From positions 1,674,001 through 1,738,000 of the forward strand of contig NZ_CP084004.1 in assembly GCF_020181355.1 (NCBI RefSeq): a stretch of 64,000 bases of DNA, in the 5' to 3' direction. The position numbers were made by a program, and so were the translations under genes. The notes beneath the pieces were generated by a model. It was given only the letters and a program-made list of their open reading frames with translations. It ran no database searches and was not told where the DNA came from. The DNA comes from Collinsella aerofaciens. GTDB lineage: Bacteria; Actinomycetota; Coriobacteriia; Coriobacteriales; Coriobacteriaceae. Below, piece by piece: positions 1 to 64,000 of this stretch. Position 1 is the first letter of the stretch. Every line of letters begins with the position of its first letter.

Positions 1-284
1 ACCCGACGCCTTCGTATCCTAAGTCCCTGAGCAGCCTGCTTACGTGGGCTCCCGGCCAGTACACCTGCGCTGTCAAGTGCGACCTGTGCGCCTTCGATCC
101 GGACGGCCCGCATTGTGTGGCGGCGTGCCCCACCAAGGCGCTGACCGTCATGGGCGGCGCGGCCGATCGCGAGCTCGACGAGGCCAAGCGCTTGCGCTCG
201 ATCGAAAACGGTCCGGTCGTCGACGTTACCGCTGTGGCCCAGGGCCTGTCCGAGAAAGCAGAAGGGAGCGTAAACAATGGATAG
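1..284 (+). CDS. 4Fe-4S ferredoxin subunit, C-terminal part (HyfA/HycB/HydN-like)
   Basis: The 5' part lies outside the window; the frame is open from base 3 to the TAG at 282-284. The visible part carries two cysteine clusters, YTCAVKCDLC and HCVAACPTKAL, typical of polyferredoxin electron-transfer subunits that carry electrons between formate dehydrogenase and the hydrogenase small subunit. Its last 8 bases overlap the start of the hydrogenase-4 subunit B gene, so it is the preceding gene of the same operon, in the hyfA position. HyfA, HycB and HydN cannot be told apart from the fragment. Confidence 0.8.
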   Translation, partial: PTPSYPKSLSSLLTWAPGQYTCAVKCDLCAFDPDGPHCVAACPTKALTVMGGAADRELDEAKRLRSIENGPVVDVTAVAQGLSEKAEGSVNNG

Positions 285-2295
285 CATGACGCTGTTTATC
301 GCATCGCTTGCCGTCTCGTGCATCGGTGCGCTCGCCTCGGTTCTGCTGATCAAGGCCGATAACGCCGCCAAGACCGCCGGCTGCCTTATCGGCGCCGTCG
401 CCGCGGTGCTTTCGTTTGTGGCCGGTATCCAGGCCGTGCTGGGCGATGTCACGTCGGTCGACACCATCGTGTTCTTCCCGTTTGCTCATTTCCAGCTGCT
501 GCTCAATCAGCTGTCCGGCCTGTTCGTGGCGCTCATCTCGGTGCTCGCGTTTGCCGGTTCGATCTACGGTCTCAACTACTTTGATGAGTACCCGGGCAAA
601 AAGGGCCGCGCCGGCTTCTTCTTTAACACCTTCGTGGCGTCCATGATGCTCGTCATCACCGCCGACAACGTGTTTTGGTTCCTGGTCGCCTTTGAGCTCA
701 TGTCGCTGACCTCGTACTTCCTGGTCGTGATCGAGGAGAACGAGAACTCCATCCATGGCGGTTGGCTCTACTTTGTGATCGCGCACGTGGGCTTTGTGCT
801 CATCATGGCGAGCTTCCTCACCATGACCAACTTCGCCGGTGGCTCGTTTGCCTTTGCGGATTTCCGCGCTACGCAGTTTAGCCCCGCGGTCGCATCCGTG
901 TGCTTCGTGCTCGCCTTCTTTGGCTTTGGCGCCAAGGCCGGTATCATCCCGCTGCACGGCTGGCTGCCCAAGGCACATCCCGAGGCGCCGTCCAACGTGT
1001 CGGCCCTCATGTCCGGCGGCATGATCAAGATCGGTATCTTCGGCATCCTCAAGGTTGGTCTCGACCTGCTCTCCGCCTCGGGCGTTCAGGTCTGGTGGGG
1101 CCTTATGGTCATGGTCTTCGGTGCGATCTCGTCGGTCCTCGGCGTGGCCTTCGCCCTGCAGGAGCATGACATCAAGCGCCTGCTGGCCTATCACTCCGTC
1201 GAGAACATCGGCATCATTCTGCTCGGCGTCGGCGCCTCCATGGCCGCCATGGCGCTCAACTCGGTCGGCATCGCCGTCCTGGCTCTGATGGCCGCCCTCT
1301 ACCACACGTTTAACCACGCGATGTTTAAGGGCGAGCTGTTCTTGGGCGCCGGTGCGCTGCTGTACTCCACGGGTACGCGCAATATGGAGAAGATGGGCGG
1401 TCTGTTCCGTCGTATGCCGGCAACGGCCATCTGCTTCCTCGTCGGCGCGCTTGCCATCTCGGCCATCCCGCCCTTCAACGGCTTTGTGTCCGAGTGGTTT
1501 ACCTATCAGTCGCTGTTTAACGCCGCCATGCAGGGCGACAAGGCCGTCATGATCGTGGCCGTGTTCGCTGCCGTCGCGCTTGCCATTACCGGCGCGCTGG
1601 CCGTCACGTGCTTCGTCAAGGCCTATGGCGTCTCCTTTGCCTCCGCGCCCCGCTCCGAGGCCGCGGCCAATGCCAAGGAGGTTCCCGCCCCCATGGTGTT
1701 TGCGCAGGGCCTGCTCGCGGCCATCTGCGTCGTGCTGGGCATTGGCGCTCCCGTGATCGCGCCCGTGCTGGTCGATGTCGCCGCGTCCGTGCTGCATCCG
1801 TACGGTGGCGTGTTTGCTACCGAGGGCATGCAGCTCATGAACCAGTACTCCGGCGCTGCCACCTCCACGCCCGCGATCGCTATTGCGCTCGTGGTGCTCG
1901 TCGGCCTTGCCTGCGGTTATCGCAAGCTCAAGACCGTCGGCAAGGTGCAGAAGTCCCAGCCGTGGGCATGCGGCTATGCTCCCAACGAGCATATGCCCGT
2001 CGTGGCCACGACCTTTGCCTCCGAGGTGTCCTGGTTTATGCAGCCGCTCTACACGTTGCGTGACCGCTGCACGGCCGTCTGTTGGTCCATCGCGCACTTC
2101 TTCCAGAAGCTCACCGGTGTGGCCGAGGCTGTGGAGCCCGTACCCGACAAGGTTCTCGTCGATGCCCCGCATAAGGGTGTCGAGAAGCTCGCCGACCTCG
2201 CGACTAAGCTCGAGGGCGGCAACTACAGCATCTATATCTGCTACATCGTCGCGGCACTCGTGGTGTTCCTCGTGCTCGCCGTGCAAATGGGTTAA
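277..2295 (+). CDS. hyfB: Hydrogenase-4 subunit B, NuoL/M/N-type membrane antiporter subunit
   Basis: 672 aa, the usual length of HyfB/HycC. It is an integral membrane protein with about 14-16 hydrophobic segments and the proton-translocating NuoL/M/N core. A glutamate near residue 140 (FWFLVAFELMS) and the ALYHTFNHAMFKG segment near 340-352 match the conserved TM5 acid and the broken-helix Lys/His region. It should couple electron flow in the [NiFe] module to ion translocation. The start ATG overlaps the upstream ferredoxin gene by 8 bases, and hyfC follows after 12 bases behind a strong GGAGGGGAG ribosome site. Family assignment is firm; the coupled ion is not known. Confidence 0.95.
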   Translation: MDSMTLFIASLAVSCIGALASVLLIKADNAAKTAGCLIGAVAAVLSFVAGIQAVLGDVTSVDTIVFFPFAHFQLLLNQLSGLFVALISVLAFAGSIYGLNYFDEYPGKKGRAGFFFNTFVASMMLVITADNVFWFLVAFELMSLTSYFLVVIEENENSIHGGWLYFVIAHVGFVLIMASFLTMTNFAGGSFAFADFRATQFSPAVASVCFVLAFFGFGAKAGIIPLHGWLPKAHPEAPSNVSALMSGGMIKIGIFGILKVGLDLLSASGVQVWWGLMVMVFGAISSVLGVAFALQEHDIKRLLAYHSVENIGIILLGVGASMAAMALNSVGIAVLALMAALYHTFNHAMFKGELFLGAGALLYSTGTRNMEKMGGLFRRMPATAICFLVGALAISAIPPFNGFVSEWFTYQSLFNAAMQGDKAVMIVAVFAAVALAITGALAVTCFVKAYGVSFASAPRSEAAANAKEVPAPMVFAQGLLAAICVVLGIGAPVIAPVLVDVAASVLHPYGGVFATEGMQLMNQYSGAATSTPAIAIALVVLVGLACGYRKLKTVGKVQKSQPWACGYAPNEHMPVVATTFASEVSWFMQPLYTLRDRCTAVCWSIAHFFQKLTGVAEAVEPVPDKVLVDAPHKGVEKLADLATKLEGGNYSIYICYIVAALVVFLVLAVQMG

Positions 2296-2307
2296 GGAGG
2301 GGAGAGC

Positions 2308-3234
2308 ATGAACAACATCGTACTTGCCGTTCTGCAGGGCGTGGTCGTCATGGCCGTCGCGCCTTTCTTCTCCGGTCTCGGCCGCGTGATCCGCGCCAAG
2401 ATGCACAACCGTCGCGGACCCAGCATCATGCAGGACTATCGCGACCTGGCCAAGCTCTTTGCGCGCCCCGAGTCCCAGAGCGAGGACGCGAGCTTTGCGC
2501 TGCGCATTATGCCGCCGCTGTTCTTCGCCGTCGCCTTTATGCTCGCGATGGGCCTGCCGCTCTTTACGGCACAAAGCCCCATCCCGGTCTTTGGTGACGC
2601 CATCACCATCATGTACAGCTTGGCGCTCGCCCGCTTCTTCTTCGCCCTCTGCGGCGTGGATTCGTCCAACGCCTACGCCGGCATCGGCGGCGTTCGCGAG
2701 CTGCTCATGAGCGTGCTCATCGAGCCGTCCATGCTGCTGGCGCTGTTTGCCGCCGCCCTGGTGTGCGGCTCCACCGACATCGCTACCATGGGTCAGCACA
2801 TCATGACGGGCGCCATCGATGCGCCGGTCGCCGTGATCCTCGCCGGCATCGCCTTTGCGATCGCCTGCTACATGGAACTCGGCAAGCTGCCGTTTGATCA
2901 GGCCGAGGCCGAGCAGGAGCTTCAGGAGGGTCCGCTCGCCGAGCTTTCCGGCCCGTCGCTTGCGATGGCCAAGCTCGCCATGTCCATGAAGCAGGTCCTG
3001 GTCGTCGCCTGGTTCTGCGCGATCTTCGTCCCCTGGGGCGAGCCCGCAACCGTAGGCGCAGCCGCCGTTCTGGGCGCAGTCATCTTCCTGGTGAAGTGCC
3101 TTATCGACTTTGTCGTATGCGGCGTGATCGAGAACTCCTGCTCGCGCTCGCGTTTTAAGGTTCTTGGCAATCAGACCTGGGCCGTCGTGGGCATCGCCGT
3201 TCTGGCGTTTGTCTTCGTGGTCGTCGGCGTGTAG
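2308..3234 (+). CDS. hyfC: Hydrogenase-4 subunit C, NuoH-like membrane anchor
   Basis: 308 aa with about eight membrane segments, NuoH/HycD family. The loop PFDQAEAEQELQEG (about residues 195-208) is the acidic quinone-pocket loop of NuoH homologues, here serving to connect the hydrophilic hydrogenase arm with the antiporter-like subunits. N-terminal residues 25-50 contain the conserved RRGPSIMQDYRDL stretch. It lies between hyfB and hyfD with short spacers (12 and 15 bases) and good ribosome sites, so it is part of one transcript. Confidence 0.94.
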   Translation: MNNIVLAVLQGVVVMAVAPFFSGLGRVIRAKMHNRRGPSIMQDYRDLAKLFARPESQSEDASFALRIMPPLFFAVAFMLAMGLPLFTAQSPIPVFGDAITIMYSLALARFFFALCGVDSSNAYAGIGGVRELLMSVLIEPSMLLALFAAALVCGSTDIATMGQHIMTGAIDAPVAVILAGIAFAIACYMELGKLPFDQAEAEQELQEGPLAELSGPSLAMAKLAMSMKQVLVVAWFCAIFVPWGEPATVGAAAVLGAVIFLVKCLIDFVVCGVIENSCSRSRFKVLGNQTWAVVGIAVLAFVFVVVGV

Positions 3235-3249
3235 GAGAAGGGAGAAACA

Positions 3250-4707
3250 ATGTCATTTGCAGTCAGTCTGTCCCTTCTCGGCTTGGTCGCTATCGCGGCC
3301 CCGATGGTGGCCTCGGTGCTTGTCGCCCTGTTCCCCCGTCCGTACGCCAAGTGGTTCAGCGTTTTGGGTGCCGCCGTCTCGACGGTCTGCACCATCGCCC
3401 TCGCCGCGAATTTCGCTGGCGCCGGCATGCCCGACACGCAGGTCCCCCTGATCTCGTTTGGGCAGACCCTCGTCATGGGATTCACCTTCGATCGCATGAG
3501 CACGCTGCTCGCGCCCGCCTTTGTGGGTATCGGCCTGCTTGTCGTGATCTATTCGATCCCCTATATGAGCGAGAATAACCGTGAGCATCCCGACGCGCCG
3601 CGTCGTCGCTTCTACGCGTACCTCGCGACCTTCATCGGCGCCATGGCCGGCCTTGTGTACAGCTCGACCCTCCTGGGCCAGCTCGTGTTCTTTGAGATCA
3701 CGGGTGCGTGCTCTTGGGGCCTCATTAGCTACTACATGTCGCCTACGGCCAAGAAGGCCGGCATGAAGGCCCTCATCATCACGCACATTGGCGCACTTGG
3801 CCTGTATCTGGGCGCCGCCATCGTGTTTGCCCATACCGGCACCTTCGCCATTACCGCGATTGCCGGCCTCGACGCCAAGCTCAAGGCTATCGTCCTTTTG
3901 CTCGTGCTGTTTGCGGCCTGGGCCAAATCCGCACAGGTTCCCATGTACATGTGGCTGCCTTCGGCCATGGAGGCGCCGACGCCTGTTTCGGCCTACCTGC
4001 ATGGCGCCTCGATGGTTAAGGTCGGCGTGTGCGTGTTCGCGCGTGCACTCGTCTCTGCCGGCGAGATCCCCGAGATCGTGGGCTGGGTCGCCATTATCGA
4101 CGCCATGGTCACCATGCTCTTTGGTTTCCTTATGTACCTGCCGCAAAAGGACATGAAGCGCCTGCTGGCCTTTTCCACGATCGCCCAGCTCTCCTACGTG
4201 TTCTTTGGTCTGGGCCTTTCGGTCTTTGGCAGCCAGCTCGCCTTCGATGGCGCCGTGTGCCACATCTTTAACCACGCTTTTGCCAAGACCCTGTTCTTCC
4301 TGATCGCCGGTTCGTTCTCCTTTACGCTCGGCACGCGTATGCTGCCCAAGCTTCGCGGCATCGTAAAGAAGTACCCGATCTCGGGCGTGGGCTTTGGTGT
4401 CGCGGCTCTTGCCATTGCCGGCGTGCCGCCCATGAACACGTTCTTCTCGAAGTTCCAGATCATCGCCGGCGGCTTTTCTGTGGGTGCCGGCAACGTCGCG
4501 ATCCTGGTGCTCGTGTGCATCATGGTCGCCGAGACCGTCGCCACCTTTGCCTGGTTCCTCAAGTGGATGGGCTATTGCCTGCCCGGCGAGCCGAGCGACG
4601 AGGTCGCTGCGGGAGCCCCGCTTCCCCGCGCGATGGCGTTCGTGTTCATCGTGCTCATCATCATGGTTATCGTCAGCGGCCCGCTTTCGGCCAGCTGGAT
4701 CGGTTAG
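3250..4707 (+). CDS. hyfD: Hydrogenase-4 subunit D, NuoL/M-type antiporter subunit
   Basis: 485 aa, close to the usual 479-aa HyfD length, with about 14 predicted membrane segments. The conserved acid near residue 143 (QLVFFEITGACSW) and the lysine/histidine-rich helix around VCHIFNHAFAKTLFF (about 336-350) are visible. HyfD is the extra antiporter-like subunit that separates Hyf (hydrogenase-4) from the simpler Hyc (hydrogenase-3) complex, so its presence supports the Hyf label. It is preceded by a GGAGAAGGGAGA ribosome site and followed 13 bases later by hyfE. Confidence 0.93.
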   Translation: MSFAVSLSLLGLVAIAAPMVASVLVALFPRPYAKWFSVLGAAVSTVCTIALAANFAGAGMPDTQVPLISFGQTLVMGFTFDRMSTLLAPAFVGIGLLVVIYSIPYMSENNREHPDAPRRRFYAYLATFIGAMAGLVYSSTLLGQLVFFEITGACSWGLISYYMSPTAKKAGMKALIITHIGALGLYLGAAIVFAHTGTFAITAIAGLDAKLKAIVLLLVLFAAWAKSAQVPMYMWLPSAMEAPTPVSAYLHGASMVKVGVCVFARALVSAGEIPEIVGWVAIIDAMVTMLFGFLMYLPQKDMKRLLAFSTIAQLSYVFFGLGLSVFGSQLAFDGAVCHIFNHAFAKTLFFLIAGSFSFTLGTRMLPKLRGIVKKYPISGVGFGVAALAIAGVPPMNTFFSKFQIIAGGFSVGAGNVAILVLVCIMVAETVATFAWFLKWMGYCLPGEPSDEVAAGAPLPRAMAFVFIVLIIMVIVSGPLSASWIG

Positions 4708-4720
4708 GAGGTAGAACGAC

Positions 4721-5374
4721 ATGGGTTATTCGATCGTCAACATCCTTGGCGGCCTTCTGATCGTCACGTCCACCATGGTGGTCGTCTCCAAGAACATCAA
4801 ACATGCCATCAACTGGTATGCGGTGCAGTCGCTGGTGCTCGTGGGGCTGCTCGCTACGCTCGGTGCCACCACCGGTGCGCAGGAGCTGCTTATGTGGGCC
4901 GGATCTGCCTTTATCACTAAGGTCGTCCTGGTCCCTTACATCCTCAACCGCGCATACAAGAAGATGGGCGAGCCGAGCGACGCATCGCTCAAGGCCGGCC
5001 TTAAGCCCGCGTGGGCCATCTGCATCATCGCCGTCGAGGTCGCGATCTGCTTTGCCGTTGTGACGCAGATCAGCCTGCCCACGGCCGAGGTCGCAACGCC
5101 TGCGCTCGCTATTAGCTTCGCTCACTTCTTTGTGGGCCTCACCTGCATCATCTCGCAGCGCAACATCATGAAGCAGATCTTCGGATACTGCCTTATGGAA
5201 AACGGCAGCCACGTGACGCTCGCGCTTTTGGCTCCCACCGCTCCCGAGATCATCGAGATCGGTATCGCCACCGACGCCATCTTTGCCGTCATCATCATGT
5301 CCATCGTCGTGCGTCGCATTTGGGACGACTCCCACTCGCTCGATGCGCGCGACCTGTCCGAGCTGAGGGGGTAG
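4721..5374 (+). CDS. hyfE: Hydrogenase-4 subunit E, small membrane subunit
   Basis: 217 aa against 216 in the best-known HyfE. It has about six hydrophobic segments; the N-terminal half resembles NuoK-like subunits. It sits between hyfD and hyfF exactly as in the canonical hyf order and has a GGAGG ribosome site in the short gap behind hyfD. It contributes to the membrane arm. Recognition rests on position, length and hydrophobicity together with the segment GAQELLMWAGSAFITKVVLVP. Confidence 0.9.
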   Translation: MGYSIVNILGGLLIVTSTMVVVSKNIKHAINWYAVQSLVLVGLLATLGATTGAQELLMWAGSAFITKVVLVPYILNRAYKKMGEPSDASLKAGLKPAWAICIIAVEVAICFAVVTQISLPTAEVATPALAISFAHFFVGLTCIISQRNIMKQIFGYCLMENGSHVTLALLAPTAPEIIEIGIATDAIFAVIIMSIVVRRIWDDSHSLDARDLSELRG

Positions 5375-5377
5375 TCC

Positions 5378-6937
5378 ATGGAAACGTTGATTCTCGCCCT
5401 GCTCGCGACTCCTTTGGTGTTCTCGCTGGTCATGGCGTTTTTGCCCAAGAATACGTCCTATAACGTATTTGCCGGTCTCAACCTGGTCTCCGTCGCAGCT
5501 GTACTGGTGCTGTCGATTATGACGGCCGGTGACGTCCTTATGAGCGGCGAAACCGCGAGCGCTCTTGGCCTGTGGTTCCACCTCGATTCGCTGGGCGCCA
5601 TCTTTGTGCTGCTCATCGGCTTTATCGGTTTTCTTACGGGGCTGTTCTCGCTTCCCTATGTAAAGGCCGATATCGAGGAGGGCTCCATGCCCGCCGAGCG
5701 CGCCAAGCAGTACTTTGCGCTGTTTAGCCTGTTTGTGTTCACCATGCTGCTCGCGTGCCTGTCCAACAACATGATCCTCACGTGGGCCGCCGTGGAGGCA
5801 ACCACGCTTTCCACCGTGTTCCTCGTGGGTATCTACAAGAACAAGACGGCCCTCGAGGCTTCTTGGAAGTATGCGATGGTCTGCACCGCCGGCGTGGCCT
5901 TTGGCCTGTTCGGTACGCTGCTGATCTACGCCAACGCCGCCGACGTGATTCCCAACGCCCACGAGGCCGCGTTCCTGTCGTGCGTGCTGCCGTATGCCGA
6001 CCAGTTCGACCCGACGCTCATGCGCCTCGCCTTTGCGTTTATCGTGATCGGCTTTGGCACCAAAGCCGGCCTGTTCCCCATGCACACTTGGCTGCCCGAT
6101 GCCCACTCCCAGGCTCCGAGCCCTGTCTCGGCCCTGCTCTCGGGCGTGCTGCTTAAGTGCGCCATGCTTGTGATCATGCGCTTCTACGGCTTTACCATCC
6201 AGGCCGTGGGTGCCGAGTATCCGCAACTTCTGCTGCTGATCGTCGGCACGCTGTCCATTTTGGTGGCGGCACTCTCGATGTTTCGCCAGGACGACCTCAA
6301 GCGCCGCTTTGCGTACTCGTCTGTGGAGAACGTGGGCGTTATCGCCCTGTGCCTGGGTATCGGTGGCCCGCTGGGTATCGCCGCGGCCCTGCTGCACTGC
6401 GTGTTCCACGGCTTTACCAAGACGCTTGCCTTCTGCGTGTCCGGCAACATCCAGCACGCTTTTGGCACGCGTAGCCTGGCCAAGATCCAGGGCGTCGTCG
6501 AGGTTGCCCCCGCAACCGCCGCGCTCGCCGTCCTGGCGCTGCTCGGTCTTGGTGCCTTCCCGCCCTTTGGCATGTTTATCTCCGAGTTCCTGACTTTTGT
6601 CGCCGGTGTTACCGCCGGTCCCATGTGGCTGGTCGTCGTGGTCGCCCTCGGTCTTACCGTGGCCATCTCCGCGCTCACCCGTATCGCACTCAAGTCGGTA
6701 TTCGGCCATGCGCCCCAGGGCATGGACAAGCATGAGGCCCCGGCGCTCATGCTTATCCCCGAAATCATCCTGGCTGTCATGATCTTGTGGTTTGGCATCG
6801 CCACCCCGCTGCCCCTCGTGCACGGTGTGGAGACCGCGACCGGCATCGTGCTCGAGCAGAGCACCGAGGAACTTCACGCGACGCCGATGTACCGCGCTGT
6901 GTTCGGTACCGAGACCGCTCAGAGCGAGGTGGAGTAA
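5378..6937 (+). CDS. hyfF: Hydrogenase-4 subunit F, NuoL/M-type antiporter subunit
   Basis: 519 aa (family about 526), third antiporter-like subunit of the complex. The membrane core includes WAAVEATTLSTVFLVGIYK (acid near residue 134), FGTKAGLFPMHTWLPDAHS (about 225-243) and the helix CVFHGFTKTLAFCVSG. These are the standard residues of the proton-antiporter M family. It starts 3 bases after the hyfE stop and ends 3 bases before hyfG, so translation is probably coupled. Confidence 0.94.
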   Translation: METLILALLATPLVFSLVMAFLPKNTSYNVFAGLNLVSVAAVLVLSIMTAGDVLMSGETASALGLWFHLDSLGAIFVLLIGFIGFLTGLFSLPYVKADIEEGSMPAERAKQYFALFSLFVFTMLLACLSNNMILTWAAVEATTLSTVFLVGIYKNKTALEASWKYAMVCTAGVAFGLFGTLLIYANAADVIPNAHEAAFLSCVLPYADQFDPTLMRLAFAFIVIGFGTKAGLFPMHTWLPDAHSQAPSPVSALLSGVLLKCAMLVIMRFYGFTIQAVGAEYPQLLLLIVGTLSILVAALSMFRQDDLKRRFAYSSVENVGVIALCLGIGGPLGIAAALLHCVFHGFTKTLAFCVSGNIQHAFGTRSLAKIQGVVEVAPATAALAVLALLGLGAFPPFGMFISEFLTFVAGVTAGPMWLVVVVALGLTVAISALTRIALKSVFGHAPQGMDKHEAPALMLIPEIILAVMILWFGIATPLPLVHGVETATGIVLEQSTEELHATPMYRAVFGTETAQSEVE

Positions 6938-6940
6938 CGA

Positions 6941-8713
6941 ATGATTGAAACTGAGAACAAGGTGTATGCCCGTCGCTGCGAGAGCCATGTCGAGGCCCTG
7001 CGCCGCGCCGTTCCGGGCTGCATCGAAAAGGTCGAGTGGCAGTGTGAGGACCAGCTGACGATTACCGTCAAGCAGGACAAGCTGCCCGAGGCCGTCCACT
7101 ACCTGTACTACGAGCGCTACGGCTGGATTCCCGTGATCATCGGCAACGATGAGCGCAGCCTGTGCGGCCGTTACGCCGTGTATTACGTCATCTCCATGGA
7201 GGGGGAGGACCCCGGCTGGGTGACCGTGCGCACCGAGGTCGATCCCGCCAAGATGACGTTCCCGTCCGTGACGCCGTTCGTCCCCGCCTGCGTGTGGGGC
7301 GAGCGCGAGCTGCGCGACATGTTCGGCCTGATCCCCGAGGGTCTGCCCGACCGTCGCCGCCTGGTACTGCCCGATGACTGGCCCAGCGGCCTGTACCCGC
7401 TGCGCAAGGACTCCATGGACTACCGCTTCCGTCCCGCTCCCGCGAGCGACATGGAAAACTACGAGTTCTTGGCCGACACCAAGGGCAAGGAGACCACGCT
7501 CGTCCCCATGGGCCCGCTGCACATTACCTCCGACGAGCCTGGCCACTTCCGCCTGTTCGTCGAGGGCGAGACGATCGTCGACGCCGACTACCGTCTGTTC
7601 TACGTGCACCGCGGCATGGAGAAAGTTGCCGAGACGCGCTTGAACTATGACGCCGTGACGTTCCTCGCCGACCGTATCTGCGGCATCTGCGGCTGCGCTC
7701 ACTCTGTGGCCTATGCCGAGGCCGTCGAGCGCGCCCAGGGTATTCATGTCCCGCCGCGCGCCCAGTACATCCGCGCCCTCATGCTCGAGGTCGAGCGTCT
7801 GCACTCACACCTGCTCAATATTGGCCTCGCATCGCACTACACCGGCTTCGACTCCGGCTTCCAGCAGTTCTTCCGCGTCCGCGAGAAGTCCATGGACCTG
7901 GCCGAGAAGCTTTCCGGTCATCGCAAGACCTACGGCCTCAACGTGATCGGCGGCGTGCGTCGCGACATTTTGGCCGAGCAGAAGCTTTCCACGCTCACGA
8001 CCATCCACCAGCTGCGCTCCGAGGTTCAGGAGCTCGTCGACGTCTTGCTCTCCACGCCCAACTTTATTGAGCGTACGAGTGGCATCGGCATTCTGGACCG
8101 CAAGATCGCACGCGACTTCTCTCCGGTCGGCCCGCTCATGCGTGGCTCGGGCTATGCCCGCGACGTGCGCTTTGACCATCCCTTCGACGGCTACGCCGAT
8201 CCGGATGTTCAGAAGATGCATGCTGCTACGGCAGACACCTGCGATGCCTTCGGCCGCACCGCCGTCCGCATCCAGGAGGTCTACGATTCGATCGACATGA
8301 TCGAGACCATGCTCGAGAACTGCCCGTCGGGTCCCATCCTCACCACGGATTGGGAGTACACCCCGCACAAGTACGCCATCGGCGCCACCGAGGCGCCGCG
8401 CGGCGAGGACGTGCACTGGGCCATGCTCGGCAATAACCAGAAGTGCTACCGCTGGCGCGCCAAGGCCGCCACGTACAGCAACTGGCCGGTCCTGCGCTAC
8501 ATGTTCCGCGGCAACACCGTGGGCGACGCGGCGCTGATCGTCGGCTCGCTCGACCCGTGCTACTCCTGCACCGACCGCGTGACGGTGACCGATGTCGCCG
8601 CCAAGCGCGACCACGTGCTCGACAAGGAGCAGTTCGAGAACGTCTGGCGCGACAAGTCGCCGCTTGCGGGCGAGGGCACCATGGCCGCCCCGCTCGATGA
8701 GGAGGCGCTCTAA
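6941..8713 (+). CDS. hyfG: Hydrogenase-4 large catalytic subunit with NuoC-like N-terminal domain
   Basis: 590 aa. Residues 1-165 form a NuoC/30-kDa-like domain and residues from about 185 form the [NiFe] large subunit. The two nickel-binding pairs are present: RICGIC near residues 244-250 and DPCYSC near 538-544. About 45 residues follow the second pair, the expected C-terminal extension that is cut off by a maturation endopeptidase after nickel insertion; such a protease gene (hycI-like) is two genes downstream. All four ligands are cysteine, so it is not a selenium-containing hydrogenase. Fused NuoCD architecture is normal for HyfG/HycE. Confidence 0.95.
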   Translation: MIETENKVYARRCESHVEALRRAVPGCIEKVEWQCEDQLTITVKQDKLPEAVHYLYYERYGWIPVIIGNDERSLCGRYAVYYVISMEGEDPGWVTVRTEVDPAKMTFPSVTPFVPACVWGERELRDMFGLIPEGLPDRRRLVLPDDWPSGLYPLRKDSMDYRFRPAPASDMENYEFLADTKGKETTLVPMGPLHITSDEPGHFRLFVEGETIVDADYRLFYVHRGMEKVAETRLNYDAVTFLADRICGICGCAHSVAYAEAVERAQGIHVPPRAQYIRALMLEVERLHSHLLNIGLASHYTGFDSGFQQFFRVREKSMDLAEKLSGHRKTYGLNVIGGVRRDILAEQKLSTLTTIHQLRSEVQELVDVLLSTPNFIERTSGIGILDRKIARDFSPVGPLMRGSGYARDVRFDHPFDGYADPDVQKMHAATADTCDAFGRTAVRIQEVYDSIDMIETMLENCPSGPILTTDWEYTPHKYAIGATEAPRGEDVHWAMLGNNQKCYRWRAKAATYSNWPVLRYMFRGNTVGDAALIVGSLDPCYSCTDRVTVTDVAAKRDHVLDKEQFENVWRDKSPLAGEGTMAAPLDEEAL

Positions 8714-8714
8714 T

Positions 8715-9431
8715 ATGCTGAAGCTTTGGAAGGTTAACGCCAAGGCCGGCGACGCGACGGTCAAGTACCCGTTTGCGCCGTTTCCCACCAACAAGGACAT
8801 GCGCGGCAAGCCCGAGCACAATGCCGAGCTCTGCATCGCCTGCGGAGCCTGCGGCGTGGCGTGCCCGGCCGATGCCATTCGCATGGACACCGACCTTGCG
8901 GCCGATACCATCACCTGGTCGATCGACTACGGTCGCTGCATCTTTTGCGGCCGTTGCGAGGAAGCCTGCCCCATGGAGGCCATCAAGCTCACCGAGGAGT
9001 TTGAACTGGCCGTCATGAGCAAGGACGACCTCACCAGCAAGAGCGTCTACACGCTCGAGCACTGCTCGCGTTGCGGCAAGCCGTTTGCCCCGCACAAGGA
9101 GATCGACTACGCCAAGCGCCTGCTGCAAAAGGCCGGCGGCATGGAGGCCATCCAGGCTGCCCGTACTGTCGGTATGTGCCAGGAGTGCAAGCGCGAGCTC
9201 GACGCCCTGCGCGCTGCCTCGGCCGTAAAGACCGGCAACGCTGCCGGCATGGCAGCCAACGAGACGCTTGCGTCCGGCGAGCCCCAGGGCCCCGGCATGG
9301 AGTATCTGGGCGGCCACGGCGTGAACCCGGAGTATATCGACCGCGAGCTCAACCCCGATGCGCCCGAGATTCCCGCCGGTCCGGCGCCGGTCGAGGGCAT
9401 CATCATGGATTATGAAATGAAGGAGGAGTAA
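8715..9431 (+). CDS. hyfH: Hydrogenase-4 subunit H, NuoI-like 2x[4Fe-4S] ferredoxin
   Basis: 238 aa from the ATG directly after the hyfG stop; an upstream in-frame start inside hyfG is unlikely. Two [4Fe-4S] motifs, CIACGACGVACP (about residues 40-51) and CIFCGRCEEACP (about 75-86), match NuoI/HyfH. A C-terminal region adds CSRCGKPF near 117 and CQECKREL near 155, two CxxC pairs that could bind another metal, making the protein longer than the usual 180 aa. It passes electrons between the small hydrogenase subunit and the formate dehydrogenase side. Confidence 0.92.
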   Translation: MLKLWKVNAKAGDATVKYPFAPFPTNKDMRGKPEHNAELCIACGACGVACPADAIRMDTDLAADTITWSIDYGRCIFCGRCEEACPMEAIKLTEEFELAVMSKDDLTSKSVYTLEHCSRCGKPFAPHKEIDYAKRLLQKAGGMEAIQAARTVGMCQECKRELDALRAASAVKTGNAAGMAANETLASGEPQGPGMEYLGGHGVNPEYIDRELNPDAPEIPAGPAPVEGIIMDYEMKEE

Positions 9432-9433
9432 CC

Positions 9434-10216
9434 ATGGCCGAACCCACGCTTTTGCCCGAGCGGCTTCAGTACCGCCCGACCAAGATCGAGCTCGACGAGA
9501 GCATCGAGAAGGCCAAGGCGACCCTTCTTAAGAAGATCAAGCGCTCGGTGTACGTCTACCGTGTTGACTGCGGCGGCTGCAACGGCTGCGAGATCGAGAT
9601 CTTCGGTTCCATCACGCCCGTCTTTGACGTCGAGCGCTTTGGCATCAAGGTCGTGCCTTCGCCCCGTCACGCCGATGTGCTGCTGTACACCGGCGCCGTG
9701 ACGCGTGCCATGCGTATGCCGGCCCTGCGCGCCTTTGAGGCCGCACCCGATCCCAAGATCGTGGTGTCCTATGGCGCGTGCGGCTGCACCGGTGGCATCT
9801 TCTACGACAACTACTGCGTCTGGGGCGGCACGGATAAGATCCTGCCGGTCGACGTCTACATTCCCGGCTGCCCGCCCAGCCCCGCGCAGACCGTCTACGG
9901 CTTTGCCATGGCGCTCGGTCTGCTGGACCAAAAGCTCCATGCCGAGACCACGGTGGAGGCCGCTGGCGAGCAGGCCGATATTCTGCACCCCGGCGTGCCG
10001 TACAAGCTGCGCGTTGCCATCGAGCGCGAGGCTCGCGCCATGAGCGGCTACCGTTACGGCCGCGACCTGGCCAACGAGTTTATGGATACGCTCGAGGGCG
10101 CGCCCAAGGGCGATATCCGCGGTGCCATGGCGCTGCTCATCGACAAGCAGGACGATCCGCGCCGCGTCGAGGTCTACTCGGCGCTGCAGGATCTGGTGCT
10201 GGCCGGAGGTCGCTAG
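9434..10216 (+). CDS. hyfI: Hydrogenase-4 small subunit, NuoB-like
   Basis: 260 aa, NuoB/HycG family. The proximal [4Fe-4S] ligands are visible as CGGCNGC near residue 46, YGACGCTGG near 113 and PGCPPSP near 145. This is the electron-entry partner of the large subunit HyfG. The gene begins 2 bases after hyfH and its stop is followed directly by the hycH-like gene. Length (252 in the reference family) and motif order are normal. Confidence 0.94.
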   Translation: MAEPTLLPERLQYRPTKIELDESIEKAKATLLKKIKRSVYVYRVDCGGCNGCEIEIFGSITPVFDVERFGIKVVPSPRHADVLLYTGAVTRAMRMPALRAFEAAPDPKIVVSYGACGCTGGIFYDNYCVWGGTDKILPVDVYIPGCPPSPAQTVYGFAMALGLLDQKLHAETTVEAAGEQADILHPGVPYKLRVAIEREARAMSGYRYGRDLANEFMDTLEGAPKGDIRGAMALLIDKQDDPRRVEVYSALQDLVLAGGR

Positions 10217-10798
10217 ATGGAGCTCACGGACCGCTCTGGTTACTTTGCGGGTCCCGGCATGCTCGGCGGCTCCTTTGGCGATGCCTCGCGCGCAAGCGAC
10301 GAGGCCGCCGAGGGCGTCGCCGACCCCTGCCTGGGTCATGCGCCCGACCAGGTGGTCTTTTACGAGCTCACGCGTAAGTTTGTGGAGACCGAGGAAGACG
10401 TTCCCCAGGAGGCCTGCGACGTACTGTACTACACGCTCGCCGTGGGCCACCACACCGGCGTGCTCGACTGCTTTGAGCCGCGCCTGTCGGTGCCGGTGGA
10501 TGTGTTCTATTCGCTCGTCGACGCGCTGCCGGAGGGGGAGGCCAAGACCAAATTCGAGGCCATCCGTTCCTTTGGCGAGTGCCAGCTCGACAAGGCGGCG
10601 GTGCCGTCGCTGCTCGAGGCCTGCGACACGCTGCTCGACGAGCGCGGTTTTCGCGGGTCGGCCAAGGCCGGAATCTCGGTGTTCGATGACGACTTTGGCC
10701 TGCATGCCCAGCAGGTCGCGTTCTTAATGAAGTTTCGCGATCTGGTTGAGCGCGTGCGCGATGTGTCGGGCGTGTATCTGACGGGAAGGTTGCAATAA
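10217..10798 (+). CDS. hycH: HycH-like formate hydrogenlyase maturation/assembly protein
   Basis: 193 aa soluble protein, recognised by the segment DQVVFYELTRKFVETEEDVP near residue 36 and by LYYTLAVGHHTGVLDCF, which resemble HycH, a protein needed to mature the [NiFe] large subunit of formate hydrogenlyase. It starts immediately after hyfI and its stop codon overlaps the start of the protease gene by one base. A longer N-terminal 30 residues rich in Gly and Ala is not obviously conserved. Assignment by context plus moderate sequence resemblance. Confidence 0.8.
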   Translation: MELTDRSGYFAGPGMLGGSFGDASRASDEAAEGVADPCLGHAPDQVVFYELTRKFVETEEDVPQEACDVLYYTLAVGHHTGVLDCFEPRLSVPVDVFYSLVDALPEGEAKTKFEAIRSFGECQLDKAAVPSLLEACDTLLDERGFRGSAKAGISVFDDDFGLHAQQVAFLMKFRDLVERVRDVSGVYLTGRLQ

Positions 10799-11301
10799 TG
10801 GGTCGCGTTGTGGATGGTCGTGTGAACGGCGCCCCGTTTGCGGGTATCGTGCTCACGGCGGGAAGCGTGCTGCGTGCCGACGATGCCGCCGGCCCCGTGC
10901 TCTCCAAAAAGATGGAGGACGCACCCATCGCCGGTTGGTACACCATCGACGGCGGCCAAACGCCCGAGGACGACATTATCGAGGTCAAGCGCGAGCGTCC
11001 GCCGCGTTTGGTTTTGGTCGATGCCGCCGACATGGCGCTGCCCGTCGGGTCCATCCGCTTGCTCGACAAGCGCGATGTGGCCCGCAAGTCGATGTTCACC
11101 ACGCATTCGCTTCCTTTGTCGATTCTGATCGAGGAAATCGAACAATCGTGTGATGATATCGTCTTCGTTGGGATTCAGCCGGGCGACACGGAGTTCTACA
11201 ACCCCATGTCCCCGGAAGTCTTTGACGCCGTCGACGCCGTGTACGACGCCGTGGCTGCCAACGACTTTTCCCACTTTGTCCGCTTGGGACAGGAGCAATA
11301 G
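10798..11301 (+). CDS. hycI: Hydrogenase maturation endopeptidase, HycI/HybD family
   Basis: 167 aa. The N-terminal segment LTAGSVLRADDAAGP (about residues 18-32) corresponds to the GNxLxxDDGxG motif of nickel-dependent hydrogenase proteases, with the Asn replaced by Ser. VLVDAADMALP near 75 and HSLPLS near 101 supply the other conserved acid and histidine. It should clip the C-terminal extension of the adjacent large subunit after nickel insertion. It overlaps hycH by one base (TAATG). Confidence 0.88.
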   Translation: MGRVVDGRVNGAPFAGIVLTAGSVLRADDAAGPVLSKKMEDAPIAGWYTIDGGQTPEDDIIEVKRERPPRLVLVDAADMALPVGSIRLLDKRDVARKSMFTTHSLPLSILIEEIEQSCDDIVFVGIQPGDTEFYNPMSPEVFDAVDAVYDAVAANDFSHFVRLGQEQ

Positions 11302-11340
11302 CAGCGCTTGTCTCTGCTGAATAGGAAAGAAGTGATTGAC

Positions 11341-12180
11341 ATGGCAGATTCCAAGGTGGAGTATCCCGCTCCCGATTGCCTGGCGCCCGCCGCGATCGAG
11401 GCCAAGACCGAGACCGCCGGCGTGACCAAGGCTAACCTGCCGGTCGCTAAGGCCTTTCTGTTGGCAATGTTCGCCGGCGCGTTTATCGCCTTCGGCGGCC
11501 TGTTCTTTACGGTGTTTTTGAGCGACAGCACGCTGGGCTGGGGTGCCCAGCGCGTCGTGGGCGGCCTGTGCTTTTGCCTGGGCCTGGTGCTGGTGCTGGT
11601 GTGCGGCGCCGAGCTGTTTACCGGCAATTCGCTTATGGTCTGCGCGCTCAAGAGCAAAAAGATCACGCTGGTTCAGATGCTTAAGGCCTGGGTCGTTGTG
11701 TGGGTCGGCAATTTTGTCGGTGCTCTGTTCATCGTCTTTTTGGTGTACATGGCCGGCATCTATAAGCTCAACGGCGAGGCGGTCGCCAACTCCATGGTGA
11801 GCGTCGCCGCCGGCAAGGTGACGGTCGACTGGGTGACGATCTTCTTCCGCGGTATCCTGTGCAACATCTTTGTGTGCCTGGCCGTGTGGATTGGCACTGC
11901 GGGCAAGACCGTAGTCGATAAGGTTATGGGCATTCTGCTGCCCATCGCCGCCTTTGTGGCCTGCGGTTTTGAGCACTGCGTCGCCAACATGTACTTTTTG
12001 CCCATGGGCGCCGTGATGCATGCGTGCGGCTACGGTGCCGACGTCGCCGGCGCCGATGCACTCAACGCCGCGGGCATTGCGTTTAACCTGTCCGCCGCCA
12101 CGCTGGGCAACATCGTGGGCGGCGCGGTTCTGGTCGCGCTCGGCTACTGGTTTATCTACGCCAGGAAGTCCGAGGCGTAA
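11341..12180 (+). CDS. Formate/nitrite transporter family channel (FocA-like)
   Basis: 279 aa from the ATG at 11341, which has an AGGAAAG ribosome site upstream; an earlier TTG in frame is less likely. About six membrane helices; segments LAMFAGAFIAFGGLFF, CGAELFTGNSLMV and FEHCVANMYFLPMGA are the repeated FNT hallmarks, including the central histidine of the pore (GFEHCVANM). It probably moves formate across the membrane to supply the hydrogenase system, as FocA does. It is the last gene before a strong terminator. Confidence 0.93.
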   Translation: MADSKVEYPAPDCLAPAAIEAKTETAGVTKANLPVAKAFLLAMFAGAFIAFGGLFFTVFLSDSTLGWGAQRVVGGLCFCLGLVLVLVCGAELFTGNSLMVCALKSKKITLVQMLKAWVVVWVGNFVGALFIVFLVYMAGIYKLNGEAVANSMVSVAAGKVTVDWVTIFFRGILCNIFVCLAVWIGTAGKTVVDKVMGILLPIAAFVACGFEHCVANMYFLPMGAVMHACGYGADVAGADALNAAGIAFNLSAATLGNIVGGAVLVALGYWFIYARKSEA

Positions 12181-12202
12181 GGTACCGCCTGTTTGACGTT
12201 GG

Positions 12203-12239
12203 GCCTCCCGCGGGGCGTTGCCGTGCGGGAGGCTTTTTT
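12203..12239 (+). terminator. Rho-independent terminator ending the hydrogenase operon
   Basis: A perfect 9-bp stem (GCCTCCCGC at 12203-12211 with its complement at 12225-12233) is followed by six T. It lies 22 bases after the FocA-like stop and separates it from the molybdoenzyme gene. Confidence 0.9.
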
Positions 12240-12302
12240 GGCCTGGGGCTCGTTGCCGGGCTTTTGGCCTGCTGTGTTTGGCTTGTGAAAGGGGTAATCG
12301 AG

Positions 12303-14420
12303 ATGGCATCTGCTGTGAAGCGTGACGGTCGCACCGTGGTGACCACATGCGGGGGATGCTATGCCGATTGCGCCTTTGCGGCACGCGTTGAGGACGGTCG
12401 CGTGGTGGCCGAGTTGCCGGTGCCGGGGCATCCGTGCGCGGCGCGTGCCCTGTGCGCCCGCGGACGGCATCGCCTGGCAATGCCGTTTGACGAGCGCGAC
12501 CGCATTGTGCACCCCATGCGACGCCGCCGGGATGGCTCGGGGTTTGATGCGATTACCTGGGACGAGGTGTTTGCTCAGATTGCCGAGCGTCTTTTGGGGA
12601 TTGTTGACGAGTGCGGGCCTCGTGCACTGGGTATGACGCTCGGCGTTCCCTCGTTCGACCGCTACTGGGCCTATCGTTTTATGCATGCGCTGGGTTCGCC
12701 CAACGTATACGGTGCCGACGGTGCCTGCGAGGTAAGCCGACTTACCGGTTGGGAGCACAGCCTGGGCTATAGCCCCGCCTCCGACCTTGCGCATACCGAC
12801 TGCATCATGTACCTGGGGCGTTCCATTGTCGATTCGTCGACGATGGGGGCCGTTGACGCGCTCAACGATGCGCGCCGGCGCGGGGCGAAGATCGTCGTGG
12901 TTGATCCCCGGCGCAGCGGCTCGGCCGCGCTTGCCGACCGCTGGCTGCGCGTACGTCCTGGATGCGATCTGGCGTTGCTGCTGGGTATCGCACATGTGCT
13001 GGTAGCCGAGGACCTGTACGATCACGAGTTCGTGGACCGCTACGCCACAGGCTTTGACGAGCTGGCGCAGGCGGCCAGTGCTTGGACGCCCGAGTGGGCC
13101 GAGTCGATGTGCGACGTGCCGGCCGCAGAGATTGTCGCCACGGCGCGCGAGCTAGCTGCCGCCGCGCCTGCCGCTGTGGTGGATGCAGGCTTTCATGGTG
13201 GCATCGGCATCGCGTATGCCAATAGCACCCAGACCGCGCGCGCTATCTGTTTGGTCGATGTGCTGCTGGGCTGCATCGGACATGCGGGCGGTGCCCTCAA
13301 CCCGCCCACACCGCTTGCGTTGGGCGATTTGGACCCTGCGCGTTTCGCGACGCCGTCGATGCCACGTGAGCCCAAGTTGGGGTCCGAACGCTATCCGCTC
13401 GTCGACCCCGAGCGCGGTCTGTGCACGACCATCGGCCAGTCGATTCTTGCCGGCGATTTGCGTGGGCTCATCGTCTATGCCAGTAACCCCGGTGCGGGCT
13501 ATGGCAATGCGCAGGCTTGGTTGGGCATCTTGCAGCAGCTCGACTTGCTCGTGACGATTGATATTCGCTGGTCCGAGACGGCGCGCGCTTCCGACTTCGT
13601 GCTGCCCGACGTGACGTATCTGGAGGCCGACCGCGGCGTGGGGACGGTCGTGGGCGCCAACGATTCGCGCGTGTTCTACCGCAACGCCGTGCTGCCTGTG
13701 CAGCATGACGACACACGTCCCGGTCGGGAGATTTTTGCCGGTCTGGCGCAGGCGTGTGGCGTGGGCGAGTACTTCCAGTTTACGTCTGACGATCTGGCGG
13801 CTGCCCAGGTGGCGCCTTTTGGGATCAATCTGGACGAGCTCATGGAGTGCGGCTGGGCCGATACGGGCATAACGCTGCCGACGCGCACGGGTGAGCCGGT
13901 GATTCCGCTTGCCGGCGGCAAGATTGCGCTGGCAAGCGACGTATGGGAACGAGCCGGCATGGGTCGTGTACCCAACTGGATCGCTCCCATGGTGGAGCCT
14001 GGCCCGGGGATGTTTCGCCTCATTAGCGGTAACCGTCCCTTTGAGTCGCACACCTCGCGCAGGCTTGCGGCCCAGGGTGCCGCCGAGGCTGGATCGGACC
14101 TGGATGCCGTGCAGATGAATGCCGATGCTGCTGCGCGCATGGGCATCGCCGACGGGGAGATCGTCGAGCTTGTGAGCGACATGGGCCGCGACCGCGTGCG
14201 CGTGGAGACGACGCCCTATCTGCATCCGGCGTGCATCTTCACCTCGGCCGCTCCCGGCGGACGCGCATTCGGTGCTGAGGTTGGTGGCCGGCAGGCCTTG
14301 GGCGTTGGCCCGCTCGACCACACGCCGCTGCGCTGGGACCCGTTGACGGGCGCCGCGCTCACCCAGGAAAACGCCGTTCGCGTGGAAAAGATTGTCGCGC
14401 GCGAGGATAATGACGAGTAA
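12303..14420 (+). CDS. Molybdopterin (bis-MGD) oxidoreductase, formate dehydrogenase/DMSO reductase superfamily
   Basis: 705 aa from the ATG at 12303 (ribosome site GAAAGGGG). The N-terminus has a [4Fe-4S] motif CGGCYADC near residue 16 with a fourth cysteine near 45 (HPCAARALC). Molybdopterin domains follow, with a C-terminal MGD-binding domain ending in TPLRWDP. Where formate dehydrogenases have a Sec/Cys ligand, this protein reads GACEVSRLTGW near 141, so the Mo ligand could be Cys or Ser and the substrate is not evident. There is no twin-arginine signal, so it is probably cytoplasmic. It directly precedes selA, though it contains no in-frame UGA itself. Confidence 0.85.
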   Translation: MASAVKRDGRTVVTTCGGCYADCAFAARVEDGRVVAELPVPGHPCAARALCARGRHRLAMPFDERDRIVHPMRRRRDGSGFDAITWDEVFAQIAERLLGIVDECGPRALGMTLGVPSFDRYWAYRFMHALGSPNVYGADGACEVSRLTGWEHSLGYSPASDLAHTDCIMYLGRSIVDSSTMGAVDALNDARRRGAKIVVVDPRRSGSAALADRWLRVRPGCDLALLLGIAHVLVAEDLYDHEFVDRYATGFDELAQAASAWTPEWAESMCDVPAAEIVATARELAAAAPAAVVDAGFHGGIGIAYANSTQTARAICLVDVLLGCIGHAGGALNPPTPLALGDLDPARFATPSMPREPKLGSERYPLVDPERGLCTTIGQSILAGDLRGLIVYASNPGAGYGNAQAWLGILQQLDLLVTIDIRWSETARASDFVLPDVTYLEADRGVGTVVGANDSRVFYRNAVLPVQHDDTRPGREIFAGLAQACGVGEYFQFTSDDLAAAQVAPFGINLDELMECGWADTGITLPTRTGEPVIPLAGGKIALASDVWERAGMGRVPNWIAPMVEPGPGMFRLISGNRPFESHTSRRLAAQGAAEAGSDLDAVQMNADAAARMGIADGEIVELVSDMGRDRVRVETTPYLHPACIFTSAAPGGRAFGAEVGGRQALGVGPLDHTPLRWDPLTGAALTQENAVRVEKIVAREDNDE

Positions 14421-14472
14421 TTGACTCAGCTGATGTATTCGACTGATCCACGTTTCTTTTGAAAGGCTGCAC

Positions 14473-15930
14473 ATGAGCGATAGCCAGAACATGTCCGATG
14501 AGGTACGCGCCCGCCTGCGCGCTATTCCTTCCGTCAACGAGCTGCTTGCCGAGTGGCCGGTGGTGAAGGCGGCGGGGGAGACCTGCGACGCGGTGGTGCA
14601 TGCCGCCGTCACGGCCGAGCTCGACGAGGAGCGCGCCGCCATTCGCGCCGGTGCCGCCCCGCGCTCTAAGCGCGACCTGGCTTCGGCCATCGAGTGGCGT
14701 GCTCACCGCTCCGCGCTGCCGAGCCTGCGTCCCGCCGTCAACGCTACGGGCGTGGTCATCCATACCAACTTGGGTCGCGCCCCGCTCGCGGAGTCGGCCG
14801 CCAAGGCCGTGGCCGAGGTCGCGCGCGGGTACAGCACGCTCGAGTACAGCGTGGACACCTGCTCGCGTGGGTCGCGCAAGGAGCACGCTGCCCAGCTGAT
14901 TCGCTCTCTCACCGGTGCCGAGGACGCGCTCGTGGTCAACAACAATGCCGCCGCGGTGCTGCTGGTACTGGCGACTCACGCTGCGGGCAAGGAGGTTATC
15001 GTCAGCCGCGGCGAGCTTGTCGAGATCGGCGGCAGCTTCCGTATCCCCGATGTTATGGAGGCCTCGGGTGCCAAGCTCGTTGAGGTCGGGGCCACCAACC
15101 GCACGCATTTGAGCGACTACGAGCGCGCCATCACGCCCGAAACGGCCATGATCCTCAAGGTCCATCCTTCCAACTATCGCATCGAGGGTTTTCACGAGGA
15201 AGTGAGCTCTCGGGAGCTTGCCGCCCTGGCCCACAAGCATGGTCTGCTGTTCTACGAGGACCAGGGGTCTGGCGCGCTGCTGCCCGACGATATCCTGGTT
15301 CGCGGCGGCGAGGAGACCACGCCGACCTCGGTCGCGGCGGGGCTTGATATCGTGTCGTGTTCGGGCGATAAGCTGCTCGGTGCCGCACAGGCGGGCATTA
15401 TCATGGGTCGTCGCGATCTGGTCCAGGCCTGCGGGTCGCATCCGCTTATGCGTGCTCTGCGTCCGGGCAAGTTGGCGCTCACGGCGCTTGAGGCCACGCT
15501 TCGCATCTACATGGACGGTGCCGATGTTGCCCATCGCGAGGTGCCGGTGCTCAGCATGCTCACGCTTCCGCAGGCTCATCTGGAGCGTCGTGCCCGTAAG
15601 CTGCGCGATTGTATGGTCGCCGGGCTCGATAAGGCCGGTTGCCCGTGCGCCGTTGAGTTGGAGATTGTCGAGGAGTCCTCGACACCCGGTGGCGGTTCGC
15701 TGCCTACCATGGAGCTACCCACGATGTGCGTTGCCGTGCGCCTTGTTGACGAGCGCCTGACGGTCGACGCGCTTAAGCGCTCGCTTGTCCAGGACTTCGA
15801 CACGCCGGTCGTCACACGAACCTCGCACGATCGCATTTTGTTTGACGTGCGCACGCTCGTGGGTGACCGCGATATCGAGACGGCGGCAACGACGCTCGTC
15901 GCGTGCGTTAAGAAGGCGGTTGCTCGATGA
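14473..15930 (+). CDS. selA: L-seryl-tRNA(Sec) selenium transferase
   Basis: 485 aa, typical SelA length (about 460). PLP enzyme that converts Ser-tRNA(Sec) to selenocysteinyl-tRNA(Sec) using selenophosphate. The PLP lysine lies in CSGDKLLGAAQAG near residue 298; the N-terminal domain carries VNATGVVIHTNLGRAPL near 90, a strong SelA signature. It has a GAAAGG ribosome site and overlaps selB by 4 bases. No selenophosphate synthase (selD) gene is visible in the window. Confidence 0.96.
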   Translation: MSDSQNMSDEVRARLRAIPSVNELLAEWPVVKAAGETCDAVVHAAVTAELDEERAAIRAGAAPRSKRDLASAIEWRAHRSALPSLRPAVNATGVVIHTNLGRAPLAESAAKAVAEVARGYSTLEYSVDTCSRGSRKEHAAQLIRSLTGAEDALVVNNNAAAVLLVLATHAAGKEVIVSRGELVEIGGSFRIPDVMEASGAKLVEVGATNRTHLSDYERAITPETAMILKVHPSNYRIEGFHEEVSSRELAALAHKHGLLFYEDQGSGALLPDDILVRGGEETTPTSVAAGLDIVSCSGDKLLGAAQAGIIMGRRDLVQACGSHPLMRALRPGKLALTALEATLRIYMDGADVAHREVPVLSMLTLPQAHLERRARKLRDCMVAGLDKAGCPCAVELEIVEESSTPGGGSLPTMELPTMCVAVRLVDERLTVDALKRSLVQDFDTPVVTRTSHDRILFDVRTLVGDRDIETAATTLVACVKKAVAR

Positions 15931-17894
15931 GTGAGGTTCAAACGCTGGTGGAGTGCCCCGTTATCGTTGGCACGGCGGGTCACGTTGACCACGGTAAGTC
16001 CGCACTGATCGAGGCGCTGACCGGCAAGAATCCCGACCGTCTGGAGGTTGAGCGTCGCCGGGGCATGACGGTGGAGCTGGGCTTTGGCGAACTGGCACTG
16101 CCGAGCGGCAAGATCGTTGGCCTTGTCGACGTGCCGGGCCACGCGCATTACCTGCGCGCTATGGTGCAGGGTGCGACAGGCATCGACGTTGCCGTGCTGG
16201 TGGTCTCTGCCGTTGAGGGCGTAATGCCGCAGACCCGCGAGCACGTGCATGTGCTGGAGCTGTTGGGCGTTACGCATATGGTGGTCGCGCTGACGATGTG
16301 CGACCTGGCCGACGCCGAGATGACCGAGCTTGCCGAGCTCGATGTCGATGACTTTTTGTCGGGCACCGTGTTTGCGGGCGCGCCGATCGTGCCCGTGTCG
16401 TCCAAGACGGGCGAGGGGATCGACGGGCTGCTTGCGGTGCTCGACGAGCAGGTGGGTGTTTGCTGGGGTGCCTGTCGCGACCGTGCCGAGCGGAGCGATG
16501 CCGCGCCTCGTCTGCCGATTGACCGCTGCTTTACGATCAAGGGCGTCGGCACTGTCGTGACGGGAACGCTGCATGATGCGCCGGTTGCGGTGGGCGACGA
16601 GCTGATGGCTTTGCCGTCGCGTACGGTCTGTCGCGTGCGCGGGATTCAGGTGCATGGCGATACGCCGCGCGCGCTGCCTGGTCAGCGTGTGGCGCTCAAC
16701 CTAGTTGGTGACGGTGTCGCGGCGCTTGACCGTGGCGAGATGCTGGGCGTGGCGGACCGCTTTGGCCAGACGTTGCGCTTTATGATGACGTTCACCTACC
16801 TGGGCCGCGAGGGCACCAAGCCGCGCGTGCTCGAGTCGGGCGCGCGTGTGCATGTGATGGCCGGCACGGCCGAGGTCGTCGGCCGCATCATGCTTTTGGA
16901 GGGCGAGGCCCCCATGGCGGTGGGCGAGACCCGTACCGTGCAGGTGCGCCTGGAGGAGCCGCTGCCGCTGTGTGCCGGAGACCATGCCGTGGTGCTGTCG
17001 TATTCGCCCGTTATGCTCATCGGCGGCGGGCGCGTGCTGCTTTCGCGCTGCCGTCGCTCGCGCGAGCTTTCTGCCGGCGAGCGCGCACTGTTTGCGGCGC
17101 TTGAGTCCGGCGATATCGCGGGCGGTGTGGGTGCTTGGCTGGCGCTGCAGATGCTGCCGGTTACGGCGGTTGATGTTGCCGAGGCTTTGGATCTTGGCGT
17201 CGGCGAGGTCGATGCCGCACTGCGCGGGTTGGTGTCGCAGGGCTCCGTTCGCAAGCTTGCCGTGGGTGATGCGGCCCTCTTTGCGGACGCCGTGGTGCTC
17301 GACGCCGCGATGGATGCTCTGGCGGCGACCCTGTCAGCCGTGCATGCGGCGTCTCCCAAGGAGACGGGCTTTACGCCCGGCGCCGTTGCCCATGCTGCGT
17401 GGCCTTCCGCTGATGAAGGCGTTGCCGCGGCTCTGATTGCCGAGGGCTGCTCGCGCGGCGTGTGTGCCTCCGAGGGCGCCGAGGTGTTCGACCCGCACTC
17501 CGCTGCCGCCGCGGCGCGTGTGGTGCGCGAGGCCTGCGAACGTATCGTTGCCTTGCTGGACGAAGCCGGCCTCGATGCACCGACATTGCCCGAGGTGGGC
17601 GAGCAGTTGCAGCTCGGCCGCGACACTATGACGCGCGCCCTGCGCGAGCTTTCGCTCAATCGCTCTATCGTTAAGGTCGAGCGCGACGTTGCCCTGTCCG
17701 CTGCCGCCGAGGCCCATGCACGTGAACTCGTCGCCGCCGCCATTGAGGCAGCCGGCGGCGCTGCCACCACGAGCGTGCTGCGCGAGGCCCTGGGCGTGTC
17801 GCGCAAACGCGCCATCAGCATCTTGGAGCACCTGGATGCCGTGCGCTTTACGGTGCTCGACAAGGATGCCGGCGGCCTGAGGTCCCTGCGCTAG
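15927..17894 (+). CDS. selB: Selenocysteine-specific translation elongation factor
   Basis: 655 aa. GTPase motifs: G1 GTAGHVDHGKSALI near residue 12 and G3 DVPGHAHYLRAM near 67. The G4 site reads ALTMCDLAD near 119, where SelB usually has TKxD, so the lysine is replaced by methionine. Domains II/III follow, then a C-terminal winged-helix region (about 400-655) that recognises the SECIS hairpin. The protein brings Sec-tRNA to UGA codons. It overlaps selA (ATGA) and is followed 36 bases later by tRNA-Sec. Confidence 0.96.
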   Translation: MSEVQTLVECPVIVGTAGHVDHGKSALIEALTGKNPDRLEVERRRGMTVELGFGELALPSGKIVGLVDVPGHAHYLRAMVQGATGIDVAVLVVSAVEGVMPQTREHVHVLELLGVTHMVVALTMCDLADAEMTELAELDVDDFLSGTVFAGAPIVPVSSKTGEGIDGLLAVLDEQVGVCWGACRDRAERSDAAPRLPIDRCFTIKGVGTVVTGTLHDAPVAVGDELMALPSRTVCRVRGIQVHGDTPRALPGQRVALNLVGDGVAALDRGEMLGVADRFGQTLRFMMTFTYLGREGTKPRVLESGARVHVMAGTAEVVGRIMLLEGEAPMAVGETRTVQVRLEEPLPLCAGDHAVVLSYSPVMLIGGGRVLLSRCRRSRELSAGERALFAALESGDIAGGVGAWLALQMLPVTAVDVAEALDLGVGEVDAALRGLVSQGSVRKLAVGDAALFADAVVLDAAMDALAATLSAVHAASPKETGFTPGAVAHAAWPSADEGVAAALIAEGCSRGVCASEGAEVFDPHSAAAAARVVREACERIVALLDEAGLDAPTLPEVGEQLQLGRDTMTRALRELSLNRSIVKVERDVALSAAAEAHARELVAAAIEAAGGAATTSVLREALGVSRKRAISILEHLDAVRFTVLDKDAGGLRSLR

Positions 17895-17930
17895 ATTGGC
17901 TGCTCGGTTTGGTAAAATACCGCCGCACTT

Positions 17931-18027
17931 GGGAACGGATGGGCTCCGGTGGGCTCCGCGGTCCTCAAAACCGTTGCGAGGCGTGCAAAACGTCTTGGAT
18001 GTGTTCGATTCACATACGTTCCCGCCA
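17931..18027 (+). tRNA. selC: tRNA-Sec, anticodon TCA
   Basis: 97 nt including encoded CCA. Acceptor GGGAACG pairs with CGTTCCC (7 bp; the eighth position is a G-A mismatch), a 6-bp D stem (GGGCTC twice, using G-T pairs) closes a 4-base loop CGGT, the anticodon loop CCTCAAA holds TCA at 17965-17967, a long variable arm of about 8 bp follows, and the T arm is ATGTG/CACAT. Long D stem, short D loop and long variable arm are diagnostic of bacterial tRNA-Sec. Position right after selA and selB confirms it. Confidence 0.95.
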
Positions 18028-18036
18028 TACGCTACC

Positions 18037-18091
18037 AGCGCTTTTGTGCTCGCGGTCTTGCTGCGTGCCGCAAAGGCGCTGTTTTGTTTTT
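18037..18091 (+). terminator. Possible terminator behind tRNA-Sec
   Basis: AGCGCTTTT (18037-18045) can pair with AAAGGCGCT (18072-18080) with one mismatch, followed by a T-rich run. It lies just after the tRNA-Sec CCA end and before mobA. The long loop makes it weaker than the other terminators in the window. Confidence 0.4.
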
Positions 18092-18182
18092 GCATGGGTT
18101 TGCCGTGCCGCCCGCTTTATCGGCGACGGTATTTAGCTTCGTGCACCGGGTTTCGAGCATGCCGATGGGGGTGTTTTGCCGT

Positions 18183-18815
18183 ATGACTACCGTAAGACGT
18201 GCCGATCTTTCTTGTGTCGTCCAAGCGGGCGGGCTGTCGTCGCGCATGGGTTGCGACAAGGCGCGCATGGCGTTTTGTGGCGAGCCCTTGATCGAGCGCG
18301 TGCTGGGTCGGCTGGCGCCAGTTGCCGGCGAGTTAGTCGTGACGACTTCGCGTCCCAACGAGCTTGCCTACCTTGAGGAGTGCGCGTTTGGCGGCTTGGT
18401 GCCGCGTGTGGTGGCGGACCTTGAGGGGTCGGCGGGCGCCATGCGCGGCATCGCGAGTTCGCTGACTGCGGCCCGGCTGCCGCTCGTGGCGATCGTCGCC
18501 TGTGATATGCCGTTTGTCTCGCCGGAACTCATCGGCGCGCTTGCCGATCGTGTTGAGGCCGAGGCGCTCGACGTGTGCGTGCCGCGCGAGGAGCGGGGGA
18601 TTGAGCCGCTTTGCGCCGTCTGGCGCCGTGATGCGTGTGCTCCGGTTGCCCAAGAGCTGCTCTCCTGCGACCGACAGCGCATTCGCTGCCTGATCAGTCG
18701 CGTTCAGGCCGGTTATATGGATGAGCCGCAGATTGTTAAGGCCGCGGGCTCGACGCTCTGCTTCGAAAACGTCAATACGCCCGAGGAGTTTGCGGCGGCC
18801 GAGTTGCTCGCCTAG
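18183..18815 (+). CDS. mobA: Molybdenum cofactor guanylyltransferase
   Basis: 210 aa from the ATG at 18183; an ATG at 18159 is also possible. The N-terminal nucleotide-binding motif QAGGLSSRMGCDKARM (about residues 14-29) and ACDMPFVSPEL near 102 are the two hallmarks of MobA, which joins GMP to molybdopterin to form the MGD cofactor used by formate dehydrogenase-type enzymes such as the one encoded upstream. The C-terminal ENVNTPEE element is also typical. It sits between tRNA-Sec and a DUF3343 gene, so the cluster combines selenium and molybdenum functions. Confidence 0.93.
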   Translation: MTTVRRADLSCVVQAGGLSSRMGCDKARMAFCGEPLIERVLGRLAPVAGELVVTTSRPNELAYLEECAFGGLVPRVVADLEGSAGAMRGIASSLTAARLPLVAIVACDMPFVSPELIGALADRVEAEALDVCVPREERGIEPLCAVWRRDACAPVAQELLSCDRQRIRCLISRVQAGYMDEPQIVKAAGSTLCFENVNTPEEFAAAELLA

Positions 18816-18830
18816 ACGATTGGAGTTGCC

Positions 18831-19226
18831 ATGTCTCACGATATTTGCCCCGACACGGGAGAGCCTTGCACTTGCGATGGTTCCGAGCCCTGTACCTGCG
18901 GCTGCGGTGGCTGTGGTCATACTGCGGAAGAGGAAGCGGCCGCCGCGGCGTATCGTGATGCACACCGCGAAGGCCCGTCCGGTGATGCCCTCGACCACGA
19001 ACGCAAGATCATCGTTTCGTTTGACAGCACCTTCGATGTGATGGAATGCGAGCAGCTGTGCCTGGATGCCGGTGTGCCCGGGCGCATCATGCCGCTGCCC
19101 GGCTCCATTACTGCAGGTTGCGGCCTGTGCTGGGCCATGCCGTTCTCGGGCGATGCCCTCGCCGCCTTCCGCGCCGCCACCGAGGGCCGCGTAACCCCCG
19201 CCGACTACCACCAACTCGTCCTCTAA
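18831..19226 (+). CDS. DUF3343 (putative Se/S carrier-like) protein with Cys-rich N-terminus
   Basis: 131 aa. Residues from about 62 on (KIIVSFDSTFDVMECEQLC, then GRIMPLPGSITAGCGLCWAM) match the DUF3343 family, small proteins proposed to carry selenium or sulfur. The family is often short (about 80 aa); here a 60-residue N-terminal extension holds seven cysteines in the first 28 residues (CTCDGSEPCTCGCGGCGH), which looks metal- or chalcogen-binding. It follows mobA after 15 bases with its own ribosome site. Role in selenium delivery is inferred from the family and the neighbouring selA, selB and tRNA-Sec. Confidence 0.8.
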   Translation: MSHDICPDTGEPCTCDGSEPCTCGCGGCGHTAEEEAAAAAYRDAHREGPSGDALDHERKIIVSFDSTFDVMECEQLCLDAGVPGRIMPLPGSITAGCGLCWAMPFSGDALAAFRAATEGRVTPADYHQLVL

Positions 19227-19482
19227 CCACCAAACCCCCACAAAGGTGCCTGTCCCCAATGTGGTGGTTTGGAACACGTGGACGAAACAGGTTTGAAACA
19301 CGGGTTTTGCGCGTCAGACACTCGAAAACGCTTCTACCTGCATCGTAATCAAAACGAAACATCTGCTCGTCGGCTTATGCGAAACTTTGCTGCAACAGTG
19401 CGATATTATCCATATTCGATAAAGCTCGCGGCGCATGGGGTGCCGCGATCAACATTTTTCGTTTCCCATCATTGGAGGAAGC

Positions 19483-20838
19483 ATGAGCTACACGCAGAAA
19501 GTTCTCGAAGAGCTCAAGGCCCGCTATCCCGAGCAGCCTGAGTTCATCCAGGCCGCGACCGAGATCCTCGGCACCATCCAGCCGGCGCTCGACGCCCACC
19601 CCGAGTACGAGGAGGCCGCCCTGCTGGAGCGCCTCGTCGAGCCCGAGCGCATCGTTATGTTCCGTGTCCCCTGGGTCGACGACCAGGGCAAGGTCCAGGT
19701 CAACCGCGGCTACCGCGTCGAGTTCAACTCTGCCATTGGACCCTACAAGGGCGGCCTGCGCTTTAACCCGACGGTCACCCTGGGCATGCTCAAGTTCCTG
19801 GGCCTGGAGCAGATCCTCAAGAACAGCCTGACCACCCTTCCCATGGGCGGCGGCAAGGGCGGCTCCGACTTTGACCCCAAGGGCAAGTCCAACAACGAGA
19901 TCATGCACTTCTGCCAGTCTTTCATGACCGAGCTCTATCGCCACATCGGCCCCAACACCGACGTTCCCGCCGGCGATCTGGGCGTTGGCGGCCGCGAGGT
20001 TGCCTACCTGTTCGGTCAGTACAAGCGCCTGACCAACGAGTGGACCGGCGTCCTCACCGGCAAGGGCCTCTCCTTTGGCGGTTCGCTCGCCCGTACCGAG
20101 GCTACCGGCTACGGCCTGGTCTACTTTGTGGACGAGTACCTCAAGAGCCGCGGCGACTCCTTCGAGGGCAAGAACGTCGTCGTTCACGGCTCCGGTAACG
20201 TCGCTATCTACGCGGTCCAGAAGGTCGCCCAGCTCGGCGGCAAGGTGCTCGCCTGCTCCGATACTCACGGCTGGGTCGAGGATCCCGACGGCATTGACTA
20301 CACCGTGCTCGAGCATGTCTACAACAAGAAGCGTTCCGGCCACGACAAGGGCGTTACGCTCGCCATGTACGTTGACGAGAAGCCCAATGCCACGTGGCAC
20401 GAGGGCGACGGCCGCGGCGTGTGGCAGCTGCCCTGCGACATCGCGCTGCCCTGCGCTCGCGAGAACACGCTGCTGCTCGAGGACGCCCAGGCGCTCGTCG
20501 CCAACGGCTGCAAGGTGGTCGGCGAGGGCGCGAACATGCCCACGACCATCGAGGCTACGACCTACTTCCAGGAGAACGGCGTCGCCTTTATGCCCGGTAA
20601 GGCTGCCAACGCTGGCGGCGTGCTCGTGTCCGGCCTGGAGATGAGCCAGAACGCCGAGCACCTGTCTTGGACCTTCGAGGAGGTCGACGGCAAGCTCGAG
20701 CAGCTCATGCGCGGCATGTTCCACAACGTGGACGACACCGCCAAGGAGTACGGCGAGGAGGGCAACTTTGTCATGGGCGCCAATATCGCCGGCTTCCTGA
20801 AGGTCGCCGACGCCATGCTCGCCCAGGGCGTCTGCTAA
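19483..20838 (+). CDS. gdhA: NADP-type glutamate dehydrogenase
   Basis: 451 aa from the ATG at 19483, preceded by GGAGG. Hexameric class-I glutamate dehydrogenase that makes glutamate from 2-oxoglutarate and ammonium. The substrate-binding lysines are in PYKGGLRFNP near residue 88 and PMGGGKGGSDF near 120; VPAGDLGVGGRE near 162 and the Rossmann segment VVHGSGNVAIYAVQK near 232 are present. It is flanked by gaps on both sides, so probably transcribed alone, and ends at a clear terminator. Confidence 0.96.
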   Translation: MSYTQKVLEELKARYPEQPEFIQAATEILGTIQPALDAHPEYEEAALLERLVEPERIVMFRVPWVDDQGKVQVNRGYRVEFNSAIGPYKGGLRFNPTVTLGMLKFLGLEQILKNSLTTLPMGGGKGGSDFDPKGKSNNEIMHFCQSFMTELYRHIGPNTDVPAGDLGVGGREVAYLFGQYKRLTNEWTGVLTGKGLSFGGSLARTEATGYGLVYFVDEYLKSRGDSFEGKNVVVHGSGNVAIYAVQKVAQLGGKVLACSDTHGWVEDPDGIDYTVLEHVYNKKRSGHDKGVTLAMYVDEKPNATWHEGDGRGVWQLPCDIALPCARENTLLLEDAQALVANGCKVVGEGANMPTTIEATTYFQENGVAFMPGKAANAGGVLVSGLEMSQNAEHLSWTFEEVDGKLEQLMRGMFHNVDDTAKEYGEEGNFVMGANIAGFLKVADAMLAQGVC

Positions 20839-20865
20839 ATCTTCGCTCGATATAGCATGTGATGA

Positions 20866-20896
20866 GGCTCCCAGCCATTCCGGCTGGGAGCCTTTT
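20866..20896 (+). terminator. Rho-independent terminator of gdhA
   Basis: An 11-bp perfect stem beginning GGCTCCCAGCC, short loop, complement ending at 20892 and TTTT at 20893-20896. It lies 28 bases behind the gdhA stop. Confidence 0.93.
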
Positions 20897-20914
20897 CTAT
20901 CCCGGAGGACTCCT

Positions 20915-20989
20915 CATAACTTGCGGTGATATACGGACTGTTTTGCGTTCCAGAACGACTAATCAGTCCGTATATCACCGCAAGTTATG
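20915..20989. repeat. Dispersed palindromic repeat family 1, copy 1
   Basis: Two perfect 26-base inverted arms (20915-20940 and 20964-20989) around a 23-base spacer. The arm core TTGCGGTGATATACGGACTG recurs at 33166-33232 and 34705-34771. All three copies are intergenic. Confidence 0.9.
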
Positions 20990-21068
20990 GATGGGTGGGT
21001 GGATTTTGTCCTAAAACGGTGTGCGGCCCCTCGTTTGGTACACTTAAACGTACTGGACAAGTGAAGAG

Positions 21069-21983
21069 ATGGGGGAGAACGTGCTCAAGTTCGGTACCTA
21101 CGTCCGTGTTGGAAACGCGGCCGAAGCCTATGAGCTCTTACAGAAGAACCGCAACAACAAGATTGTGAGCGGTGGCATTTGGATGCGCCTGGGTTCGCGT
21201 CGCGTGGCGACGGCGATTGACCTTTCGGCCTGCGGACTCGATCAGATTGAGGAGACCGAGACCGAGTTTCGCATCGGTGCCATGTGTACCCTGCGCCAGC
21301 TCGAGCGCCATGCCGGGCTCAACGCGCTTGTCAACCATGTCTTTGAGTTCGCCGTCCACGATATCGTGGGCGTGCAGCTGCGCAACACCGCCACGGTGGG
21401 CGGCAGCATTTACGGTCGCTTTGGTTTTTCGGACGTGCTCTCGGCATTTTTGGCGCTCGATTCGTATGTTGAGCTGACGGGCGCCGGCCGCGTGCCGCTC
21501 GCCGAGTTCGTGGACATGGGCTATGTGCGCGACGTGATCGAGCACGTCGTGGTCGTTAAGCACGATTACCGTGCGAGCTATGAAGCCGTGCGCAAGGCCG
21601 CGACTGACTTCCCCTCCTTAAACGTCACCGCCGCCTGGTGGGACAACAGCTGGCATGTCACCGTGGGCGCCCGCCCGCTGCGCGCGACCCTGCTGCAGGG
21701 CGAGGCATGTGGCCTGGTGAACGAGCAGCCTTCAGAGGACGAGCTGCGCGCCCTGGCCGCGTCCGTACGCGCGCTGAGCTATGGCACCAACCTGTGGGGC
21801 TCGGCCGACTACCGCCGCCGCATCTCGGCCCCGCTGGCGATTCAGGCCGTGCGTCGCGCCGCCGGCATCGAGCTTTCGGCCGCGCTTGCGCACGAGCTCG
21901 AGGGCGTGCAGATTCCTAAGTTTGCCACGGATGAGTATTCCTGCCGCCGCGTGCCCGGCGTCGATTCTAGCGAGGTGCGCTAA
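21069..21983 (+). CDS. FAD-binding subunit of a xanthine dehydrogenase-type molybdenum hydroxylase
   Basis: 304 aa, CoxM/XdhB (FAD_binding_5) family. The FAD site is visible as NTATVGGSIYGRF near residue 115 and in the N-terminal KIVSGGIWMRLG near 33. It moves electrons from the iron-sulfur clusters of its partner, encoded by the next gene with overlapping start and stop (base 21983). The start ATG at 21069 is preferred; a GTG at 21081 lies too close behind GGGGGAG. The substrate cannot be read from the sequence. Confidence 0.87.
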   Translation: MGENVLKFGTYVRVGNAAEAYELLQKNRNNKIVSGGIWMRLGSRRVATAIDLSACGLDQIEETETEFRIGAMCTLRQLERHAGLNALVNHVFEFAVHDIVGVQLRNTATVGGSIYGRFGFSDVLSAFLALDSYVELTGAGRVPLAEFVDMGYVRDVIEHVVVVKHDYRASYEAVRKAATDFPSLNVTAAWWDNSWHVTVGARPLRATLLQGEACGLVNEQPSEDELRALAASVRALSYGTNLWGSADYRRRISAPLAIQAVRRAAGIELSAALAHELEGVQIPKFATDEYSCRRVPGVDSSEVR

Positions 21984-24814
21984 TGGCTGCCAAACTCATC
22001 GATCTTTCCTTTACGCTCAACGGCCGCAAGGTCAAGGTTCAGATTGCCCCCGACACCATGCTCTTTGCGCTGCTGCGCGAGCAGGGCTGCGCGTCGGTGC
22101 GCTGTGCCTGCGAGACCACCAACTGCGGTCTGTGCACGGTGTGGCTCGATGGCGACCCGGTTCTGAGCTGCTCGGTTCCCGCCGCGCGCGTCGAGGGCCG
22201 CTCCATCACCACGCTCGAGGGCCTCAAGGCCGAGTCCGAGGCGCTTGCCCGTGCGATGGCTGCCGAAGGCGCCGAGCAGTGCGGTTTTTGTGCCCCCGGC
22301 CTTATCATGAACGTGCTGGTGCTTGCCCGCGCCGCCAAGGAGGACCCGAGCCTCGTCGCCACGCGTGAGGAGCTCTCACGTCAGCTTGCCGGTAACCTTT
22401 GCCGCTGCAGCGGCTACGAGAGCCAGCTGCGCGCTATCGTGCGCTTCCTCAACGAGTCCGGCGTGCAGGTTGGCTTTGAGATGCCCGAGCTGCCCGTCAA
22501 CGACACGAGCTCTGACGGCGTCTCCTACAAGCAGATCACCCACAAGCAGCCCAAGAAGGACTCGAAGGCCCTGCTCGAGGGTCGTCCGGTCTACACCGGC
22601 GATATGGTGCCCGCCGGCGCCCTGATCGTCAAGCTCAAGCGCAGCCCCTATGCCCGCGCCAAGATCCGCTCCATCGACACGTCTCGCGCCCTTAAGGTGC
22701 CGGGCGTCGTGGGCGTCTACACCTACGAGGACGTGCCCAAGCGCCGCTTTACTATCGCCGGTCAGAGCTATCCGCAGCCGAGTCCCTACGACCGCCTGAT
22801 TCTCGAGAACCTTGTGCGCTACCAAAACGAGGAGGTGGCGATCGTCGCTGCCGAGACCGAGGAGGCTGCCGACAAGGCACTCAAGCTCATCAAGGTCGAC
22901 TACGAGGTGCTCGAGCCGCTGCTCGACTTTACCAAGGCACTCGATAACGACATCGTGGTCCACCCCGAGGGCGACGTGACCTTTATGTTCCCGCAGGGCG
23001 GCGATGTCCCGCGCAACCTGGTGTGCAGCGGTACCAGCGATTTTGGCGACCTGGACGAGGCCTTCGCCCAGAGCGACATCGTCTTTGAGCGCACCTACAC
23101 CAGCCAGGCCACGCAGACCGCGCCCATGGAAACCTTCCGCGCCTTCGCGACGACCGACGCGTTCGGCCGCATCTCGGTGACCACCTCCACGCAGGTGCCC
23201 TTTCACGTGCGCCGCATGGTCGCGCAGTCGCTCGACATTCCGCAGTCGCAGGTGCAGGTCATTAAGCCGCGCATCGGCGGCGGCTTTGGCTCCAAGCAGA
23301 CGGGCTGCTGCGAGATCTTCGTGGCGTTTGTGACCCAGCAGACCGGCCGTCCGAGCTATTGCTGCTACACCCGCGAGGAGACCATCACCGCGGGCAACTC
23401 GCGCCACCAGATGCAGATGACCGTTAAGCTGGGTGCCATGAACGACGGCACCATCACGGCCATCGATCTGCATACGCTGTCCAACGCCGGTGCGTACGGC
23501 GAGCACGCTACCACGACGATCGGCCTGTCGGGCCACAAGAGCCTGCCCATCTACAACCACGTGAAGGCGAGCCGCTTTAGCTGGGACGCTGTCTACACCA
23601 ATACCAACCGCGGCGGCGCGTATCGCGGCTACGGTGCCACCCAGGGCCAGTTTGCCGTGGAGAGCGCCGTCAACGAGCTCGCCGACATGCTGCACATGGA
23701 CCCCGCCGACCTGCGCCTTAAGAACATCGTGCGCGAGGGCGAGATCATGCCGCAGTACTACAACGAGAAGCTCAACGCCTGCGCGCTCGACCGCTGCCTG
23801 CTGCGCGCGATGGACATGGTCGGCTGGCGCGACAAGCCGCTGGCCGTGGACCTGGGCGACCGTGTGCGCGCCCTGGGTTGCGCGCTCACCATGCAGGGCT
23901 CTGGCATTTCCAACGTGGATATAGCCGGTATCGACATGCGCCTGGAAGAGGACGGCTTCATTACCATCGGCACCGGCGCCACCGATAACGGCATGGGCGT
24001 CGACACGATCCTGGCGCAGATTGCCGCCGAGGAGCTGGGCGTGGAGAGCTCGCTGATCGTGGTGCGCGGCGTGGATACCGACGTGTCGCCGTTCGACGCC
24101 GGCTCGTACGCGAGCTCCGGTACCTACGTGACGGGCCTGGCAGCCAAGAACGCCGCAAGCGAGCTGCGTGAGAAGATCTGCGCCAAGGCCGCCCAGATGT
24201 GGGACGTGGACGCCGTCGACGTGGTCTTCGACGGCCAGTACGTGCGCCTGTCCGACGAGCGTGCCGCGCGCGAGCAGAACCGCTACCTCACGCTGCGCGA
24301 CTTTGCCAACCTGTGCGTCAAGAACATCGCGGGCGGCGACGCGCTCACCTCGCATGCTTCTGCCTGCCTGCCCGTTTCGCCTCCGCCGTTTATGGCCGGC
24401 ATTGCCGAGGTCGAGGTCGACAAGGCCACCGGCAAGGTGACCGTGGTGGACTACGCGGCGGCTGTGGATTGCGGCACCGTGATCAACGAGGCGCTCGCGC
24501 GCGTCCAGGCCGAGGGCGGCATTGCCCAGGGTATCGGCCACGCGCTCTACGAGATTGTCGAGCACGACGACCGCGGTCGCCTACGCACCGGCAACTTTAT
24601 GAGCTACAAGCTGCCCACGCGCCTGGATATCGGCAGCATTCGCGTGGCCTTTGAGCCGAGCTACGAGCCGACGGGCCCGTTTGGCGCCAAGTCGATCGGC
24701 GAGGTCGTCATCAACACGCCGCTCGCCGCCGTGGCCTCGGCCGTGGCGCACGCCACCGGCCATCAGGTTCGCTCACTGCCCATCACGCCCGAGAAGGCCC
24801 TGCTGGGGGAGTAG
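21983..24814 (+). CDS. Molybdenum hydroxylase (xanthine dehydrogenase-like), fused [2Fe-2S] and molybdopterin subunits
   Basis: 943 aa. Residues 1-165 form the two [2Fe-2S] domains (CACETTNCGLC near 41-52; CGFCAPG near 97 and CRCSGY near 140). Residues from about 190 form the molybdopterin-binding aldehyde oxidase/xanthine dehydrogenase domain. The catalytic glutamate is in FGAKSIGEVVINTP near 900. The fusion of small and large subunits with a separate FAD subunit upstream is a known arrangement. It probably oxidises purines or another N-heterocycle. Nearby mobA/selenium genes leave open that it belongs to the selenium-dependent hydroxylases. Confidence 0.9.
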   Translation: MAAKLIDLSFTLNGRKVKVQIAPDTMLFALLREQGCASVRCACETTNCGLCTVWLDGDPVLSCSVPAARVEGRSITTLEGLKAESEALARAMAAEGAEQCGFCAPGLIMNVLVLARAAKEDPSLVATREELSRQLAGNLCRCSGYESQLRAIVRFLNESGVQVGFEMPELPVNDTSSDGVSYKQITHKQPKKDSKALLEGRPVYTGDMVPAGALIVKLKRSPYARAKIRSIDTSRALKVPGVVGVYTYEDVPKRRFTIAGQSYPQPSPYDRLILENLVRYQNEEVAIVAAETEEAADKALKLIKVDYEVLEPLLDFTKALDNDIVVHPEGDVTFMFPQGGDVPRNLVCSGTSDFGDLDEAFAQSDIVFERTYTSQATQTAPMETFRAFATTDAFGRISVTTSTQVPFHVRRMVAQSLDIPQSQVQVIKPRIGGGFGSKQTGCCEIFVAFVTQQTGRPSYCCYTREETITAGNSRHQMQMTVKLGAMNDGTITAIDLHTLSNAGAYGEHATTTIGLSGHKSLPIYNHVKASRFSWDAVYTNTNRGGAYRGYGATQGQFAVESAVNELADMLHMDPADLRLKNIVREGEIMPQYYNEKLNACALDRCLLRAMDMVGWRDKPLAVDLGDRVRALGCALTMQGSGISNVDIAGIDMRLEEDGFITIGTGATDNGMGVDTILAQIAAEELGVESSLIVVRGVDTDVSPFDAGSYASSGTYVTGLAAKNAASELREKICAKAAQMWDVDAVDVVFDGQYVRLSDERAAREQNRYLTLRDFANLCVKNIAGGDALTSHASACLPVSPPPFMAGIAEVEVDKATGKVTVVDYAAAVDCGTVINEALARVQAEGGIAQGIGHALYEIVEHDDRGRLRTGNFMSYKLPTRLDIGSIRVAFEPSYEPTGPFGAKSIGEVVINTPLAAVASAVAHATGHQVRSLPITPEKALLGE

Positions 24815-24843
24815 CGGGTCGGCGAACAAGTCGTAATTGGCGG

Positions 24844-24867
24844 GGCGGGGCAACTCGCCCCGCCTTT
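24844..24867 (+). terminator. Terminator of the molybdenum hydroxylase operon
   Basis: A 7-bp G/C stem (GGCGGGG at 24844-24850 with CCCCGCC at 24858-24864), 7-base loop and TTT. It lies 30 bases after the stop codon. Confidence 0.75.
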
Positions 24868-24954
24868 CGCACTCGTGGTGAGGTCGTGAGCCTGTAAAAC
24901 GTGTGCGTGCGCTTGTCGTTCGTATCTGCTATCATTCCTAGTCTGTGCGCTCAT

Positions 24955-25038
24955 GCGGGCGTGGCGGAATTGGTAGACGCGCCAGATTTAGGTTCTGGTG
25001 GGATTCCCGTGAAGGTTCGAGTCCTTTCGCCCGCACCA
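24955..25038 (+). tRNA. tRNA-Leu, anticodon TAG
   Basis: 84 nt with encoded CCA. Acceptor GCGGGCG pairs with CGCCCGC, anticodon stem CCAGA/TCTGG encloses TTTAGGT, giving anticodon TAG, and the long variable arm marks a class II tRNA. T loop GTTCGAGTC-type sequence is present. It lies just ahead of tig. Confidence 0.95.
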
Positions 25039-25129
25039 ACGCATCTGCGTCGGCTTCGGCCGTCGCGACTCTTTGTTGCATAAAGGTACCAGCACCTCAG
25101 ATAAGCTGGGCAGTATGAGGAGGAACGTG

Positions 25130-26428
25130 TTGAACATCACCGCTTCTGACGTCAAGGACGCCAAGCTCACCGCAACGGTCACCATCCCGGCCGCCGACGT
25201 CGACGCCGCGATCAAGAAGGCCTACAAGGATACCGCCAAGAAGTACCGCTTCCCGGGCTTCCGTGCCGGTAAGGCTCCCCGTCCGGTCATCGACTCCGCT
25301 CTTGGCGCCGAGGCAACCCTCGCTCAGGCCACCAACGACCTGATCGCCGCCAACGAGCCCGCCGTCCTCAACGAGCTGGACATCGTCCCCACCAAGAACG
25401 GTGACTACAAGGAGCTCGACCTCGCCAAGGATCACGAGGACTACACCTACACCGTCGAGTTCTCCCTGCGTCCTGCTGCCGAGCTCTCTTCCTTCGACGC
25501 CGTCGAGATCGAGATGCCCCCTGCGGAGGTCACCGAGTCCGAGATCAACAACCAGGTCGAGATGCTCCTCAACTACCGTGCCACCTTCGAGGACGTCGAG
25601 GGTCGCGCCGTCGAGGCCGAGGACTACGTCACCGTCGACCTCAAGGCCGTCGAGAACGCCGATAACTTCGCCGCCGAGGGCCGTATGCTCATCGCCGGTA
25701 GCGACAGCAACCCCGCCGAGTTCAACGAGGCTCTGATCGGCACCAACGTTGACGACGTCAAGTCCGTCACCTGGACCGACGAGGCCGAGGAGGGCGAGGA
25801 GGCCGAGACCCACACCGTCGAGGTCACCGTCAAGGGCATCAAGGTCCGCAACACCCCCGAGCTCACCGACGAGCTCGTCAAGTCCGACTTTGGCTTCGAC
25901 AGCATCGACGCTATGCGCGACGCCATCAAGATCGAGATCGAGCAGGACAAGGCTTCCCGCCTCCCGGCCGAGAAGGAGAACCGTTGCGTCTCCGCTCTCG
26001 CCGAGCGCCTGCAGCTCGACGAGATGGATGCCGACTACGAGCAGTCCGTCTTTGAGGAGCTTGGCCAGAACTTCCTGTCCAACCTCGCTGCCCGCGGCAT
26101 GACGCTGGACACCTGGCTGCCCGCTTCCGGCCTGACCATGGAGCAGTTCATCGGCGACCTGCACAAGCAGGCCAACGACGTTGCCCGTGAGTCCCTGGCG
26201 CTCGACGCCCTCGCCCGTGAGCTCAAGATTGAGGTCACCGAGGACGACATCAACGCCGAGTTCGAGAAGGCCGGCGTCAAGGACGTCGAGGCTTCCAAGG
26301 CCGAGTTCATCGCCGATGGTCGCATGCCTGCCGTCCGTGAGTCCATCCGTCGCTCCAAGGCCGTCGACCACCTGGTCGAGAACGCCAAGGTGACCGAGGT
26401 CGACGAGACCGCCAAGGACGCCGAGTAA
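25130..26428 (+). CDS. tig: Trigger factor, ribosome-associated chaperone and prolyl isomerase
   Basis: 432 aa from the TTG at 25130, chosen because AGGAGG ends 6 bases upstream; GTG at 25127 and ATG at 25115 are alternatives that place the Shine-Dalgarno inside or too close to the start. The ribosome-binding signature FPGFRAGKAPRP (about residues 41-52) is exact. A PPIase-like domain (about 150-250, shortened and very acidic with a repeated Glu-Ala run) and the C-terminal chaperone helices follow. It is upstream of clpP and clpX, the classic tig-clpP-clpX order. Confidence 0.94.
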   Translation: MNITASDVKDAKLTATVTIPAADVDAAIKKAYKDTAKKYRFPGFRAGKAPRPVIDSALGAEATLAQATNDLIAANEPAVLNELDIVPTKNGDYKELDLAKDHEDYTYTVEFSLRPAAELSSFDAVEIEMPPAEVTESEINNQVEMLLNYRATFEDVEGRAVEAEDYVTVDLKAVENADNFAAEGRMLIAGSDSNPAEFNEALIGTNVDDVKSVTWTDEAEEGEEAETHTVEVTVKGIKVRNTPELTDELVKSDFGFDSIDAMRDAIKIEIEQDKASRLPAEKENRCVSALAERLQLDEMDADYEQSVFEELGQNFLSNLAARGMTLDTWLPASGLTMEQFIGDLHKQANDVARESLALDALARELKIEVTEDDINAEFEKAGVKDVEASKAEFIADGRMPAVRESIRRSKAVDHLVENAKVTEVDETAKDAE

Positions 26429-26504
26429 TTCTCGCCACCTTGCCCGCGAGCGCATGCGTGCGCCTGTGATGGGGTAAAGTTATACACCGGTTATCCGGTT
26501 GCTT

Positions 26505-26550
26505 CGTACGGTGCCAGCCAATGCATAGCATGCGGGCACCGTACGTTTAT
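26505..26550 (+). terminator. Possible terminator between tig and clpP
   Basis: Perfect 11-bp inverted arms CGTACGGTGCC (26505-26515) and its complement (26535-26545), 19-base loop, followed by TTTAT. It lies 76 bases after tig. Long loop and short T run make it a moderate call; it could also be a regulatory palindrome for clpP. Confidence 0.5.
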
Positions 26551-26585
26551 CTAGAACCAATTTGGTCCGCAAGAGAGAAATGGAG

Positions 26586-27212
26586 ATGCGTATGATCGCT
26601 AAGTTCGATTCCGCCCTCGTGCCATACGTTATCGAGCAGACGCCGCGCGGCGAGCGCAGCTACGATATCTATTCGCGCCTGCTCAACGACCGCATCATCT
26701 TCTTGGGCGAGGAGATCAACTCCGTCAGCGCCAACCTGGTCGTTGCCCAGCTGCTGCATCTTGAGAGCCAGGATGCCGAGAAGGATATCTCGCTCTACAT
26801 CAATTCGCCCGGCGGCGAGGTTTACTCCGGCCTGGCGATTCTTGACACCATGAACTTTATCAAGCCGCAGGTCTCCACCATCTGCGTCGGTATGGCTGCG
26901 TCCATGGCCGCCGTGCTGCTTTCGGCTGGCGCCAAGGGCAAGCGCTTCTGCCTGCCGCACTCCAAGGTCATGATTCACCAGCCCAGCGGCGGTGCCCAGG
27001 GCCAGCAGACCGAGATCGAGATCGTTGCCGAGGAGATCAAGAAGACCCGCCGCGAGCTCAATCAGATCCTGTCCGATGCCTCGGGCCAGCCCATCGAGAA
27101 GGTCCAGGCCGATACCGAGCGCGACAACTACCTGACCGCTGCCGAGGCCCTCGACTACGGCCTGATCGACCGTATCGTCACCTCGCGCGATCTCGCCGCG
27201 AAGGACGCCTAG
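26586..27212 (+). CDS. clpP: ATP-dependent Clp protease proteolytic subunit
   Basis: 208 aa from the ATG at 26586; ATG codons at 26580 and 26592 are close alternatives. The catalytic serine is in [11 protein letters not shown] near residue 106, the histidine in VMIHQPSGG near 130, and the aspartate near 180 (RDNYLTA region). It forms the barrel that degrades proteins fed by ClpX, which is encoded 1 base downstream. Length is normal (about 200). Confidence 0.96.
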
Positions 27213-27213
27213 G

Positions 27214-28620
27214 ATGGCAGGAAACATGCAGGACAACTTTGACGAGAATGGCAACCCCATCCGCTGCTCCTTCTGCGGAAAAGAGCAGGGGCAGGTCCGT
27301 CGCCTCGTAAAGGGTCCGACCAACATCTTTATCTGTGACGAGTGCGTCGCCGCCTGTTCCGAGATTCTGGAGGAGTCGCTGGCTTCGGACTTTATGGACG
27401 CCGCTCGCAACGGCAAGCTGCCGGGCTTTCTCAACGACCACGGCCAGGCTGCATCCCAGCCCGCCGTGGACCCCGAGGCCGAGGGCTTTGAGCTCGAGGA
27501 CGACCGCCAGGTCATCACGCACGTGCCGACGCCGCACGAGATCTATGACGAGCTTTCGGCTTATGTCATGGGCCAAGAGGACGCCAAGCGCGCCATGTCG
27601 GTTGCCGTGTACAACCATTACCGCCGCGTCATCGAGGGCGGTGCTGCGCTTTCGGCCTTTGACGACGGTTTGGACTCGCAGCTTGACGATGACATGGACG
27701 AGGTGGAGCTCGCCAAGTCCAACATCCTGCTGCTCGGTCCCACCGGTACCGGCAAGACGCTGCTGGCCCAGACGCTCGCGCGCATCCTCGAGGTGCCGTT
27801 TGCCATCGCCGATGCCACCGCGCTCACCGAGGCTGGTTACGTTGGCGAGGACGTGGAGAACATCCTGCTCAAGCTCATCAATGCTGCCGATGGCGACATT
27901 GAGCGCGCTCAGGTGGGCATTATCTACGTGGACGAGATTGACAAGATTGCCCGCAAGGCCGAGAACCTCTCCATTACCCGCGATGTCTCGGGCGAGGGTG
28001 TGCAGCAGGCGCTGCTTAAGATTCTTGAGGGCACGGTGGCCAGCGTTCCGCCTACCGGTGGCCGCAAGCATCCCCAGCAGGAGCTGCTGCAGATCGACAC
28101 GACTAACATCCTGTTTATCTGCGGCGGTGCCTTTGTGGGTCTGGACAAGATCATCGCCGATCGCGTGGGCAACAAGGGCGTGGGCTTTAACTCCGAGATC
28201 GCCGGCCCCACCTCGGTCGACGAGAACGACCTGCTGCGCCAGGTGCTTCCGCAGGACCTCAACGCCTTTGGCATGATCCCCGAGTTCGTGGGCCGTACGC
28301 CCGTTGTCACCCAGACGCAGGCGCTCGACGAGGACGACCTGGTCTCGATTCTGACCGAGCCCAAGAACGCCGTGGTGCGCCAGTACCGCAAGATGTTCCA
28401 GCTCGAGGATGTCGATCTTGAGTTTGAGGACGCTGCCCTGCACGAGATCGCCCGCATGGCGCTTGCCCGCAAGACCGGCGCCCGCGGCCTGCGCTCCATC
28501 TGCGAGGACGTGCTTCAGCAGACGATGTTCGACCTTCCCAGCGAGGAGGGCGTCGCTAAGGTCGTCGTAACCGAAGCGGCGGTTAAGGGCGAAGAACAGC
28601 CCCAACGCATCTACGGGTAA
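27214..28620 (+). CDS. clpX: ATP-dependent Clp protease ATPase subunit ClpX
   Basis: 468 aa. N-terminal zinc-binding domain with CSFCGKEQ (about residues 15-22) and CDECVAAC (about 36-43), then the AAA+ domain: Walker [12 protein letters not shown] near 174, Walker [12 protein letters not shown] near 238, and pore/sensor segments. It unfolds tagged substrates for ClpP. Slightly longer than usual (about 425) because of an acidic insertion around residues 85-170. It starts one base after clpP and ends at a strong terminator. Confidence 0.96.
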
Positions 28621-28642
28621 ACCAGCCAAAAACGTGCTTGCA

Positions 28643-28678
28643 AATAGCCTCCGACCATCCGCGGTCGGAGGCTATTTT
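28643..28678 (+). terminator. Rho-independent terminator of clpX
   Basis: 14-bp perfect stem (28643-28656 with 28663-28676, core GCCTCCGACC), 6-base loop and a T run. It begins 22 bases behind the clpX stop. Confidence 0.93.
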
Positions 28679-28771
28679 ATATATACGCAATAACCCCAAC
28701 TACCTGTGTTATTCTGTGTGTTTGTTTAAGCCTCAGCGAAGTCATATCAGACTGAAGTAATCGATACCTAA

Positions 28772-28811
28772 GGGGAGGAATGCAGACCCTAGCGGGCCTA
28801 CATTCCTCCCC
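28772..28811 (+). promoter_or_regulatory. Strong hairpin in the valS leader
   Basis: GGGGAGGAATG (28772-28782) pairs perfectly with CATTCCTCCCC (28801-28811), and the loop contains a second small CCC/GGG stem. It ends 20 bases before the valS start codon and just upstream of the GGGAGAGA ribosome site. The left arm itself contains a GGAGG. No T-box sequence is present, so the mechanism of any control is unknown. Confidence 0.5.
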
Positions 28812-28831
28812 GGCGGGACAGGGAGAGATAT

Positions 28832-31528
28832 ATGGAAGAAATGCCCAAGAATTACGATCCGTCGACCAACGAGCCGGCGATCCTGCAGAAGTGGCTCGAC
28901 GGCGGCTACTATAAGCGCCGCGAGGGCGTGGGCGACTGCACCGTCACCATTCCGCCTCCCAACGTGACCGGCAAGCTCCACATGGGCCACGCTACCGACG
29001 ACTCCATCCAGGACGCCATCGTCCGTATGGCTCGCATGCGCGGCAAGTCCACGCGCTGGGTGTTGGGCACCGATCACGCCGGTATCGCCACGCAGACCAA
29101 GGTCGACAAGAAGCTCAAGAGCGAGGGCATCAGCCGCCTGGAGATCGGTCGCGACAAGTTTGTCGACGCCTGCTGGGACTGGACCCACGAGTACGGCGGC
29201 ATCATCGTCGAGCAGATCAAGCGCATGGGCTGCTCCGTCGACTTCGACAACGAGCGCTTCACCATGGACGAGGATTACGCCCAGGCCGTGCGTAAGGTCT
29301 TCTGCGACTGGTACCACGACGGCCTGATCTACCGTGGCAAGCGTATCGTCAACTGGTGCCCCAACTGCACCACCGCCATCTCGGACGACGAGGCCGAGTA
29401 TAAGGACGAGAAGGGCCACCTGTGGCACCTGCGCTACCCGCTGACCGAGCCGGTCAACGGCCAGGACTACATCGTCGTCGCCACCACGCGCCCCGAGACC
29501 ATGCTCGGCGACACGGGCGTTGCCGTCTCCCCGAAGGACCCCGAGAAGGCCGCCTTCGTGGGTAAGACCGTCATGCTGCCGATCGTCAACCGCGAGATCC
29601 CCATCTTCTCCGACTACCACGTTGACGCCAACTTCGGTTCCGGCTTTGTCAAGGTCACACCGGCCCACGACCTCAACGACTATGCCATGGGTCAGGCCCA
29701 CGACCTGTCGCAGATTAACATTTTCGACGAGCACGCGGTGGTCGTCGAGGGTTACGGCGAGTTCACCGGCATGAACCGCGAGGTGTGCCGCGAGGCCGTC
29801 ATCAAGTGGTTTGAGGAGCACGGCCTGCTCGATCACGTCGAGGACCTCGACCACTCCGTCATGCACTGCTACCGTTGCGACTCCGCGCTGGAGCCGTGGC
29901 TGTCCGAGCAGTGGTTTGTGGCCGTCGACAAGCTCAAGGGACCGGCGCTCGACGCCGTCAACTCCGGCAAGGTCACCTTCCACCCCGCGCGCTGGACGCA
30001 GACCTACACCACCTGGATGGAGAACCTCAAGGACTGGTGCATCTCGCGCCAGCTGTGGTGGGGCCATCGCATTCCCGTGTTCTACTGCGAGGACTGCGGC
30101 TGGGAGGACGCCCTCACCGAGGACACCGATGTGTGTCCCAAGTGCGGCGGCCATCACGTGCATCAGGACGAGAACGTGCTGGACACCTGGTTCAGCTCGC
30201 AGCTGTGGACCTTCGCCACGCAGGGCTGGCCGCAAAAGCCGGAGCTGCTCGAGGGCCATCACCCCACGACGGCGCTCGTCACCGCACGCGACATCATCGC
30301 GCTGTGGGTCGCCCGCATGGTCATGAGTTCGCTGTATTTCTTGGACGAGGTGCCGTTTAAGGACGTCGTCATATACCCGACGATCTTGGCCAAGGACGGC
30401 AGCCGCATGTCCAAGTCCAAGGGCAACGGCGTTGACCCCATGGACCTCATTGGCATGTACGGCGCCGACGCCATGCGCTTCAACTTGCTCACGCTGTGCA
30501 CCAACAACCAGGACGTCAAGTTTGACGCGAACATCGACAAGAAGACCAAGAAGCTCATCGACAGCCCGCGTACCGACCAGGCCAAGAGCTTTGTGACCAA
30601 GATCTGGAACGCCAGCCGCTTCCTGCTCATGAACATGGAGGGCTACACGCCCGGCGAGCCTGTCGTGGAGACGCCGGCCGACGCTTGGATGTTCAGCCGC
30701 CTGGCCAAGGCCGTGAAGATGGTCACCGAGGGTATTGAGAACTACACCTTTGGCGACATGGCCCGCGGCGTGCAGCAGTTCTTCTGGAACGAGGTCTGCG
30801 ACTGGTACGTCGAGGTCACCAAGGCCCGTCTGAAGGGCGAGGGCCGTCTACAGGCGCAGCGCAACCTGATCTTTGTGCTCGACACCTCCATTCGCCTGAT
30901 GCACCCGCTTATGCCGTTTGTCACCGAGGAGATCTGGGACAACATGCCGGCGAGCGTGCTCGACCTGGACGCCGAGGGCAACGTGAACCGCGCCGAGGCG
31001 CTCATGATCGCCAAGTGGCCCGAGCCCGCCGACTACGCCAAGTACGTCGACGAGCCCGCCGAGCGCGCGTTTGAGCTGTGCCGTGCCGTCGTTTCCGCCG
31101 CCCGTGCCACCCGTTCGCGTTATCGCTTAAGCCCCAAGGCGGAGCTCGACGTGGTCGTGCGCGCCGGTGCCGAGGACATCGAGAAGCTCGAGAGCCTGCG
31201 CTCCACGATTGAGCCGCTGGCGAACACCGCTTCGCTGGTCATGGGCACCGATGTTGAGAAGCCGGCTGCGAGCATTGCCGTGGTCGATAGCGGTGTCGAG
31301 GTCTTTGTGGTGCTCGAGGGCAAGGTTGACCTTTCGGCCGAGAAGGCACGCCTGGAGAAGGAGATCGCCGCGGCCCAGAAGGAGCTTGCTGGCTGCGAGA
31401 AGACCCTTGCCAACGAGGGCTTTGTGGCCAAGGCCGCACCCGCGGTGGTCCAGAAGAAGAGGGACCGTGCAGCTGAGCTCAAGGAGATCCTGGCGGCTTT
31501 GACTGCTCAGGTTGCTGACTTCTCGTAA
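28832..31528 (+). CDS. valS: Valyl-tRNA synthetase
   Basis: 898 aa, class I aminoacyl-tRNA synthetase of normal ValS length. HIGH-type motif in PPPNVTGKLHMGHA near residue 45 and KMSKS-type motif SRMSKSKGN near 525. The CP1 editing domain contains TTRPETMLGDTGV near 218, and a Zn-type cluster CEDCGWED...CPKCGG lies near 420-440. The last 70 residues form a coiled coil, as usual for ValS. Its 150-base leader carries a hairpin. Confidence 0.97.
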   Translation: MEEMPKNYDPSTNEPAILQKWLDGGYYKRREGVGDCTVTIPPPNVTGKLHMGHATDDSIQDAIVRMARMRGKSTRWVLGTDHAGIATQTKVDKKLKSEGISRLEIGRDKFVDACWDWTHEYGGIIVEQIKRMGCSVDFDNERFTMDEDYAQAVRKVFCDWYHDGLIYRGKRIVNWCPNCTTAISDDEAEYKDEKGHLWHLRYPLTEPVNGQDYIVVATTRPETMLGDTGVAVSPKDPEKAAFVGKTVMLPIVNREIPIFSDYHVDANFGSGFVKVTPAHDLNDYAMGQAHDLSQINIFDEHAVVVEGYGEFTGMNREVCREAVIKWFEEHGLLDHVEDLDHSVMHCYRCDSALEPWLSEQWFVAVDKLKGPALDAVNSGKVTFHPARWTQTYTTWMENLKDWCISRQLWWGHRIPVFYCEDCGWEDALTEDTDVCPKCGGHHVHQDENVLDTWFSSQLWTFATQGWPQKPELLEGHHPTTALVTARDIIALWVARMVMSSLYFLDEVPFKDVVIYPTILAKDGSRMSKSKGNGVDPMDLIGMYGADAMRFNLLTLCTNNQDVKFDANIDKKTKKLIDSPRTDQAKSFVTKIWNASRFLLMNMEGYTPGEPVVETPADAWMFSRLAKAVKMVTEGIENYTFGDMARGVQQFFWNEVCDWYVEVTKARLKGEGRLQAQRNLIFVLDTSIRLMHPLMPFVTEEIWDNMPASVLDLDAEGNVNRAEALMIAKWPEPADYAKYVDEPAERAFELCRAVVSAARATRSRYRLSPKAELDVVVRAGAEDIEKLESLRSTIEPLANTASLVMGTDVEKPAASIAVVDSGVEVFVVLEGKVDLSAEKARLEKEIAAAQKELAGCEKTLANEGFVAKAAPAVVQKKRDRAAELKEILAALTAQVADFS

Positions 31529-31547
31529 GGTTTACTCGGGGGCGCGT

Positions 31548-31648
31548 CCCGACGCTTTGCTCGCTACTGCGGACAGTCCTGCGCAAGACGGACAGCACAT
31601 TAAGTGCTGTCCTTTGCGTGCGGAACTTGTATCGAGCAAAGCGTCGGG
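31548..31648. repeat. Nested long inverted repeat between valS and folC
   Basis: A perfect 16-bp outer pair (CCCGACGCTTTGCTCG at 31548-31563 and its complement at 31633-31648) encloses an inner hairpin GGACAGCAC...GTGCTGTCC (about 31590-31612), itself flanked by CGCAA/TTGCG. No T run follows, so it is not a standard terminator. Confidence 0.75.
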
Positions 31649-31807
31649 CCGCTCCTAGTGCGGTTACGTGGTTGTTTGCAACTGGTGGGTTAGGGCCACT
31701 TGGTCGTGGCCTTGATCTCGCTGCAAAGCGGTGTTTGGCTGATATTTTGAATGGGAGGGGCTCGTTGTTGATTCGGGCCTCTTTTTATGTTGAGGGGACT
31801 TTGGGTT

Positions 31808-33151
31808 ATGGCTAAGCGTTCTGGGTCGTATTCTGTGCCGTTCTCGTTTGAGTTGCTTTCGTTTGATGAAGCTGTTGGGCTTGCTGCTGATACGGGGCGG
31901 ATTTCTGGGGATGCTGGGCCTCTGCTTGAGACAGTTGTCGATATGCTTGATGAGCTGGGACGTCCGGACGAGTATTTCGATTGCATTCAGGTCGCCGGTA
32001 CCAATGGCAAGACTTCGACTACGCGTTTTTCGGCTGCCATTCTTCATGGTGAGGGGCTCAAGACCGCGCTGTATACGTCGCCACAGCTGGTACGCTATCC
32101 CGAGCGCATGGAAGTCGATGGATGCGTCGTGAGCGATGAGGCATTCGCCCGTGGCGTTTCGGCCGCTGTTGAGGCGGGGCATCGAGTGAATGCCCGTCGT
32201 GTGGCGGCGGGGGAGCGCGCCTATACCATCACGCCGTTTGACCTTTTGACGGCTGCTGCACTTGTGGTGTTTGCCGAGGCTCGCGTGGATGTTGCCGTGC
32301 TTGAGGTTGGCATGGGCGGACGCTGGGATGCTACGAGTGCGACTGATCCCGTGGCCGTTGCCATTACGGGTATTGGGCTCGATCACACACGTATTTTGGG
32401 CGATACGCTCGAGGCCATTGCGGGGGAGAAGGCTGCGGTTATTAAGCCTGGGCGATTGGTTGTTTTGGGCGAGGGCACGCATGAGCCGAGCGTTCAGCGC
32501 GTAATGGATACGCGCTGCCGCGAGTGCGGTGTGGTGCCGCTGGTTGTGAGCCATTCCACGACCAAGGTACCGGCGCATGTAGGCGATACCGTGGAGTTTA
32601 GCTGTACTACGCCGCGTGCCATCTATACGTCGAGCATGGTCAAGCCGGCGTATCAGCCGCAGAATGCTGCGTGCGCGATTATGCTGTGCGAGGGCTATCT
32701 TGGCCGCGAGCTCGACCACGATGCGCTCGACGCTTCGCTTATGGGCTGCCCCACGCCGGGTCGCTTTGATGTGCTGGGAACCGATCCGCTCAAGCTGATC
32801 GACGCCTGCCATAACCCTCAGAGCTGCGAGAACTTTGTGAGCGCGCTGGACGAGATCGATCCGTGCGTGGAGAACCGCCCCACGCTGCTGTGTGCAGCGC
32901 TGGCCGATAAAGACGTGGCGGGTATCGTTGACGTTCTGGTTCCGGCGTTCCCCCACGCGGTCGTGACCCAGACCGATTCCGATCGCGCCCTGCCGGCAGA
33001 GGAGCTCGCTGCCCTGGTGGGTGCCGATAAGCTCGCGGGCGTATACCCGAGCGTGTCCGAGGCCCTCGCTGCCTTCGATGCCGCGGGCGAGCCCTTCGTA
33101 GCCGCCGGCACCATCACCCTAGCCGGCGAAGTAGCGGGGCTGCTCCGTTAA
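31808..33151 (+). CDS. folC: Folylpolyglutamate synthase/dihydrofolate synthase family protein
   Basis: 447 aa from the ATG at 31808 (GAGGGG ribosome site 10 bases upstream). Mur ligase superfamily: P-loop AGTNGKTSTTR near residue 63, EVGMGGRWDATS near 172, and TGIGLDHTRILG near 190. It adds glutamate to folates and may also make dihydrofolate. The first 60 codons use noticeably more T-ending and A/T-rich codons than the rest, unlike the neighbouring valS. Probably transcribed alone. Confidence 0.93.
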   Translation: MAKRSGSYSVPFSFELLSFDEAVGLAADTGRISGDAGPLLETVVDMLDELGRPDEYFDCIQVAGTNGKTSTTRFSAAILHGEGLKTALYTSPQLVRYPERMEVDGCVVSDEAFARGVSAAVEAGHRVNARRVAAGERAYTITPFDLLTAAALVVFAEARVDVAVLEVGMGGRWDATSATDPVAVAITGIGLDHTRILGDTLEAIAGEKAAVIKPGRLVVLGEGTHEPSVQRVMDTRCRECGVVPLVVSHSTTKVPAHVGDTVEFSCTTPRAIYTSSMVKPAYQPQNAACAIMLCEGYLGRELDHDALDASLMGCPTPGRFDVLGTDPLKLIDACHNPQSCENFVSALDEIDPCVENRPTLLCAALADKDVAGIVDVLVPAFPHAVVTQTDSDRALPAEELAALVGADKLAGVYPSVSEALAAFDAAGEPFVAAGTITLAGEVAGLLR

Positions 33152-33165
33152 CCCATCCCCTCATC

Positions 33166-33232
33166 AGTTGCGGTGAAATACGGACTGTTTTACAAGCCAG
33201 AAGCCTCAAACAGTCCGTATATCACCGCAACT
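33166..33232. repeat. Dispersed palindromic repeat family 1, copy 2
   Basis: Arms 33166-33190 and 33208-33232, 25 bases each with a single mismatch, spacer 17 bases. Core AGTTGCGGTGAAATACGGAC. It starts 15 bases after folC. Confidence 0.9.
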
Positions 33233-33294
33233 CAAAAGCAGTCAATTTGGGACGGGGCTTTTTTAGCTGCCCTGTGCCCCGAGTTGACTCGCTT

Positions 33295-33454
33295 GCCACG
33301 AAATGGGGCTATCTACTACGTTTTGGCGACTACCCTCGACCACACGGAAAATCGTGAAATCAAAACCGCAGGTAGACGGCTTACTCGTTTTTAAAAAAGA
33401 CCCGCATGGTCGACCCATGCGGGTTAAACGTAGTAGATAGCCCGCTTTCGTGGC
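33295..33454. repeat. Imperfect 29-bp inverted repeat enclosing a terminator hairpin
   Basis: Arms 33295-33323 and 33426-33454 match at 27 of 29 positions (core GGCTATCTACTACGTTT). Inside is a hairpin CCCGCATGG/CCATGCGGG at 33401-33423. The interval 33152-33502 (351 bases) holds no convincing gene, only these repeats. Confidence 0.75.
33392..33423 (-). terminator. Terminator downstream of the M24 peptidase gene
   Basis: 9-bp perfect stem at 33401-33409/33415-33423; read on the minus strand it is followed by a CTTTTTT run. It lies about 80 bases beyond the peptidase stop. Confidence 0.75.
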
Positions 33455-33502
33455 GAATCGTTGGCAGGATGCGGCAAAGGGACAGCCCCTTTGCCGCATT
33501 GC

Positions 33503-34591
33503 CTAGTCTAGGCGGACCGGATCGTGGGGGTAGGCGTTGAGGATCTCGACACCGTTCTCAGTGACCAGGGCAAGGTCCTCGATGCGGACGCCGGTGCGGT
33601 CGGGGAGGTAGATGCCCGGTTCGATGGAGAACGTCATGCCCGGCTCTACGACCTGCTCGTTGACGAGCGAGACGTCGCCCGGCTCGTGGTCCTGCAGGCC
33701 GATCGAGTGACCCAGGCGATGCGTAAAGTATTCGCCGTAGCCCGCGTCCTCAATCACGTCGCGCGCGGCACGGTCCAGGTCGCACATGCGCACGCCCGGT
33801 GCGATGAGCGCCTCGGTGGCCTCGTTGGCGCGGCGAACGATATCGTAGATGCGTACGGTCTCCTCGTCCGGCTCGCCCCAAAAGAACGTACGCGTCATGT
33901 CCGAGCAGTAGTTGCGATGGCGCCCGCCGATGTCGAACAGCACCACGTCGCCACGCTTGAGTACGGTGTCGTCGGGCTCGTGGTGCGGGTCGCCGGCGTT
34001 GGCGCCAAAGCTCACGATCGGCGGAAAGCTAAAGTCCTCGCAGCCGTGCTTGCGGTACAGGCCGAGCATTTGGTCGGCAATTTCGCGTTCCGTCACGCCT
34101 TCGTGGACGAGCTTGATCGCATCGGCCATCACGGCGTCGTTAGCGGCCGAGGACACGCGCATAAGCTCCTGCTCGGCGGCATCCTTGTAGGTGCGTGCGG
34201 CGGTGACGGCAAAGTCACCCAGGAAAAACTCGCTTGCGGCGTGGCGCTCCATGAGCGGCATCAAAAAGCCGGAACGCATGACGGTGTCGATGCCAAGCGG
34301 CTTGGCTGGGTCGATCTCACTCGCGATGGCGTCGGTCACGATATCGGTATCGGTGTGGTAGGCGACGCGGGCATTGTCGTACTCGGGCAGCTGATGTAGG
34401 GCGTTGACCATGATCACGGGCTCGCAATCGCGCGCGAGCAGCACGCCGCAAAAACGCTCGAGCATATCGGCATAAAAGCCGGTCAGGTAATAGATCGACC
34501 ACGGGTCGTTTACGAGCAGCTGTGCGCCGGGGTGCTGAGCCTCGAGCGCATCGAGCACGCGTGCCACACGCTGGTCATCGACATGTGCCAT
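33503..34591 (-). CDS. M24 family Xaa-Pro aminopeptidase/dipeptidase
   Basis: 362 aa from the ATG at 34591, which has AAAGGA upstream; an in-frame start 16 codons earlier is less likely. N-terminal creatinase-like domain, then the metallopeptidase fold. Metal ligands are visible: Asp in LFDIGGRHRNYCSDMTRTF (about residues 215-233), His in HRLGHSIGLQDHE near 292, Glu in FSIEPGIYLP near 325 and VRIEDLALV near 340. It releases N-terminal residues before proline or cleaves X-Pro dipeptides. Monocistronic between a repeat-bearing gap and a terminator. Confidence 0.9.
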   Translation of the reverse strand: MAHVDDQRVARVLDALEAQHPGAQLLVNDPWSIYYLTGFYADMLERFCGVLLARDCEPVIMVNALHQLPEYDNARVAYHTDTDIVTDAIASEIDPAKPLGIDTVMRSGFLMPLMERHAASEFFLGDFAVTAARTYKDAAEQELMRVSSAANDAVMADAIKLVHEGVTEREIADQMLGLYRKHGCEDFSFPPIVSFGANAGDPHHEPDDTVLKRGDVVLFDIGGRHRNYCSDMTRTFFWGEPDEETVRIYDIVRRANEATEALIAPGVRMCDLDRAARDVIEDAGYGEYFTHRLGHSIGLQDHEPGDVSLVNEQVVEPGMTFSIEPGIYLPDRTGVRIEDLALVTENGVEILNAYPHDPVRLD

Positions 34592-34704
34592 GAAACATCC
34601 TTTCGCTAGGCTGCCACCATGGTATCCCAAGCCCGGCACATAGGGACGTTCCTTTTATGCCGTCACCTCGGGACACTCCTTTGCATCCCATGCGCGCCCT
34701 CATA

Positions 34705-34771
34705 AGTTGCGGTGAAATACGGACTGTTTAGCGGCCTGAAGCCATAAAACAGTCCGTATTTCACCGCAACT
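34705..34771. repeat. Dispersed palindromic repeat family 1, copy 3
   Basis: Perfect 25-base arms at 34705-34729 and 34747-34771 with a 17-base spacer. Core identical to copy 2. Intergenic, between the M24 peptidase start and the DUF1667 gene end. Confidence 0.9.
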
Positions 34772-34819
34772 GCGGAGGAGGACCGGGCGGATGGTGGAGT
34801 AGCTAAAAGAGCTCCGTCC

Positions 34820-35230
34820 CTAATTAGCTACTTGGGCTCGGTCGATGTTCATGCTGGCGACTAGGTCAATGTTGGTGCCGAGAAGATCTTCCAGCACGAC
34901 GTCGCCCATGCGGATGGGGGCCTCGACGACCACGCCGCGGATGAGGTCCATGGCTTGGGCGTGGAGTGCCAGCGGGATGGCTTCGGCCGTGCGCACGGGG
35001 AGCAGGGCTTCGTCGCCGCCGGAGACGGCCACGGTCGTCGTGAGCACGCGCATGGGGCAGGTGAGCTCCTGATGTGCGAACTTATCGCCGCGCGGGCAGT
35101 TGTTGCCGGTCACGGAGCGAACTTCCACCACGGCGCCATTTGCGTCGCGCTCCACCTCTACGGTCAGGAGGCACTCGGATGGGCAGGTGGTGCAGTTGAA
35201 CTGCAAGGTCTCGGTCGCATTCTTGCTCAT
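34820..35230 (-). CDS. DUF1667 domain protein
   Basis: 136 aa. Cysteine pairs CTTCPSEC near residue 13, NNCPRGDKF near 44 and CPMRVLTTTV near 58 define DUF1667, a small protein that nearly always follows FAD-dependent oxidoreductases related to anaerobic glycerol-3-phosphate dehydrogenase. It probably binds an iron-sulfur cluster or zinc. It is the third gene of a minus-strand operon, 3 bases behind the FAD gene. Confidence 0.88.
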   Translation of the reverse strand: MSKNATETLQFNCTTCPSECLLTVEVERDANGAVVEVRSVTGNNCPRGDKFAHQELTCPMRVLTTTVAVSGGDEALLPVRTAEAIPLALHAQAMDLIRGVVVEAPIRMGDVVLEDLLGTNIDLVASMNIDRAQVAN

Positions 35231-35233
35231 GAG

Positions 35234-36580
35234 CTATGCCTCCTCAACGGGATCGACGGACAGGACAATCCCGCTGGCACCCAGGTCGAGCGCGCGCTGA
35301 ATCGCCTTTGCCGGCAGTGGGAAACTTTCCATAACGCTCGGCTTAAACGCGCGAACCTTGCCGGCGAACAGTTCCTCGCCGTCGGCCAAGATTCTCACGC
35401 GGGCGGTATCAACTGGCCGCCGCACGCGGAAGTTAAGCTTGGTGAGCGTCACAGCCGTAATGCGTCCCGGCAGCGCGTATCCCGCAATGCCGGCAGGGGA
35501 GACGGTGAGCTCGCAGTCCGGAACGACGCCCGCGCCAGCCCCCAGCGCGTACGCCGCTGCAGCTGCGCCAGCCCTCTCGGATTCGGTCGTCACGTTGTCG
35601 GCCAGGTCATGCACGTGCAGCACGTTGCCACAGGCAAAGATACCCGGCACGCCTGTCTGGAGGCTCTGGTCCACCACGGCGCCGCGCGTGCGTGGGTCAA
35701 GCTCCACGCCCGCGGCAACCGAAAGCTCGTTCTCGGGAATCAATCCCACCGAAAGCAGCAGCGTGTCGCACGGAACGATGCGCTCGGTCCCGGCAATGGA
35801 CGCCAGGCGCTCGTCGACCTGGCTTACCTCGACGGCCTCCACGCGGTCGTGCCCGATCACGCGCGTGACCGTGGTGGACAGGTGCAGCGGAATGTCAAAG
35901 TCGTCCAGGCAGTTCTTCACATTGCGGCGCAGGCCGTTGGCGTACGGCATGAGCTCGTACACGCCCTCGACCGAAATCCCCTCGAGCGTGCAGCGGCGCG
36001 CCATGATCAGCCCGATATCGCCCGAGCCCAAAATGACGGCACGCGAGCCGGGCTTGAGGTTTTCGATATTGATGTATCGCTGCGCCAGGCCGGCCGTAAA
36101 CACGCCAGCGGGACGGCTGCCGGGGGTCTTGATCTCGCTGCGGGTACGCTCGCGGCAACCCATGGCAAGGACGACCGCCCGTCCGGTGAGCTGCAGCATG
36201 CCGGTGGGGCTCATGAGCGTGACGGTGTGGACCGCGGTGTCTTCCGCAGGCTCGCCTGAATCAATCCCAATCACCATGCTGTTCAGGAACAGCGCAATAT
36301 CGGTTGCATGCACCTGGTCGATAAAGCGCTGCGCGTACTCGGGACCGGTGAGCTCCTGTTTAAAGTGCGACAGGCCAAAGCCGGGGTGGATGCACTGGCG
36401 GAGGATGCCGCCCAGGTGCTGCTCGCGCTCCACGATGGCCACGCGTGCGCCTGCCTTATGCGCGGCCAGCGCGGCCGCCATGCCGGCAGGTCCGCCGCCG
36501 ATAACGACCACGTCAAAGACTTGCGTTTGCACGGCTTCTACGACGTCGCAATCAATCGCGCTCGATCCGAATTCCGCCAT
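35234..36580 (-). CDS. FAD-dependent NAD(P)-disulfide-type oxidoreductase
   Basis: 448 aa. N-terminal FAD site DVVVIGGGPAGMAAALAAHK near residue 24 and a second Rossmann motif VILGSGDIGLIMARR near 184; the segment RQCIHPGFGLSHF near 60 is typical of this family. In related operons it works with a GlpA-like protein and a DUF1667 protein, passing electrons from a carbon substrate to an acceptor. It is separated from the upstream FAD gene by one base. Substrate not determined; glycerol-3-phosphate is one possibility. Confidence 0.88.
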   Translation of the reverse strand: MAEFGSSAIDCDVVEAVQTQVFDVVVIGGGPAGMAAALAAHKAGARVAIVEREQHLGGILRQCIHPGFGLSHFKQELTGPEYAQRFIDQVHATDIALFLNSMVIGIDSGEPAEDTAVHTVTLMSPTGMLQLTGRAVVLAMGCRERTRSEIKTPGSRPAGVFTAGLAQRYINIENLKPGSRAVILGSGDIGLIMARRCTLEGISVEGVYELMPYANGLRRNVKNCLDDFDIPLHLSTTVTRVIGHDRVEAVEVSQVDERLASIAGTERIVPCDTLLLSVGLIPENELSVAAGVELDPRTRGAVVDQSLQTGVPGIFACGNVLHVHDLADNVTTESERAGAAAAAYALGAGAGVVPDCELTVSPAGIAGYALPGRITAVTLTKLNFRVRRPVDTARVRILADGEELFAGKVRAFKPSVMESFPLPAKAIQRALDLGASGIVLSVDPVEEA

Positions 36581-36581
36581 C

Positions 36582-38036
36582 CTAGCGCACCCCCTTCAGC
36601 GGTCCCTCGACCAGCCAAGATCCGGCATCCTCCAGTAATACCTCGCTGGGGTCGCAGTCCAGCTCTCGGGCAAGAATCGCCACCACGCGGCTCTGGCAAA
36701 AGCCGCTTTGGCACCGACCCATGCCGGCTCGGCAGCGGCGCTTGACGCCCTCGACCGAAACCGCGCCCGGGTGGCGTCGGATCGCGGCCACTATCTCGGC
36801 CTCGGGCACCGTCTCGCAGCGGCAGACAATCTGCCCCCACGCGGGGTCGGACTCAATGAGTTCTTCCTTGCGCGCAAGCGGCGCGCGGTCAAAGTCGTCC
36901 GGCGCGTGGCGAATCGGATCCCAGTCGTCCCGTTCGTGCAGCTCCACGCCCGCCTTACGCATCACAAGTTCCATGCGCTCGGCAATGGCCGGCGCGCTCG
37001 CCACGCCCGGAGACTGAATGCCCGCTGCCTGAAACAGTCCCGGCACCACGGCCGACTGCCCAATAAAGAAGTCGTTCGTACCCTGAATGACCGGACGCCC
37101 GCCGGCAAACGCGCGCACCACGCGGCGCGTGTCCAGATCGGGCACCAGCTTGCGTGCGCCGGTCAGCAGCGCGTTGACGTCGTCCGCATAGGTCTGCGTG
37201 TCGCCCGCCTCACGAATGGCGGCTGTCGCGGTAATCACGGTGTTGCCGTGCACGGTGCCCGTGACGATAACGCCCTTGGACACTGGCGTGGGAACGGGGT
37301 AGAGCGGCATGAGTGCGCGCGGTTCCTTGTCCAGCACCACGATGTTGCCCTGACGCCAGACCATCTGGAATTCCTCGGCGCCTGCCATATGCGAGATGAC
37401 TGCGGCGCCGTTGCCAGCGGCGTTGATCAGGTAACGGCAGCGCACGTTGCCAGCGGGGGTCGCCAACGTAAAGTGCGCGTCTCCGCCCGACCCCGCGACT
37501 TCAATCGCCTCCACGGGTGCGGAGCGCATAAACGTCACCCCGTTGGCCACGGCGTTCTCCAGCGCGGCGATGGCAACCTCAAACGGGTCGACAAACCCAG
37601 TCGATGGGCACCACAGCGCGCACGTTGCATCGGCACTGGCGCGCGGCTCTAATTCGTGGATGCGGTCGGGTCCGACGATCGACAGCTCGGGTACGCCATT
37701 CGCCAGGCCATTCTGGCGCAGCTGCTCCAGATGCGCGAGGTCCTCGTCGTTAAAGCCCAACACCATCGACCCGGTGCGGTGGAACAAAAAGCCTAGCTCC
37801 TGGGCCCACGTGCCATATAACTCGCAGCCGCGGGCGTTGACCTGCGCCTTAACCGTGCCAGGTGTCGGATCGTAGCCGGCATGCACCAGGCCGCCGTTGG
37901 CCTTCGACGCGCCCAGCGCAATATCGTTAGCCGCCTCGACCACGCAAATGGACAGGTCATAGCGCGCGAGCTGCCGCGCGATGGCGCATCCGGTAATGCC
38001 CGCGCCCACAATCGCGATATCAAACGTTTCCGTCAC
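36582..38036 (-). CDS. GlpA-like FAD oxidoreductase with C-terminal BFD [2Fe-2S] domain
   Basis: 484 aa, GTG start at 38036 with GGAGG 4 bases upstream. N-terminal FAD site IAIVGAGITGCAIARQLARY near residue 7 (DAO/GlpA fold). The C-terminal domain has IVCRCETVPEAEI near 405 and CRAGMGRCQSGFC near 438, the BFD-type four-cysteine [2Fe-2S] site seen in anaerobic glycerol-3-phosphate dehydrogenases and hydrogen-cyanide-synthase-like enzymes. First gene of the three-gene operon. A TTGACAG-G-CTGTCAA palindrome lies just upstream and could be an operator. Confidence 0.88.
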   Translation of the reverse strand: MTETFDIAIVGAGITGCAIARQLARYDLSICVVEAANDIALGASKANGGLVHAGYDPTPGTVKAQVNARGCELYGTWAQELGFLFHRTGSMVLGFNDEDLAHLEQLRQNGLANGVPELSIVGPDRIHELEPRASADATCALWCPSTGFVDPFEVAIAALENAVANGVTFMRSAPVEAIEVAGSGGDAHFTLATPAGNVRCRYLINAAGNGAAVISHMAGAEEFQMVWRQGNIVVLDKEPRALMPLYPVPTPVSKGVIVTGTVHGNTVITATAAIREAGDTQTYADDVNALLTGARKLVPDLDTRRVVRAFAGGRPVIQGTNDFFIGQSAVVPGLFQAAGIQSPGVASAPAIAERMELVMRKAGVELHERDDWDPIRHAPDDFDRAPLARKEELIESDPAWGQIVCRCETVPEAEIVAAIRRHPGAVSVEGVKRRCRAGMGRCQSGFCQSRVVAILARELDCDPSEVLLEDAGSWLVEGPLKGVR

Positions 38037-38053
38037 AGTGCCTCCCAGATGAG

Positions 38054-38068
38054 TTGACAGGCTGTCAA
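38054..38068. promoter_or_regulatory. Operator-like palindrome ahead of the FAD operon
   Basis: TTGACAG at 38054-38060, one G, CTGTCAA at 38062-38068: a perfect 7-1-7 palindrome 18 bases upstream of the GTG start on the minus strand. Position fits a repressor site; no regulator gene is adjacent. Confidence 0.5.
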
Positions 38069-38190
38069 TAGGACTATCCTACGGTCTGCACACCCCCAGT
38101 GCGGCGGCAATGCGGCGAACAGCCCCGCAACACCCGCCAACGGCAGGCGAGGGGAGACCCGGCACGGATGTTGGCCTCGTCTGCCGACAG

Positions 38191-38484
38191 CTACGGCAAC
38201 CGATCGTCTCGATCTGTAACAGTTAGACGAGGATTTGGGTTCCAGATGTTACAGTACTGACTCGAAAGAACGACAAAAACGAACACACTGCTTACCTGCG
38301 GGTTTAAGTACGGCAACAACGGCACAAGCGCGTAAAAACGGGTTAGCACTCGCACTTGGGATAATTTGGGGATATGAAAGCCACGCGGGCGTGCACCCCG
38401 AATATCCCAATTTATTAACTCAAAGATCACCATGCCGCCCAGGGTCGTGATGTCGTCGGGCAGCTCGTAGTTCCTCCCGGTCAT
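38191..38484 (-). pseudogene. Truncated island gene fused to flanking DNA
   Basis: An ATG at 38484 with a GGAGGAAGAGGG ribosome site starts MTGRNYELPDDITTLGGMV, which reads like a genuine N-terminus. After about 25 codons the frame enters the putative attachment region (38351-38415), where composition changes and the remaining 70 residues look random. It is best read as the 5' stub of a gene cut at the island boundary. It follows the minus-strand XRE gene by 16 bases and would be co-transcribed with it. Function of the intact gene is unknown. Confidence 0.45.
38206..38254. repeat. Dispersed palindromic repeat family 2, copy A
   Basis: Left arm GTCTCGATCTGTAACAG (38206-38222), a 24-base spacer, then TGTTACAG (38247-38254); the outer right arm is degenerate. 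The family recurs at 42623-42678 and 42704-42758, on the other side of the island. The gap 38037-38190 holds nothing else except the operator-like palindrome. Confidence 0.7.
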
Positions 38485-38500
38485 CCCTCTTCCTCCATTC

Positions 38501-38725
38501 CTATGCGGTCTCATCTGTGTTCCAGCCCATCAGGTCGTTGGGCGGACAACCAAGAACCTGCGAGATGGCCAAGAGTTTGTCGGCTCCAGGAATGTAATCG
38601 CCGCTCTCGTACTTCGCGAAAATGCTGACGCTCACTCCGAGCTTGGAAGCGACTTCAGCCTGAGAAAGGTCAGCTCGGGCGCGTACGGCGCGGATATTCC
38701 CCGCCAGCTCCTTACTGAAATCCGT
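38501..38725 (-). CDS. XRE-type HTH regulator with apparent ACG start
   Basis: 74 codons. The protein has a clear helix-turn-helix: ADLSQAEVASKLGVSVSIF, then KYESGDYIPGADKLLAIS and PPNDLMGWN. No ATG, GTG or TTG exists in frame between the upstream TAA and the HTH; AAGGAG is followed at 6-base spacing by an ACG codon at 38725-38723. Either ACG is used, or an ATG was lost by mutation. It is divergent from, and paralogous to, the XRE gene at 38868, with 142 bases between. Confidence 0.6.
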   Translation of the reverse strand, partial: TDFSKELAGNIRAVRARADLSQAEVASKLGVSVSIFAKYESGDYIPGADKLLAISQVLGCPPNDLMGWNTDETA

Positions 38726-38867
38726 TCGTTTCTCCTTAGAGATGTTTTTCTGTATGTTGAATTAAATGACGAACAGTCTTATGTCCCTATCAATCGAATA
38801 AGCAACATTTTTTTGCGTAAAGACATTTTTTGTTTACTATTCGCTTAACGTAAAGAAAGGAGCGAGG
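38726..38867. promoter_or_regulatory. Divergent control region between two XRE genes
   Basis: This A/T-rich 142-base gap separates the two divergent regulators. CGTAAAGA occurs twice (38816-38823 and 38849-38856) and a TTTACTATTCGC stretch gives partial symmetry with GCGTAAA. Such repeats would suit operators for a CI/Cro-like switch. Exact promoters are not clear. Confidence 0.45.
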
Positions 38868-39251
38868 ATGAACCTTCGTCTAAGAGAGCGCCGAGAGGCC
38901 CTGGGGCTAAACCAAAAGGAGCTTGCACAAAATGTCGGCAAGTCATTCCGGACTATTCAGTCTTGGGAGCGCGAGGAGAGGTATCCGAATGCAGAGCTCG
39001 TAGGTGCGCTCTGCGAAGTATTCAACACCGATCCCAACGACCTGCTCGGCTGGTACGAGGAGCATCCCGAGGACAAGCCGACGGCGCCGGCGGGCGCGGA
39101 GGGCGAGCTGATCACCTGCTACCGGCAGAGCACCGAGAAGAGGTGCTCGAAGATCCTGGAGACGGCACGCGACCAGGCCGAGCTGTCCCAAGCTCAGGCT
39201 GCAGCGCCTGAAGGCGAAGGGCTGGAGGCGGATCAAGTAAGGTCCGCGTAG
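38868..39251 (+). CDS. XRE-type HTH transcriptional regulator
   Basis: 127 aa, preceded by AAAGGAG. Residues 4-62 form a Cro/CI HTH: LRLRERREALGLNQKELAQN, TIQSWEREERYPNAE, DPNDLLGWYEE. The C-terminal 60 residues are polar and Glu/Ala/Gln-rich with no recognised peptidase motif, so it is not a LexA-like repressor. It probably controls the cargo genes that follow and the divergent XRE gene. Its HTH ends with the same PNDLxGW motif as the minus-strand regulator. Confidence 0.85.
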   Translation: MNLRLRERREALGLNQKELAQNVGKSFRTIQSWEREERYPNAELVGALCEVFNTDPNDLLGWYEEHPEDKPTAPAGAEGELITCYRQSTEKRCSKILETARDQAELSQAQAAAPEGEGLEADQVRSA

Positions 39252-39291
39252 GCCGCGTTATTCAATTCATTTATGGGAAGGAGTAATAACA

Positions 39292-39831
39292 ATGTCTCAA
39301 TCATTAGCGGAGACGCACGTGGAGGATCTCATCTACGAGTGTGACTGCATCACTGCGGGAGATTATGGTGAGAGCACCCAGGAACACATCGACGACCTCA
39401 TGCTGCAGATGGAAGGGTTTTCCTTCCCGCTCAGGTGCACCGGATCGCTAACAATTCCCAGAGACAAGACTCTGGATGGCGTAAAGCGCGCAAAGGGATG
39501 GCTCGTGGCAAACATGGCCACGCTCACGAACAGCGGAAACGGCACGACGGTTAGCTCCAGCAGCGTCTCGCAGGCCACGGCGACGGCGGACGTTTCGGTA
39601 GAGGTAAGCCAGGCGGTGACCGAAATCGGCAACGACCCCGTTCTCGACAACGAGACGAAAGAGGCACTCGAGCTGGCGCTGTCGCGGGCACGCATGGCAG
39701 CCGAGGCGAAGAACAGGGCAGGGTTCGCCGAACACGCTGTAAGGGTCATCGACCTTGCAACGAAGAGCGTGGATCTCGTACCCAAGGCGTTGGTGGCCCT
39801 CGGTGTGCTCGCGAAGCTCTTCGGCGCCTAG
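39292..39831 (+). CDS. Unknown 179-aa protein of the island cargo
   Basis: Not recognised. Good ribosome site (GGAAGGAG). Residues 1-75 look like a compact domain (IYECDCITAGDYGESTQEHI, then WLVANMATLTNSG). Residues 80-105 are a Ser/Thr/Val/Ala-rich linker, 115-150 a charged helix (NETKEALELALSRARMAAEA), and the last 25 residues a hydrophobic helix ending LVALGVLAKLFGA. Structured head, polar linker, charged helix and hydrophobic C-terminal helix resemble some abortive-infection type effectors, but that is only a pattern impression. Followed 77 bases later by the preferred start of the DUF3800 gene. Confidence 0.7.
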   Translation: MSQSLAETHVEDLIYECDCITAGDYGESTQEHIDDLMLQMEGFSFPLRCTGSLTIPRDKTLDGVKRAKGWLVANMATLTNSGNGTTVSSSSVSQATATADVSVEVSQAVTEIGNDPVLDNETKEALELALSRARMAAEAKNRAGFAEHAVRVIDLATKSVDLVPKALVALGVLAKLFGA

Positions 39832-39908
39832 GTGCGGTGCCGCGAATCAAATCGTTAGCACCGCGATATCTGATACAAATTTGGCAATCCGAAGAAGGGC
39901 GCGATCAC

Positions 39909-40676
39909 ATGAGACCGCTAAACACGAATGATGTCCGGGCGAACTGCGAAGCAGGAAGTGATGCCGCGCATATAAACGAGGAGCGCACGACCTGCAACGT
40001 TTATTGTGACGAAAGCTGCGTCACATCTTCTCTTGCAGACGATTTTATGGCCATAGGAGGCATCATGTGCCCCTTGGACCAAAAGAGAGAGATTGTAAGG
40101 ACGGTTGACCGACTCAGGGCCTATTACAACGTGCAGGGAGAATTCGGGTGGAAAACGGTGTGCCCGTCCAGACTTTCCTTCTTTCAGGCTTTGGTTGACC
40201 TGTTCTTCTCAAACTCCGAGCTGAGATTCCGCGCAGTCGTTGTCAGTAGGCGCGAGACAAACTTCGATGATACTGAGGAAATGTTTCAGAAGGTCTACTA
40301 CCAGGTATTTAACAACTGGCTTGACAGGAGAGACTCATACCGCCTATTTATCGATCGCCGCATTGACGAACGTGACCGAGTGGACACATTGAGGAGGTGC
40401 CTGATCGACACATTCCAATTTGGCAACTCGGTAAAATTTGTCGAAGAAGTCGAGTCACATGAGAACGACCTCATACAGCTCGCAGACTTATTCATCGGAG
40501 CCCTTGCCGCCTCAAGGAATGGACACCTGCAGCTCGAAGGGTCAAGTGCCGCAAAATTGCAAATATGCCGAGACATCTGTCGAAATTTAAATACAAGTAC
40601 CCTCGCGAGCTATGAGACATGGCCTTCCGAGCAGAAGTTCAACGTGTTCCACTTTCGTGGACGAAGGAATATGTGA
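39909..40676 (+). CDS. DUF3800 protein
   Basis: 255 aa from the ATG at 39909 (AAGAAGGG upstream); a GTG at 39837 in frame is possible. DUF3800 hallmarks: an early acidic motif CNVYCDESCV near residue 30 and a C-terminal NDLIQLADLFIGALAAS near 193, with FIDRR near 150. The fold is thought to be RNase H-like, with these acids forming a metal site; DUF3800 genes are common in phage and defence contexts. Its stop overlaps the start of the next gene (TGATG), so the two are translationally coupled. Confidence 0.8.
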   Translation: MRPLNTNDVRANCEAGSDAAHINEERTTCNVYCDESCVTSSLADDFMAIGGIMCPLDQKREIVRTVDRLRAYYNVQGEFGWKTVCPSRLSFFQALVDLFFSNSELRFRAVVVSRRETNFDDTEEMFQKVYYQVFNNWLDRRDSYRLFIDRRIDERDRVDTLRRCLIDTFQFGNSVKFVEEVESHENDLIQLADLFIGALAASRNGHLQLEGSSAAKLQICRDICRNLNTSTLASYETWPSEQKFNVFHFRGRRNM

Positions 40677-41176
40677 TGCGAACAGGATACTCACTCGACC
40701 GCGACGGGCATCTCGACCTTGGGCCCTGCTACCAAGGCCTTACATGCGATATGCTGCGCGCGTCACATCTCTCAAGAGAATACTATGACGACAATCTGCT
40801 GGACCTTGTTGCATGGGATGGGTTCCCCGTGACAAACATGCAATACGAGTCGACATGGCTACATCTCGTCTCAAAGCACGGGAAGAGCAGAGAGCAATTC
40901 AACCCATTGGTCAATCTTGATCTCAACAGGGTTGTGAGGCTTCCGGTCCTAAAAGCAACAGTGGAGGGCAGGGTGCCCGCCAACGTTTACCTTCAAAGGC
41001 AAAGGGGCCGCGAAGACAAAGTTCAAGTTGTCGCATCCGGAATCGATCAAGACTATGTCGTTATCCTCGGCGTAACGAAAAAGGGCTATGTCCTCAGAAC
41101 AGCCTATCCAGGGGACAAAAAATATTCCTGCAAGATTAGCGAAAGAGGAGAGCTGGTGGAGAAAATCCGCCCATAA
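40676..41176 (+). CDS. Unknown 166-aa protein coupled to DUF3800
   Basis: Not recognised with certainty. ATG at 40676 overlaps the DUF3800 stop by one base. N-terminal part: SLDRDGHLDLGPCYQGLTCD, then VAWDGFPVTNMQYESTW. The C-terminal 50 residues (KVQVVASGIDQDYVVILGVT, then KKGYVLRTAYPGDKKYS) have the strand pattern and the TAYP-type ending seen in some small barnase/EndoU/RelE-like nuclease domains. That similarity is a hypothesis. Tight coupling suggests the two products act together. Confidence 0.65.
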   Translation: MRTGYSLDRDGHLDLGPCYQGLTCDMLRASHLSREYYDDNLLDLVAWDGFPVTNMQYESTWLHLVSKHGKSREQFNPLVNLDLNRVVRLPVLKATVEGRVPANVYLQRQRGREDKVQVVASGIDQDYVVILGVTKKGYVLRTAYPGDKKYSCKISERGELVEKIRP

Positions 41177-41406
41177 AAAAGGCCCCGGATTTCGGCTCCG
41201 AGGCTGGCCACGTCCTGAGCTTTAAGCAAAGGGCTACCCATATTATGCCGCATTGCAACAAAATGTAAACCGAACACGTTATGGAGATTGGAGACCTTAA
41301 ACGAAAAGAAACCCCACCGCGCACGGCTGGAACCTTGGCGCGTTGGGGTGATAGCAAGGATGCCGGAGTAACACGGAGATAGCTCCGGGCAACCTTGGAA
41401 CATTAT
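41177..41406. other. Non-coding gap with two hairpins before the integrase
   Basis: No gene seen. A G/C hairpin at about 41183-41210 (GCCTCGGA/TCCGGGGC read on the minus strand, followed there by CTTTTTTAT) may stop transcription running from the integrase side. A 12-bp imperfect inverted repeat lies at 41311-41322 and 41338-41349 (ACCCCACCGCGC). Confidence 0.5.
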
Positions 41407-42567
41407 ATGACACGCAAGCAGAGGCGCCGCGCGTGGGGCTCAATCACCGAGGCCAAGCGTGGCAAGAAATACATCCTCCGATGGCAGTAGAACACGCCGT
41501 GCGGACGCAAACGTAAGACCAAGACGGTGTACGGCACCTATCGCGAGGCATGCGCCGAACTCGACCGCATCCACGTCGAGCGTGCCGATGACAAGCCGGT
41601 GCCGACCATCGCCCAGGCATACGGCACATGGCTCGAGCCGACCATGGCGGCGCAGGTCGCCGTGGGCAAGCTCACGCTGAACACCCGCAGCCTCGTCTCA
41701 AGGTCGTGGACAAACTATGTCGGCCCCGCGTGGGGCTCGATGCCGGTCGACCAACTGCGCCCCATGCACCTGCAGGAATGGCTCCTGACTCTCCCCGCAG
41801 CAACGGCAGACACTGCCCTACTCACCTTGCGCAAGATTTACGGCACCGTGTCGGGCTTTGTCGTGCTGCCCATCGACCCGTTTGCCGCCACCGTGAAATA
41901 CACCATGCCCACGCGCAAGACGCGCGAGCGCTCCAAGCGCCTGTACGCGCTCGCCGAGGCAAAGGGCATTCTGGGGCGGCTACACGGGACCTCGCTCGAG
42001 GCGCCGTTCATCATGGCGCGCTTTGGATCGTGTCGCTCGGGCGAGTCGCTGGGCATCCGTACCGATGAGGTCTTGCCATTCGCGGCAGGATCAACAACGC
42101 TCGCAACGGTCGACCTCGTGCGCCAGATGGAGCAAGCGGGCATCGAGTCCACGGCGGACGGCGTACTCAAGACGCGGAAGTCCATACGCACCGTCGTGGT
42201 GCTGCCGGATGCCGCCGGGCGCCTGCTCGAAATTGCAGGCGAGCGCCGCGCGGCAGGCTCCGAGTGGCTAGCAGATTGCGGGGACGGGCTGCCCATGAAC
42301 CGAGGGATGTGCAATCATAGATGGAAGAAATGGTGCGAGGCCGAGGGCATCGAGCACATCCCATGGTCGAATCTCCGCAACTCGTGGCGAACCATCTGCG
42401 TGATGGAGCTGCACATGCCCTGGGACCTCATGGAGATGCTCATGGGCCACTCCCTGCCGGGTGTGTCGGGGCGACACTATATTCGCTCCTCCCGTGAGCA
42501 GGTAGCGCGTTCCGTTTGCGACGCACTTGGGATAAATTGGGATATTTCCCAACAAACCAGCAGGTAA
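41407..42567 (+). pseudogene. Tyrosine recombinase (phage-type integrase) interrupted by an amber codon
   Basis: The ATG at 41407 begins MTRKQRRRAWGSITEAKRGK, a typical integrase arm-binding N-terminus, but codon 28 is TAG (41488-41490). The frame then stays open to 42567 (NTPCGRKRKTKTVYGTYREA and on). The catalytic domain keeps the first Arg (RFGSCRSGESLG), HIPWSNLRNSWRT, GHSLPG and the tyrosine in SGRHYIRSS. The box II HxLR motif reads SNLR, so that histidine is replaced. A GTG at 41527 could give a 346-aa product lacking the arm-binding segment. Most likely non-functional; the 3' end contains the right-hand boundary repeat. Confidence 0.8.
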
Positions 42568-42622
42568 AACGGGCGCAGTTAATAGTGGCAGATCAAGACA
42601 AACCCTCCGGCGGATTTTGAAT

Positions 42623-42678
42623 GTCTCGATCTGTAACAGTAAAAGGGGTTTTGGGGCCCAAGATGTTACAGATCGAGA
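42623..42678. repeat. Dispersed palindromic repeat family 2, copy B
   Basis: Perfect 15-bp arms TCTCGATCTGTAACA (42624-42638) and its complement (42664-42678), spacer 25 bases. The gap 42568-42858 holds this and copy C, and no gene. Confidence 0.85.
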
Positions 42679-42703
42679 TTGAAGTCGCGGAGGGACCCCT
42701 GTG

Positions 42704-42758
42704 TCTCGATCTGTAACACCTAGACCCGGATTCCGCTCCCACCTGTTACAGATTGAGA
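42704..42758. repeat. Dispersed palindromic repeat family 2, copy C
   Basis: Arms 42704-42718 and 42744-42758, 15 bp with one mismatch. It starts 25 bases after copy B and has the same spacing and orientation. Confidence 0.85.
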
Positions 42759-42858
42759 TGTTTGTGTCCGCGCCAGCCCCGCCCCTAGCCGTGGTCCCAT
42801 ATAAACAAACCCCGTGGTAAACTTGACCGGACTGTTAATATTCCGAAAGGTACCTGTA

Positions 42859-43290
42859 ATGTCCAAGTACATCTCCGAGCTCATGTCGCCGCAGCTTATG
42901 GGCGTCGTCTATGCCTTCGTCGGCTTTATCATCGCCCTGTATGTGCTGTCGGTCGTCTATGTGTTCATCGACGCTCGCCGCCGCGGCGCCAGCGCCTACG
43001 TGGCATGGGGCATCATCGCCCTCATCCCGTTTGTGGGCCTCATCGCCTACCTGGTCTTGCGCCCGCACTCCTACGCGGCCGACCGCGAGGAGCAGGAGCT
43101 GGACATGGCCCTGCGCGAGCGTCAGCTTGCCCAGTACGGCACCTGCCCGCAGTGCGGCGCGCCCATCGAGAAGGACTTCGTCGTCTGCCCGGTGTGCGAC
43201 ACCCAGGTTCGAAACGTCTGCCCCAGCTGCCATCGCCCGCTCGATGCGCACTGGAAGGTCTGCCCCTACTGCCGAACTCGCATCCAGTAA
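42859..43290 (+). CDS. Membrane protein with C-terminal zinc ribbons
   Basis: 143 aa from the ATG at 42859 (GAAAGG ribosome site 8 bases upstream). Two membrane helices (VVYAFVGFIIALYVLSVVYV and AYVAWGIIALIPFVGLIAYL) are followed from about residue 90 by CPQCGAP, CPVCDTQ, CPSCHRP and CPYCRT, i.e. four CxxC pairs forming two zinc ribbons in the cytoplasm. The helix pair resembles phospholipase-D-nuclease N-terminal (PLDc_N) domains. Function unknown; probably a small membrane scaffold or regulator. Confidence 0.85.
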   Translation: MSKYISELMSPQLMGVVYAFVGFIIALYVLSVVYVFIDARRRGASAYVAWGIIALIPFVGLIAYLVLRPHSYAADREEQELDMALRERQLAQYGTCPQCGAPIEKDFVVCPVCDTQVRNVCPSCHRPLDAHWKVCPYCRTRIQ

Positions 43291-43389
43291 CGCATCCATC
43301 GCCGGGCCGGCCGCAAGCCACGGGCAGCGCGCGTCCCGCGCAAGCCACACGCGCACCCCGCCCCACACGATGAAGCATGCGTAGAAAAT

Positions 43390-43420
43390 CGCCCGCCGTG
43401 CCATTAAGGTGCGGCGGGCG
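43390..43420. other. Stable hairpin between the zinc-ribbon gene and thrS
   Basis: CGCCCGCCG (43390-43398) pairs perfectly with CGGCGGGCG (43412-43420). There is no T run on either side beyond AAAA upstream, so it may terminate minus-strand transcription or act in RNA. Confidence 0.45.
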
Positions 43421-43421
43421 C

Positions 43422-43449
43422 TTGTATACCAAGGCAACCTGCCTATAAT
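43422..43449 (+). promoter_or_regulatory. Probable sigma-70-type promoter of thrS
   Basis: TTGTAT (43422-43427), 16-base spacer, TATAAT (43444-43449). The -10 is perfect. The start codon is 71 bases downstream. Confidence 0.6.
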
Positions 43450-43519
43450 GATGCAAGTCAAAAACGCCGAGCGCATCGCACGCACTTGCATCAGGCATCC
43501 GAGAGGAGAAAACATACCC

Positions 43520-45283
43520 ATGAAGGCACTCTACAATGACGGTTCGGTGGCCGAGCTCCCGCAGGACGAGGTCACGCACGTCATCCGCCACTCCGCCGCG
43601 CACATCATGGCGCAGGCCATCAAGCGCCTCTATCCCGAGGCCGACTTTGCCTACGGTCCCGCGACCGACAACGGCTTCTATTACGACGTCGACCTGCCCG
43701 AGGGCGTCAAGATCAGCGAGGACGATTTCCCCGCGATCGAGGCCGAGATGAAAAAGATTGTCAAGGAGAACCTCAAGTTCTCCGTGTACGAGAAGCCCCG
43801 CGCCGAGGCCATCGCCCTTATGGAGGAGCGCGGCGAGAAGTACAAGGTCGAGCACATCGGCGACCTGGACGACGACGCCCGCATTACCTTCTACCAGCAG
43901 GGCGACTACATCGACATGTGCGTCGGCCCCCACATCTGCTACACCAAGGCCCTCAAGGCCTTTAAGCTCACCGGCGTCTCGGGCGCCTACTGGAAGGGCG
44001 ACAAGGACAACAAGATGCTCACCCGCATCAACGGCGTCGCCTTTGCCACCAAGGAAGAGCTCGACGAGCACATGCACATGCTGGAGGAGGCCAGGAAGCG
44101 CGACCACCGCAAGATCGGTCGCGAGATGGACCTCTTTATGATGCGCGACGAGGCCCCCGGCTTCCCGTTCTTCCTGCCCAACGGCATGATCCTTAAGAAC
44201 GCGCTGCTGGACTACTGGCGCGAGATCCACCACAAGGCCGGCTACGTGGAGATCTCCACGCCGCTCATCATGAACAAGCAGCTGTGGAAGACCTCGGGTC
44301 ACTGGGACCACTACAAGGACAACATGTACTCCACCGTCATCGACGACGAAGAGTACTGCATTAAGCCCATGAACTGCCCGGGCGGCGTGCTGGTGTACGC
44401 CTCCAAGCCGCATTCCTATCGCGAGCTGCCCATTCGCGCCGGCGAGATTGGCCTGGTGCACCGCCACGAGCTGCGCGGCGCCCTGCACGGCCTGTTCCGC
44501 GTGCGCTGCTTTAACCAGGACGACGCTCACCTGTTTGTGCGTCCCGACCAGCTGACCGACGAGATCGTGGGCGTGGTCAACCTCATCGACTCCGTGTACC
44601 AAAAGTTTGGCTTTAAGTACCACGTTGAGCTTTCTACCCGCCCCGAGGACTCCATGGGTTCCGACGAGGACTGGGCGCGCGCCGAGGAGGGCCTGCGCAC
44701 CGCTCTGGAGCAGCTGCATATGGACTATGAGGTCAACGAGGGCGACGGCGCCTTCTACGGCCCCAAGATCGACTTCCACCTGGAGGACTCGCTCGGCCGC
44801 ACTTGGCAGTGCGGTACCGTCCAGCTCGACTTCCAGATGCCGCTCAACTTTGACCTGGAGTACGTAGACGCCGACGGCACCAAGAAGCGCCCCATCATGC
44901 TGCACCGCGTGTGCTTTGGCTCCATCGAGCGCTTCATCGGTATTCTGATTGAGCACTTTGCTGGCAAGTTCCCCACCTGGCTGGCCCCCGTGCAGGTCAA
45001 GGCGCTTCCGGTTTCCGAGAAGAGCCGCGACTACGCCCACGAGGTGTGCGCCAAGCTGGAGGAGGCCGGCATCCGCGTGGTCTGCGACGACCGTGACGAG
45101 AAGATTGGCTACAAGATCCGCGAGGCCCGCAGCATCGATCGCGTGCCCTACATGCTTATCCTGGGCGAGAAGGAGGTCGAGGCCGGCAACATCTCCGTCC
45201 GCGATCGCTCCAACGAGACCGTTCAGATGAGCGTTGACGAGTTTGTTGCCAAGGTACTCGAGGAGATTAAAACCCGCGCCTAA
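43520..45283 (+). CDS. thrS: Threonyl-tRNA synthetase without TGS domain
   Basis: 587 aa from the ATG at 43520 (GAGAGGAG upstream), against about 640 in the full-length family. The protein begins almost directly at the editing domain (HVIRHSAAHIMAQAIKRLYP near residue 18; CVGPHICYT near 135), so the N-terminal ~60-residue TGS domain is absent. The class II catalytic core has MNCPGG near 290 and RHELRGALHGLFRVR near 318, with the anticodon domain at the C-terminus. No in-frame TGS coding is visible upstream. It ends at a strong terminator. Confidence 0.96.
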   Translation: MKALYNDGSVAELPQDEVTHVIRHSAAHIMAQAIKRLYPEADFAYGPATDNGFYYDVDLPEGVKISEDDFPAIEAEMKKIVKENLKFSVYEKPRAEAIALMEERGEKYKVEHIGDLDDDARITFYQQGDYIDMCVGPHICYTKALKAFKLTGVSGAYWKGDKDNKMLTRINGVAFATKEELDEHMHMLEEARKRDHRKIGREMDLFMMRDEAPGFPFFLPNGMILKNALLDYWREIHHKAGYVEISTPLIMNKQLWKTSGHWDHYKDNMYSTVIDDEEYCIKPMNCPGGVLVYASKPHSYRELPIRAGEIGLVHRHELRGALHGLFRVRCFNQDDAHLFVRPDQLTDEIVGVVNLIDSVYQKFGFKYHVELSTRPEDSMGSDEDWARAEEGLRTALEQLHMDYEVNEGDGAFYGPKIDFHLEDSLGRTWQCGTVQLDFQMPLNFDLEYVDADGTKKRPIMLHRVCFGSIERFIGILIEHFAGKFPTWLAPVQVKALPVSEKSRDYAHEVCAKLEEAGIRVVCDDRDEKIGYKIREARSIDRVPYMLILGEKEVEAGNISVRDRSNETVQMSVDEFVAKVLEEIKTRA

Positions 45284-45304
45284 GGCAACCCAACAGAAAC
45301 AACG

Positions 45305-45340
45305 AAAGGCGACCGTCCACAAAGGGCGGTCGCCTTTTTT
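45305..45340 (+). terminator. Rho-independent terminator of thrS
   Basis: Stem AAAGGCGACCG (45305-45315) with its complement (45327-45337), loop of 11, T run to 45340. Confidence 0.93.
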
Positions 45341-45395
45341 AATGCCAAAACGAGAAAAAGCCGCTGGTAGAGCGCCTTTTTTGTTGTGCAAAAAG

Positions 45396-45518
45396 GTACA
45401 GGTTTTTGTATCTTTCGACGCGAGCCATTATACAAGTTAATTCGGACTGTTTTCCCAGATTGCACAAATTGCGGCGCGAAAGGACACATCTCCATAACCC
45501 CCCTACAAAAACCTGTAC
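45396..45518. repeat. Widely spaced inverted repeat ahead of the polysaccharide locus
   Basis: GTACAGGTTTTTGTA at 45396-45410 and its exact complement at 45504-45518, each flanked outside by an A/T-rich GCAAAA-type extension. 93 bases lie between, A/T-rich, and the pair ends 89 bases before the antiterminator gene. It could be a regulatory loop or invertible-element-like boundary. Confidence 0.6.
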
Positions 45519-45607
45519 TTTTGCGACTGCGCCTAGCTGCGAGCGAGAAGATGTTCTAAACGCCCCGGTATTTGCGTGCGTCGCAAAGCCAGAAAAGGGG
45601 GCGAGAG

Positions 45608-46198
45608 ATGGAGCAGACAACGCGGCGCCAAGAGCAACTGCCGGGCGCATTCAACGGCGCAACTACCAACAGCCAGCATGGCCGCGTCCGCTGGTATCTG
45701 GTCCACACCCCCAACGGTAAAGAGCGCGAGACCTGCGAAAAGGTCCGCCGTATTATCCCGCACGATCTGATGCAGGACGCTTTTGTGATGCAAAAGGAGT
45801 TCTGGTTTAAGCGGGACGGCGCCTGGTCGCTCCAAACCAAACCCATGTACAAGGAATATTTCTTCGTCGCCACGCACGATGCCGCAGCGCTCGATAGGGC
45901 TTTGGCTCAACTGAGCTTTGGCTGCCGCATTGCCGGCAGCAGGGAGCGGGCCTATGCGCCTATGCCGGACGATGCGCAGGAGTGGTACCGCAGCGTGCTG
46001 GACGACGACGGAGTGGTGCGCAACAGCGTGGCGCGCATAGAAGATGGCGTGCTGCACATAGAGCAGGGTCCACTTGTGGGGCAAGAGGCCCGCGTTAAAA
46101 AGGTCGACCGTCATAAGCGCTGGTGCCTGGTGGACGTGGGCGAAGGCGTCTCCGCTTTTAGGGAGCTGCTTCCGCTGGACGTTCCCAGCAAAACGTAA
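45608..46198 (+). CDS. NusG-family specialised antiterminator (LoaP/UpxY-like)
   Basis: 196 aa from the ATG at 45608 (AAAGGGGG upstream). The NGN domain is visible as RWYLVHTPNGKERETCEKVR near residue 31, KPMYKEYFFVAT near 83, and a C-terminal KOW-like stretch GPLVGQEARVKKVDRHKRW near 160. Unlike housekeeping NusG it stands at the head of a polysaccharide cluster, the classical position of LoaP, UpxY and RfaH relatives that help RNA polymerase read through long operons. Target leader sequence not identified; the region downstream contains an 11-G run. Confidence 0.85.
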   Translation: MEQTTRRQEQLPGAFNGATTNSQHGRVRWYLVHTPNGKERETCEKVRRIIPHDLMQDAFVMQKEFWFKRDGAWSLQTKPMYKEYFFVATHDAAALDRALAQLSFGCRIAGSRERAYAPMPDDAQEWYRSVLDDDGVVRNSVARIEDGVLHIEQGPLVGQEARVKKVDRHKRWCLVDVGEGVSAFRELLPLDVPSKT

Positions 46199-46246
46199 GG
46201 GATACGTTGCACCGGCAATTTATTTGGTTTTTGAATTTGTGGATTT

Positions 46247-46257
46247 GGGGGGGGGGG
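46247..46257 (+). repeat. Poly-G tract of 11 G upstream of the sugar transferase
   Basis: Eleven consecutive G (46247-46257) in the gap between the antiterminator and the sugar transferase, 29 bases upstream of the proposed GTG start. Homopolymers of this length slip readily during replication. Confidence 0.9.
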
Positions 46258-46286
46258 TTCCTGGGGACAGGAACGAAAGTTTTATT

Positions 46287-47087
46287 GTGACTGCTAAAGA
46301 AGTAACAGAGAATAATGCGCCCGTGGGGGCGACGCTCATTGCTCGGGCCATGGACCGGCGCAAGGGCACGGCGGGTGCTGGGGTCGGCTCCGCTGCAAAC
46401 ACGGGTGCGGTGAGCCTCCCGGGCTCGCCCGAGTTCGCTGCAGAGTCCCGTGCGCTCGACACGCGATCGCTTGGCTACCGCTTCGTGAAGCGCACGTTCG
46501 ACATCGCGTTCAGTGCGTGCGTCTGCGTCGTGGCTCTTATCCCTGGCACGGTTCTTTGCGCGTTCATTGCGGCCGACACCAAGGGTGCTCCCATCTATGC
46601 GCACGAGCGGGCTGGGCGCTTCGGTCGCCCCATCCGCGTGCTCAAGTTCCGCTCCATGGTCGCCGACGCCAACGACGTGGAGAAGTACCTCAGCCCCGAG
46701 CAGATCGAGGAGTGGCACCGCGAGCGGAAGGTCACAAACGATCCCCGCATCACCAAGCTAGGCCGCGTCCTGCGCAAGACTTCCCTGGACGAGCTGCCCC
46801 AGTTCTTCAACGTGCTCGCGGGCCAGCTCTCCGTCATCGGCCCTCGCGCCATCACCTACGAGGAGCTCGGGAACTATACGCACGAGCAACAGGTGCAGGT
46901 GCTTGCCGTCCCGCAGGGCATTACCGGTGCCTGGCAGTCGGGCCCGCGCAACCTCGCGACCTTCGAGAACGGCCTGCGCCAGGAGTTCGAGCTTGCCTAC
47001 GCGAAGGGTGCCAGCCTCAAGGCAGACTGGAAGGTCTTCTTCAAGACCTTTGGCGTCATGTTCGGCAAGAAGAAGACGGGGAGGTAG
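46287..47087 (+). CDS. Undecaprenyl-phosphate sugar phosphotransferase (initiating sugar transferase)
   Basis: 266 aa from the GTG at 46287 (GAAAG 7 bases upstream); an ATG at 46350 is an alternative. One N-terminal membrane helix (FDIAFSACVCVVALIPGTV near residue 72), then the bacterial sugar transferase domain: RVLKFRSMVADAN near 112, KTSLDELPQFFNVLAGQ near 167, GPRAITYEE near 188. It loads the first sugar phosphate onto the lipid carrier and so starts repeat-unit synthesis. First structural gene of the polysaccharide locus; downstream of an 11-G run that may affect its expression. Confidence 0.9.
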   Translation: MTAKEVTENNAPVGATLIARAMDRRKGTAGAGVGSAANTGAVSLPGSPEFAAESRALDTRSLGYRFVKRTFDIAFSACVCVVALIPGTVLCAFIAADTKGAPIYAHERAGRFGRPIRVLKFRSMVADANDVEKYLSPEQIEEWHRERKVTNDPRITKLGRVLRKTSLDELPQFFNVLAGQLSVIGPRAITYEELGNYTHEQQVQVLAVPQGITGAWQSGPRNLATFENGLRQEFELAYAKGASLKADWKVFFKTFGVMFGKKKTGR

Positions 47088-47090
47088 CGC

Positions 47091-48008
47091 ATGAGTGCTG
47101 ACAAACCCCTCGTCTCGATCGTGGTGCCGACCTACAAGCGCTCTGACAGGATTCGCGTGGCCCTGGACTCAATCGCCGCGCAGGACTACGGCGCGGAGAA
47201 CATCGAACTGATTGTAGTGAGCGACAATCGGCCGGAGTGGCCGGAAAGCGCCGAGACCGACGCGGCGGTCGCCCCCTATGCCGCGAGCCTTCCGCACTTT
47301 AGGCTGCTGCACACCTCCGGCCAGACCGGCGGCGGGGCGGCGCGCAACTACGCCTGCCGCCAGGCGACGGGCGAGTACCTCACGTTCCTCGACGATGACG
47401 ACGAGTTCCTGCCTGACAAGGTGTCCACCCAGGTCGCCTTCATGCAGGAAAACTCCCTCGACATGAGCTGGCAGGATGTCTCGTGGTATGACGAACGTGG
47501 CCGGCTTGTGGAGCACCGCAGGCTCGACCATTGCGAGGACTTCTCCACCGAGGGTCTGCTGCGCGCGCACCTCCTAACGCCGATAAGCCCAACGGCCATC
47601 TATATGCTCAGGCGCGACCTGTTCGACCGCACTGAGGGTTTCGGCGAGGTGGCGACCGGCCAAGACTGGTGGCTGATGCTGCGCTGCATAGAGGCTGGCG
47701 CCCACATGGGCTACATGCCCGAGGTGCACGTGAGGCAGTACCTCCATTCCGGCGAGAGGCTCTCGCTTGGCAAGAACAAGGTAAACGGCGAGGTCGCAAG
47801 GCACGAGGTGGTGCGCGGCTACTACCCGCGCCTCAGCAAGAAGGATGTGCGCTACATCGAATTTCGCCACAACGCCGTGCTCGCCTTCGCTATGAAGCGC
47901 AGCAACCAGCCAGGCCAGGCTGTGATTTACGCCTTAAAGGCCATTGCCTCATCGCCCGCCGCCTGCGTCTCTGAGGCGCTGAAGTTCTTCGGCAAGGCGA
48001 AATCCTAA
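47091..48008 (+). CDS. Family 2 glycosyltransferase
   Basis: 305 aa. GT-A fold: [13 protein letters not shown] near residue 9, the [19 protein letters not shown] segment near 81 and the metal-binding [13 protein letters not shown] near 101. GT2 enzymes add single sugars from nucleotide donors to the lipid-linked repeat. It begins 3 bases after the sugar transferase. The donor and acceptor cannot be predicted. Confidence 0.9.
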
Positions 48009-48051
48009 CTATTTCATATGTGTGCCTGCTCTTAACGAAAGGTTGAATGAT

Positions 48052-49323
48052 ATGTCCGAAAAAATGAAGATAGCAGTCGCCGGCACCGGCTATGTGGGGC
48101 TCTCGTTGGCCGTTCTGCTCTCGCAGCACAACGAGGTGCGCGCGCTCGACATCGTCTCCGAGAAGGTAGAGAAGATTAACGCTTTTCAGTCGCCCATCCA
48201 GGACGACGAGATTGAGCTCTTCCTGGCCGAGGCTAAGGCGGGCACGAGGAAGCTCGACCTGCATGCAACCGTGGACGTCGCCGAGGCCTATACAGGCGCG
48301 GATTTCGCCATCGTGGCCACGCCAACGAACTACGACTCGGACCGCAACTTTTTCGACACCTCGTCTGTTGAAGCCGCAATTTCGGCAATCCGCTCGGTGA
48401 ACCCGACGGCCTGGATTGTCATCAAGTCGACCATCCCTGTGGGTTACACTTCGTCGCTTCGCGAGACGCTTGGCGACAGCCGCATCATCTTCAGCCCCGA
48501 GTTCCTTCGAGAGAGCAAGGCGCTCTACGATAATTTGCACCCTAGCCGCATCGTTGTGGGCGCGCCCAAGGACGACGAGGAAGCTGTGAAGGCCGCAAAG
48601 ACGTTTGCTGGGCTGCTCGCCCAAGGCGTCGGCCCCGCCGAGCTTGAGCGCACCAACCCTGATGGCACGACGGGCATCCCGCAGCTCGTTCTTGGTACCA
48701 CCGAGGCGGAGGCCGTGAAGCTGTTCGCCAACACCTACCTGGCACTTCGCGTGGCGTACTTCAATGAGCTGGACACTTACTGCGAGATGAGGGGACTCAA
48801 CACCAAGGACGTCATCGATGGCGTGTGCCTAGAGCCCCGCATTGGCTCCCACTACAACAACCCCTCCTTCGGCTACGGCGGCTACTGCCTGCCCAAGGAC
48901 ACCAAGCAGTTGCTGGCCAACTATAAGGACGTGCCTCAGAACCTTATCGAGGCCATCGTCGATGCCAACCGCACTCGCAAGGACTACATTGCAGACGAGG
49001 TACTGCAACTGCTGTGGGACAAGGTATACGAAGGCAAGGAGAAGCCCGTGGCGGGCGTGTACCGCCTGACCATGAAGTCGAACTCCGACAATTTCCGCGC
49101 CAGTTCCATCCAGGGCGTTATGAAGCGCGTGAAGGCCAAGGGAGTGCCGGTCGTTGTCTACGAGCCAACGCTGGACGCGCCGGAATTCTTCGGTTCCGAG
49201 GTGACGCATGACCTTGAGAAGTTCAAGGCCGAGTGCGACGTGATCATTGCCAACCGGTGGAGCGACGATCTGGCCGATGTTGCCGGCAAGGTGTATACCC
49301 GCGACCTATTCAAGAGGGATTAG
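48052..49323 (+). CDS. ugd: UDP-glucose 6-dehydrogenase
   Basis: 423 aa from the ATG at 48052 (AAAGG upstream). NAD site [20 protein letters not shown] near residue 6; the catalytic cysteine lies in [14 protein letters not shown] near 276; STIPVGYT near 128 is conserved. It oxidises UDP-glucose to UDP-glucuronate, the precursor for glucuronate and, with the epimerase encoded later in the locus, galacturonate residues. This makes a uronic-acid-containing polymer likely. Confidence 0.92.
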
Positions 49324-49328
49324 TATTT

Positions 49329-50621
49329 GTGGCGATTACTGCTGATAAAAAAAAGAGACGGCTGCTCCTTCTGACGAGGAGGTTCCCCTTTAACCGCGGC
49401 GAGGTCGCCGCTGAGTCCTATCTCGAGAACGAGATAGGCGTTCTTTCGACCTATTTCGACGAGGTGCTCGCCGTGGGGACCGAGGCGCAGCCGGGTGACG
49501 CGCCCACCTGCGCGCTGCCGGGCAATGTGACGCCCCTGGCCTTGGGTTGCGGTAATACCTCCAAGGACAAGGCTTTGCTTGCAGTCAAAGGGATCGCGTT
49601 TCCCCTTTTGGGCGGTGCGGACGTTCGTGAGGCCTATGCCACAGAATCCGTTCATGGAATCGGAAAGCGCGTGTTTCGGGGCTACTTTGCCGCGAGGGCG
49701 AAGGCAAAGGCGGACGTGCTTGCGGAGGAACTGGTCCGCTTTGGCTTTGAGCCCACGCACATATACAGCTTTTGGCTTTACGACACCGCTTTGGTCGCTG
49801 CTTGGCTGACCGGCACGTACCCATGTGCACGCGCCGTTGCGCGTGCACATGGGTACGATCTGTATGCAGATCGTACCCATGTGCATTATTTGCCCTTCCG
49901 GGGATACCTCCTATCCAAGCTTTCCGGAGTGCTTCCCTGCTCGAAAGACGGGGAGGAATACATAAACGCGAACTGGCCGGGCCATGAGGGCAAGGTGACG
50001 ACCTCCTATCTCGGAACGCGGGAGATGCCAGACAAGTCCGGCGAGCCGTTGACCTGCCCGTTGCGGGTCGTCTCGTGCTCGCGTATTGTCGACGTTAAGC
50101 GCGTGCCTCTTCTTGCTAAGGCTGTCACCCTTCTTGATGCCGAAGGGCTTCGCGTCGAATGGACCCATTACGGCGACGGCCCACAGCTCGAGGAGGCGAG
50201 GGCCGCCTGCTCGTTGCTGACGCACTCCACCGCGAAGTTCGCGGGGGCTTTGCCGAACGACGCGCTTTTGGGGGAGTACGCAGCGAAGCATTTCGACGTC
50301 TTCGTGAACGTCTCGTCAAGCGAGGGCCTGCCGCTTTCGATCATGGAGGCCTGCGGATTCGGCATTCCCGTCATCGCCACGGACGTTGGCGGAACCCACG
50401 AGATAGTAAGCGATGGCGTCAACGGCTTTCTCCTACCTAGCGACTGTGGACCGGAAGATGTCGCCGCGGCCATAAAGCGATTCGTCTTTTTGGGCAAGGC
50501 CGAAGGGTCTTCTATGAGGCGCGCTGCAAGGGCCGTTTGGGAGAGGGACTTCCGTTTGGAGGCCAACGTGGAGGGGCTTGTGCGCTCGCTCGGAGTCGAT
50601 TACAGAAACGAAGGTGAATGA
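49329..50621 (+). CDS. Family 4 glycosyltransferase containing two overlapping palindromes
   Basis: 430 aa from the GTG at 49329, just after ugd. GT-B fold: RRFPFNRGEVAAESYLENE near residue 16, ARAHGYDLYADR near 174 and the donor-site SSSEGLPLSIMEACGFGIPV near 334. In the middle of the gene (49816-49885), over the codons for TYPCARAVARAHGYDLYADR, three copies of one 19-base block alternate in orientation and can form either of two perfect hairpins. The amino acid motif RAHGYDLY is itself conserved in this GT group, so the gene is probably intact. Confidence 0.88.
   Translation: MAITADKKKRRLLLLTRRFPFNRGEVAAESYLENEIGVLSTYFDEVLAVGTEAQPGDAPTCALPGNVTPLALGCGNTSKDKALLAVKGIAFPLLGGADVREAYATESVHGIGKRVFRGYFAARAKAKADVLAEELVRFGFEPTHIYSFWLYDTALVAAWLTGTYPCARAVARAHGYDLYADRTHVHYLPFRGYLLSKLSGVLPCSKDGEEYINANWPGHEGKVTTSYLGTREMPDKSGEPLTCPLRVVSCSRIVDVKRVPLLAKAVTLLDAEGLRVEWTHYGDGPQLEEARAACSLLTHSTAKFAGALPNDALLGEYAAKHFDVFVNVSSSEGLPLSIMEACGFGIPVIATDVGGTHEIVSDGVNGFLLPSDCGPEDVAAAIKRFVFLGKAEGSSMRRAARAVWERDFRLEANVEGLVRSLGVDYRNEGE
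49816..49885. repeat. Two overlapping perfect palindromes sharing a middle arm
   Basis: Palindrome 1: 49816-49834 with 49839-49857 (19 bp, 4-base loop). Palindrome 2: 49844-49862 with 49867-49885 (19 bp, 4-base loop). The block CATGGGTACG is shared, so only one hairpin can form at a time. All lies within coding sequence. Confidence 0.95.
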
Positions 50622-51568
50622 TGGGCCAGATTGCGCAGAAGATGACCATGCTCAAAAGGTGGAGCAAAATGCTCACTGGCAAGACGGCTGTGGCCGTAGA
50701 GCAGAGCATGGGCAGGGCCTATAATGTCGGACAGTTGTCCGGGTACTACAACGATTTGACCGGCAAGGTCACTGGCAGTACTCTGCTCGACGAGGGCGGT
50801 GTCCCTGTTAGCGTCATCGCCGGTGGGGCGCGGGTGCATTTCCCCATCGCCATTTTCCAATACGGTTTGGGCTGTTACGACTTGAGCATTCTCAGGTCGG
50901 ATGAAGTTGAGCGCTTTCTCGACGCACTAAGGGTATGCTCGGATTGGGCGATCGGCGCCCAGCGGGATGACGGCTCTTGGGACGCATTTGGTCCGATAGG
51001 CAGCGCTAAGTACTCCGTCTCCTCGATGGCCCAAGGCGAGGGGTGCTCGATGCTGCTGAGGGCCCATGCGGCTTTCGGGGACGAGTGCTATAGAGTTGCG
51101 GCGCTGAAAGCTGCCGAGTTCATGCTTATCGACATGGACAATGGCGGCGTGTCGTCGCATGACGGGGGAGAACTGTTCCTGGAGGAGTACCCTCAACGCC
51201 CCAGGCGCAGTGTCATGAACGGTTGGGTGTTTAGCCTTTTCGGTCTCTATGACGCATCGTTGGTCGACGCGCGCTTCGCCGGGCCATTCAAGCACTCTGC
51301 GGAGACGTTGGCTTGCCATTTGGATGACTACGACGCCGGCTTCTGGTCTTATTACGACATGGAAAAGCGTATCGCCTCTCCCGCCTACCATCATCTACAT
51401 ATAGCGCAGCTCCGCGCAATGGCGGATCTTTCAGGCGACGCAAGGTTCGCGGTGAAGGCCGAGGTATACGAGCGCTATCAGGAATCTCCGGCCAACCGCA
51501 GGAAGGCGATTGCTAAAAAGGCGCTGCAGAAGCTGATCGAGAAATCCGATGCGGTGATCGTCCAATGA
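50618..51568 (+). CDS. D-glucuronyl C5-epimerase C-terminal domain protein
   Basis: 316 aa; the ATG at 50618 overlaps the preceding stop, and an ATG at 50621 is equally possible. The part from about residue 90 resembles the catalytic C-terminal domain of heparosan glucuronyl C5-epimerase: QRDDGSWDAF near 115, MNGWVFSLFGLYDAS near 203 and GFWSYYDMEKRIASPAYHHL near 245. In animals and a few bacteria this domain converts glucuronate to iduronate within a polymer. No signal peptide is seen, so it may act on lipid-linked intermediates in the cytoplasm. Context (ugd, uronate epimerase) fits a uronic-acid polymer. Confidence 0.8.
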   Translation: MMGQIAQKMTMLKRWSKMLTGKTAVAVEQSMGRAYNVGQLSGYYNDLTGKVTGSTLLDEGGVPVSVIAGGARVHFPIAIFQYGLGCYDLSILRSDEVERFLDALRVCSDWAIGAQRDDGSWDAFGPIGSAKYSVSSMAQGEGCSMLLRAHAAFGDECYRVAALKAAEFMLIDMDNGGVSSHDGGELFLEEYPQRPRRSVMNGWVFSLFGLYDASLVDARFAGPFKHSAETLACHLDDYDAGFWSYYDMEKRIASPAYHHLHIAQLRAMADLSGDARFAVKAEVYERYQESPANRRKAIAKKALQKLIEKSDAVIVQ

Positions 51569-52668
51569 AGAAGGCCCTCTATATCGTGACCTCGATGGAC
51601 ACCGGCGGGGCCGAGACGGTATTCATGAAGTATTACCGGGCTTTGGACAAGTCGCGCTATCAGCTCGACTTCTGTGTGTCGTCCGACGTGCCGGGCTTTT
51701 ACGACGCCGAAATCGAGTCGATGGGCGGCAGAATTGTGCACACAGTCAAGAAGACCGAGGCCGGGCCGGTCGCTTCGTTCAAGCGGCTCATGCAGATAGC
51801 CCGGGACGGCGGTTATTGCTGTGCTGTCAGGTCGTCTCAGCACAGTCTTTCCTGTCTTGATTTGCTCGCCATGAGATTCGGAGGCGTGTCCAGAACCATA
51901 TTCAGGTCAAGCAACACGGGTACAGTTTCGAACAGCAAAAAGGAGACCCTGCTGCACAATCTTTTCAAGCCCCTTGTCAGGGTTGCGGCGACCGACTTCG
52001 CCGCCCCGTCTACCGAGGCGGGCGTCTACATGTTCGGCAAGGCGGGGGTATCGGGGCCGCGTTTCCATCTCATGAAGAACGCGCTCAACCTCGAGGACTA
52101 CGCCTATGACGCTTCGACACGGGACGATGTTAAGCGCGAACTGGGCGTTCCTGCCGAGTCCTATGTCGTCGGGCACGTCGGGAGGTTCAGTGAGCAGAAG
52201 AACCACCTCTTCCTTGTCGATGTTTTTGCTGAAATCGCCCGGAGAAGGCCAGACGCCGTCCTCATTCTCGTCGGCAAAGGCGAGACACGCACGGCCGTTG
52301 AGAGGCGCGTTGCCGAGCTCGGATTGACCGATAGGGTGGTGTTTGCCGGGGTTAGGAGCGATGTCTGCCGTCTCTATTCGGCTATGGACGTCTTCATCTT
52401 CCCCTCTGTCTACGAAGGCCTGCCGAACGTCGTCGTCGAGGCGCAGGCAAACGGACTCCCTTGCGTGATTAGCGACTCCATCACGCGGGAGGTTGGCATT
52501 TGCGAGAACGTCGTTTACAAAAGTCTGGGCGACGCTCTGGACGAATGGGCCGACGCCGCGCTCTCCGCGGATCGCATAGGGTCAAGCGCCAGTGCGAGGG
52601 ATTTGAAAGGCTCGGGCTATGAAATCAATTCGGAGCTTCCCGGTTTCGTGAGGCTGGTATTCGGATGA
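51565..52668 (+). CDS. Family 4 glycosyltransferase
   Basis: 367 aa. N-terminus LYIVTSMDTGGAETVFMKYY near residue 4 is a classical GT4 start; the donor site region VGHVGRFSEQKNHLFLVDVF near 193 and FPSVYEGLPNVVVEAQANG near 277 complete the GT-B signature. It overlaps the upstream epimerase gene (ATGA) and the polymerase gene downstream (ATGA), so it is translationally coupled on both sides. Donor sugar unknown. Confidence 0.9.
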   Translation: MKKALYIVTSMDTGGAETVFMKYYRALDKSRYQLDFCVSSDVPGFYDAEIESMGGRIVHTVKKTEAGPVASFKRLMQIARDGGYCCAVRSSQHSLSCLDLLAMRFGGVSRTIFRSSNTGTVSNSKKETLLHNLFKPLVRVAATDFAAPSTEAGVYMFGKAGVSGPRFHLMKNALNLEDYAYDASTRDDVKRELGVPAESYVVGHVGRFSEQKNHLFLVDVFAEIARRRPDAVLILVGKGETRTAVERRVAELGLTDRVVFAGVRSDVCRLYSAMDVFIFPSVYEGLPNVVVEAQANGLPCVISDSITREVGICENVVYKSLGDALDEWADAALSADRIGSSASARDLKGSGYEINSELPGFVRLVFG

Positions 52669-53753
52669 ACTTTATCGAAACATCGCTTTTCTACTTTCTT
52701 GTCGTTTTGCTTTCAGCGGCGCTTGCGCGCATGTCGGAAAACGGCAAAAGTAAGGCTGGGCTGGTCGCTGCCGTGGTTCTTCTTACCGCCGTCGGGGGCT
52801 TGAGGTCGTATGCGGTTGGGCAGGATACCCTGGGTTATAAAGAGGGAATCGAGTACTTCTACGCGTATGGGACCACGATGTGGAACCATACGTTCAGCGT
52901 TCCGTACGGTGTCTTCACAAGTGCGGTGCTCCATATCTGTAACAATTACTCGTTCTTGCTCGTCGTCGAGTCGCTGATCACCAACGCCTTTTTTGCTTTC
53001 AGGCTTTGGGATTTTAGACGAACGGCATCGCTCTCGTTTGCGATGTTCGTCTATACGGCAACGGTGTTCCCGCTGTCTATGTGTCTGACGTGCCAGATGA
53101 TTGCAGTCTCGCTGGTTTTCTACGCAACCAGGTTTTTAGAACAGAATAAGCCGTTGCTTTTTTGCGCTTGGTGGGCTGTTGGCGCTCTTTTGCACGCGTC
53201 CGCCCTGATAGGGGTCCTATTCCTCATCTACTACCTATTTTCCAACAAAAGCAAGAGCCGATCGCAGTTCGCCGCGAAGATGTTTGCATCGGTTGCCCTG
53301 CTGTTCCTGGCAGCTTATGCGGGCTCTAAGCTCGTCGACCGGTATGCGCGTTACTCCGTGAACGAATCGAGCATCGGGTTGATGGTTTTTGCGCAGGCGA
53401 CCGTCCTCGCGATCGCATATTTCGTCAGCCGCGAAACTGCGAATGTTGCCCCGGTTGAGAGCGACGGAACGTCGCGGCTCAAAGCCAACCGGATGCCGCT
53501 CGTGTTTTACGCTTTAGGCATTTTGGCTTCGGCGTCCTCTTATGTGATTGCCAACGCCGGCCGCATAGCCTATTACTTCACCGTATTAGGCCCCGTGATT
53601 TTCGGAGGCTTCGTGAAGGACGCTCGGAAAATAAAAGCCCGTTTTTGTCTTGGCTGTTTTCTAGTTGTCTGGTTCCTTTTCTACGCCTTTTATGCCTATC
53701 TGCTTCATACCGGGCTTGGTATCGAGTCTTATTCGTTCGTCTGGATGGGGTAA
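52665..53753 (+). CDS. EpsG/Wzy-type polysaccharide polymerase
   Basis: 362 aa with about ten hydrophobic segments. N-terminal part has GGLRSYAVGQDTLGYKEGI near residue 45, a signature of EpsG-family proteins that polymerise repeat units at the membrane, and ALLHASALIGVLFLIYYL near 175. It overlaps the preceding GT4 gene. A hairpin and a drop in G+C content follow its stop, marking the border to the second half of the locus. Confidence 0.85.
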   Translation: MNFIETSLFYFLVVLLSAALARMSENGKSKAGLVAAVVLLTAVGGLRSYAVGQDTLGYKEGIEYFYAYGTTMWNHTFSVPYGVFTSAVLHICNNYSFLLVVESLITNAFFAFRLWDFRRTASLSFAMFVYTATVFPLSMCLTCQMIAVSLVFYATRFLEQNKPLLFCAWWAVGALLHASALIGVLFLIYYLFSNKSKSRSQFAAKMFASVALLFLAAYAGSKLVDRYARYSVNESSIGLMVFAQATVLAIAYFVSRETANVAPVESDGTSRLKANRMPLVFYALGILASASSYVIANAGRIAYYFTVLGPVIFGGFVKDARKIKARFCLGCFLVVWFLFYAFYAYLLHTGLGIESYSFVWMG

Positions 53754-53757
53754 ATAG

Positions 53758-53778
53758 TGCCCGAAACCGTTTCGGGCA
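53758..53778 (+). other. Short perfect hairpin in the gap after the polymerase gene
   Basis: TGCCCGAAA pairs with TTTCGGGCA around CCG. No T run follows. It may attenuate transcription inside the locus, which a LoaP-type factor could overcome. Confidence 0.5.
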
Positions 53779-53896
53779 TATACGAGCAAAGTCTACGTTG
53801 GTGGTTTGCATACGCCCAGGGCTTGTTCCATGTGTAGCGCAGAGAATTAAAAAGTAAAACGCTTTGTTTAAGCTCGGACTTAAGGAAATTGTATAT

Positions 53897-54844
53897 ATGG
53901 AAAGCAAAATTAAAAAATACCTAAGTGACCCGTGGATGGCCTACTGTGCCTTTACGTCGAAGGGTCTAACGAAATGGGTTTCCGACAGGACGCACCTTCG
54001 ATTGATGCATCGCGCCAAGTTGGGCATGTGGCCTAGCATAGACTCGCCGGTGACCTTCACTGAGAAGATGCAGTGGCTGAAGCTTAACGATCACAACCCT
54101 GCGTACACGACCATGGTCGACAAGTACCGCGCTAAGGACCTCATTGCCTCGCGTGTGGGCTCCGAGCACGTGGTCAAGACGTTGGGCGCCTGGAATTCCG
54201 CTGATGACATCGATGTGAGTGGGCTACCGGAGAAGTTCGTACTCAAAACGAATCACGACTGCGGCGGCGTGCTCATCTGCACTGACAAGGGACACTTCGA
54301 TCTCAACAGTGCCAAGGACTTTTTTCGGGGTCATTTGAAGCAGAATTATTTTTACGGGTGCAGGGAATGGCCTTACAAGAACGTGAAGCCCGTCGTGTTC
54401 GCCGAGGAGTTCTTGGAGAGCGAGGGCGATAATGCCCGTGATGAAGACGATAACTGGGAAGGCATCGACGAGTTCGACTTCTTCTGCTTTGACGGGGAAC
54501 CCCGGCTGATTTCTTATTGCCACGGGGACAAGAACGATTCTGAGAAGAGGTACAACGATTTCTACGACACTGAGTGGAATCTGCTGCCTTTGGCGATGGG
54601 ATACGCGAGTTCCGAAGAGACGATCCCTGCCCCGGAGCAGCTCAGCGAGATGCTCGAGCTATCAAGGAAACTGAGTGACGGTGTACCTTTCTTGAGGGTC
54701 GACCTCTTCATCTGCAAGGGGCGCGTTCTCGTCGGCGAGCTGACTTTCTACCCGTGGGGCGGGTTTACGCCTTTCAGCCCCGCTGAGGCGGAGAGGACGT
54801 TGGGGCAAATGGTTTCTTTGCCCCAACGTGAAAACGAGGAATGA
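53897..54844 (+). CDS. TupA-like ATP-grasp protein
   Basis: 315 aa from the ATG at 53897 (AAGGA 10 bases upstream). TupA-like features: FTEKMQWLKLND near residue 54, TTMVDKYRAKDLIAS near 72, KFVLKTNHDCGGV near 112 and the late RVDLFICKGRVLVGELTFYP near 285, which supplies Mg/ATP ligands. This ATP-grasp group attaches amino acids or similar groups to polysaccharides. Codon use is less G/C-biased than in the genes upstream, hinting at separate acquisition. Confidence 0.85.
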   Translation: MESKIKKYLSDPWMAYCAFTSKGLTKWVSDRTHLRLMHRAKLGMWPSIDSPVTFTEKMQWLKLNDHNPAYTTMVDKYRAKDLIASRVGSEHVVKTLGAWNSADDIDVSGLPEKFVLKTNHDCGGVLICTDKGHFDLNSAKDFFRGHLKQNYFYGCREWPYKNVKPVVFAEEFLESEGDNARDEDDNWEGIDEFDFFCFDGEPRLISYCHGDKNDSEKRYNDFYDTEWNLLPLAMGYASSEETIPAPEQLSEMLELSRKLSDGVPFLRVDLFICKGRVLVGELTFYPWGGFTPFSPAEAERTLGQMVSLPQRENEE

Positions 54845-54928
54845 TGGCAAACGAAAGCTGCATTCAGTGCGTGCGCATGGATAATCAGCCAGTAAGCGCG
54901 CTCCGGCGTTTCTTCATGGAGGTTTAGT

Positions 54929-56395
54929 ATGTCCGACACAAAAGACCTCCGGGCGAGGTCGGCAAGCGCGGCAAAGTGGTCTCTGGCAACCGAGATTATC
55001 GCCAAAATCATCTCGCCTATCTCGCAGCTCGTCTTAGCGAGGCTGCTGGCGCCAGAGGCGTTTGGCATGGTGGCGACCGTCACCATGGTAGTGAGCTTTG
55101 CCGACATGTTCGCGGACGCCGGGTTCCAGAAGTACCTGGTGCAACACAGCTTCCGAGACAAAAAAGACCTGCATGCCAACGCTAACGTGGCCTTTTGGAC
55201 GAACTTCGGCATATCGGTGGTCCTGTGGTGTCTCATTGCCATATTCAACGATCCGGTGGCCACCTTCGTGGGCAATCCGTCGCTGGGCTTTCCCTTGGCC
55301 GTGGCCTGCCTCTCTCTCCCGTTGACGTCGTTTTCGAGCATTCAGATGGCGTTGTTCCACCGTAATCTCGATTTCAAGTCGCTTATGCCGGTGAGACTGA
55401 CGTCGACCTTACTTAACTTCGGCTCGACGCTTGTACTGGCGTTTATGGGATTTGGTTACTGGTCACTTATCGTTGGCACTTTGGCGGCGAATATTGTAAA
55501 TGCAGTGGGGCTGACTCTGCTGTCTGAGTGGAAGCCGCGTTTTTTCTACTCCTTCAACATGCTGAAGGCTATGTTCTCATTCAGCGGATGGACGCTTTTG
55601 GAGTCGTTCACCATATGGCTTTCCTCTTGGGCGGGCACCTTTATCGTGGGGCATTTCCTGGGTGCGGCTGAGTTGGGATATTACAAGACGCCAGTCACCT
55701 TTGTGAGCGGGTGCTTCGGGATTATCACGAACGCTACGACGCCCATCTTGTTCTCGTCACTTTCGCGCCTTCAGTTTGATCGGGAAGAATACGTTGCTTA
55801 TCTGCGACGCTTCCAGTTCATGGTGGCATTGTTCCTGTTGCCGTTGTCTGCGGGTATCTTCGTATTCCGCGAGCCTTTGGTGGCCCTGTTGCTCGGCGAT
55901 CAGTGGGGCGAGGCGACGCTCATGTTCGGGTTGTATGGGCTGGTGCAGGGGCCGATGGTGCTGCTCTCATACTACAGCAGCGAGATGTATCGCTCTCTTG
56001 GTAAACCGCGCGTGTCTACGCTTGTGCAGGTGATGTACCTCGTGTTGATGACGCCGCTTATGACCGTGGCGGCTATGCAAGGGTTCGATGCCGTCGTGTG
56101 GGCTGATGCGGGATTGAGAATCCTTTTGATTGCTATCAACCAAGTGGTCACATATTTCGTGGTTGGCCTTTCGTTTGGGCGCACTATGTTGTCGCTCAAG
56201 GAGCCCATTTTCTGCACATCGATGATGTGCGCATTTGCATGGGTGACGTATGGACTCGCATCTAGCAACTGGCTTGGCGTCGGGTTGGACATTGTAGGGT
56301 GCGTCGTTGTCTATTTCGCGATTTGCTTTGCTTTGCCCAAGAGTAGGAGGGTGCTGCTGAAGCTGGTCAAGGGCGGCGGCTTTAAAACGTTTTGA
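54929..56395 (+). CDS. Wzx-type polysaccharide flippase
   Basis: 488 aa, MATE/PST-like flippase with about 12-14 membrane helices. The N-terminus SASAAKWSLATEIIAKIISP near residue 9 and LARLLAPEAFGMVATVTMVV near 36 are typical of the lipopolysaccharide biosynthesis (PF13440-like) group. It moves lipid-linked repeats across the membrane for polymerisation. It has a GGAGG ribosome site 85 bases after the ATP-grasp gene. Confidence 0.9.
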   Translation: MSDTKDLRARSASAAKWSLATEIIAKIISPISQLVLARLLAPEAFGMVATVTMVVSFADMFADAGFQKYLVQHSFRDKKDLHANANVAFWTNFGISVVLWCLIAIFNDPVATFVGNPSLGFPLAVACLSLPLTSFSSIQMALFHRNLDFKSLMPVRLTSTLLNFGSTLVLAFMGFGYWSLIVGTLAANIVNAVGLTLLSEWKPRFFYSFNMLKAMFSFSGWTLLESFTIWLSSWAGTFIVGHFLGAAELGYYKTPVTFVSGCFGIITNATTPILFSSLSRLQFDREEYVAYLRRFQFMVALFLLPLSAGIFVFREPLVALLLGDQWGEATLMFGLYGLVQGPMVLLSYYSSEMYRSLGKPRVSTLVQVMYLVLMTPLMTVAAMQGFDAVVWADAGLRILLIAINQVVTYFVVGLSFGRTMLSLKEPIFCTSMMCAFAWVTYGLASSNWLGVGLDIVGCVVVYFAICFALPKSRRVLLKLVKGGGFKTF

Positions 56396-56461
56396 GGTCT
56401 GTAATTAACTTGTTGGGAGTTCCATCTCAGGACTTCCTTAAAACGAAAGAGTGGGGTATAT

Positions 56462-57502
56462 ATGCAGGATAGAAAAGTCCTCGTCACTGGCGCCGCCGGC
56501 TTCATCGGGGCGTTTCTGGTGAAGCGGCTGCTCGAAACCACCGACGACGCGATCATCGGTCTGGACAACGTGAACAGCTACTACGACCCTGGCATCAAGG
56601 AGGCTCGCCTGCGAATGCTGGCGGAGGTGGACAAGGCGGGGCGTTTCGCCTTCGTGCGCGGCGACCTGTGCGATGCCGCGTTGATAGAGCGCCTGTTCGC
56701 TGAGAACGGCTTCGACGTTGTGGTGAACTTGGCCGCCCAGGCCGGTGTGCGATACTCCATCGAGAACCCCAAGGCCTACATAGACAGCAACCTGGTAGGG
56801 TTCTTCAATATATTGGAGGCTTGCAGGCGCCACCCGGTGAAGCATCTTGTCTACGCGAGCTCTTCCTCCGTCTACGGCGGCAACGAGAAAGTGCCTTTCT
56901 CGGAGGACGACCGTGTAGACTCTCCGGTGAGCCTGTACGCCGCCACAAAGAAGTCCAACGAGCTAATGGCCGCGGCCTACTCCAAGCTTTACTCCATCCC
57001 AGCCACGGGCCTGCGCTTCTTTACGGTGTATGGGCCCATGGGAAGGCCCGACATGGCATACTTCGGCTTCACCGAGAAGTTGCGTCGTGGCGATACGATT
57101 AAGATTTTCAACATGGGCGATTGTAAGCGCGACTTTACGTACGTGGACGATATTGTGGAGGGCGTGCGCAGGGTCATGGACGGCGCTCCTGAGGTCAAGA
57201 TCGGTGTTGATGGTTTGCCAATGGCCGCTCATCGCGTGTATAACATCGGCAATTCGAATCCCGAGAACTTGCTGATCTTCGTTGATACGCTGCAGCGTGT
57301 GCTGGTTGAGGAGGGCGTGCTCCCCGCCGATTACGATTTCGAGGCGCATAAGCAGCTCGTTCCTATGCAGCCTGGTGACGTGCCTGTAACCTATGCGGAT
57401 ACTGGCGCCTTGGAGCGCGATTTTGGTTACAAACCCGCAACGCCGCTCGAGGACGGTCTTCGTGAATTCGCGAAGTGGTATCGCGAGTTCTACGGGAATT
57501 AG
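56462..57502 (+). CDS. NAD-dependent epimerase, probable UDP-glucuronate 4-epimerase
   Basis: 346 aa, extended SDR. NAD site VTGAAGFIGAFLVKRL near residue 8; YVASSS-type VYASSSSVYGG near 131; catalytic YAATKKSNE near 160; GDCKRDFTYVDDIVEGV near 219. The family as a whole (GAE/Gla) turns UDP-glucuronate into UDP-galacturonate. With ugd it supplies uronic acid donors to the locus. Downstream of it the acetyltransferase begins after 13 bases. Confidence 0.87.
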   Translation: MQDRKVLVTGAAGFIGAFLVKRLLETTDDAIIGLDNVNSYYDPGIKEARLRMLAEVDKAGRFAFVRGDLCDAALIERLFAENGFDVVVNLAAQAGVRYSIENPKAYIDSNLVGFFNILEACRRHPVKHLVYASSSSVYGGNEKVPFSEDDRVDSPVSLYAATKKSNELMAAAYSKLYSIPATGLRFFTVYGPMGRPDMAYFGFTEKLRRGDTIKIFNMGDCKRDFTYVDDIVEGVRRVMDGAPEVKIGVDGLPMAAHRVYNIGNSNPENLLIFVDTLQRVLVEEGVLPADYDFEAHKQLVPMQPGDVPVTYADTGALERDFGYKPATPLEDGLREFAKWYREFYGN

Positions 57503-57515
57503 CTGGGTGATAGCA

Positions 57516-58025
57516 ATGTCGAATGTATACAGCAGTGACCGTATTCGCTTTGGGGGGGGGTCTATTCTCTCAAACCATGCTTTGAGGTTTGTTTGGCTAC
57601 TTCGAAAGTGCCAGAATTCGCACAATCCTTTATGGCATCTTTTTCGAAAGAGGATGGCTTGCAAATATGGTCTCGAGATCGCGCCTGCCACCTCGATTGG
57701 CGAAGGCTTGTATCTGGGTCACGCTTTTGGCATTACGGTAAACCCGAATGCCGTTATCGGTCGCAACTGCAATATGCACAAAGGTGTGACAATTGGTCGG
57801 GAAAACCGCGGCAAACGAAAAGGTGCGCCTGTTCTTGGCGATTGCGTTTGGCTTGGTGTCAACTCAACTATTGTTGGTGGCGTTCGTTTAGGCAACGACG
57901 TTCTCGTTGCACCGAACACTTATGTTAACTGCGACGTACCAAGCCATTCGATTGTGATTGGGCACCCATGCAAAATCATTTCTCGAGATGGGGCAACAGA
58001 CGAATATATAAACAACAGGGTCTGA
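57516..58025 (+). CDS. Hexapeptide-repeat acetyltransferase (serine acetyltransferase/colanic-type), poly-G containing
   Basis: 169 aa from the ATG at 57516 with only a weak ribosome site. Residues from about 65 show left-handed beta-helix repeats: IGEGLYLGHAFGITVNPNAV, IGRNCNMHKGVTIG, VWLGVNSTIVGGVRLGNDV, with the catalytic His in GHAFG or MHKG. It probably O-acetylates a sugar. The 5' coding part contains nine G in a row (57552-57560, codons for FGGGS), so loss or gain of one G would shift the frame and switch the gene off. Confidence 0.85.
   Translation: MSNVYSSDRIRFGGGSILSNHALRFVWLLRKCQNSHNPLWHLFRKRMACKYGLEIAPATSIGEGLYLGHAFGITVNPNAVIGRNCNMHKGVTIGRENRGKRKGAPVLGDCVWLGVNSTIVGGVRLGNDVLVAPNTYVNCDVPSHSIVIGHPCKIISRDGATDEYINNRV
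57552..57560 (+). repeat. Poly-G tract of 9 G inside the acetyltransferase gene
   Basis: Nine G in frame near codon 13 of the acetyltransferase. Position close to the start maximises the effect of a one-base slip. Confidence 0.9.
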
Positions 58026-58394
58026 ATAATAAAATCGGTTTTACATGTCTTATCCAGGATAGAGGGGGGGGGGGGATCGTCTTCGCTAATTACAGCGAGT
58101 TAGCGACTCAGTGAGCTTTGGCGCGCTCTGATGCGAGCGGAAGGTGAAGCAAACTGGAACGGGTAGTAGATTCCCAGAAGCTATATGCAACGTGAGTGTC
58201 AAAGATAGCGCGTCTTAACGCATAACCCTGCATTCCTCCTTTCACCGACTGGCAAAACGATTTACACCTAATTGTCGACATTACCCACGCGATTTATCTT
58301 TGCCCCCGCATCGATCTCGCTAAACTAATAACTGCTGCTACCAGGGCATTTTCTGGTGCACATTCTATTGGCTCCTGCGAAGATCGGAGCGGGT
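58026..58394. other. Intergenic region behind the polysaccharide locus
   Basis: 369 bases without a convincing gene. It contains a 12-G run at 58064-58075. No clear terminator is seen after the acetyltransferase. The last 60 bases are presumably the leader of the LPXTG gene. Confidence 0.6.
58064..58075 (+). repeat. Poly-G tract of 12 G downstream of the acetyltransferase
   Basis: Twelve consecutive G, the longest homopolymer seen in the window, 38 bases after the acetyltransferase stop and 319 bases before the LPXTG gene. Confidence 0.9.
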
Positions 58395-59531
58395 ATGTTT
58401 GCTGCCAAGTCCCACACCAGCCGTCATCACATCGCGATCGCTGCCATGGCCTGCCTATGCGTTTTGCTGGGCGGGCCTTCTTATGCCGCGGGCGCGGAGA
58501 GCCTCATCATCGCGGGCGCGACGTACTGCGAGCCGGGCGCGTCGGGCCCCGGCTGGGCCTGGACCGATGCCGACCACCTGGAGCTTGACGGCTACGCGGG
58601 TGGGGCCATCGGCGCCGAGGGCGACCTGGTGCTGACGCTTGCCGGGCAAAACTCCGTGACGGAGTCGCATGCGCCCGATGCGGACATCACGCTGTGCGGT
58701 ATGGAGGTGTGGGGCAACCTGACGCTTCGCGGCACCGGGACCCTGACGGCGACGGGCTCGCAGTGCGGGATCCACGTTTCGCAGGCGCTCGTGGTGGACG
58801 GCTGCACCGTCGATGTCCGGGCGGACGGGGCCGATATTACGGACGAGGCGTTCGCCGGCGTGATCGCAGGCGACATGGCCGTGCGCGGCGGCGGGCGCAT
58901 CGTTGCCGCGGGCGCCGGGTCCGGAGCGGGCGTGCGCGCCTACGGCGTGTATCTGCAGGATGCGGGCCTTGGCGCTGGCGCGGCCGGCTGTCGGCTTTCC
59001 GTCGATGCCTCGTGGCTCGATGCGACCGGTGCCGACGGCGGTGTTGCGTGCACGGGCGGGTCGCTTGTGTCTGCGCGGTTCGTGGCGCCTGCGGGAGGGG
59101 CCTTCGGTGCCGGCGGCGTGGCGAATGCTTCCGGCGACATGGCGCCGCATGTGGTGATCGAGCCCCAGGGCGCCACGGCGCCGCCGGGGGAGACCGACGG
59201 GCGCGAGGTGCCCGGCGGCGCGGGCGAGCCGGCCGGCGGTGCCGGTCCTGCCGTTGAGCGGCCCGGTGCCGGGTCCGCGACGGATCCCGTCCTAAAGCCC
59301 GCGGCTGCGACGCCCAAGACAATCACGACAACCAAAACGACCGTGACCAAGACCATGGCGTCCACGCCATCCAAGGCCAAGACTGCTGGCGTCTCCACCG
59401 TCACGCTCCCCAAGACCGCCGACGGCAACTGGATCGCCGCCTCCCTGGCGCTATTCCTGCTGGGAACAGCGCTTGTGTTTGTTAACGTCGTGATTGCGGT
59501 TCTAGGTAGGCCAAAGCGTAACGGCGATTGA
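58395..59531 (+). CDS. LPXTG-type cell-wall-anchored surface protein
   Basis: 378 aa from the ATG at 58395. N-terminal signal peptide (HHIAIAAMACLCVLLGG near residue 11, cleavage probably after AAGA). The middle part (about 40-250) repeats short Gly/Ala/Asp strands (LTLAGQNSV, LTLRGTGTLTATG, VVDGCTVDVRA), as in parallel beta-helix proteins. A Pro/Gly/Thr-rich spacer leads to the sorting signal LPKTADGN near 343, a hydrophobic helix and a basic tail RPKRNGD. Sortase should attach it to the cell wall. Function unknown; may bind glycans. Confidence 0.85.
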   Translation: MFAAKSHTSRHHIAIAAMACLCVLLGGPSYAAGAESLIIAGATYCEPGASGPGWAWTDADHLELDGYAGGAIGAEGDLVLTLAGQNSVTESHAPDADITLCGMEVWGNLTLRGTGTLTATGSQCGIHVSQALVVDGCTVDVRADGADITDEAFAGVIAGDMAVRGGGRIVAAGAGSGAGVRAYGVYLQDAGLGAGAAGCRLSVDASWLDATGADGGVACTGGSLVSARFVAPAGGAFGAGGVANASGDMAPHVVIEPQGATAPPGETDGREVPGGAGEPAGGAGPAVERPGAGSATDPVLKPAAATPKTITTTKTTVTKTMASTPSKAKTAGVSTVTLPKTADGNWIAASLALFLLGTALVFVNVVIAVLGRPKRNGD

Positions 59532-59750
59532 CCGAAGTGCCATACACTTTCTAGGTAGGGGCAATTGCAACGTGTATGACGCATAGCAGGGGCGCGCCGG
59601 CTATTCAAAGAAGCTCGGAAGCCTCTATGCGTCTGTGCAAAAGCGCGTGAACGAGCTCATCTCTTGAGCCCCCAAGAAATTCGCGAGCGCATCAACTCGG
59701 GCGTGGTCACTCTGCTGGCCGCGCCCCTCTGCATCGCGCTGCTGCTGGTT
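59532..59750. other. Gap with small coding remnants
   Basis: One frame reads GYSKKLGSLYASVQKRVNEL then IS and a stop (to about 59667) with no start. These look like fragments of lost genes. Nothing else seen. Confidence 0.4.
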
Positions 59751-59786
59751 TTACCATTTCTGATTTGGGATAGGCACCTTCGCTAG
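59664..59786 (+). CDS. Possible 40-aa membrane peptide or gene remnant
   Basis: TTG start overlapping the stop of the upstream fragment (TTGA). MSPQEIRERINSGVVTLLAA is followed by one hydrophobic helix (PLCIALLLVLPFLIW) and a short basic tail. The overlap with the preceding fragment resembles an operon junction, but its 3' end overlaps the end of the oppositely oriented secreted-protein gene, and there is no independent support. Confidence 0.25.
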   Translation: MSPQEIRERINSGVVTLLAAPLCIALLLVLPFLIWDRHLR

Positions 59787-60452
59787 CTCCATGCAAGTGA
59801 ATTGTGGTCCCACGTGGATTCTTTGGGCCCGATCGCGAGCGCGGGCCCGAAGGCTGTAGTAGCTGGCCCATGCCTGGCGCGACGGGTCGCAGACGCTTTC
59901 CTGGCTGCCGCCGTCCCAATAGGTGGGCACGTCCATGCGCGCTTTGGCCTGGGACGAGCCGTTGGCCTGGGTTACGTGGAAGGTCGTCGCGGTGCCCGCG
60001 GGGGCGTCGTTCCACGAGACGGTGAAGGTGACGCCGTTTTGGGTTGCGGTGGCGGAGTGGGCGTAGCCGGTTTGTGCCGTGGCGGAGATGGCCTCGGGCG
60101 TGGGGGTGGCTTGGGCACGGAGGGATGGGGCGGGGGTGCCGGTTGCGGCGGCGGTGCCGGGCGCGGCGGTGTCTGTGGCGTTGGCGGTGGGGGTGCCGCC
60201 AGCGCTTTCCGTGTTGACTGCGCTGGCGCCGGTGGATGTTGCGGTGCCGTCCTCTACGGTATCTGCTGTCGCATTTGCGTTGGTGCCGTCTTCGGCCTTG
60301 CCTGTGTCGCTGCTCGTGGCGTCGGCTTGCGCCTGCTGCTCGGCGGTTTCTTGAGGCTGAATCGCCTCCGCAATGGCTGGCATAGGCAACGTCGCGCCGA
60401 CCATGGACGTGCACGCGATCGCGCAGAGCAGGTAGTAAAGGGGTCGTTTCAT
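59751..60452 (-). pseudogene. Secreted protein, probably a truncated large surface protein
   Basis: The ATG at 60452 gives a signal peptide (KRPLYYLLCAIACTSMVGA, cleavage near MPAIAEA). A long Thr/Ala/Ser-rich low-complexity region (about residues 30-120) follows, then an Ig-like strand region (GVTFTVSWNDAPAGTATTFH and DVPTYWDGGSQESVCDPSR). From about WASYYSLRARARDRAQRIHV the sequence turns basic and atypical and soon ends. In related large surface proteins such a domain is normally followed by many more, so this is probably a 5' remnant cut near 59850. 233 aa as it stands. Confidence 0.6.
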
Positions 60453-60639
60453 AGCGGAGCCTCTCGGTGAGCAGCCAATAGGGTCCGAAGGCAGCTCCAG
60501 GCCAGCACTCCGCACATATTTTGTTGGGGTTTATTTTACGGGAACCCCAGTCAACATCAGCGAACTTTCTGGGGGATGTTGGGGAGGGGGAGCGGTCCCG
60601 CTTTGGTCCCCGGCGGCGCTCTGACCTGTACTGGGTTGA

Positions 60640-61230
60640 CTATACGCGATGCGGGAGCTTCAACATGAGGCCGTCTTCCGCTTCTTCGAGACTCGACACC
60701 GGGACTTTCCAGGAAAAGTCCGCGAGGCTGCTGCCTAGGTCAAGCTCCGCATGACCGTATTCTTCAATTTTGTAGCTAGGGTGATTCTCGTCTGGTAAAA
60801 GACGACATTCGACCGGGCGCGACCCGATGATTCGATATTCCTGCTGGTAAGCGTACTTGGGCGTTTTGATAACGAGATTGTGCGGGATGCCCTCAAAGAT
60901 CTCGCGAATCAGTTTTGGCCCGGGGACGCCGTAGGAGATGGGGCCGTGGGCGTACATGTTTCCGTCTTCGGCGATGTGTCTGTCGGCGAGGCACGCGAAG
61001 CAGTCGTACTGCACAATGCCGATTCACCCGTCCACGCACCCGAACTCCCGGATCATTCGTATCAGGATTTTCACGGTGTTGTCCACGATATCGTTCTCGC
61101 GGACCGTGTACATGCAGATTTCGGACCTCGAGCGTTCGGCTGCTTCAATGAACCGTATATCTTTCGCTGGGGCCAGGGGCGCGGCCATCTGTTCTTTCTT
61201 CCCGTGGTGGCTAGCCATAGTAGCCAGCAC
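60640..61230 (-). pseudogene. Hypothetical gene split by an in-frame TGA
   Basis: One reading frame from the ATG near 61230 (an ATG 4 codons later, 61218, gives MASHHGKKEQM) to the stop at 60640 is interrupted only by a TGA at 61026-61024. The halves read RMIREFGCVDG, stop, IGIVQYDCFACLADRHIAED. The second half (FEGIPHNLVIKTPKYAYQQE) then YRIIGSRPVECRLL resembles the EYR-type ending of several uncharacterised proteins of defence or phage regions. A nonsense mutation is the simplest reading, but selenocysteine cannot be excluded because selA, selB and tRNA-Sec are encoded here. Confidence 0.5.
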
Positions 61231-61247
61231 GGGAAGCTGTACAGCGA

Positions 61248-61278
61248 GGGTCGCGCCCCGGTTCCCGGGGCGCGACCC
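61248..61278. terminator. Strong G/C hairpin upstream of the split gene
   Basis: 13-bp perfect stem (GGGTCGCGCCCCG at 61248-61260 with its complement at 61266-61278), 5-base loop, followed on the plus strand by an A/T-rich stretch TATTGATTTATTT. Could terminate plus-strand transcription. Confidence 0.55.
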
Positions 61279-61491
61279 TATTGATTTATTTGCTCAATTT
61301 TTCGTGCCCATGGCGCTTATTTCCTGGTAATCACTCGGACCATTTCATGGTTAACATCAACACCTGTCCTTCAGGCGAGTGGGACCGCAGAACTGTACGG
61401 CATAGGCGAGGACAACACGCGCCAGCTCCATGAGGCCGGAAACTATCGATAGGGGGTACCGGGGCTCATGCCGGACCACGCGAGCAAGCAA
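61279..61491. other. Gap with a short coding-like plus-strand stretch
   Basis: A plus-strand frame ends ASGTAELYGIGEDNTRQLHE then AGNYR and stop at about 61450; it has no start and could be the 3' end of a lost gene. Otherwise nothing seen. Confidence 0.3.
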
Positions 61492-61671
61492 TCACTGATC
61501 ATTCGTCAAGATTTTCATAACCCTGTCTGAAAGTATCGCTAATCCGTCTTTATCTCGCTTATAGGTAAATACCCTCCTGTGGCTGATATCAAAAGGCAGC
61601 TGGGGAACATCATCTTTGCATATCAAAATGGCCTGCTTGCCCCTTCCGATCGCATAGCCCACTTCGAACAT
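61492..61671 (-). pseudogene. 3' remnant of a TIR/nucleoside-deoxyribosyltransferase-like gene cut by an IS element
   Basis: 59 codons ending at the TGA 61494-61492. The sequence MFEVGYAIGRGKQAILICKD, then VPQLPFDISHRRVFTYKRD, matches the late part of TIR/deoxyribosyltransferase-like domains, where a (N)xxFExGYA motif carries the catalytic Glu, followed by a conserved PFD. The N-terminal part is missing: the next plus-strand base, 61672, is the TG end of an IS21-family element. The other part of the gene should lie beyond the right edge of the window. Such domains are effectors in several antiphage systems. Confidence 0.6.
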
Positions 61672-62911
61672 TGTTAGCGCCGGGCGATTTTAGCCGCTAA
61701 TAGTCAAACTATTTTGACCAATCCCGGTCACCGAATAATGGCCACCGTGCCTCCCCGCCGCCACTACGCTGGTGGTGCCAACACGCCGGCGTTAGGAGGA
61801 CCATTGAGGTGAACGAGAGACACGATGACCTACAGGAGATTATAGACGCGGCGCTCCGGGAGATGGCCGCGGAGGAGGGCGACGGGTTCGACCCGCAGGC
61901 ATGCAACCTCGCGGAGTTCTGCAGGAGGACGGGGCTCACCCGCTCCCGCGCGAGGACGGTCAGGGCACACGGGTTCAGGGCCCTGCCCCACGGGAACAGC
62001 GGGAGGAGGGCCGCGCCGGGCGTGCTCGCCGGCCACACCGGCCTGGTGGACGACCTCCTGCGGAAGGGCGTCACCAACTCGCAGGTGATATTCGAGCGGC
62101 TGCTCGGCCAGGGCTACGCCGGCGGCCTCACCACGGTGAAGACCTATATCGCCGCGCACCGGGACCTCGTGCCCGCGAAGAGGCGGCAGGCGGCCCCGCA
62201 GGGCTGCCGCGGCCAGCGCTTCAGGACGGCGCCCGGAGAGGCCTACCAGATGGACTGGGGCTTCGTCGCGGTCGAGCGCCCTGGCGGGGAGCGGGCGCGG
62301 ATCGCCTGCTTCGCCATGGTCTGCCACCATTGCGGGGGCGCCCACGTCGAGTTCTTCCCGAACGCGCGCCAGGAGAACCTCCTCATCGGGATGCTGCACG
62401 CGTTCTCGGCGCTGGGCGTGCCCGCGACCGTGCTCACCGACAACATGAAGAGCGTGGTCGTCCGCCGCGATGCCGACGGCCGGCCCGTCTGGCAGGCCGA
62501 CTACGCCGAGTTCATGGGCGTCGTCGGCTTCCGCACCAGGTTGTGCAGGCCGCGCCACCCCTATACGAAGGGCAAGGTGGAGAGGCTCGTCCGCTTCGTG
62601 AAGGGGAACTTCCTCGCGGGAAGGTCCTTTACCGACCTTGACGCCCTCAACCGGGAGGCCGCCCTCTGGTGCGCCGAGCAGGGAGGCCGCTGGCGGCGCG
62701 CGGCGGCATGCGTCCCGATGCGCGAGCACGAGGCGGCGTGCTCGGCGAACACCAGGCCGCTCGAGGTCACGGCCGAGGTCGAGCGGTACCTGTGCCCGCG
62801 CCGGAAGATCTCCTTCGACGGCTTCGTGAGCTTCGAGGGGCACCGCTACGGCGTGCCCTACTGGTACGTCCGCCGCGAGTGCAGGGTGAACCGGGAGGGG
62901 CGCGTGGTGCA
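61672..62911 (+). mobile_element. IS21-family element, copy 1, left part
   Basis: Begins with TGTTAGCG at 61672. An istA gene follows from 61809. The element is interrupted at 62911/62912 by the end of a second IS21-type element, so its 3' istA part, istB and right end are not in this interval. The left end carries repeated motifs of the TTTTGACCAATCCCGGTCAC type that recur near 63000 in the other copy. Confidence 0.75.
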
Positions 62912-63023
62912 TGTTAGCGTCAATCTATTTTTCACCAGTTTCACTAATCAAACGCGCCGTTCGCGCAAAGGCGGCTTCACCGCTTGCGCTAACGTATTTT
63001 CACCGATTCCGGTCACGCCTTGA
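61809..63023 (+). pseudogene. istA: IS21-family transposase IstA, 3' truncated
   Basis: GTG start behind AGGAGG. Residues 25-60 form an HTH (CNLAEFCRRTGLTRSRARTV). The rve/DDE catalytic core has YQMDWGFVAVERP near 149, VPATVLTDNMKSVVV near 207 and HPYTKGKVERLVRF near 254, giving D, D and E. Translation of the true gene runs to about residue 368 (REGRVVHV); after 62911 the frame reads through the end of another IS (SVNLFFTSFTN...) and stops at 63023. The C-terminus is thus foreign and the protein probably inactive. The GTG (61809) start is supported by the ribosome site. Confidence 0.85.
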
Positions 63024-63798
63024 CGGGTCCGTCCCTCGGCAGGTCCTTCAGCCTGTAGGACCTGCCGGCTATCTTGACCAGGTGGCAGTGGTGGCAGTGG
63101 TGGCACACCCTGTCCGCGATCGCGCTCGCCGCCACGTCGTCCCCGAACACCCTGCCCCAGCCGCCGATCCCCACGTCGGCGGTGATGATCGTCGAGCGCT
63201 GCTCGTAGCGCGTCGATATCAGCTGGAACAGCAGGTCCGCGCCCGCGCTGCCGACGTCGAGGTAGCCGAGCTCGTCGATGATCAGCAGCCTCGAGTGGGC
63301 GTAGTACTTGAGCCTCTTCTTGAGGATGCCGCGCGACGAGGCGTCCTCCAGGTCCTCGACGAGCCGGGCGCAGTCCACGAACCTGACCTCGCGCCCCGCC
63401 CTGACCGCCTCGATGCCCAGCGCGACGGCGAGGTGCGTCTTGCCCACGCCGGGGCTCCCCACGAACAGGACGTTCTCGGCCCGCTCGACGAACCTCAGGG
63501 TCGCGAGCTCCTCGATCTCTGCGCGCGGGACCGACGGCTGGAAGTCCCAGTCGAAGTCCGCCAGCCCCTTGACGTAGGGGAACCCCGACGAACGTATGCG
63601 CTGGTTGGTGATCCTGACCTCCCGGGCGGCGACCTCGACGCGCGTCATCTCCTCGAGGGCGGAGGCGAAGCCCCGCTCGCCCGCGGCGACCATCCTCACG
63701 TAGTCGGGCAGGGACGCCGCCATCTCGTGCAGCCCGAGCGCGGAGAGGTTCGCCTGCGCCCTGATCGAGGGGCTGCCCTCCGCGACGGCGCCCATCAC
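63013..63798 (-). CDS. istB: IS21-family helper ATPase IstB
   Basis: 261 aa, GTG start at 63798 overlapping the istA stop (GTGA). AAA+ ATPase: Walker A FVGSPGVGKTHLAVAL near residue 110, Walker B RLLIIDELGYL near 169, STIITADVGIGGW near 203. IstB multimers load IstA-bound transposon ends onto target DNA. Gene order istA-istB on the minus strand shows that copy 2 runs opposite to copy 1. Confidence 0.95.
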   Translation of the reverse strand: MMGAVAEGSPSIRAQANLSALGLHEMAASLPDYVRMVAAGERGFASALEEMTRVEVAAREVRITNQRIRSSGFPYVKGLADFDWDFQPSVPRAEIEELATLRFVERAENVLFVGSPGVGKTHLAVALGIEAVRAGREVRFVDCARLVEDLEDASSRGILKKRLKYYAHSRLLIIDELGYLDVGSAGADLLFQLISTRYEQRSTIITADVGIGGWGRVFGDDVAASAIADRVCHHCHHCHLVKIAGRSYRLKDLPRDGPVKA

Positions 63799-64000
63799 GC
63801 CCCTCCGAGCGAGTCGAGCAGCGCGAGGTTGGCGCGCGCGGCCTCGGCGATGTCCGCGTCGGCCAGGCCCCGCTTCCCCTCGAGGGCCTGCCCATAGTGG
63901 TCGGGGTCGTAGTTGATGGGCCTCGACGGCCCGGACGCGGCGTCGTGGACGGCGACCTCCTCGCCGGCCATCCTCACAACGACCTGGCCGCCGGGCATCG
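63795..64000 (-). CDS. istA: IS21-family transposase IstA, C-terminal end only
   Basis: The reading frame is open from the window end to the stop at 63797-63795. It ends GKRGLADADIAEAARANLAL then LDSLGGA, the typical helical C-terminus of IstA, which overlaps istB. The segment GEEVAVHD aligns with REGRVVHV of the plus-strand istA but is clearly different, so copies 1 and 2 are related, not identical. Confidence 0.8.
   Translation of the reverse strand, partial: MPGGQVVVRMAGEEVAVHDAASGPSRPINYDPDHYGQALEGKRGLADADIAEAARANLALLDSLGGA

Follow-up and report, generated by a model that had tools for sequence, protein, structure and literature searches.

A small relative of the animal heparin iduronic-acid enzyme in an apparently switchable capsule cluster of a probable gut bacterium

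Our analysis indicated that a probable gut bacterium carries an apparently switchable capsule gene cluster that encodes a small relative of the iduronic acid-forming heparin enzyme of animals. The cluster lies in the window, that is, the whole 64-kb stretch of DNA that was analyzed. Our best explanation, which we rate as moderately probable when taken as a whole, is a switchable capsule locus whose cytosolic C5-epimerase would make L-iduronate (IdoA) in a lipid-linked unit and whose TupA-like ligase would amidate a uronate. In this proposal, the UDP-glucose dehydrogenase would supply UDP-glucuronate (UDP-GlcA) and the SDR enzyme probably UDP-galacturonate (UDP-GalA), while an initiating transferase and three glycosyltransferases would build an oligosaccharide, probably of four sugars, on a lipid carrier. 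The epimerase would invert C5 of an internal GlcA in that unit, which the flippase would export and the EpsG-type protein polymerize; the TupA-like ligase would probably form an amide at the uronate carboxylate, and an invertible element upstream of loaP would probably turn the operon on or off.

Gene content of the capsule locus

The capsule locus at 45608-58025 encodes 12 proteins, which were scanned in Pfam (Table 1), and includes all of the genes named in the initial annotation at the places it had assigned to them. An initiating transferase, glycosyltransferases, a flippase, and a polymerase, by which a Wzx/Wzy-dependent locus is recognized, are all encoded within it, and by gene content it is a Wzx/Wzy-type capsule locus. 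Adjacent frames share 4 bases at every joint from GT4a through the epimerase and GT4b to the polymerase (from the coordinates; the first joint was also read in the sequence). The set of one initiating transferase and three glycosyltransferases suggests a predicted tetrasaccharide repeat unit, and the PDB matches of GT4b gave no assignment of the sugar that it transfers. The first protein is called LoaP-like because its score falls below the cut-off of the NCBIfam LoaP model.

Table 1. Features of the capsule locus and of the element preceding it (window positions)
Feature	Position	Strand	Basis and remarks
Inverted-repeat element, 123 bp, upstream of loaP	45396-45518		Perfect 15-bp arms at 45396-45410 and 45504-45518, 93 bp between
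LoaP-like NusG paralogue	45608-46198	+	NF033641, 88 bits (cut-off 125)
Initiating sugar-phosphate transferase (Bac_transf)	46199-47087	+	E 1.5e-46; start codon not fixed
Family 2 glycosyltransferase (GT2)	47091-48008	+	Pfam; 65.5% identity to B. saguini locus copy
UDP-glucose 6-dehydrogenase (predicted UDP-GlcA maker)	48022-49323	+	Domain profiles and PDB match
Family 4 glycosyltransferase GT4a	49323-50621	+	Pfam; 47.6% identity to B. saguini; start codon approximate
C5-epim_C protein, 316 aa, short single-domain GLCE-type	50618-51568	+	Pfam, PDB, alignment; E190, Y191, N201, Y246, Y257
Family 4 glycosyltransferase GT4b, directly 3' of the epimerase gene	51565-52668	+	Pfam
EpsG-type polymerase (Wzy role)	52665-53753	+	E 1.3e-23; 8 hydrophobic segments
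TupA-like ATP-grasp ligase	53864-54844	+	ATPgrasp_TupA, E 9.3e-49; ATG possibly at 53897
Flippase (Wzx role)	54929-56395	+	E 5e-79
SDR nucleotide-sugar enzyme, probably UDP-GlcA 4-epimerase	56462-57502	+	PDB relatives; function predicted
Hexapeptide acetyltransferase (CysE/EpsC-like)	57516-58025	+	Start picked after preceding stop

The C5-epimerase, its site of action, and its substrate

The C5-epimerase domain reported in the initial annotation proved real, with a match to C5-epim_C (PF06662) at E 1.4e-33 that scored 116 bits where the cut-off is 23.3. Below E 1, the PDB sequence relatives were all GLCE chains (4pw2, 6hzz, 6i01; ~1e-14), and an hhalign comparison of 46 relatives with a human GLCE fragment gave a probability of 99.9% and an E of 4e-36. 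The human catalytic residues E499, Y500, N510, Y560, and Y578 (PMC13308652) correspond, in the alignments on which the assignment rests, to E190, Y191, N201, Y246, and Y257 of the window protein; the catalytic tyrosines, whose absence had been named as grounds for rejecting the epimerase proposal, are thus present by alignment. Equivalents of E499, N510, Y560, and Y578 were each kept without exception in the 33 close relatives and, among the 47 remote ones, in 47, 46, 46, and 46, respectively (one row gapped there). The Y500 position, a point against our explanation, was variable, with Tyr in 17 of 33 close and 34 of 47 remote relatives. This variability among close relatives, together with the nearby TupA-like ligase, would suit a domain that had moved to another uronate reaction, such as a lyase-like C5 abstraction with elimination or action on an amidated uronate; we consider such a shift quite unlikely, since the other four residues are retained in every relative whose alignment spans them.

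The window protein shares with animal GLCE (PDB 6hzz, 4pw2) the helical catalytic domain family and the five catalytic-residue equivalents. It differs in being shorter: its 316 aa (the GLCE chains have 527-585) are too few for the N-terminal β-hairpin dimerization and β-sandwich domains of GLCE (PMC13308652), and significant alignment to GLCE begins near residue 100. Judged from these alignments, the missing N-terminal domains concern domain architecture rather than membership in the catalytic family, and a GLCE-type epimerase domain with its catalytic residues in place is supported. Iduronate, raised as a possibility in the initial annotation, is a reasonable prediction because this domain, with its aligned catalytic residues, lies in a uronic-acid polysaccharide locus. 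The C5-epimerase of Bermanella marisrubri, also bacterial and likened to ours by its description rather than by sequence, is credited in the cited passages with a GLCE-like mechanism on the basis of sequence alignment (Raedts et al. 2013, via PMC13308652); as described there, it was tested on O-desulfated heparin and not on a capsule precursor.

By crude hydropathy, on which the localization rests, no N-terminal hydrophobic segment (above 1.6 in any 19-residue window of the 80 residues following the first Met) was found in the window protein or its 33 close relatives, a set that includes one protein (L060) cut at its N-terminus. Polymerization by Wzy takes place outside the membrane, and a cytosolic epimerase should therefore meet lipid-linked units only. 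On our best reading, in which we infer both the substrate and the stage of action, a cytosolic short-form epimerase would turn GlcA into IdoA within the lipid-linked repeat unit. Polymer-level epimerization, as initially proposed, is not favored, given the extracellular polymerization by Wzx/Wzy and the lack of an export signal by hydropathy. Nor is the proposed glycosaminoglycan-like product supported, since no sulfotransferase was found in Pfam among the 12 locus proteins and the repeat unit is probably a tetrasaccharide. Action on the finished polymer is the way in which animal GLCE works (PMC13308652), but the lack of sulfotransferases among the 12 locus proteins and of an export signal by hydropathy, as well as the difference in length from the GLCE chains, make it highly improbable for this enzyme.

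For epimerization of a lipid-linked oligosaccharide, the archaeal Agl32 of Halobacterium salinarum offers a precedent, making iduronate in a lipid-linked tetrasaccharide, and its relatives occur in gene islands with glycosyltransferases and UDP-glucose dehydrogenase (PMC13308652). Agl32 differs in that it is not GLCE-like, being reported without the GLCE catalytic residues, and serves archaeal N-glycosylation with sulfation afterwards (PMC13308652). Counted against our explanation is the requirement of eukaryal epimerases for substrates longer than a tetrasaccharide (PMC13308652).

Both a UDP-glucose dehydrogenase and a UDP-glucuronate-type epimerase had been assigned to the locus. The dehydrogenase was corroborated by its closest PDB chain, 3phl (E 3e-152). 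An SDR enzyme is likewise present, but its closest PDB chain, 5u4q (E 1.5e-107), is labeled dTDP-glucose 4,6-dehydratase; further matches were WbgU and 6zl6 ("epimerase domain-containing protein"), and no listed NCBIfam equivalog scored above its cut-off. We read it as a probable UDP-GlcA 4-epimerase because of its RFFTVYGPxGRPDMA motif, which we take to be that of such enzymes.

Since the locus probably also makes UDP-GalA, the C5-epimerase might act on a galacturonate of the repeat unit, giving L-altruronate. Among 22 genomes searched of the 33 close epimerase relatives, 14 had a UDP-glucose dehydrogenase of at least 57% identity, six had only 30-35% relatives (G659 and G661, which belong to the four same-order cassette genomes described below, are among these), and two had none; the last two groups count against our explanation. 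An SDR relative of at least 65% identity was found in six of the 14 dehydrogenase-bearing genomes, and in L064 the SDR gene adjoins that for the dehydrogenase within the epimerase locus, which speaks for galacturonate. Against it, six of the 14, the cultured B. saguini strain among them, gave no SDR relative at E≤1e-25, although five of these six are metagenome-assembled and weaker or unrelated 4-epimerases would escape such a search. In addition, GLCE relatives act on GlcA, and a sister capsule locus without C5-epimerase (L139) has the same dehydrogenase/4-epimerase pair, suggesting that the pair has another use. We therefore regard action on galacturonate as unlikely; glucuronate fits better as the predicted substrate because some relatives' genomes have the dehydrogenase with no 4-epimerase relative detected, so that the uronate supplied by this route in them would be GlcA and not GalA.

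The TupA-like ligase and the distribution of the epimerase

The TupA-like protein was the only such match in the genome, and it had no PDB relatives up to E 1. The suggestion that it could add amino compounds has a precedent in the Campylobacter jejuni HS:2 capsule, where, according to the cited passages, the TupA-like ATP-grasp domain of Cj1438 (Cj1438C) forms an amide at the carboxylate of GlcA in the repeat (PMC11800379). That system differs in that those passages mention no C5-epimerase, and genes for the amine donor were not recognized in the window locus. By analogy, amidation of a uronate may be the role of the window protein. A TupA gene was found in five of the 26 close epimerase relatives with at least 5 kb downstream and in one of nine sister capsule loci without the epimerase (L137); a statistically enriched partnership was considered and dropped, as these counts do not show enrichment. 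Among the copies compared, the window TupA was most identical to the L137 copy (37.2%; cassette copies, 33.5-36.0%). In animals and Halobacterium, sulfation comes after epimerization. A more specific reading, in which a phase-variable capsule would have GlcA epimerized to IdoA on an undecaprenyl-linked unit and the reversible reaction would be fixed by TupA amidation instead of sulfation, is very doubtful, and is made slightly less probable by the closeness of the window TupA to a copy without an adjoining epimerase.

The epimerase gene looks horizontally acquired because only one genome had it in a sample of 297 from the order and its nearest relative, at 61% identity, is in Bifidobacterium saguini. 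In B. saguini DSM 23967 (L031), the dehydrogenase (65% identical), GT2 (65.5%), GT4a (48%), and C5-epimerase (61%) also stand together; the order of dehydrogenase and GT2 is swapped there, the downstream glycosyltransferase, polymerase, and flippase are others, and the genome has no TupA match. A single pattern scan, run on 84,980 species genomes, yielded 144 confirmed relatives, and the neighbors of several close ones were sugar transferases, glycosyltransferases, and UDP-glucose dehydrogenases. Four other genomes (L040, L042, L047, L064) likewise have C5-epimerase, GT4b, polymerase, and TupA in this order, with third-place polymerases of different families. Inheritance of this cassette as a single block was rejected: the epimerase tree needs four changes (starred branches force at least three; 59 of 500 shuffles were as low), so the five cassette epimerases do not form one clade. 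Exclusiveness of GT4b to epimerase loci was ruled out by a 42% identical copy in a sister locus without the epimerase (L141), with weaker relatives in other sister capsule loci.

The distribution is patchy. Tallies by family gave matches in four of 16 genomes of the small family to which G662, carrying L064, belongs (one strong, three weak and partial) and in two of 397 genomes of the family of G659 (L040) at E≤1e-20. Plasmid and phage records held remote epimerase relatives only (three plasmid, 16 phage; below 30% identity among the matches listed), and the match of locus DNA to plasmid records was confined to the dehydrogenase. A literature search joining C5-epimerase with Eggerthella returned no match. 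A short, apparently cytosolic GLCE-type family in the polysaccharide loci of many bacteria would flag genes for iduronate surface polymers, whose role as a source of host-like sugar acids in the gut could be tested, and the short form would provide heparin-type chemistry with a compact enzyme.

The loaP anchor and the inverted-repeat element

The LoaP-like gene had counterparts of 90-95% identity in 15 of the 41 other genomes that represent the genus, and thrS-loaP is constant in related genomes (probably Collinsella), while the capsule genes behind it vary; exchange of capsule genes behind a fixed thrS-loaP anchor would best explain this arrangement. The inverted-repeat element upstream of loaP had not figured in the initial annotation. 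Of 42 genomes of the genus, 14 carry it, once each, with the inner segment directed toward loaP in eight and away from it in six, so that inverted repeats and both orientations, as in an invertible element, were observed. Its hexamer is TATAAT in 13 of these genomes and TATAAA in one; in this assembly, TATAAT lies at 45427-45432 on the minus strand, pointing away from loaP. Sigma-70 scans of the element region, run on the window and on L142, detected no promoter. An integrase at 41527-42567 was considered as the invertase and rejected, having no match in the upstream stretches of five sister genomes. Among the matches listed, literature on Collinsella invertible promoters, phase variation, and capsule held nothing on this element.

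The two orientations among the 14 genomes point to a predicted phase-variable capsule, and the element probably switches the operon on and off, with a promoter direction that we infer. The hexamer pointing away from loaP in this assembly might instead be taken to mean that no polymer is made because the locus is a relic or silent; this is very unlikely, given the intact frames, the 4-base overlaps at three joints, and the occurrence of both orientations in the genus, pointing to switching. The element makes capsule phase variation in the genus directly testable. Eggerthella lenta and Collinsella belong to the same bacterial class, and the 16-bp inversion repeat of E. lenta was not found in the 64-kb window. 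In E. lenta, loaP-linked capsule loci are likewise changed by DNA inversion (PMC13174815, preprint), but there the inversions are megabase-scale and use that other repeat, whereas here a 123-bp element lies upstream of loaP.

A short epimerase in a capsule locus

The window carries an exchangeable, probably phase-variable capsule locus with a short and apparently cytosolic GLCE-type epimerase. All of its genes lie on one strand, running from a LoaP-like NusG paralogue through an initiating sugar transferase, GT2, UDP-glucose 6-dehydrogenase, GT4a (a family 4 glycosyltransferase) and the C5-epim_C protein to GT4b, an EpsG-type polymerase, a TupA-like ATP-grasp protein, a flippase, an SDR enzyme and a hexapeptide acetyltransferase. 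According to the coordinates, 4-base overlaps occur at the GT4a/epimerase, epimerase/GT4b and GT4b/polymerase joints. The source genome holds a single match each to C5-epim_C and TupA, and the LoaP protein scores 88 bits, below the NCBIfam cut-off of 125. Between loaP and the epimerase the G+C content is 58-63%; it falls to 52-56% in most of the right half and rises to 65-66% past position 58000. The PDB chain most similar to the SDR enzyme is labeled dTDP-glucose 4,6-dehydratase; from a sequence motif, we take the enzyme to be a putative UDP-GlcA 4-epimerase. The GT4a frame contains a triple palindrome, across which it stays open, and by eye the protein aligns there with GT4a of Bifidobacterium saguini.

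Coordinates of the features (window positions unless another locus is named)
Feature	Position	Description
Candidate island	38868-42567	HTH, DUF3800 and integrase genes; likely an island
15-bp repeats	42624, 42664, 42704	adjoin the candidate island
thrS, loaP, initiating transferase	43409-47087	same order in sister loci
Inverted-repeat element	45396-45518	between thrS and loaP; 15-bp perfect arms around 93 bp; probable invertible promoter element
Capsule locus	45608-58025	polysaccharide gene cluster
Triple palindrome	49816-49889	two long hairpins with a common arm
Epimerase gene	50618-51568 (+)	316 aa
Cell-wall-type protein	58356-59531	two relatives in L136
IS21 istA	61700-62911	
L136 (sister locus)	15593-18431	two relatives of the cell-wall-type protein; downstream of its capsule locus
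L047 (relative's epimerase locus)	5579-16552	capsule locus

The gene identity proposed in the initial annotation was borne out. The protein matched C5-epim_C with an E value of 1.4e-33, and its PDB sequence matches below E 1 were exclusively chains of GLCE, the animal heparosan-glucuronate C5-epimerase (4pw2, 6hzz and 6i01; E ~1e-14). The catalytic residues of GLCE, which PMC13308652 gives in human numbering as E499, Y500, N510, Y560 and Y578, corresponded in the alignment with human GLCE to E190, Y191, N201, Y246 and Y257. Four of these five positions were invariant among the 33 close relatives (at least 180 bits against the window protein), and the Y500 position was Tyr in 17 of them; the 47 remote relatives, one row of which was gapped, retained E in 47, Tyr at the Y500 position in 34, and N, Y and Y in 46 each. 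A profile of 46 relatives aligned with the human GLCE fragment at a probability of 99.9%. The window protein is too short for the additional GLCE domains, and no 19-residue window above 1.6 was found in its first 80 residues or, counting from the first Met, in the 33 close relatives (the N-terminus of L060 is cut). Its sequence thus describes a short GLCE-type epimerase that is apparently cytosolic.

Substrate and proposed pathway

For 22 of the 33 close relatives, a genome survey revealed a UDP-glucose dehydrogenase of at least 57% identity in 14, only relatives of 30-35% in six and none in two. Within those 14 genomes, the SDR enzyme had a match at E<=1e-25 in eight (six at 65-72%, one at 50% and one at 32%), and none at that threshold in the other six, namely the cultured B. 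saguini strain and five MAGs. This distribution favours the conversion of GlcA to IdoA over that of GalA to altruronate, because the epimerase occurs where UDP-GlcA is predicted to be made and UDP-GalA, by the SDR route, apparently is not.

In Wzx/Wzy pathways, the chain is assembled outside the membrane, and a cytosolic enzyme would therefore meet the lipid-linked repeat unit. The earlier proposal of polymer-level epimerisation is disfavoured on these grounds, given an extracellular chain and a window protein with no N-terminal hydrophobic segment. A glycosaminoglycan-like product is likewise not favoured. We infer that an internal GlcA may be epimerised in the cytosol and that this same uronate, or another, may be amidated; fixation of the epimer by amidation is speculation. 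In the Campylobacter HS:2 capsule, the carboxylate of GlcA is amidated before the chain is extended, a reaction carried out by the TupA-like domain of Cj1438 (PMC11800379). The epimerase Agl32 of Halobacterium salinarum, which forms iduronate within a lipid-linked tetrasaccharide, is reported to be without the GLCE catalytic residues (PMC13308652).

Neighbourhood and distribution of the epimerase

The window order of epimerase, GT4b relative (39.7-45.5% identical to the window GT4b), polytopic protein and TupA-like protein recurs in four relatives' loci, L040, L042, L047 and L064. The polymerase slot holds EpsG in L040 and L047, Wzy_C in L064 and a polytopic protein without family in L042, and no sulfotransferase was found among the 36 scanned proteins of these four loci. 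Descent of the shared order within a single epimerase clade was rejected, as the five epimerases, that of the window included, were not monophyletic in the tree. Of the 26 close relatives with at least 5 kb of downstream sequence, 5 have TupA within that distance and 4 have a GT4b relative above 200 bits as the next gene. Arguing against a special epimerase-TupA link, TupA also occurs in L137, one of nine epimerase-free sister capsule loci, and this copy is the most identical to that of the window among those compared (37.2% versus 33.5-36.0% for the cassette copies); a 42% GT4b relative in the epimerase-free sister locus L141 likewise argues against a special epimerase-GT4b link. Five of seven TupA genes lie near the epimerase in five genomes (L040, L042, L047, L055 and L064) that were chosen for having TupA nearby. 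The capsule locus of L047 additionally encodes two ATPgrasp_ST proteins, a PLP decarboxylase and a PylC-like ATP-grasp protein, which may serve in decoration with amines or amides.

Among 65 genomes of the family, C5-epim_C was detected in one; sampling at the level of the order gave one in 297 genomes and at that of the phylum 31 in 396, with the source genome counted each time. When 84,980 species genomes were scanned once with a pattern, 144 relatives were confirmed, of which the best 80 were kept. The nearest was the B. saguini epimerase (61% identity), joined to the window protein in the tree at a support of 100/100; the remaining close relatives (35-43% identical) came from Bacillota, Bacteroidota and further groups, several of them from gut or rumen samples according to record titles. 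In B. saguini, the epimerase is clustered with the dehydrogenase (65%), GT2 (65.5%) and GT4a (48%), although the dehydrogenase and GT2 are swapped in order relative to the window. We read this patchy distribution as horizontal spread. Phage records contained remote relatives too, 15 from Pseudomonas aeruginosa phages and one from a Bradyrhizobium phage; among the matches listed, H18-H22 are annotated as hypothetical proteins.

Capsule exchange and a probable invertible promoter

Of 41 other genomes of the genus, 15 encode a LoaP of 90-95% identity, and sister loci (L136-L144) were fetched from nine of the 15. All nine carried thrS, loaP and the initiating transferase in the same order, and in all eight reaching further (L142 ends there) the genes behind the initiating transferase differed from those of the window; L138 and L144 resemble each other in this part. 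None of these eight contained the epimerase, in agreement with the family count. The varying capsule genes behind a constant thrS-loaP segment make up a capsule exchange locus. The window locus is a mosaic, because three of its proteins have counterparts in L139, the dehydrogenase at 86%, the SDR enzyme at 90% and the acetyltransferase at 74% identity.

The inverted repeat alone is weak evidence for a switch, because other perfect 15-mer pairs in inverted orientation, no more than 200 bases apart, occur elsewhere in the window. Of 42 genomes surveyed in the genus, 14 carry one copy of the element, which adjoins loaP in each of them, and a reversed control pattern had no match in the 42. Two of the 16 genomes whose LoaP is at least 90% identical were exceptions: G011, with arms ~400 bases apart, and G015, with a single arm found near a contig start. 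The inner segment pointed toward loaP in eight of the 14 and away in six, including the window; TATAAT occurred in 13 elements and TATAAA in one. Consensus scans of the window region and L142 found no full sigma-70 promoter. We read the element as a phase switch with a putative promoter, off in this assembly. PMC13174815 describes loaP-bearing capsule loci of Eggerthella lenta that are rearranged by inversions, although these are much larger than the element of the window.

Downstream of the locus, the IS21 transposase istA shares 99.9% identity with a record from Collinsella aerofaciens, which points to this genus for the source, although a mobile element is no proof on its own. On the other side of the locus, the genes of the candidate island had no match in the upstream stretches of five sister genomes, in which the flanking genes matched.
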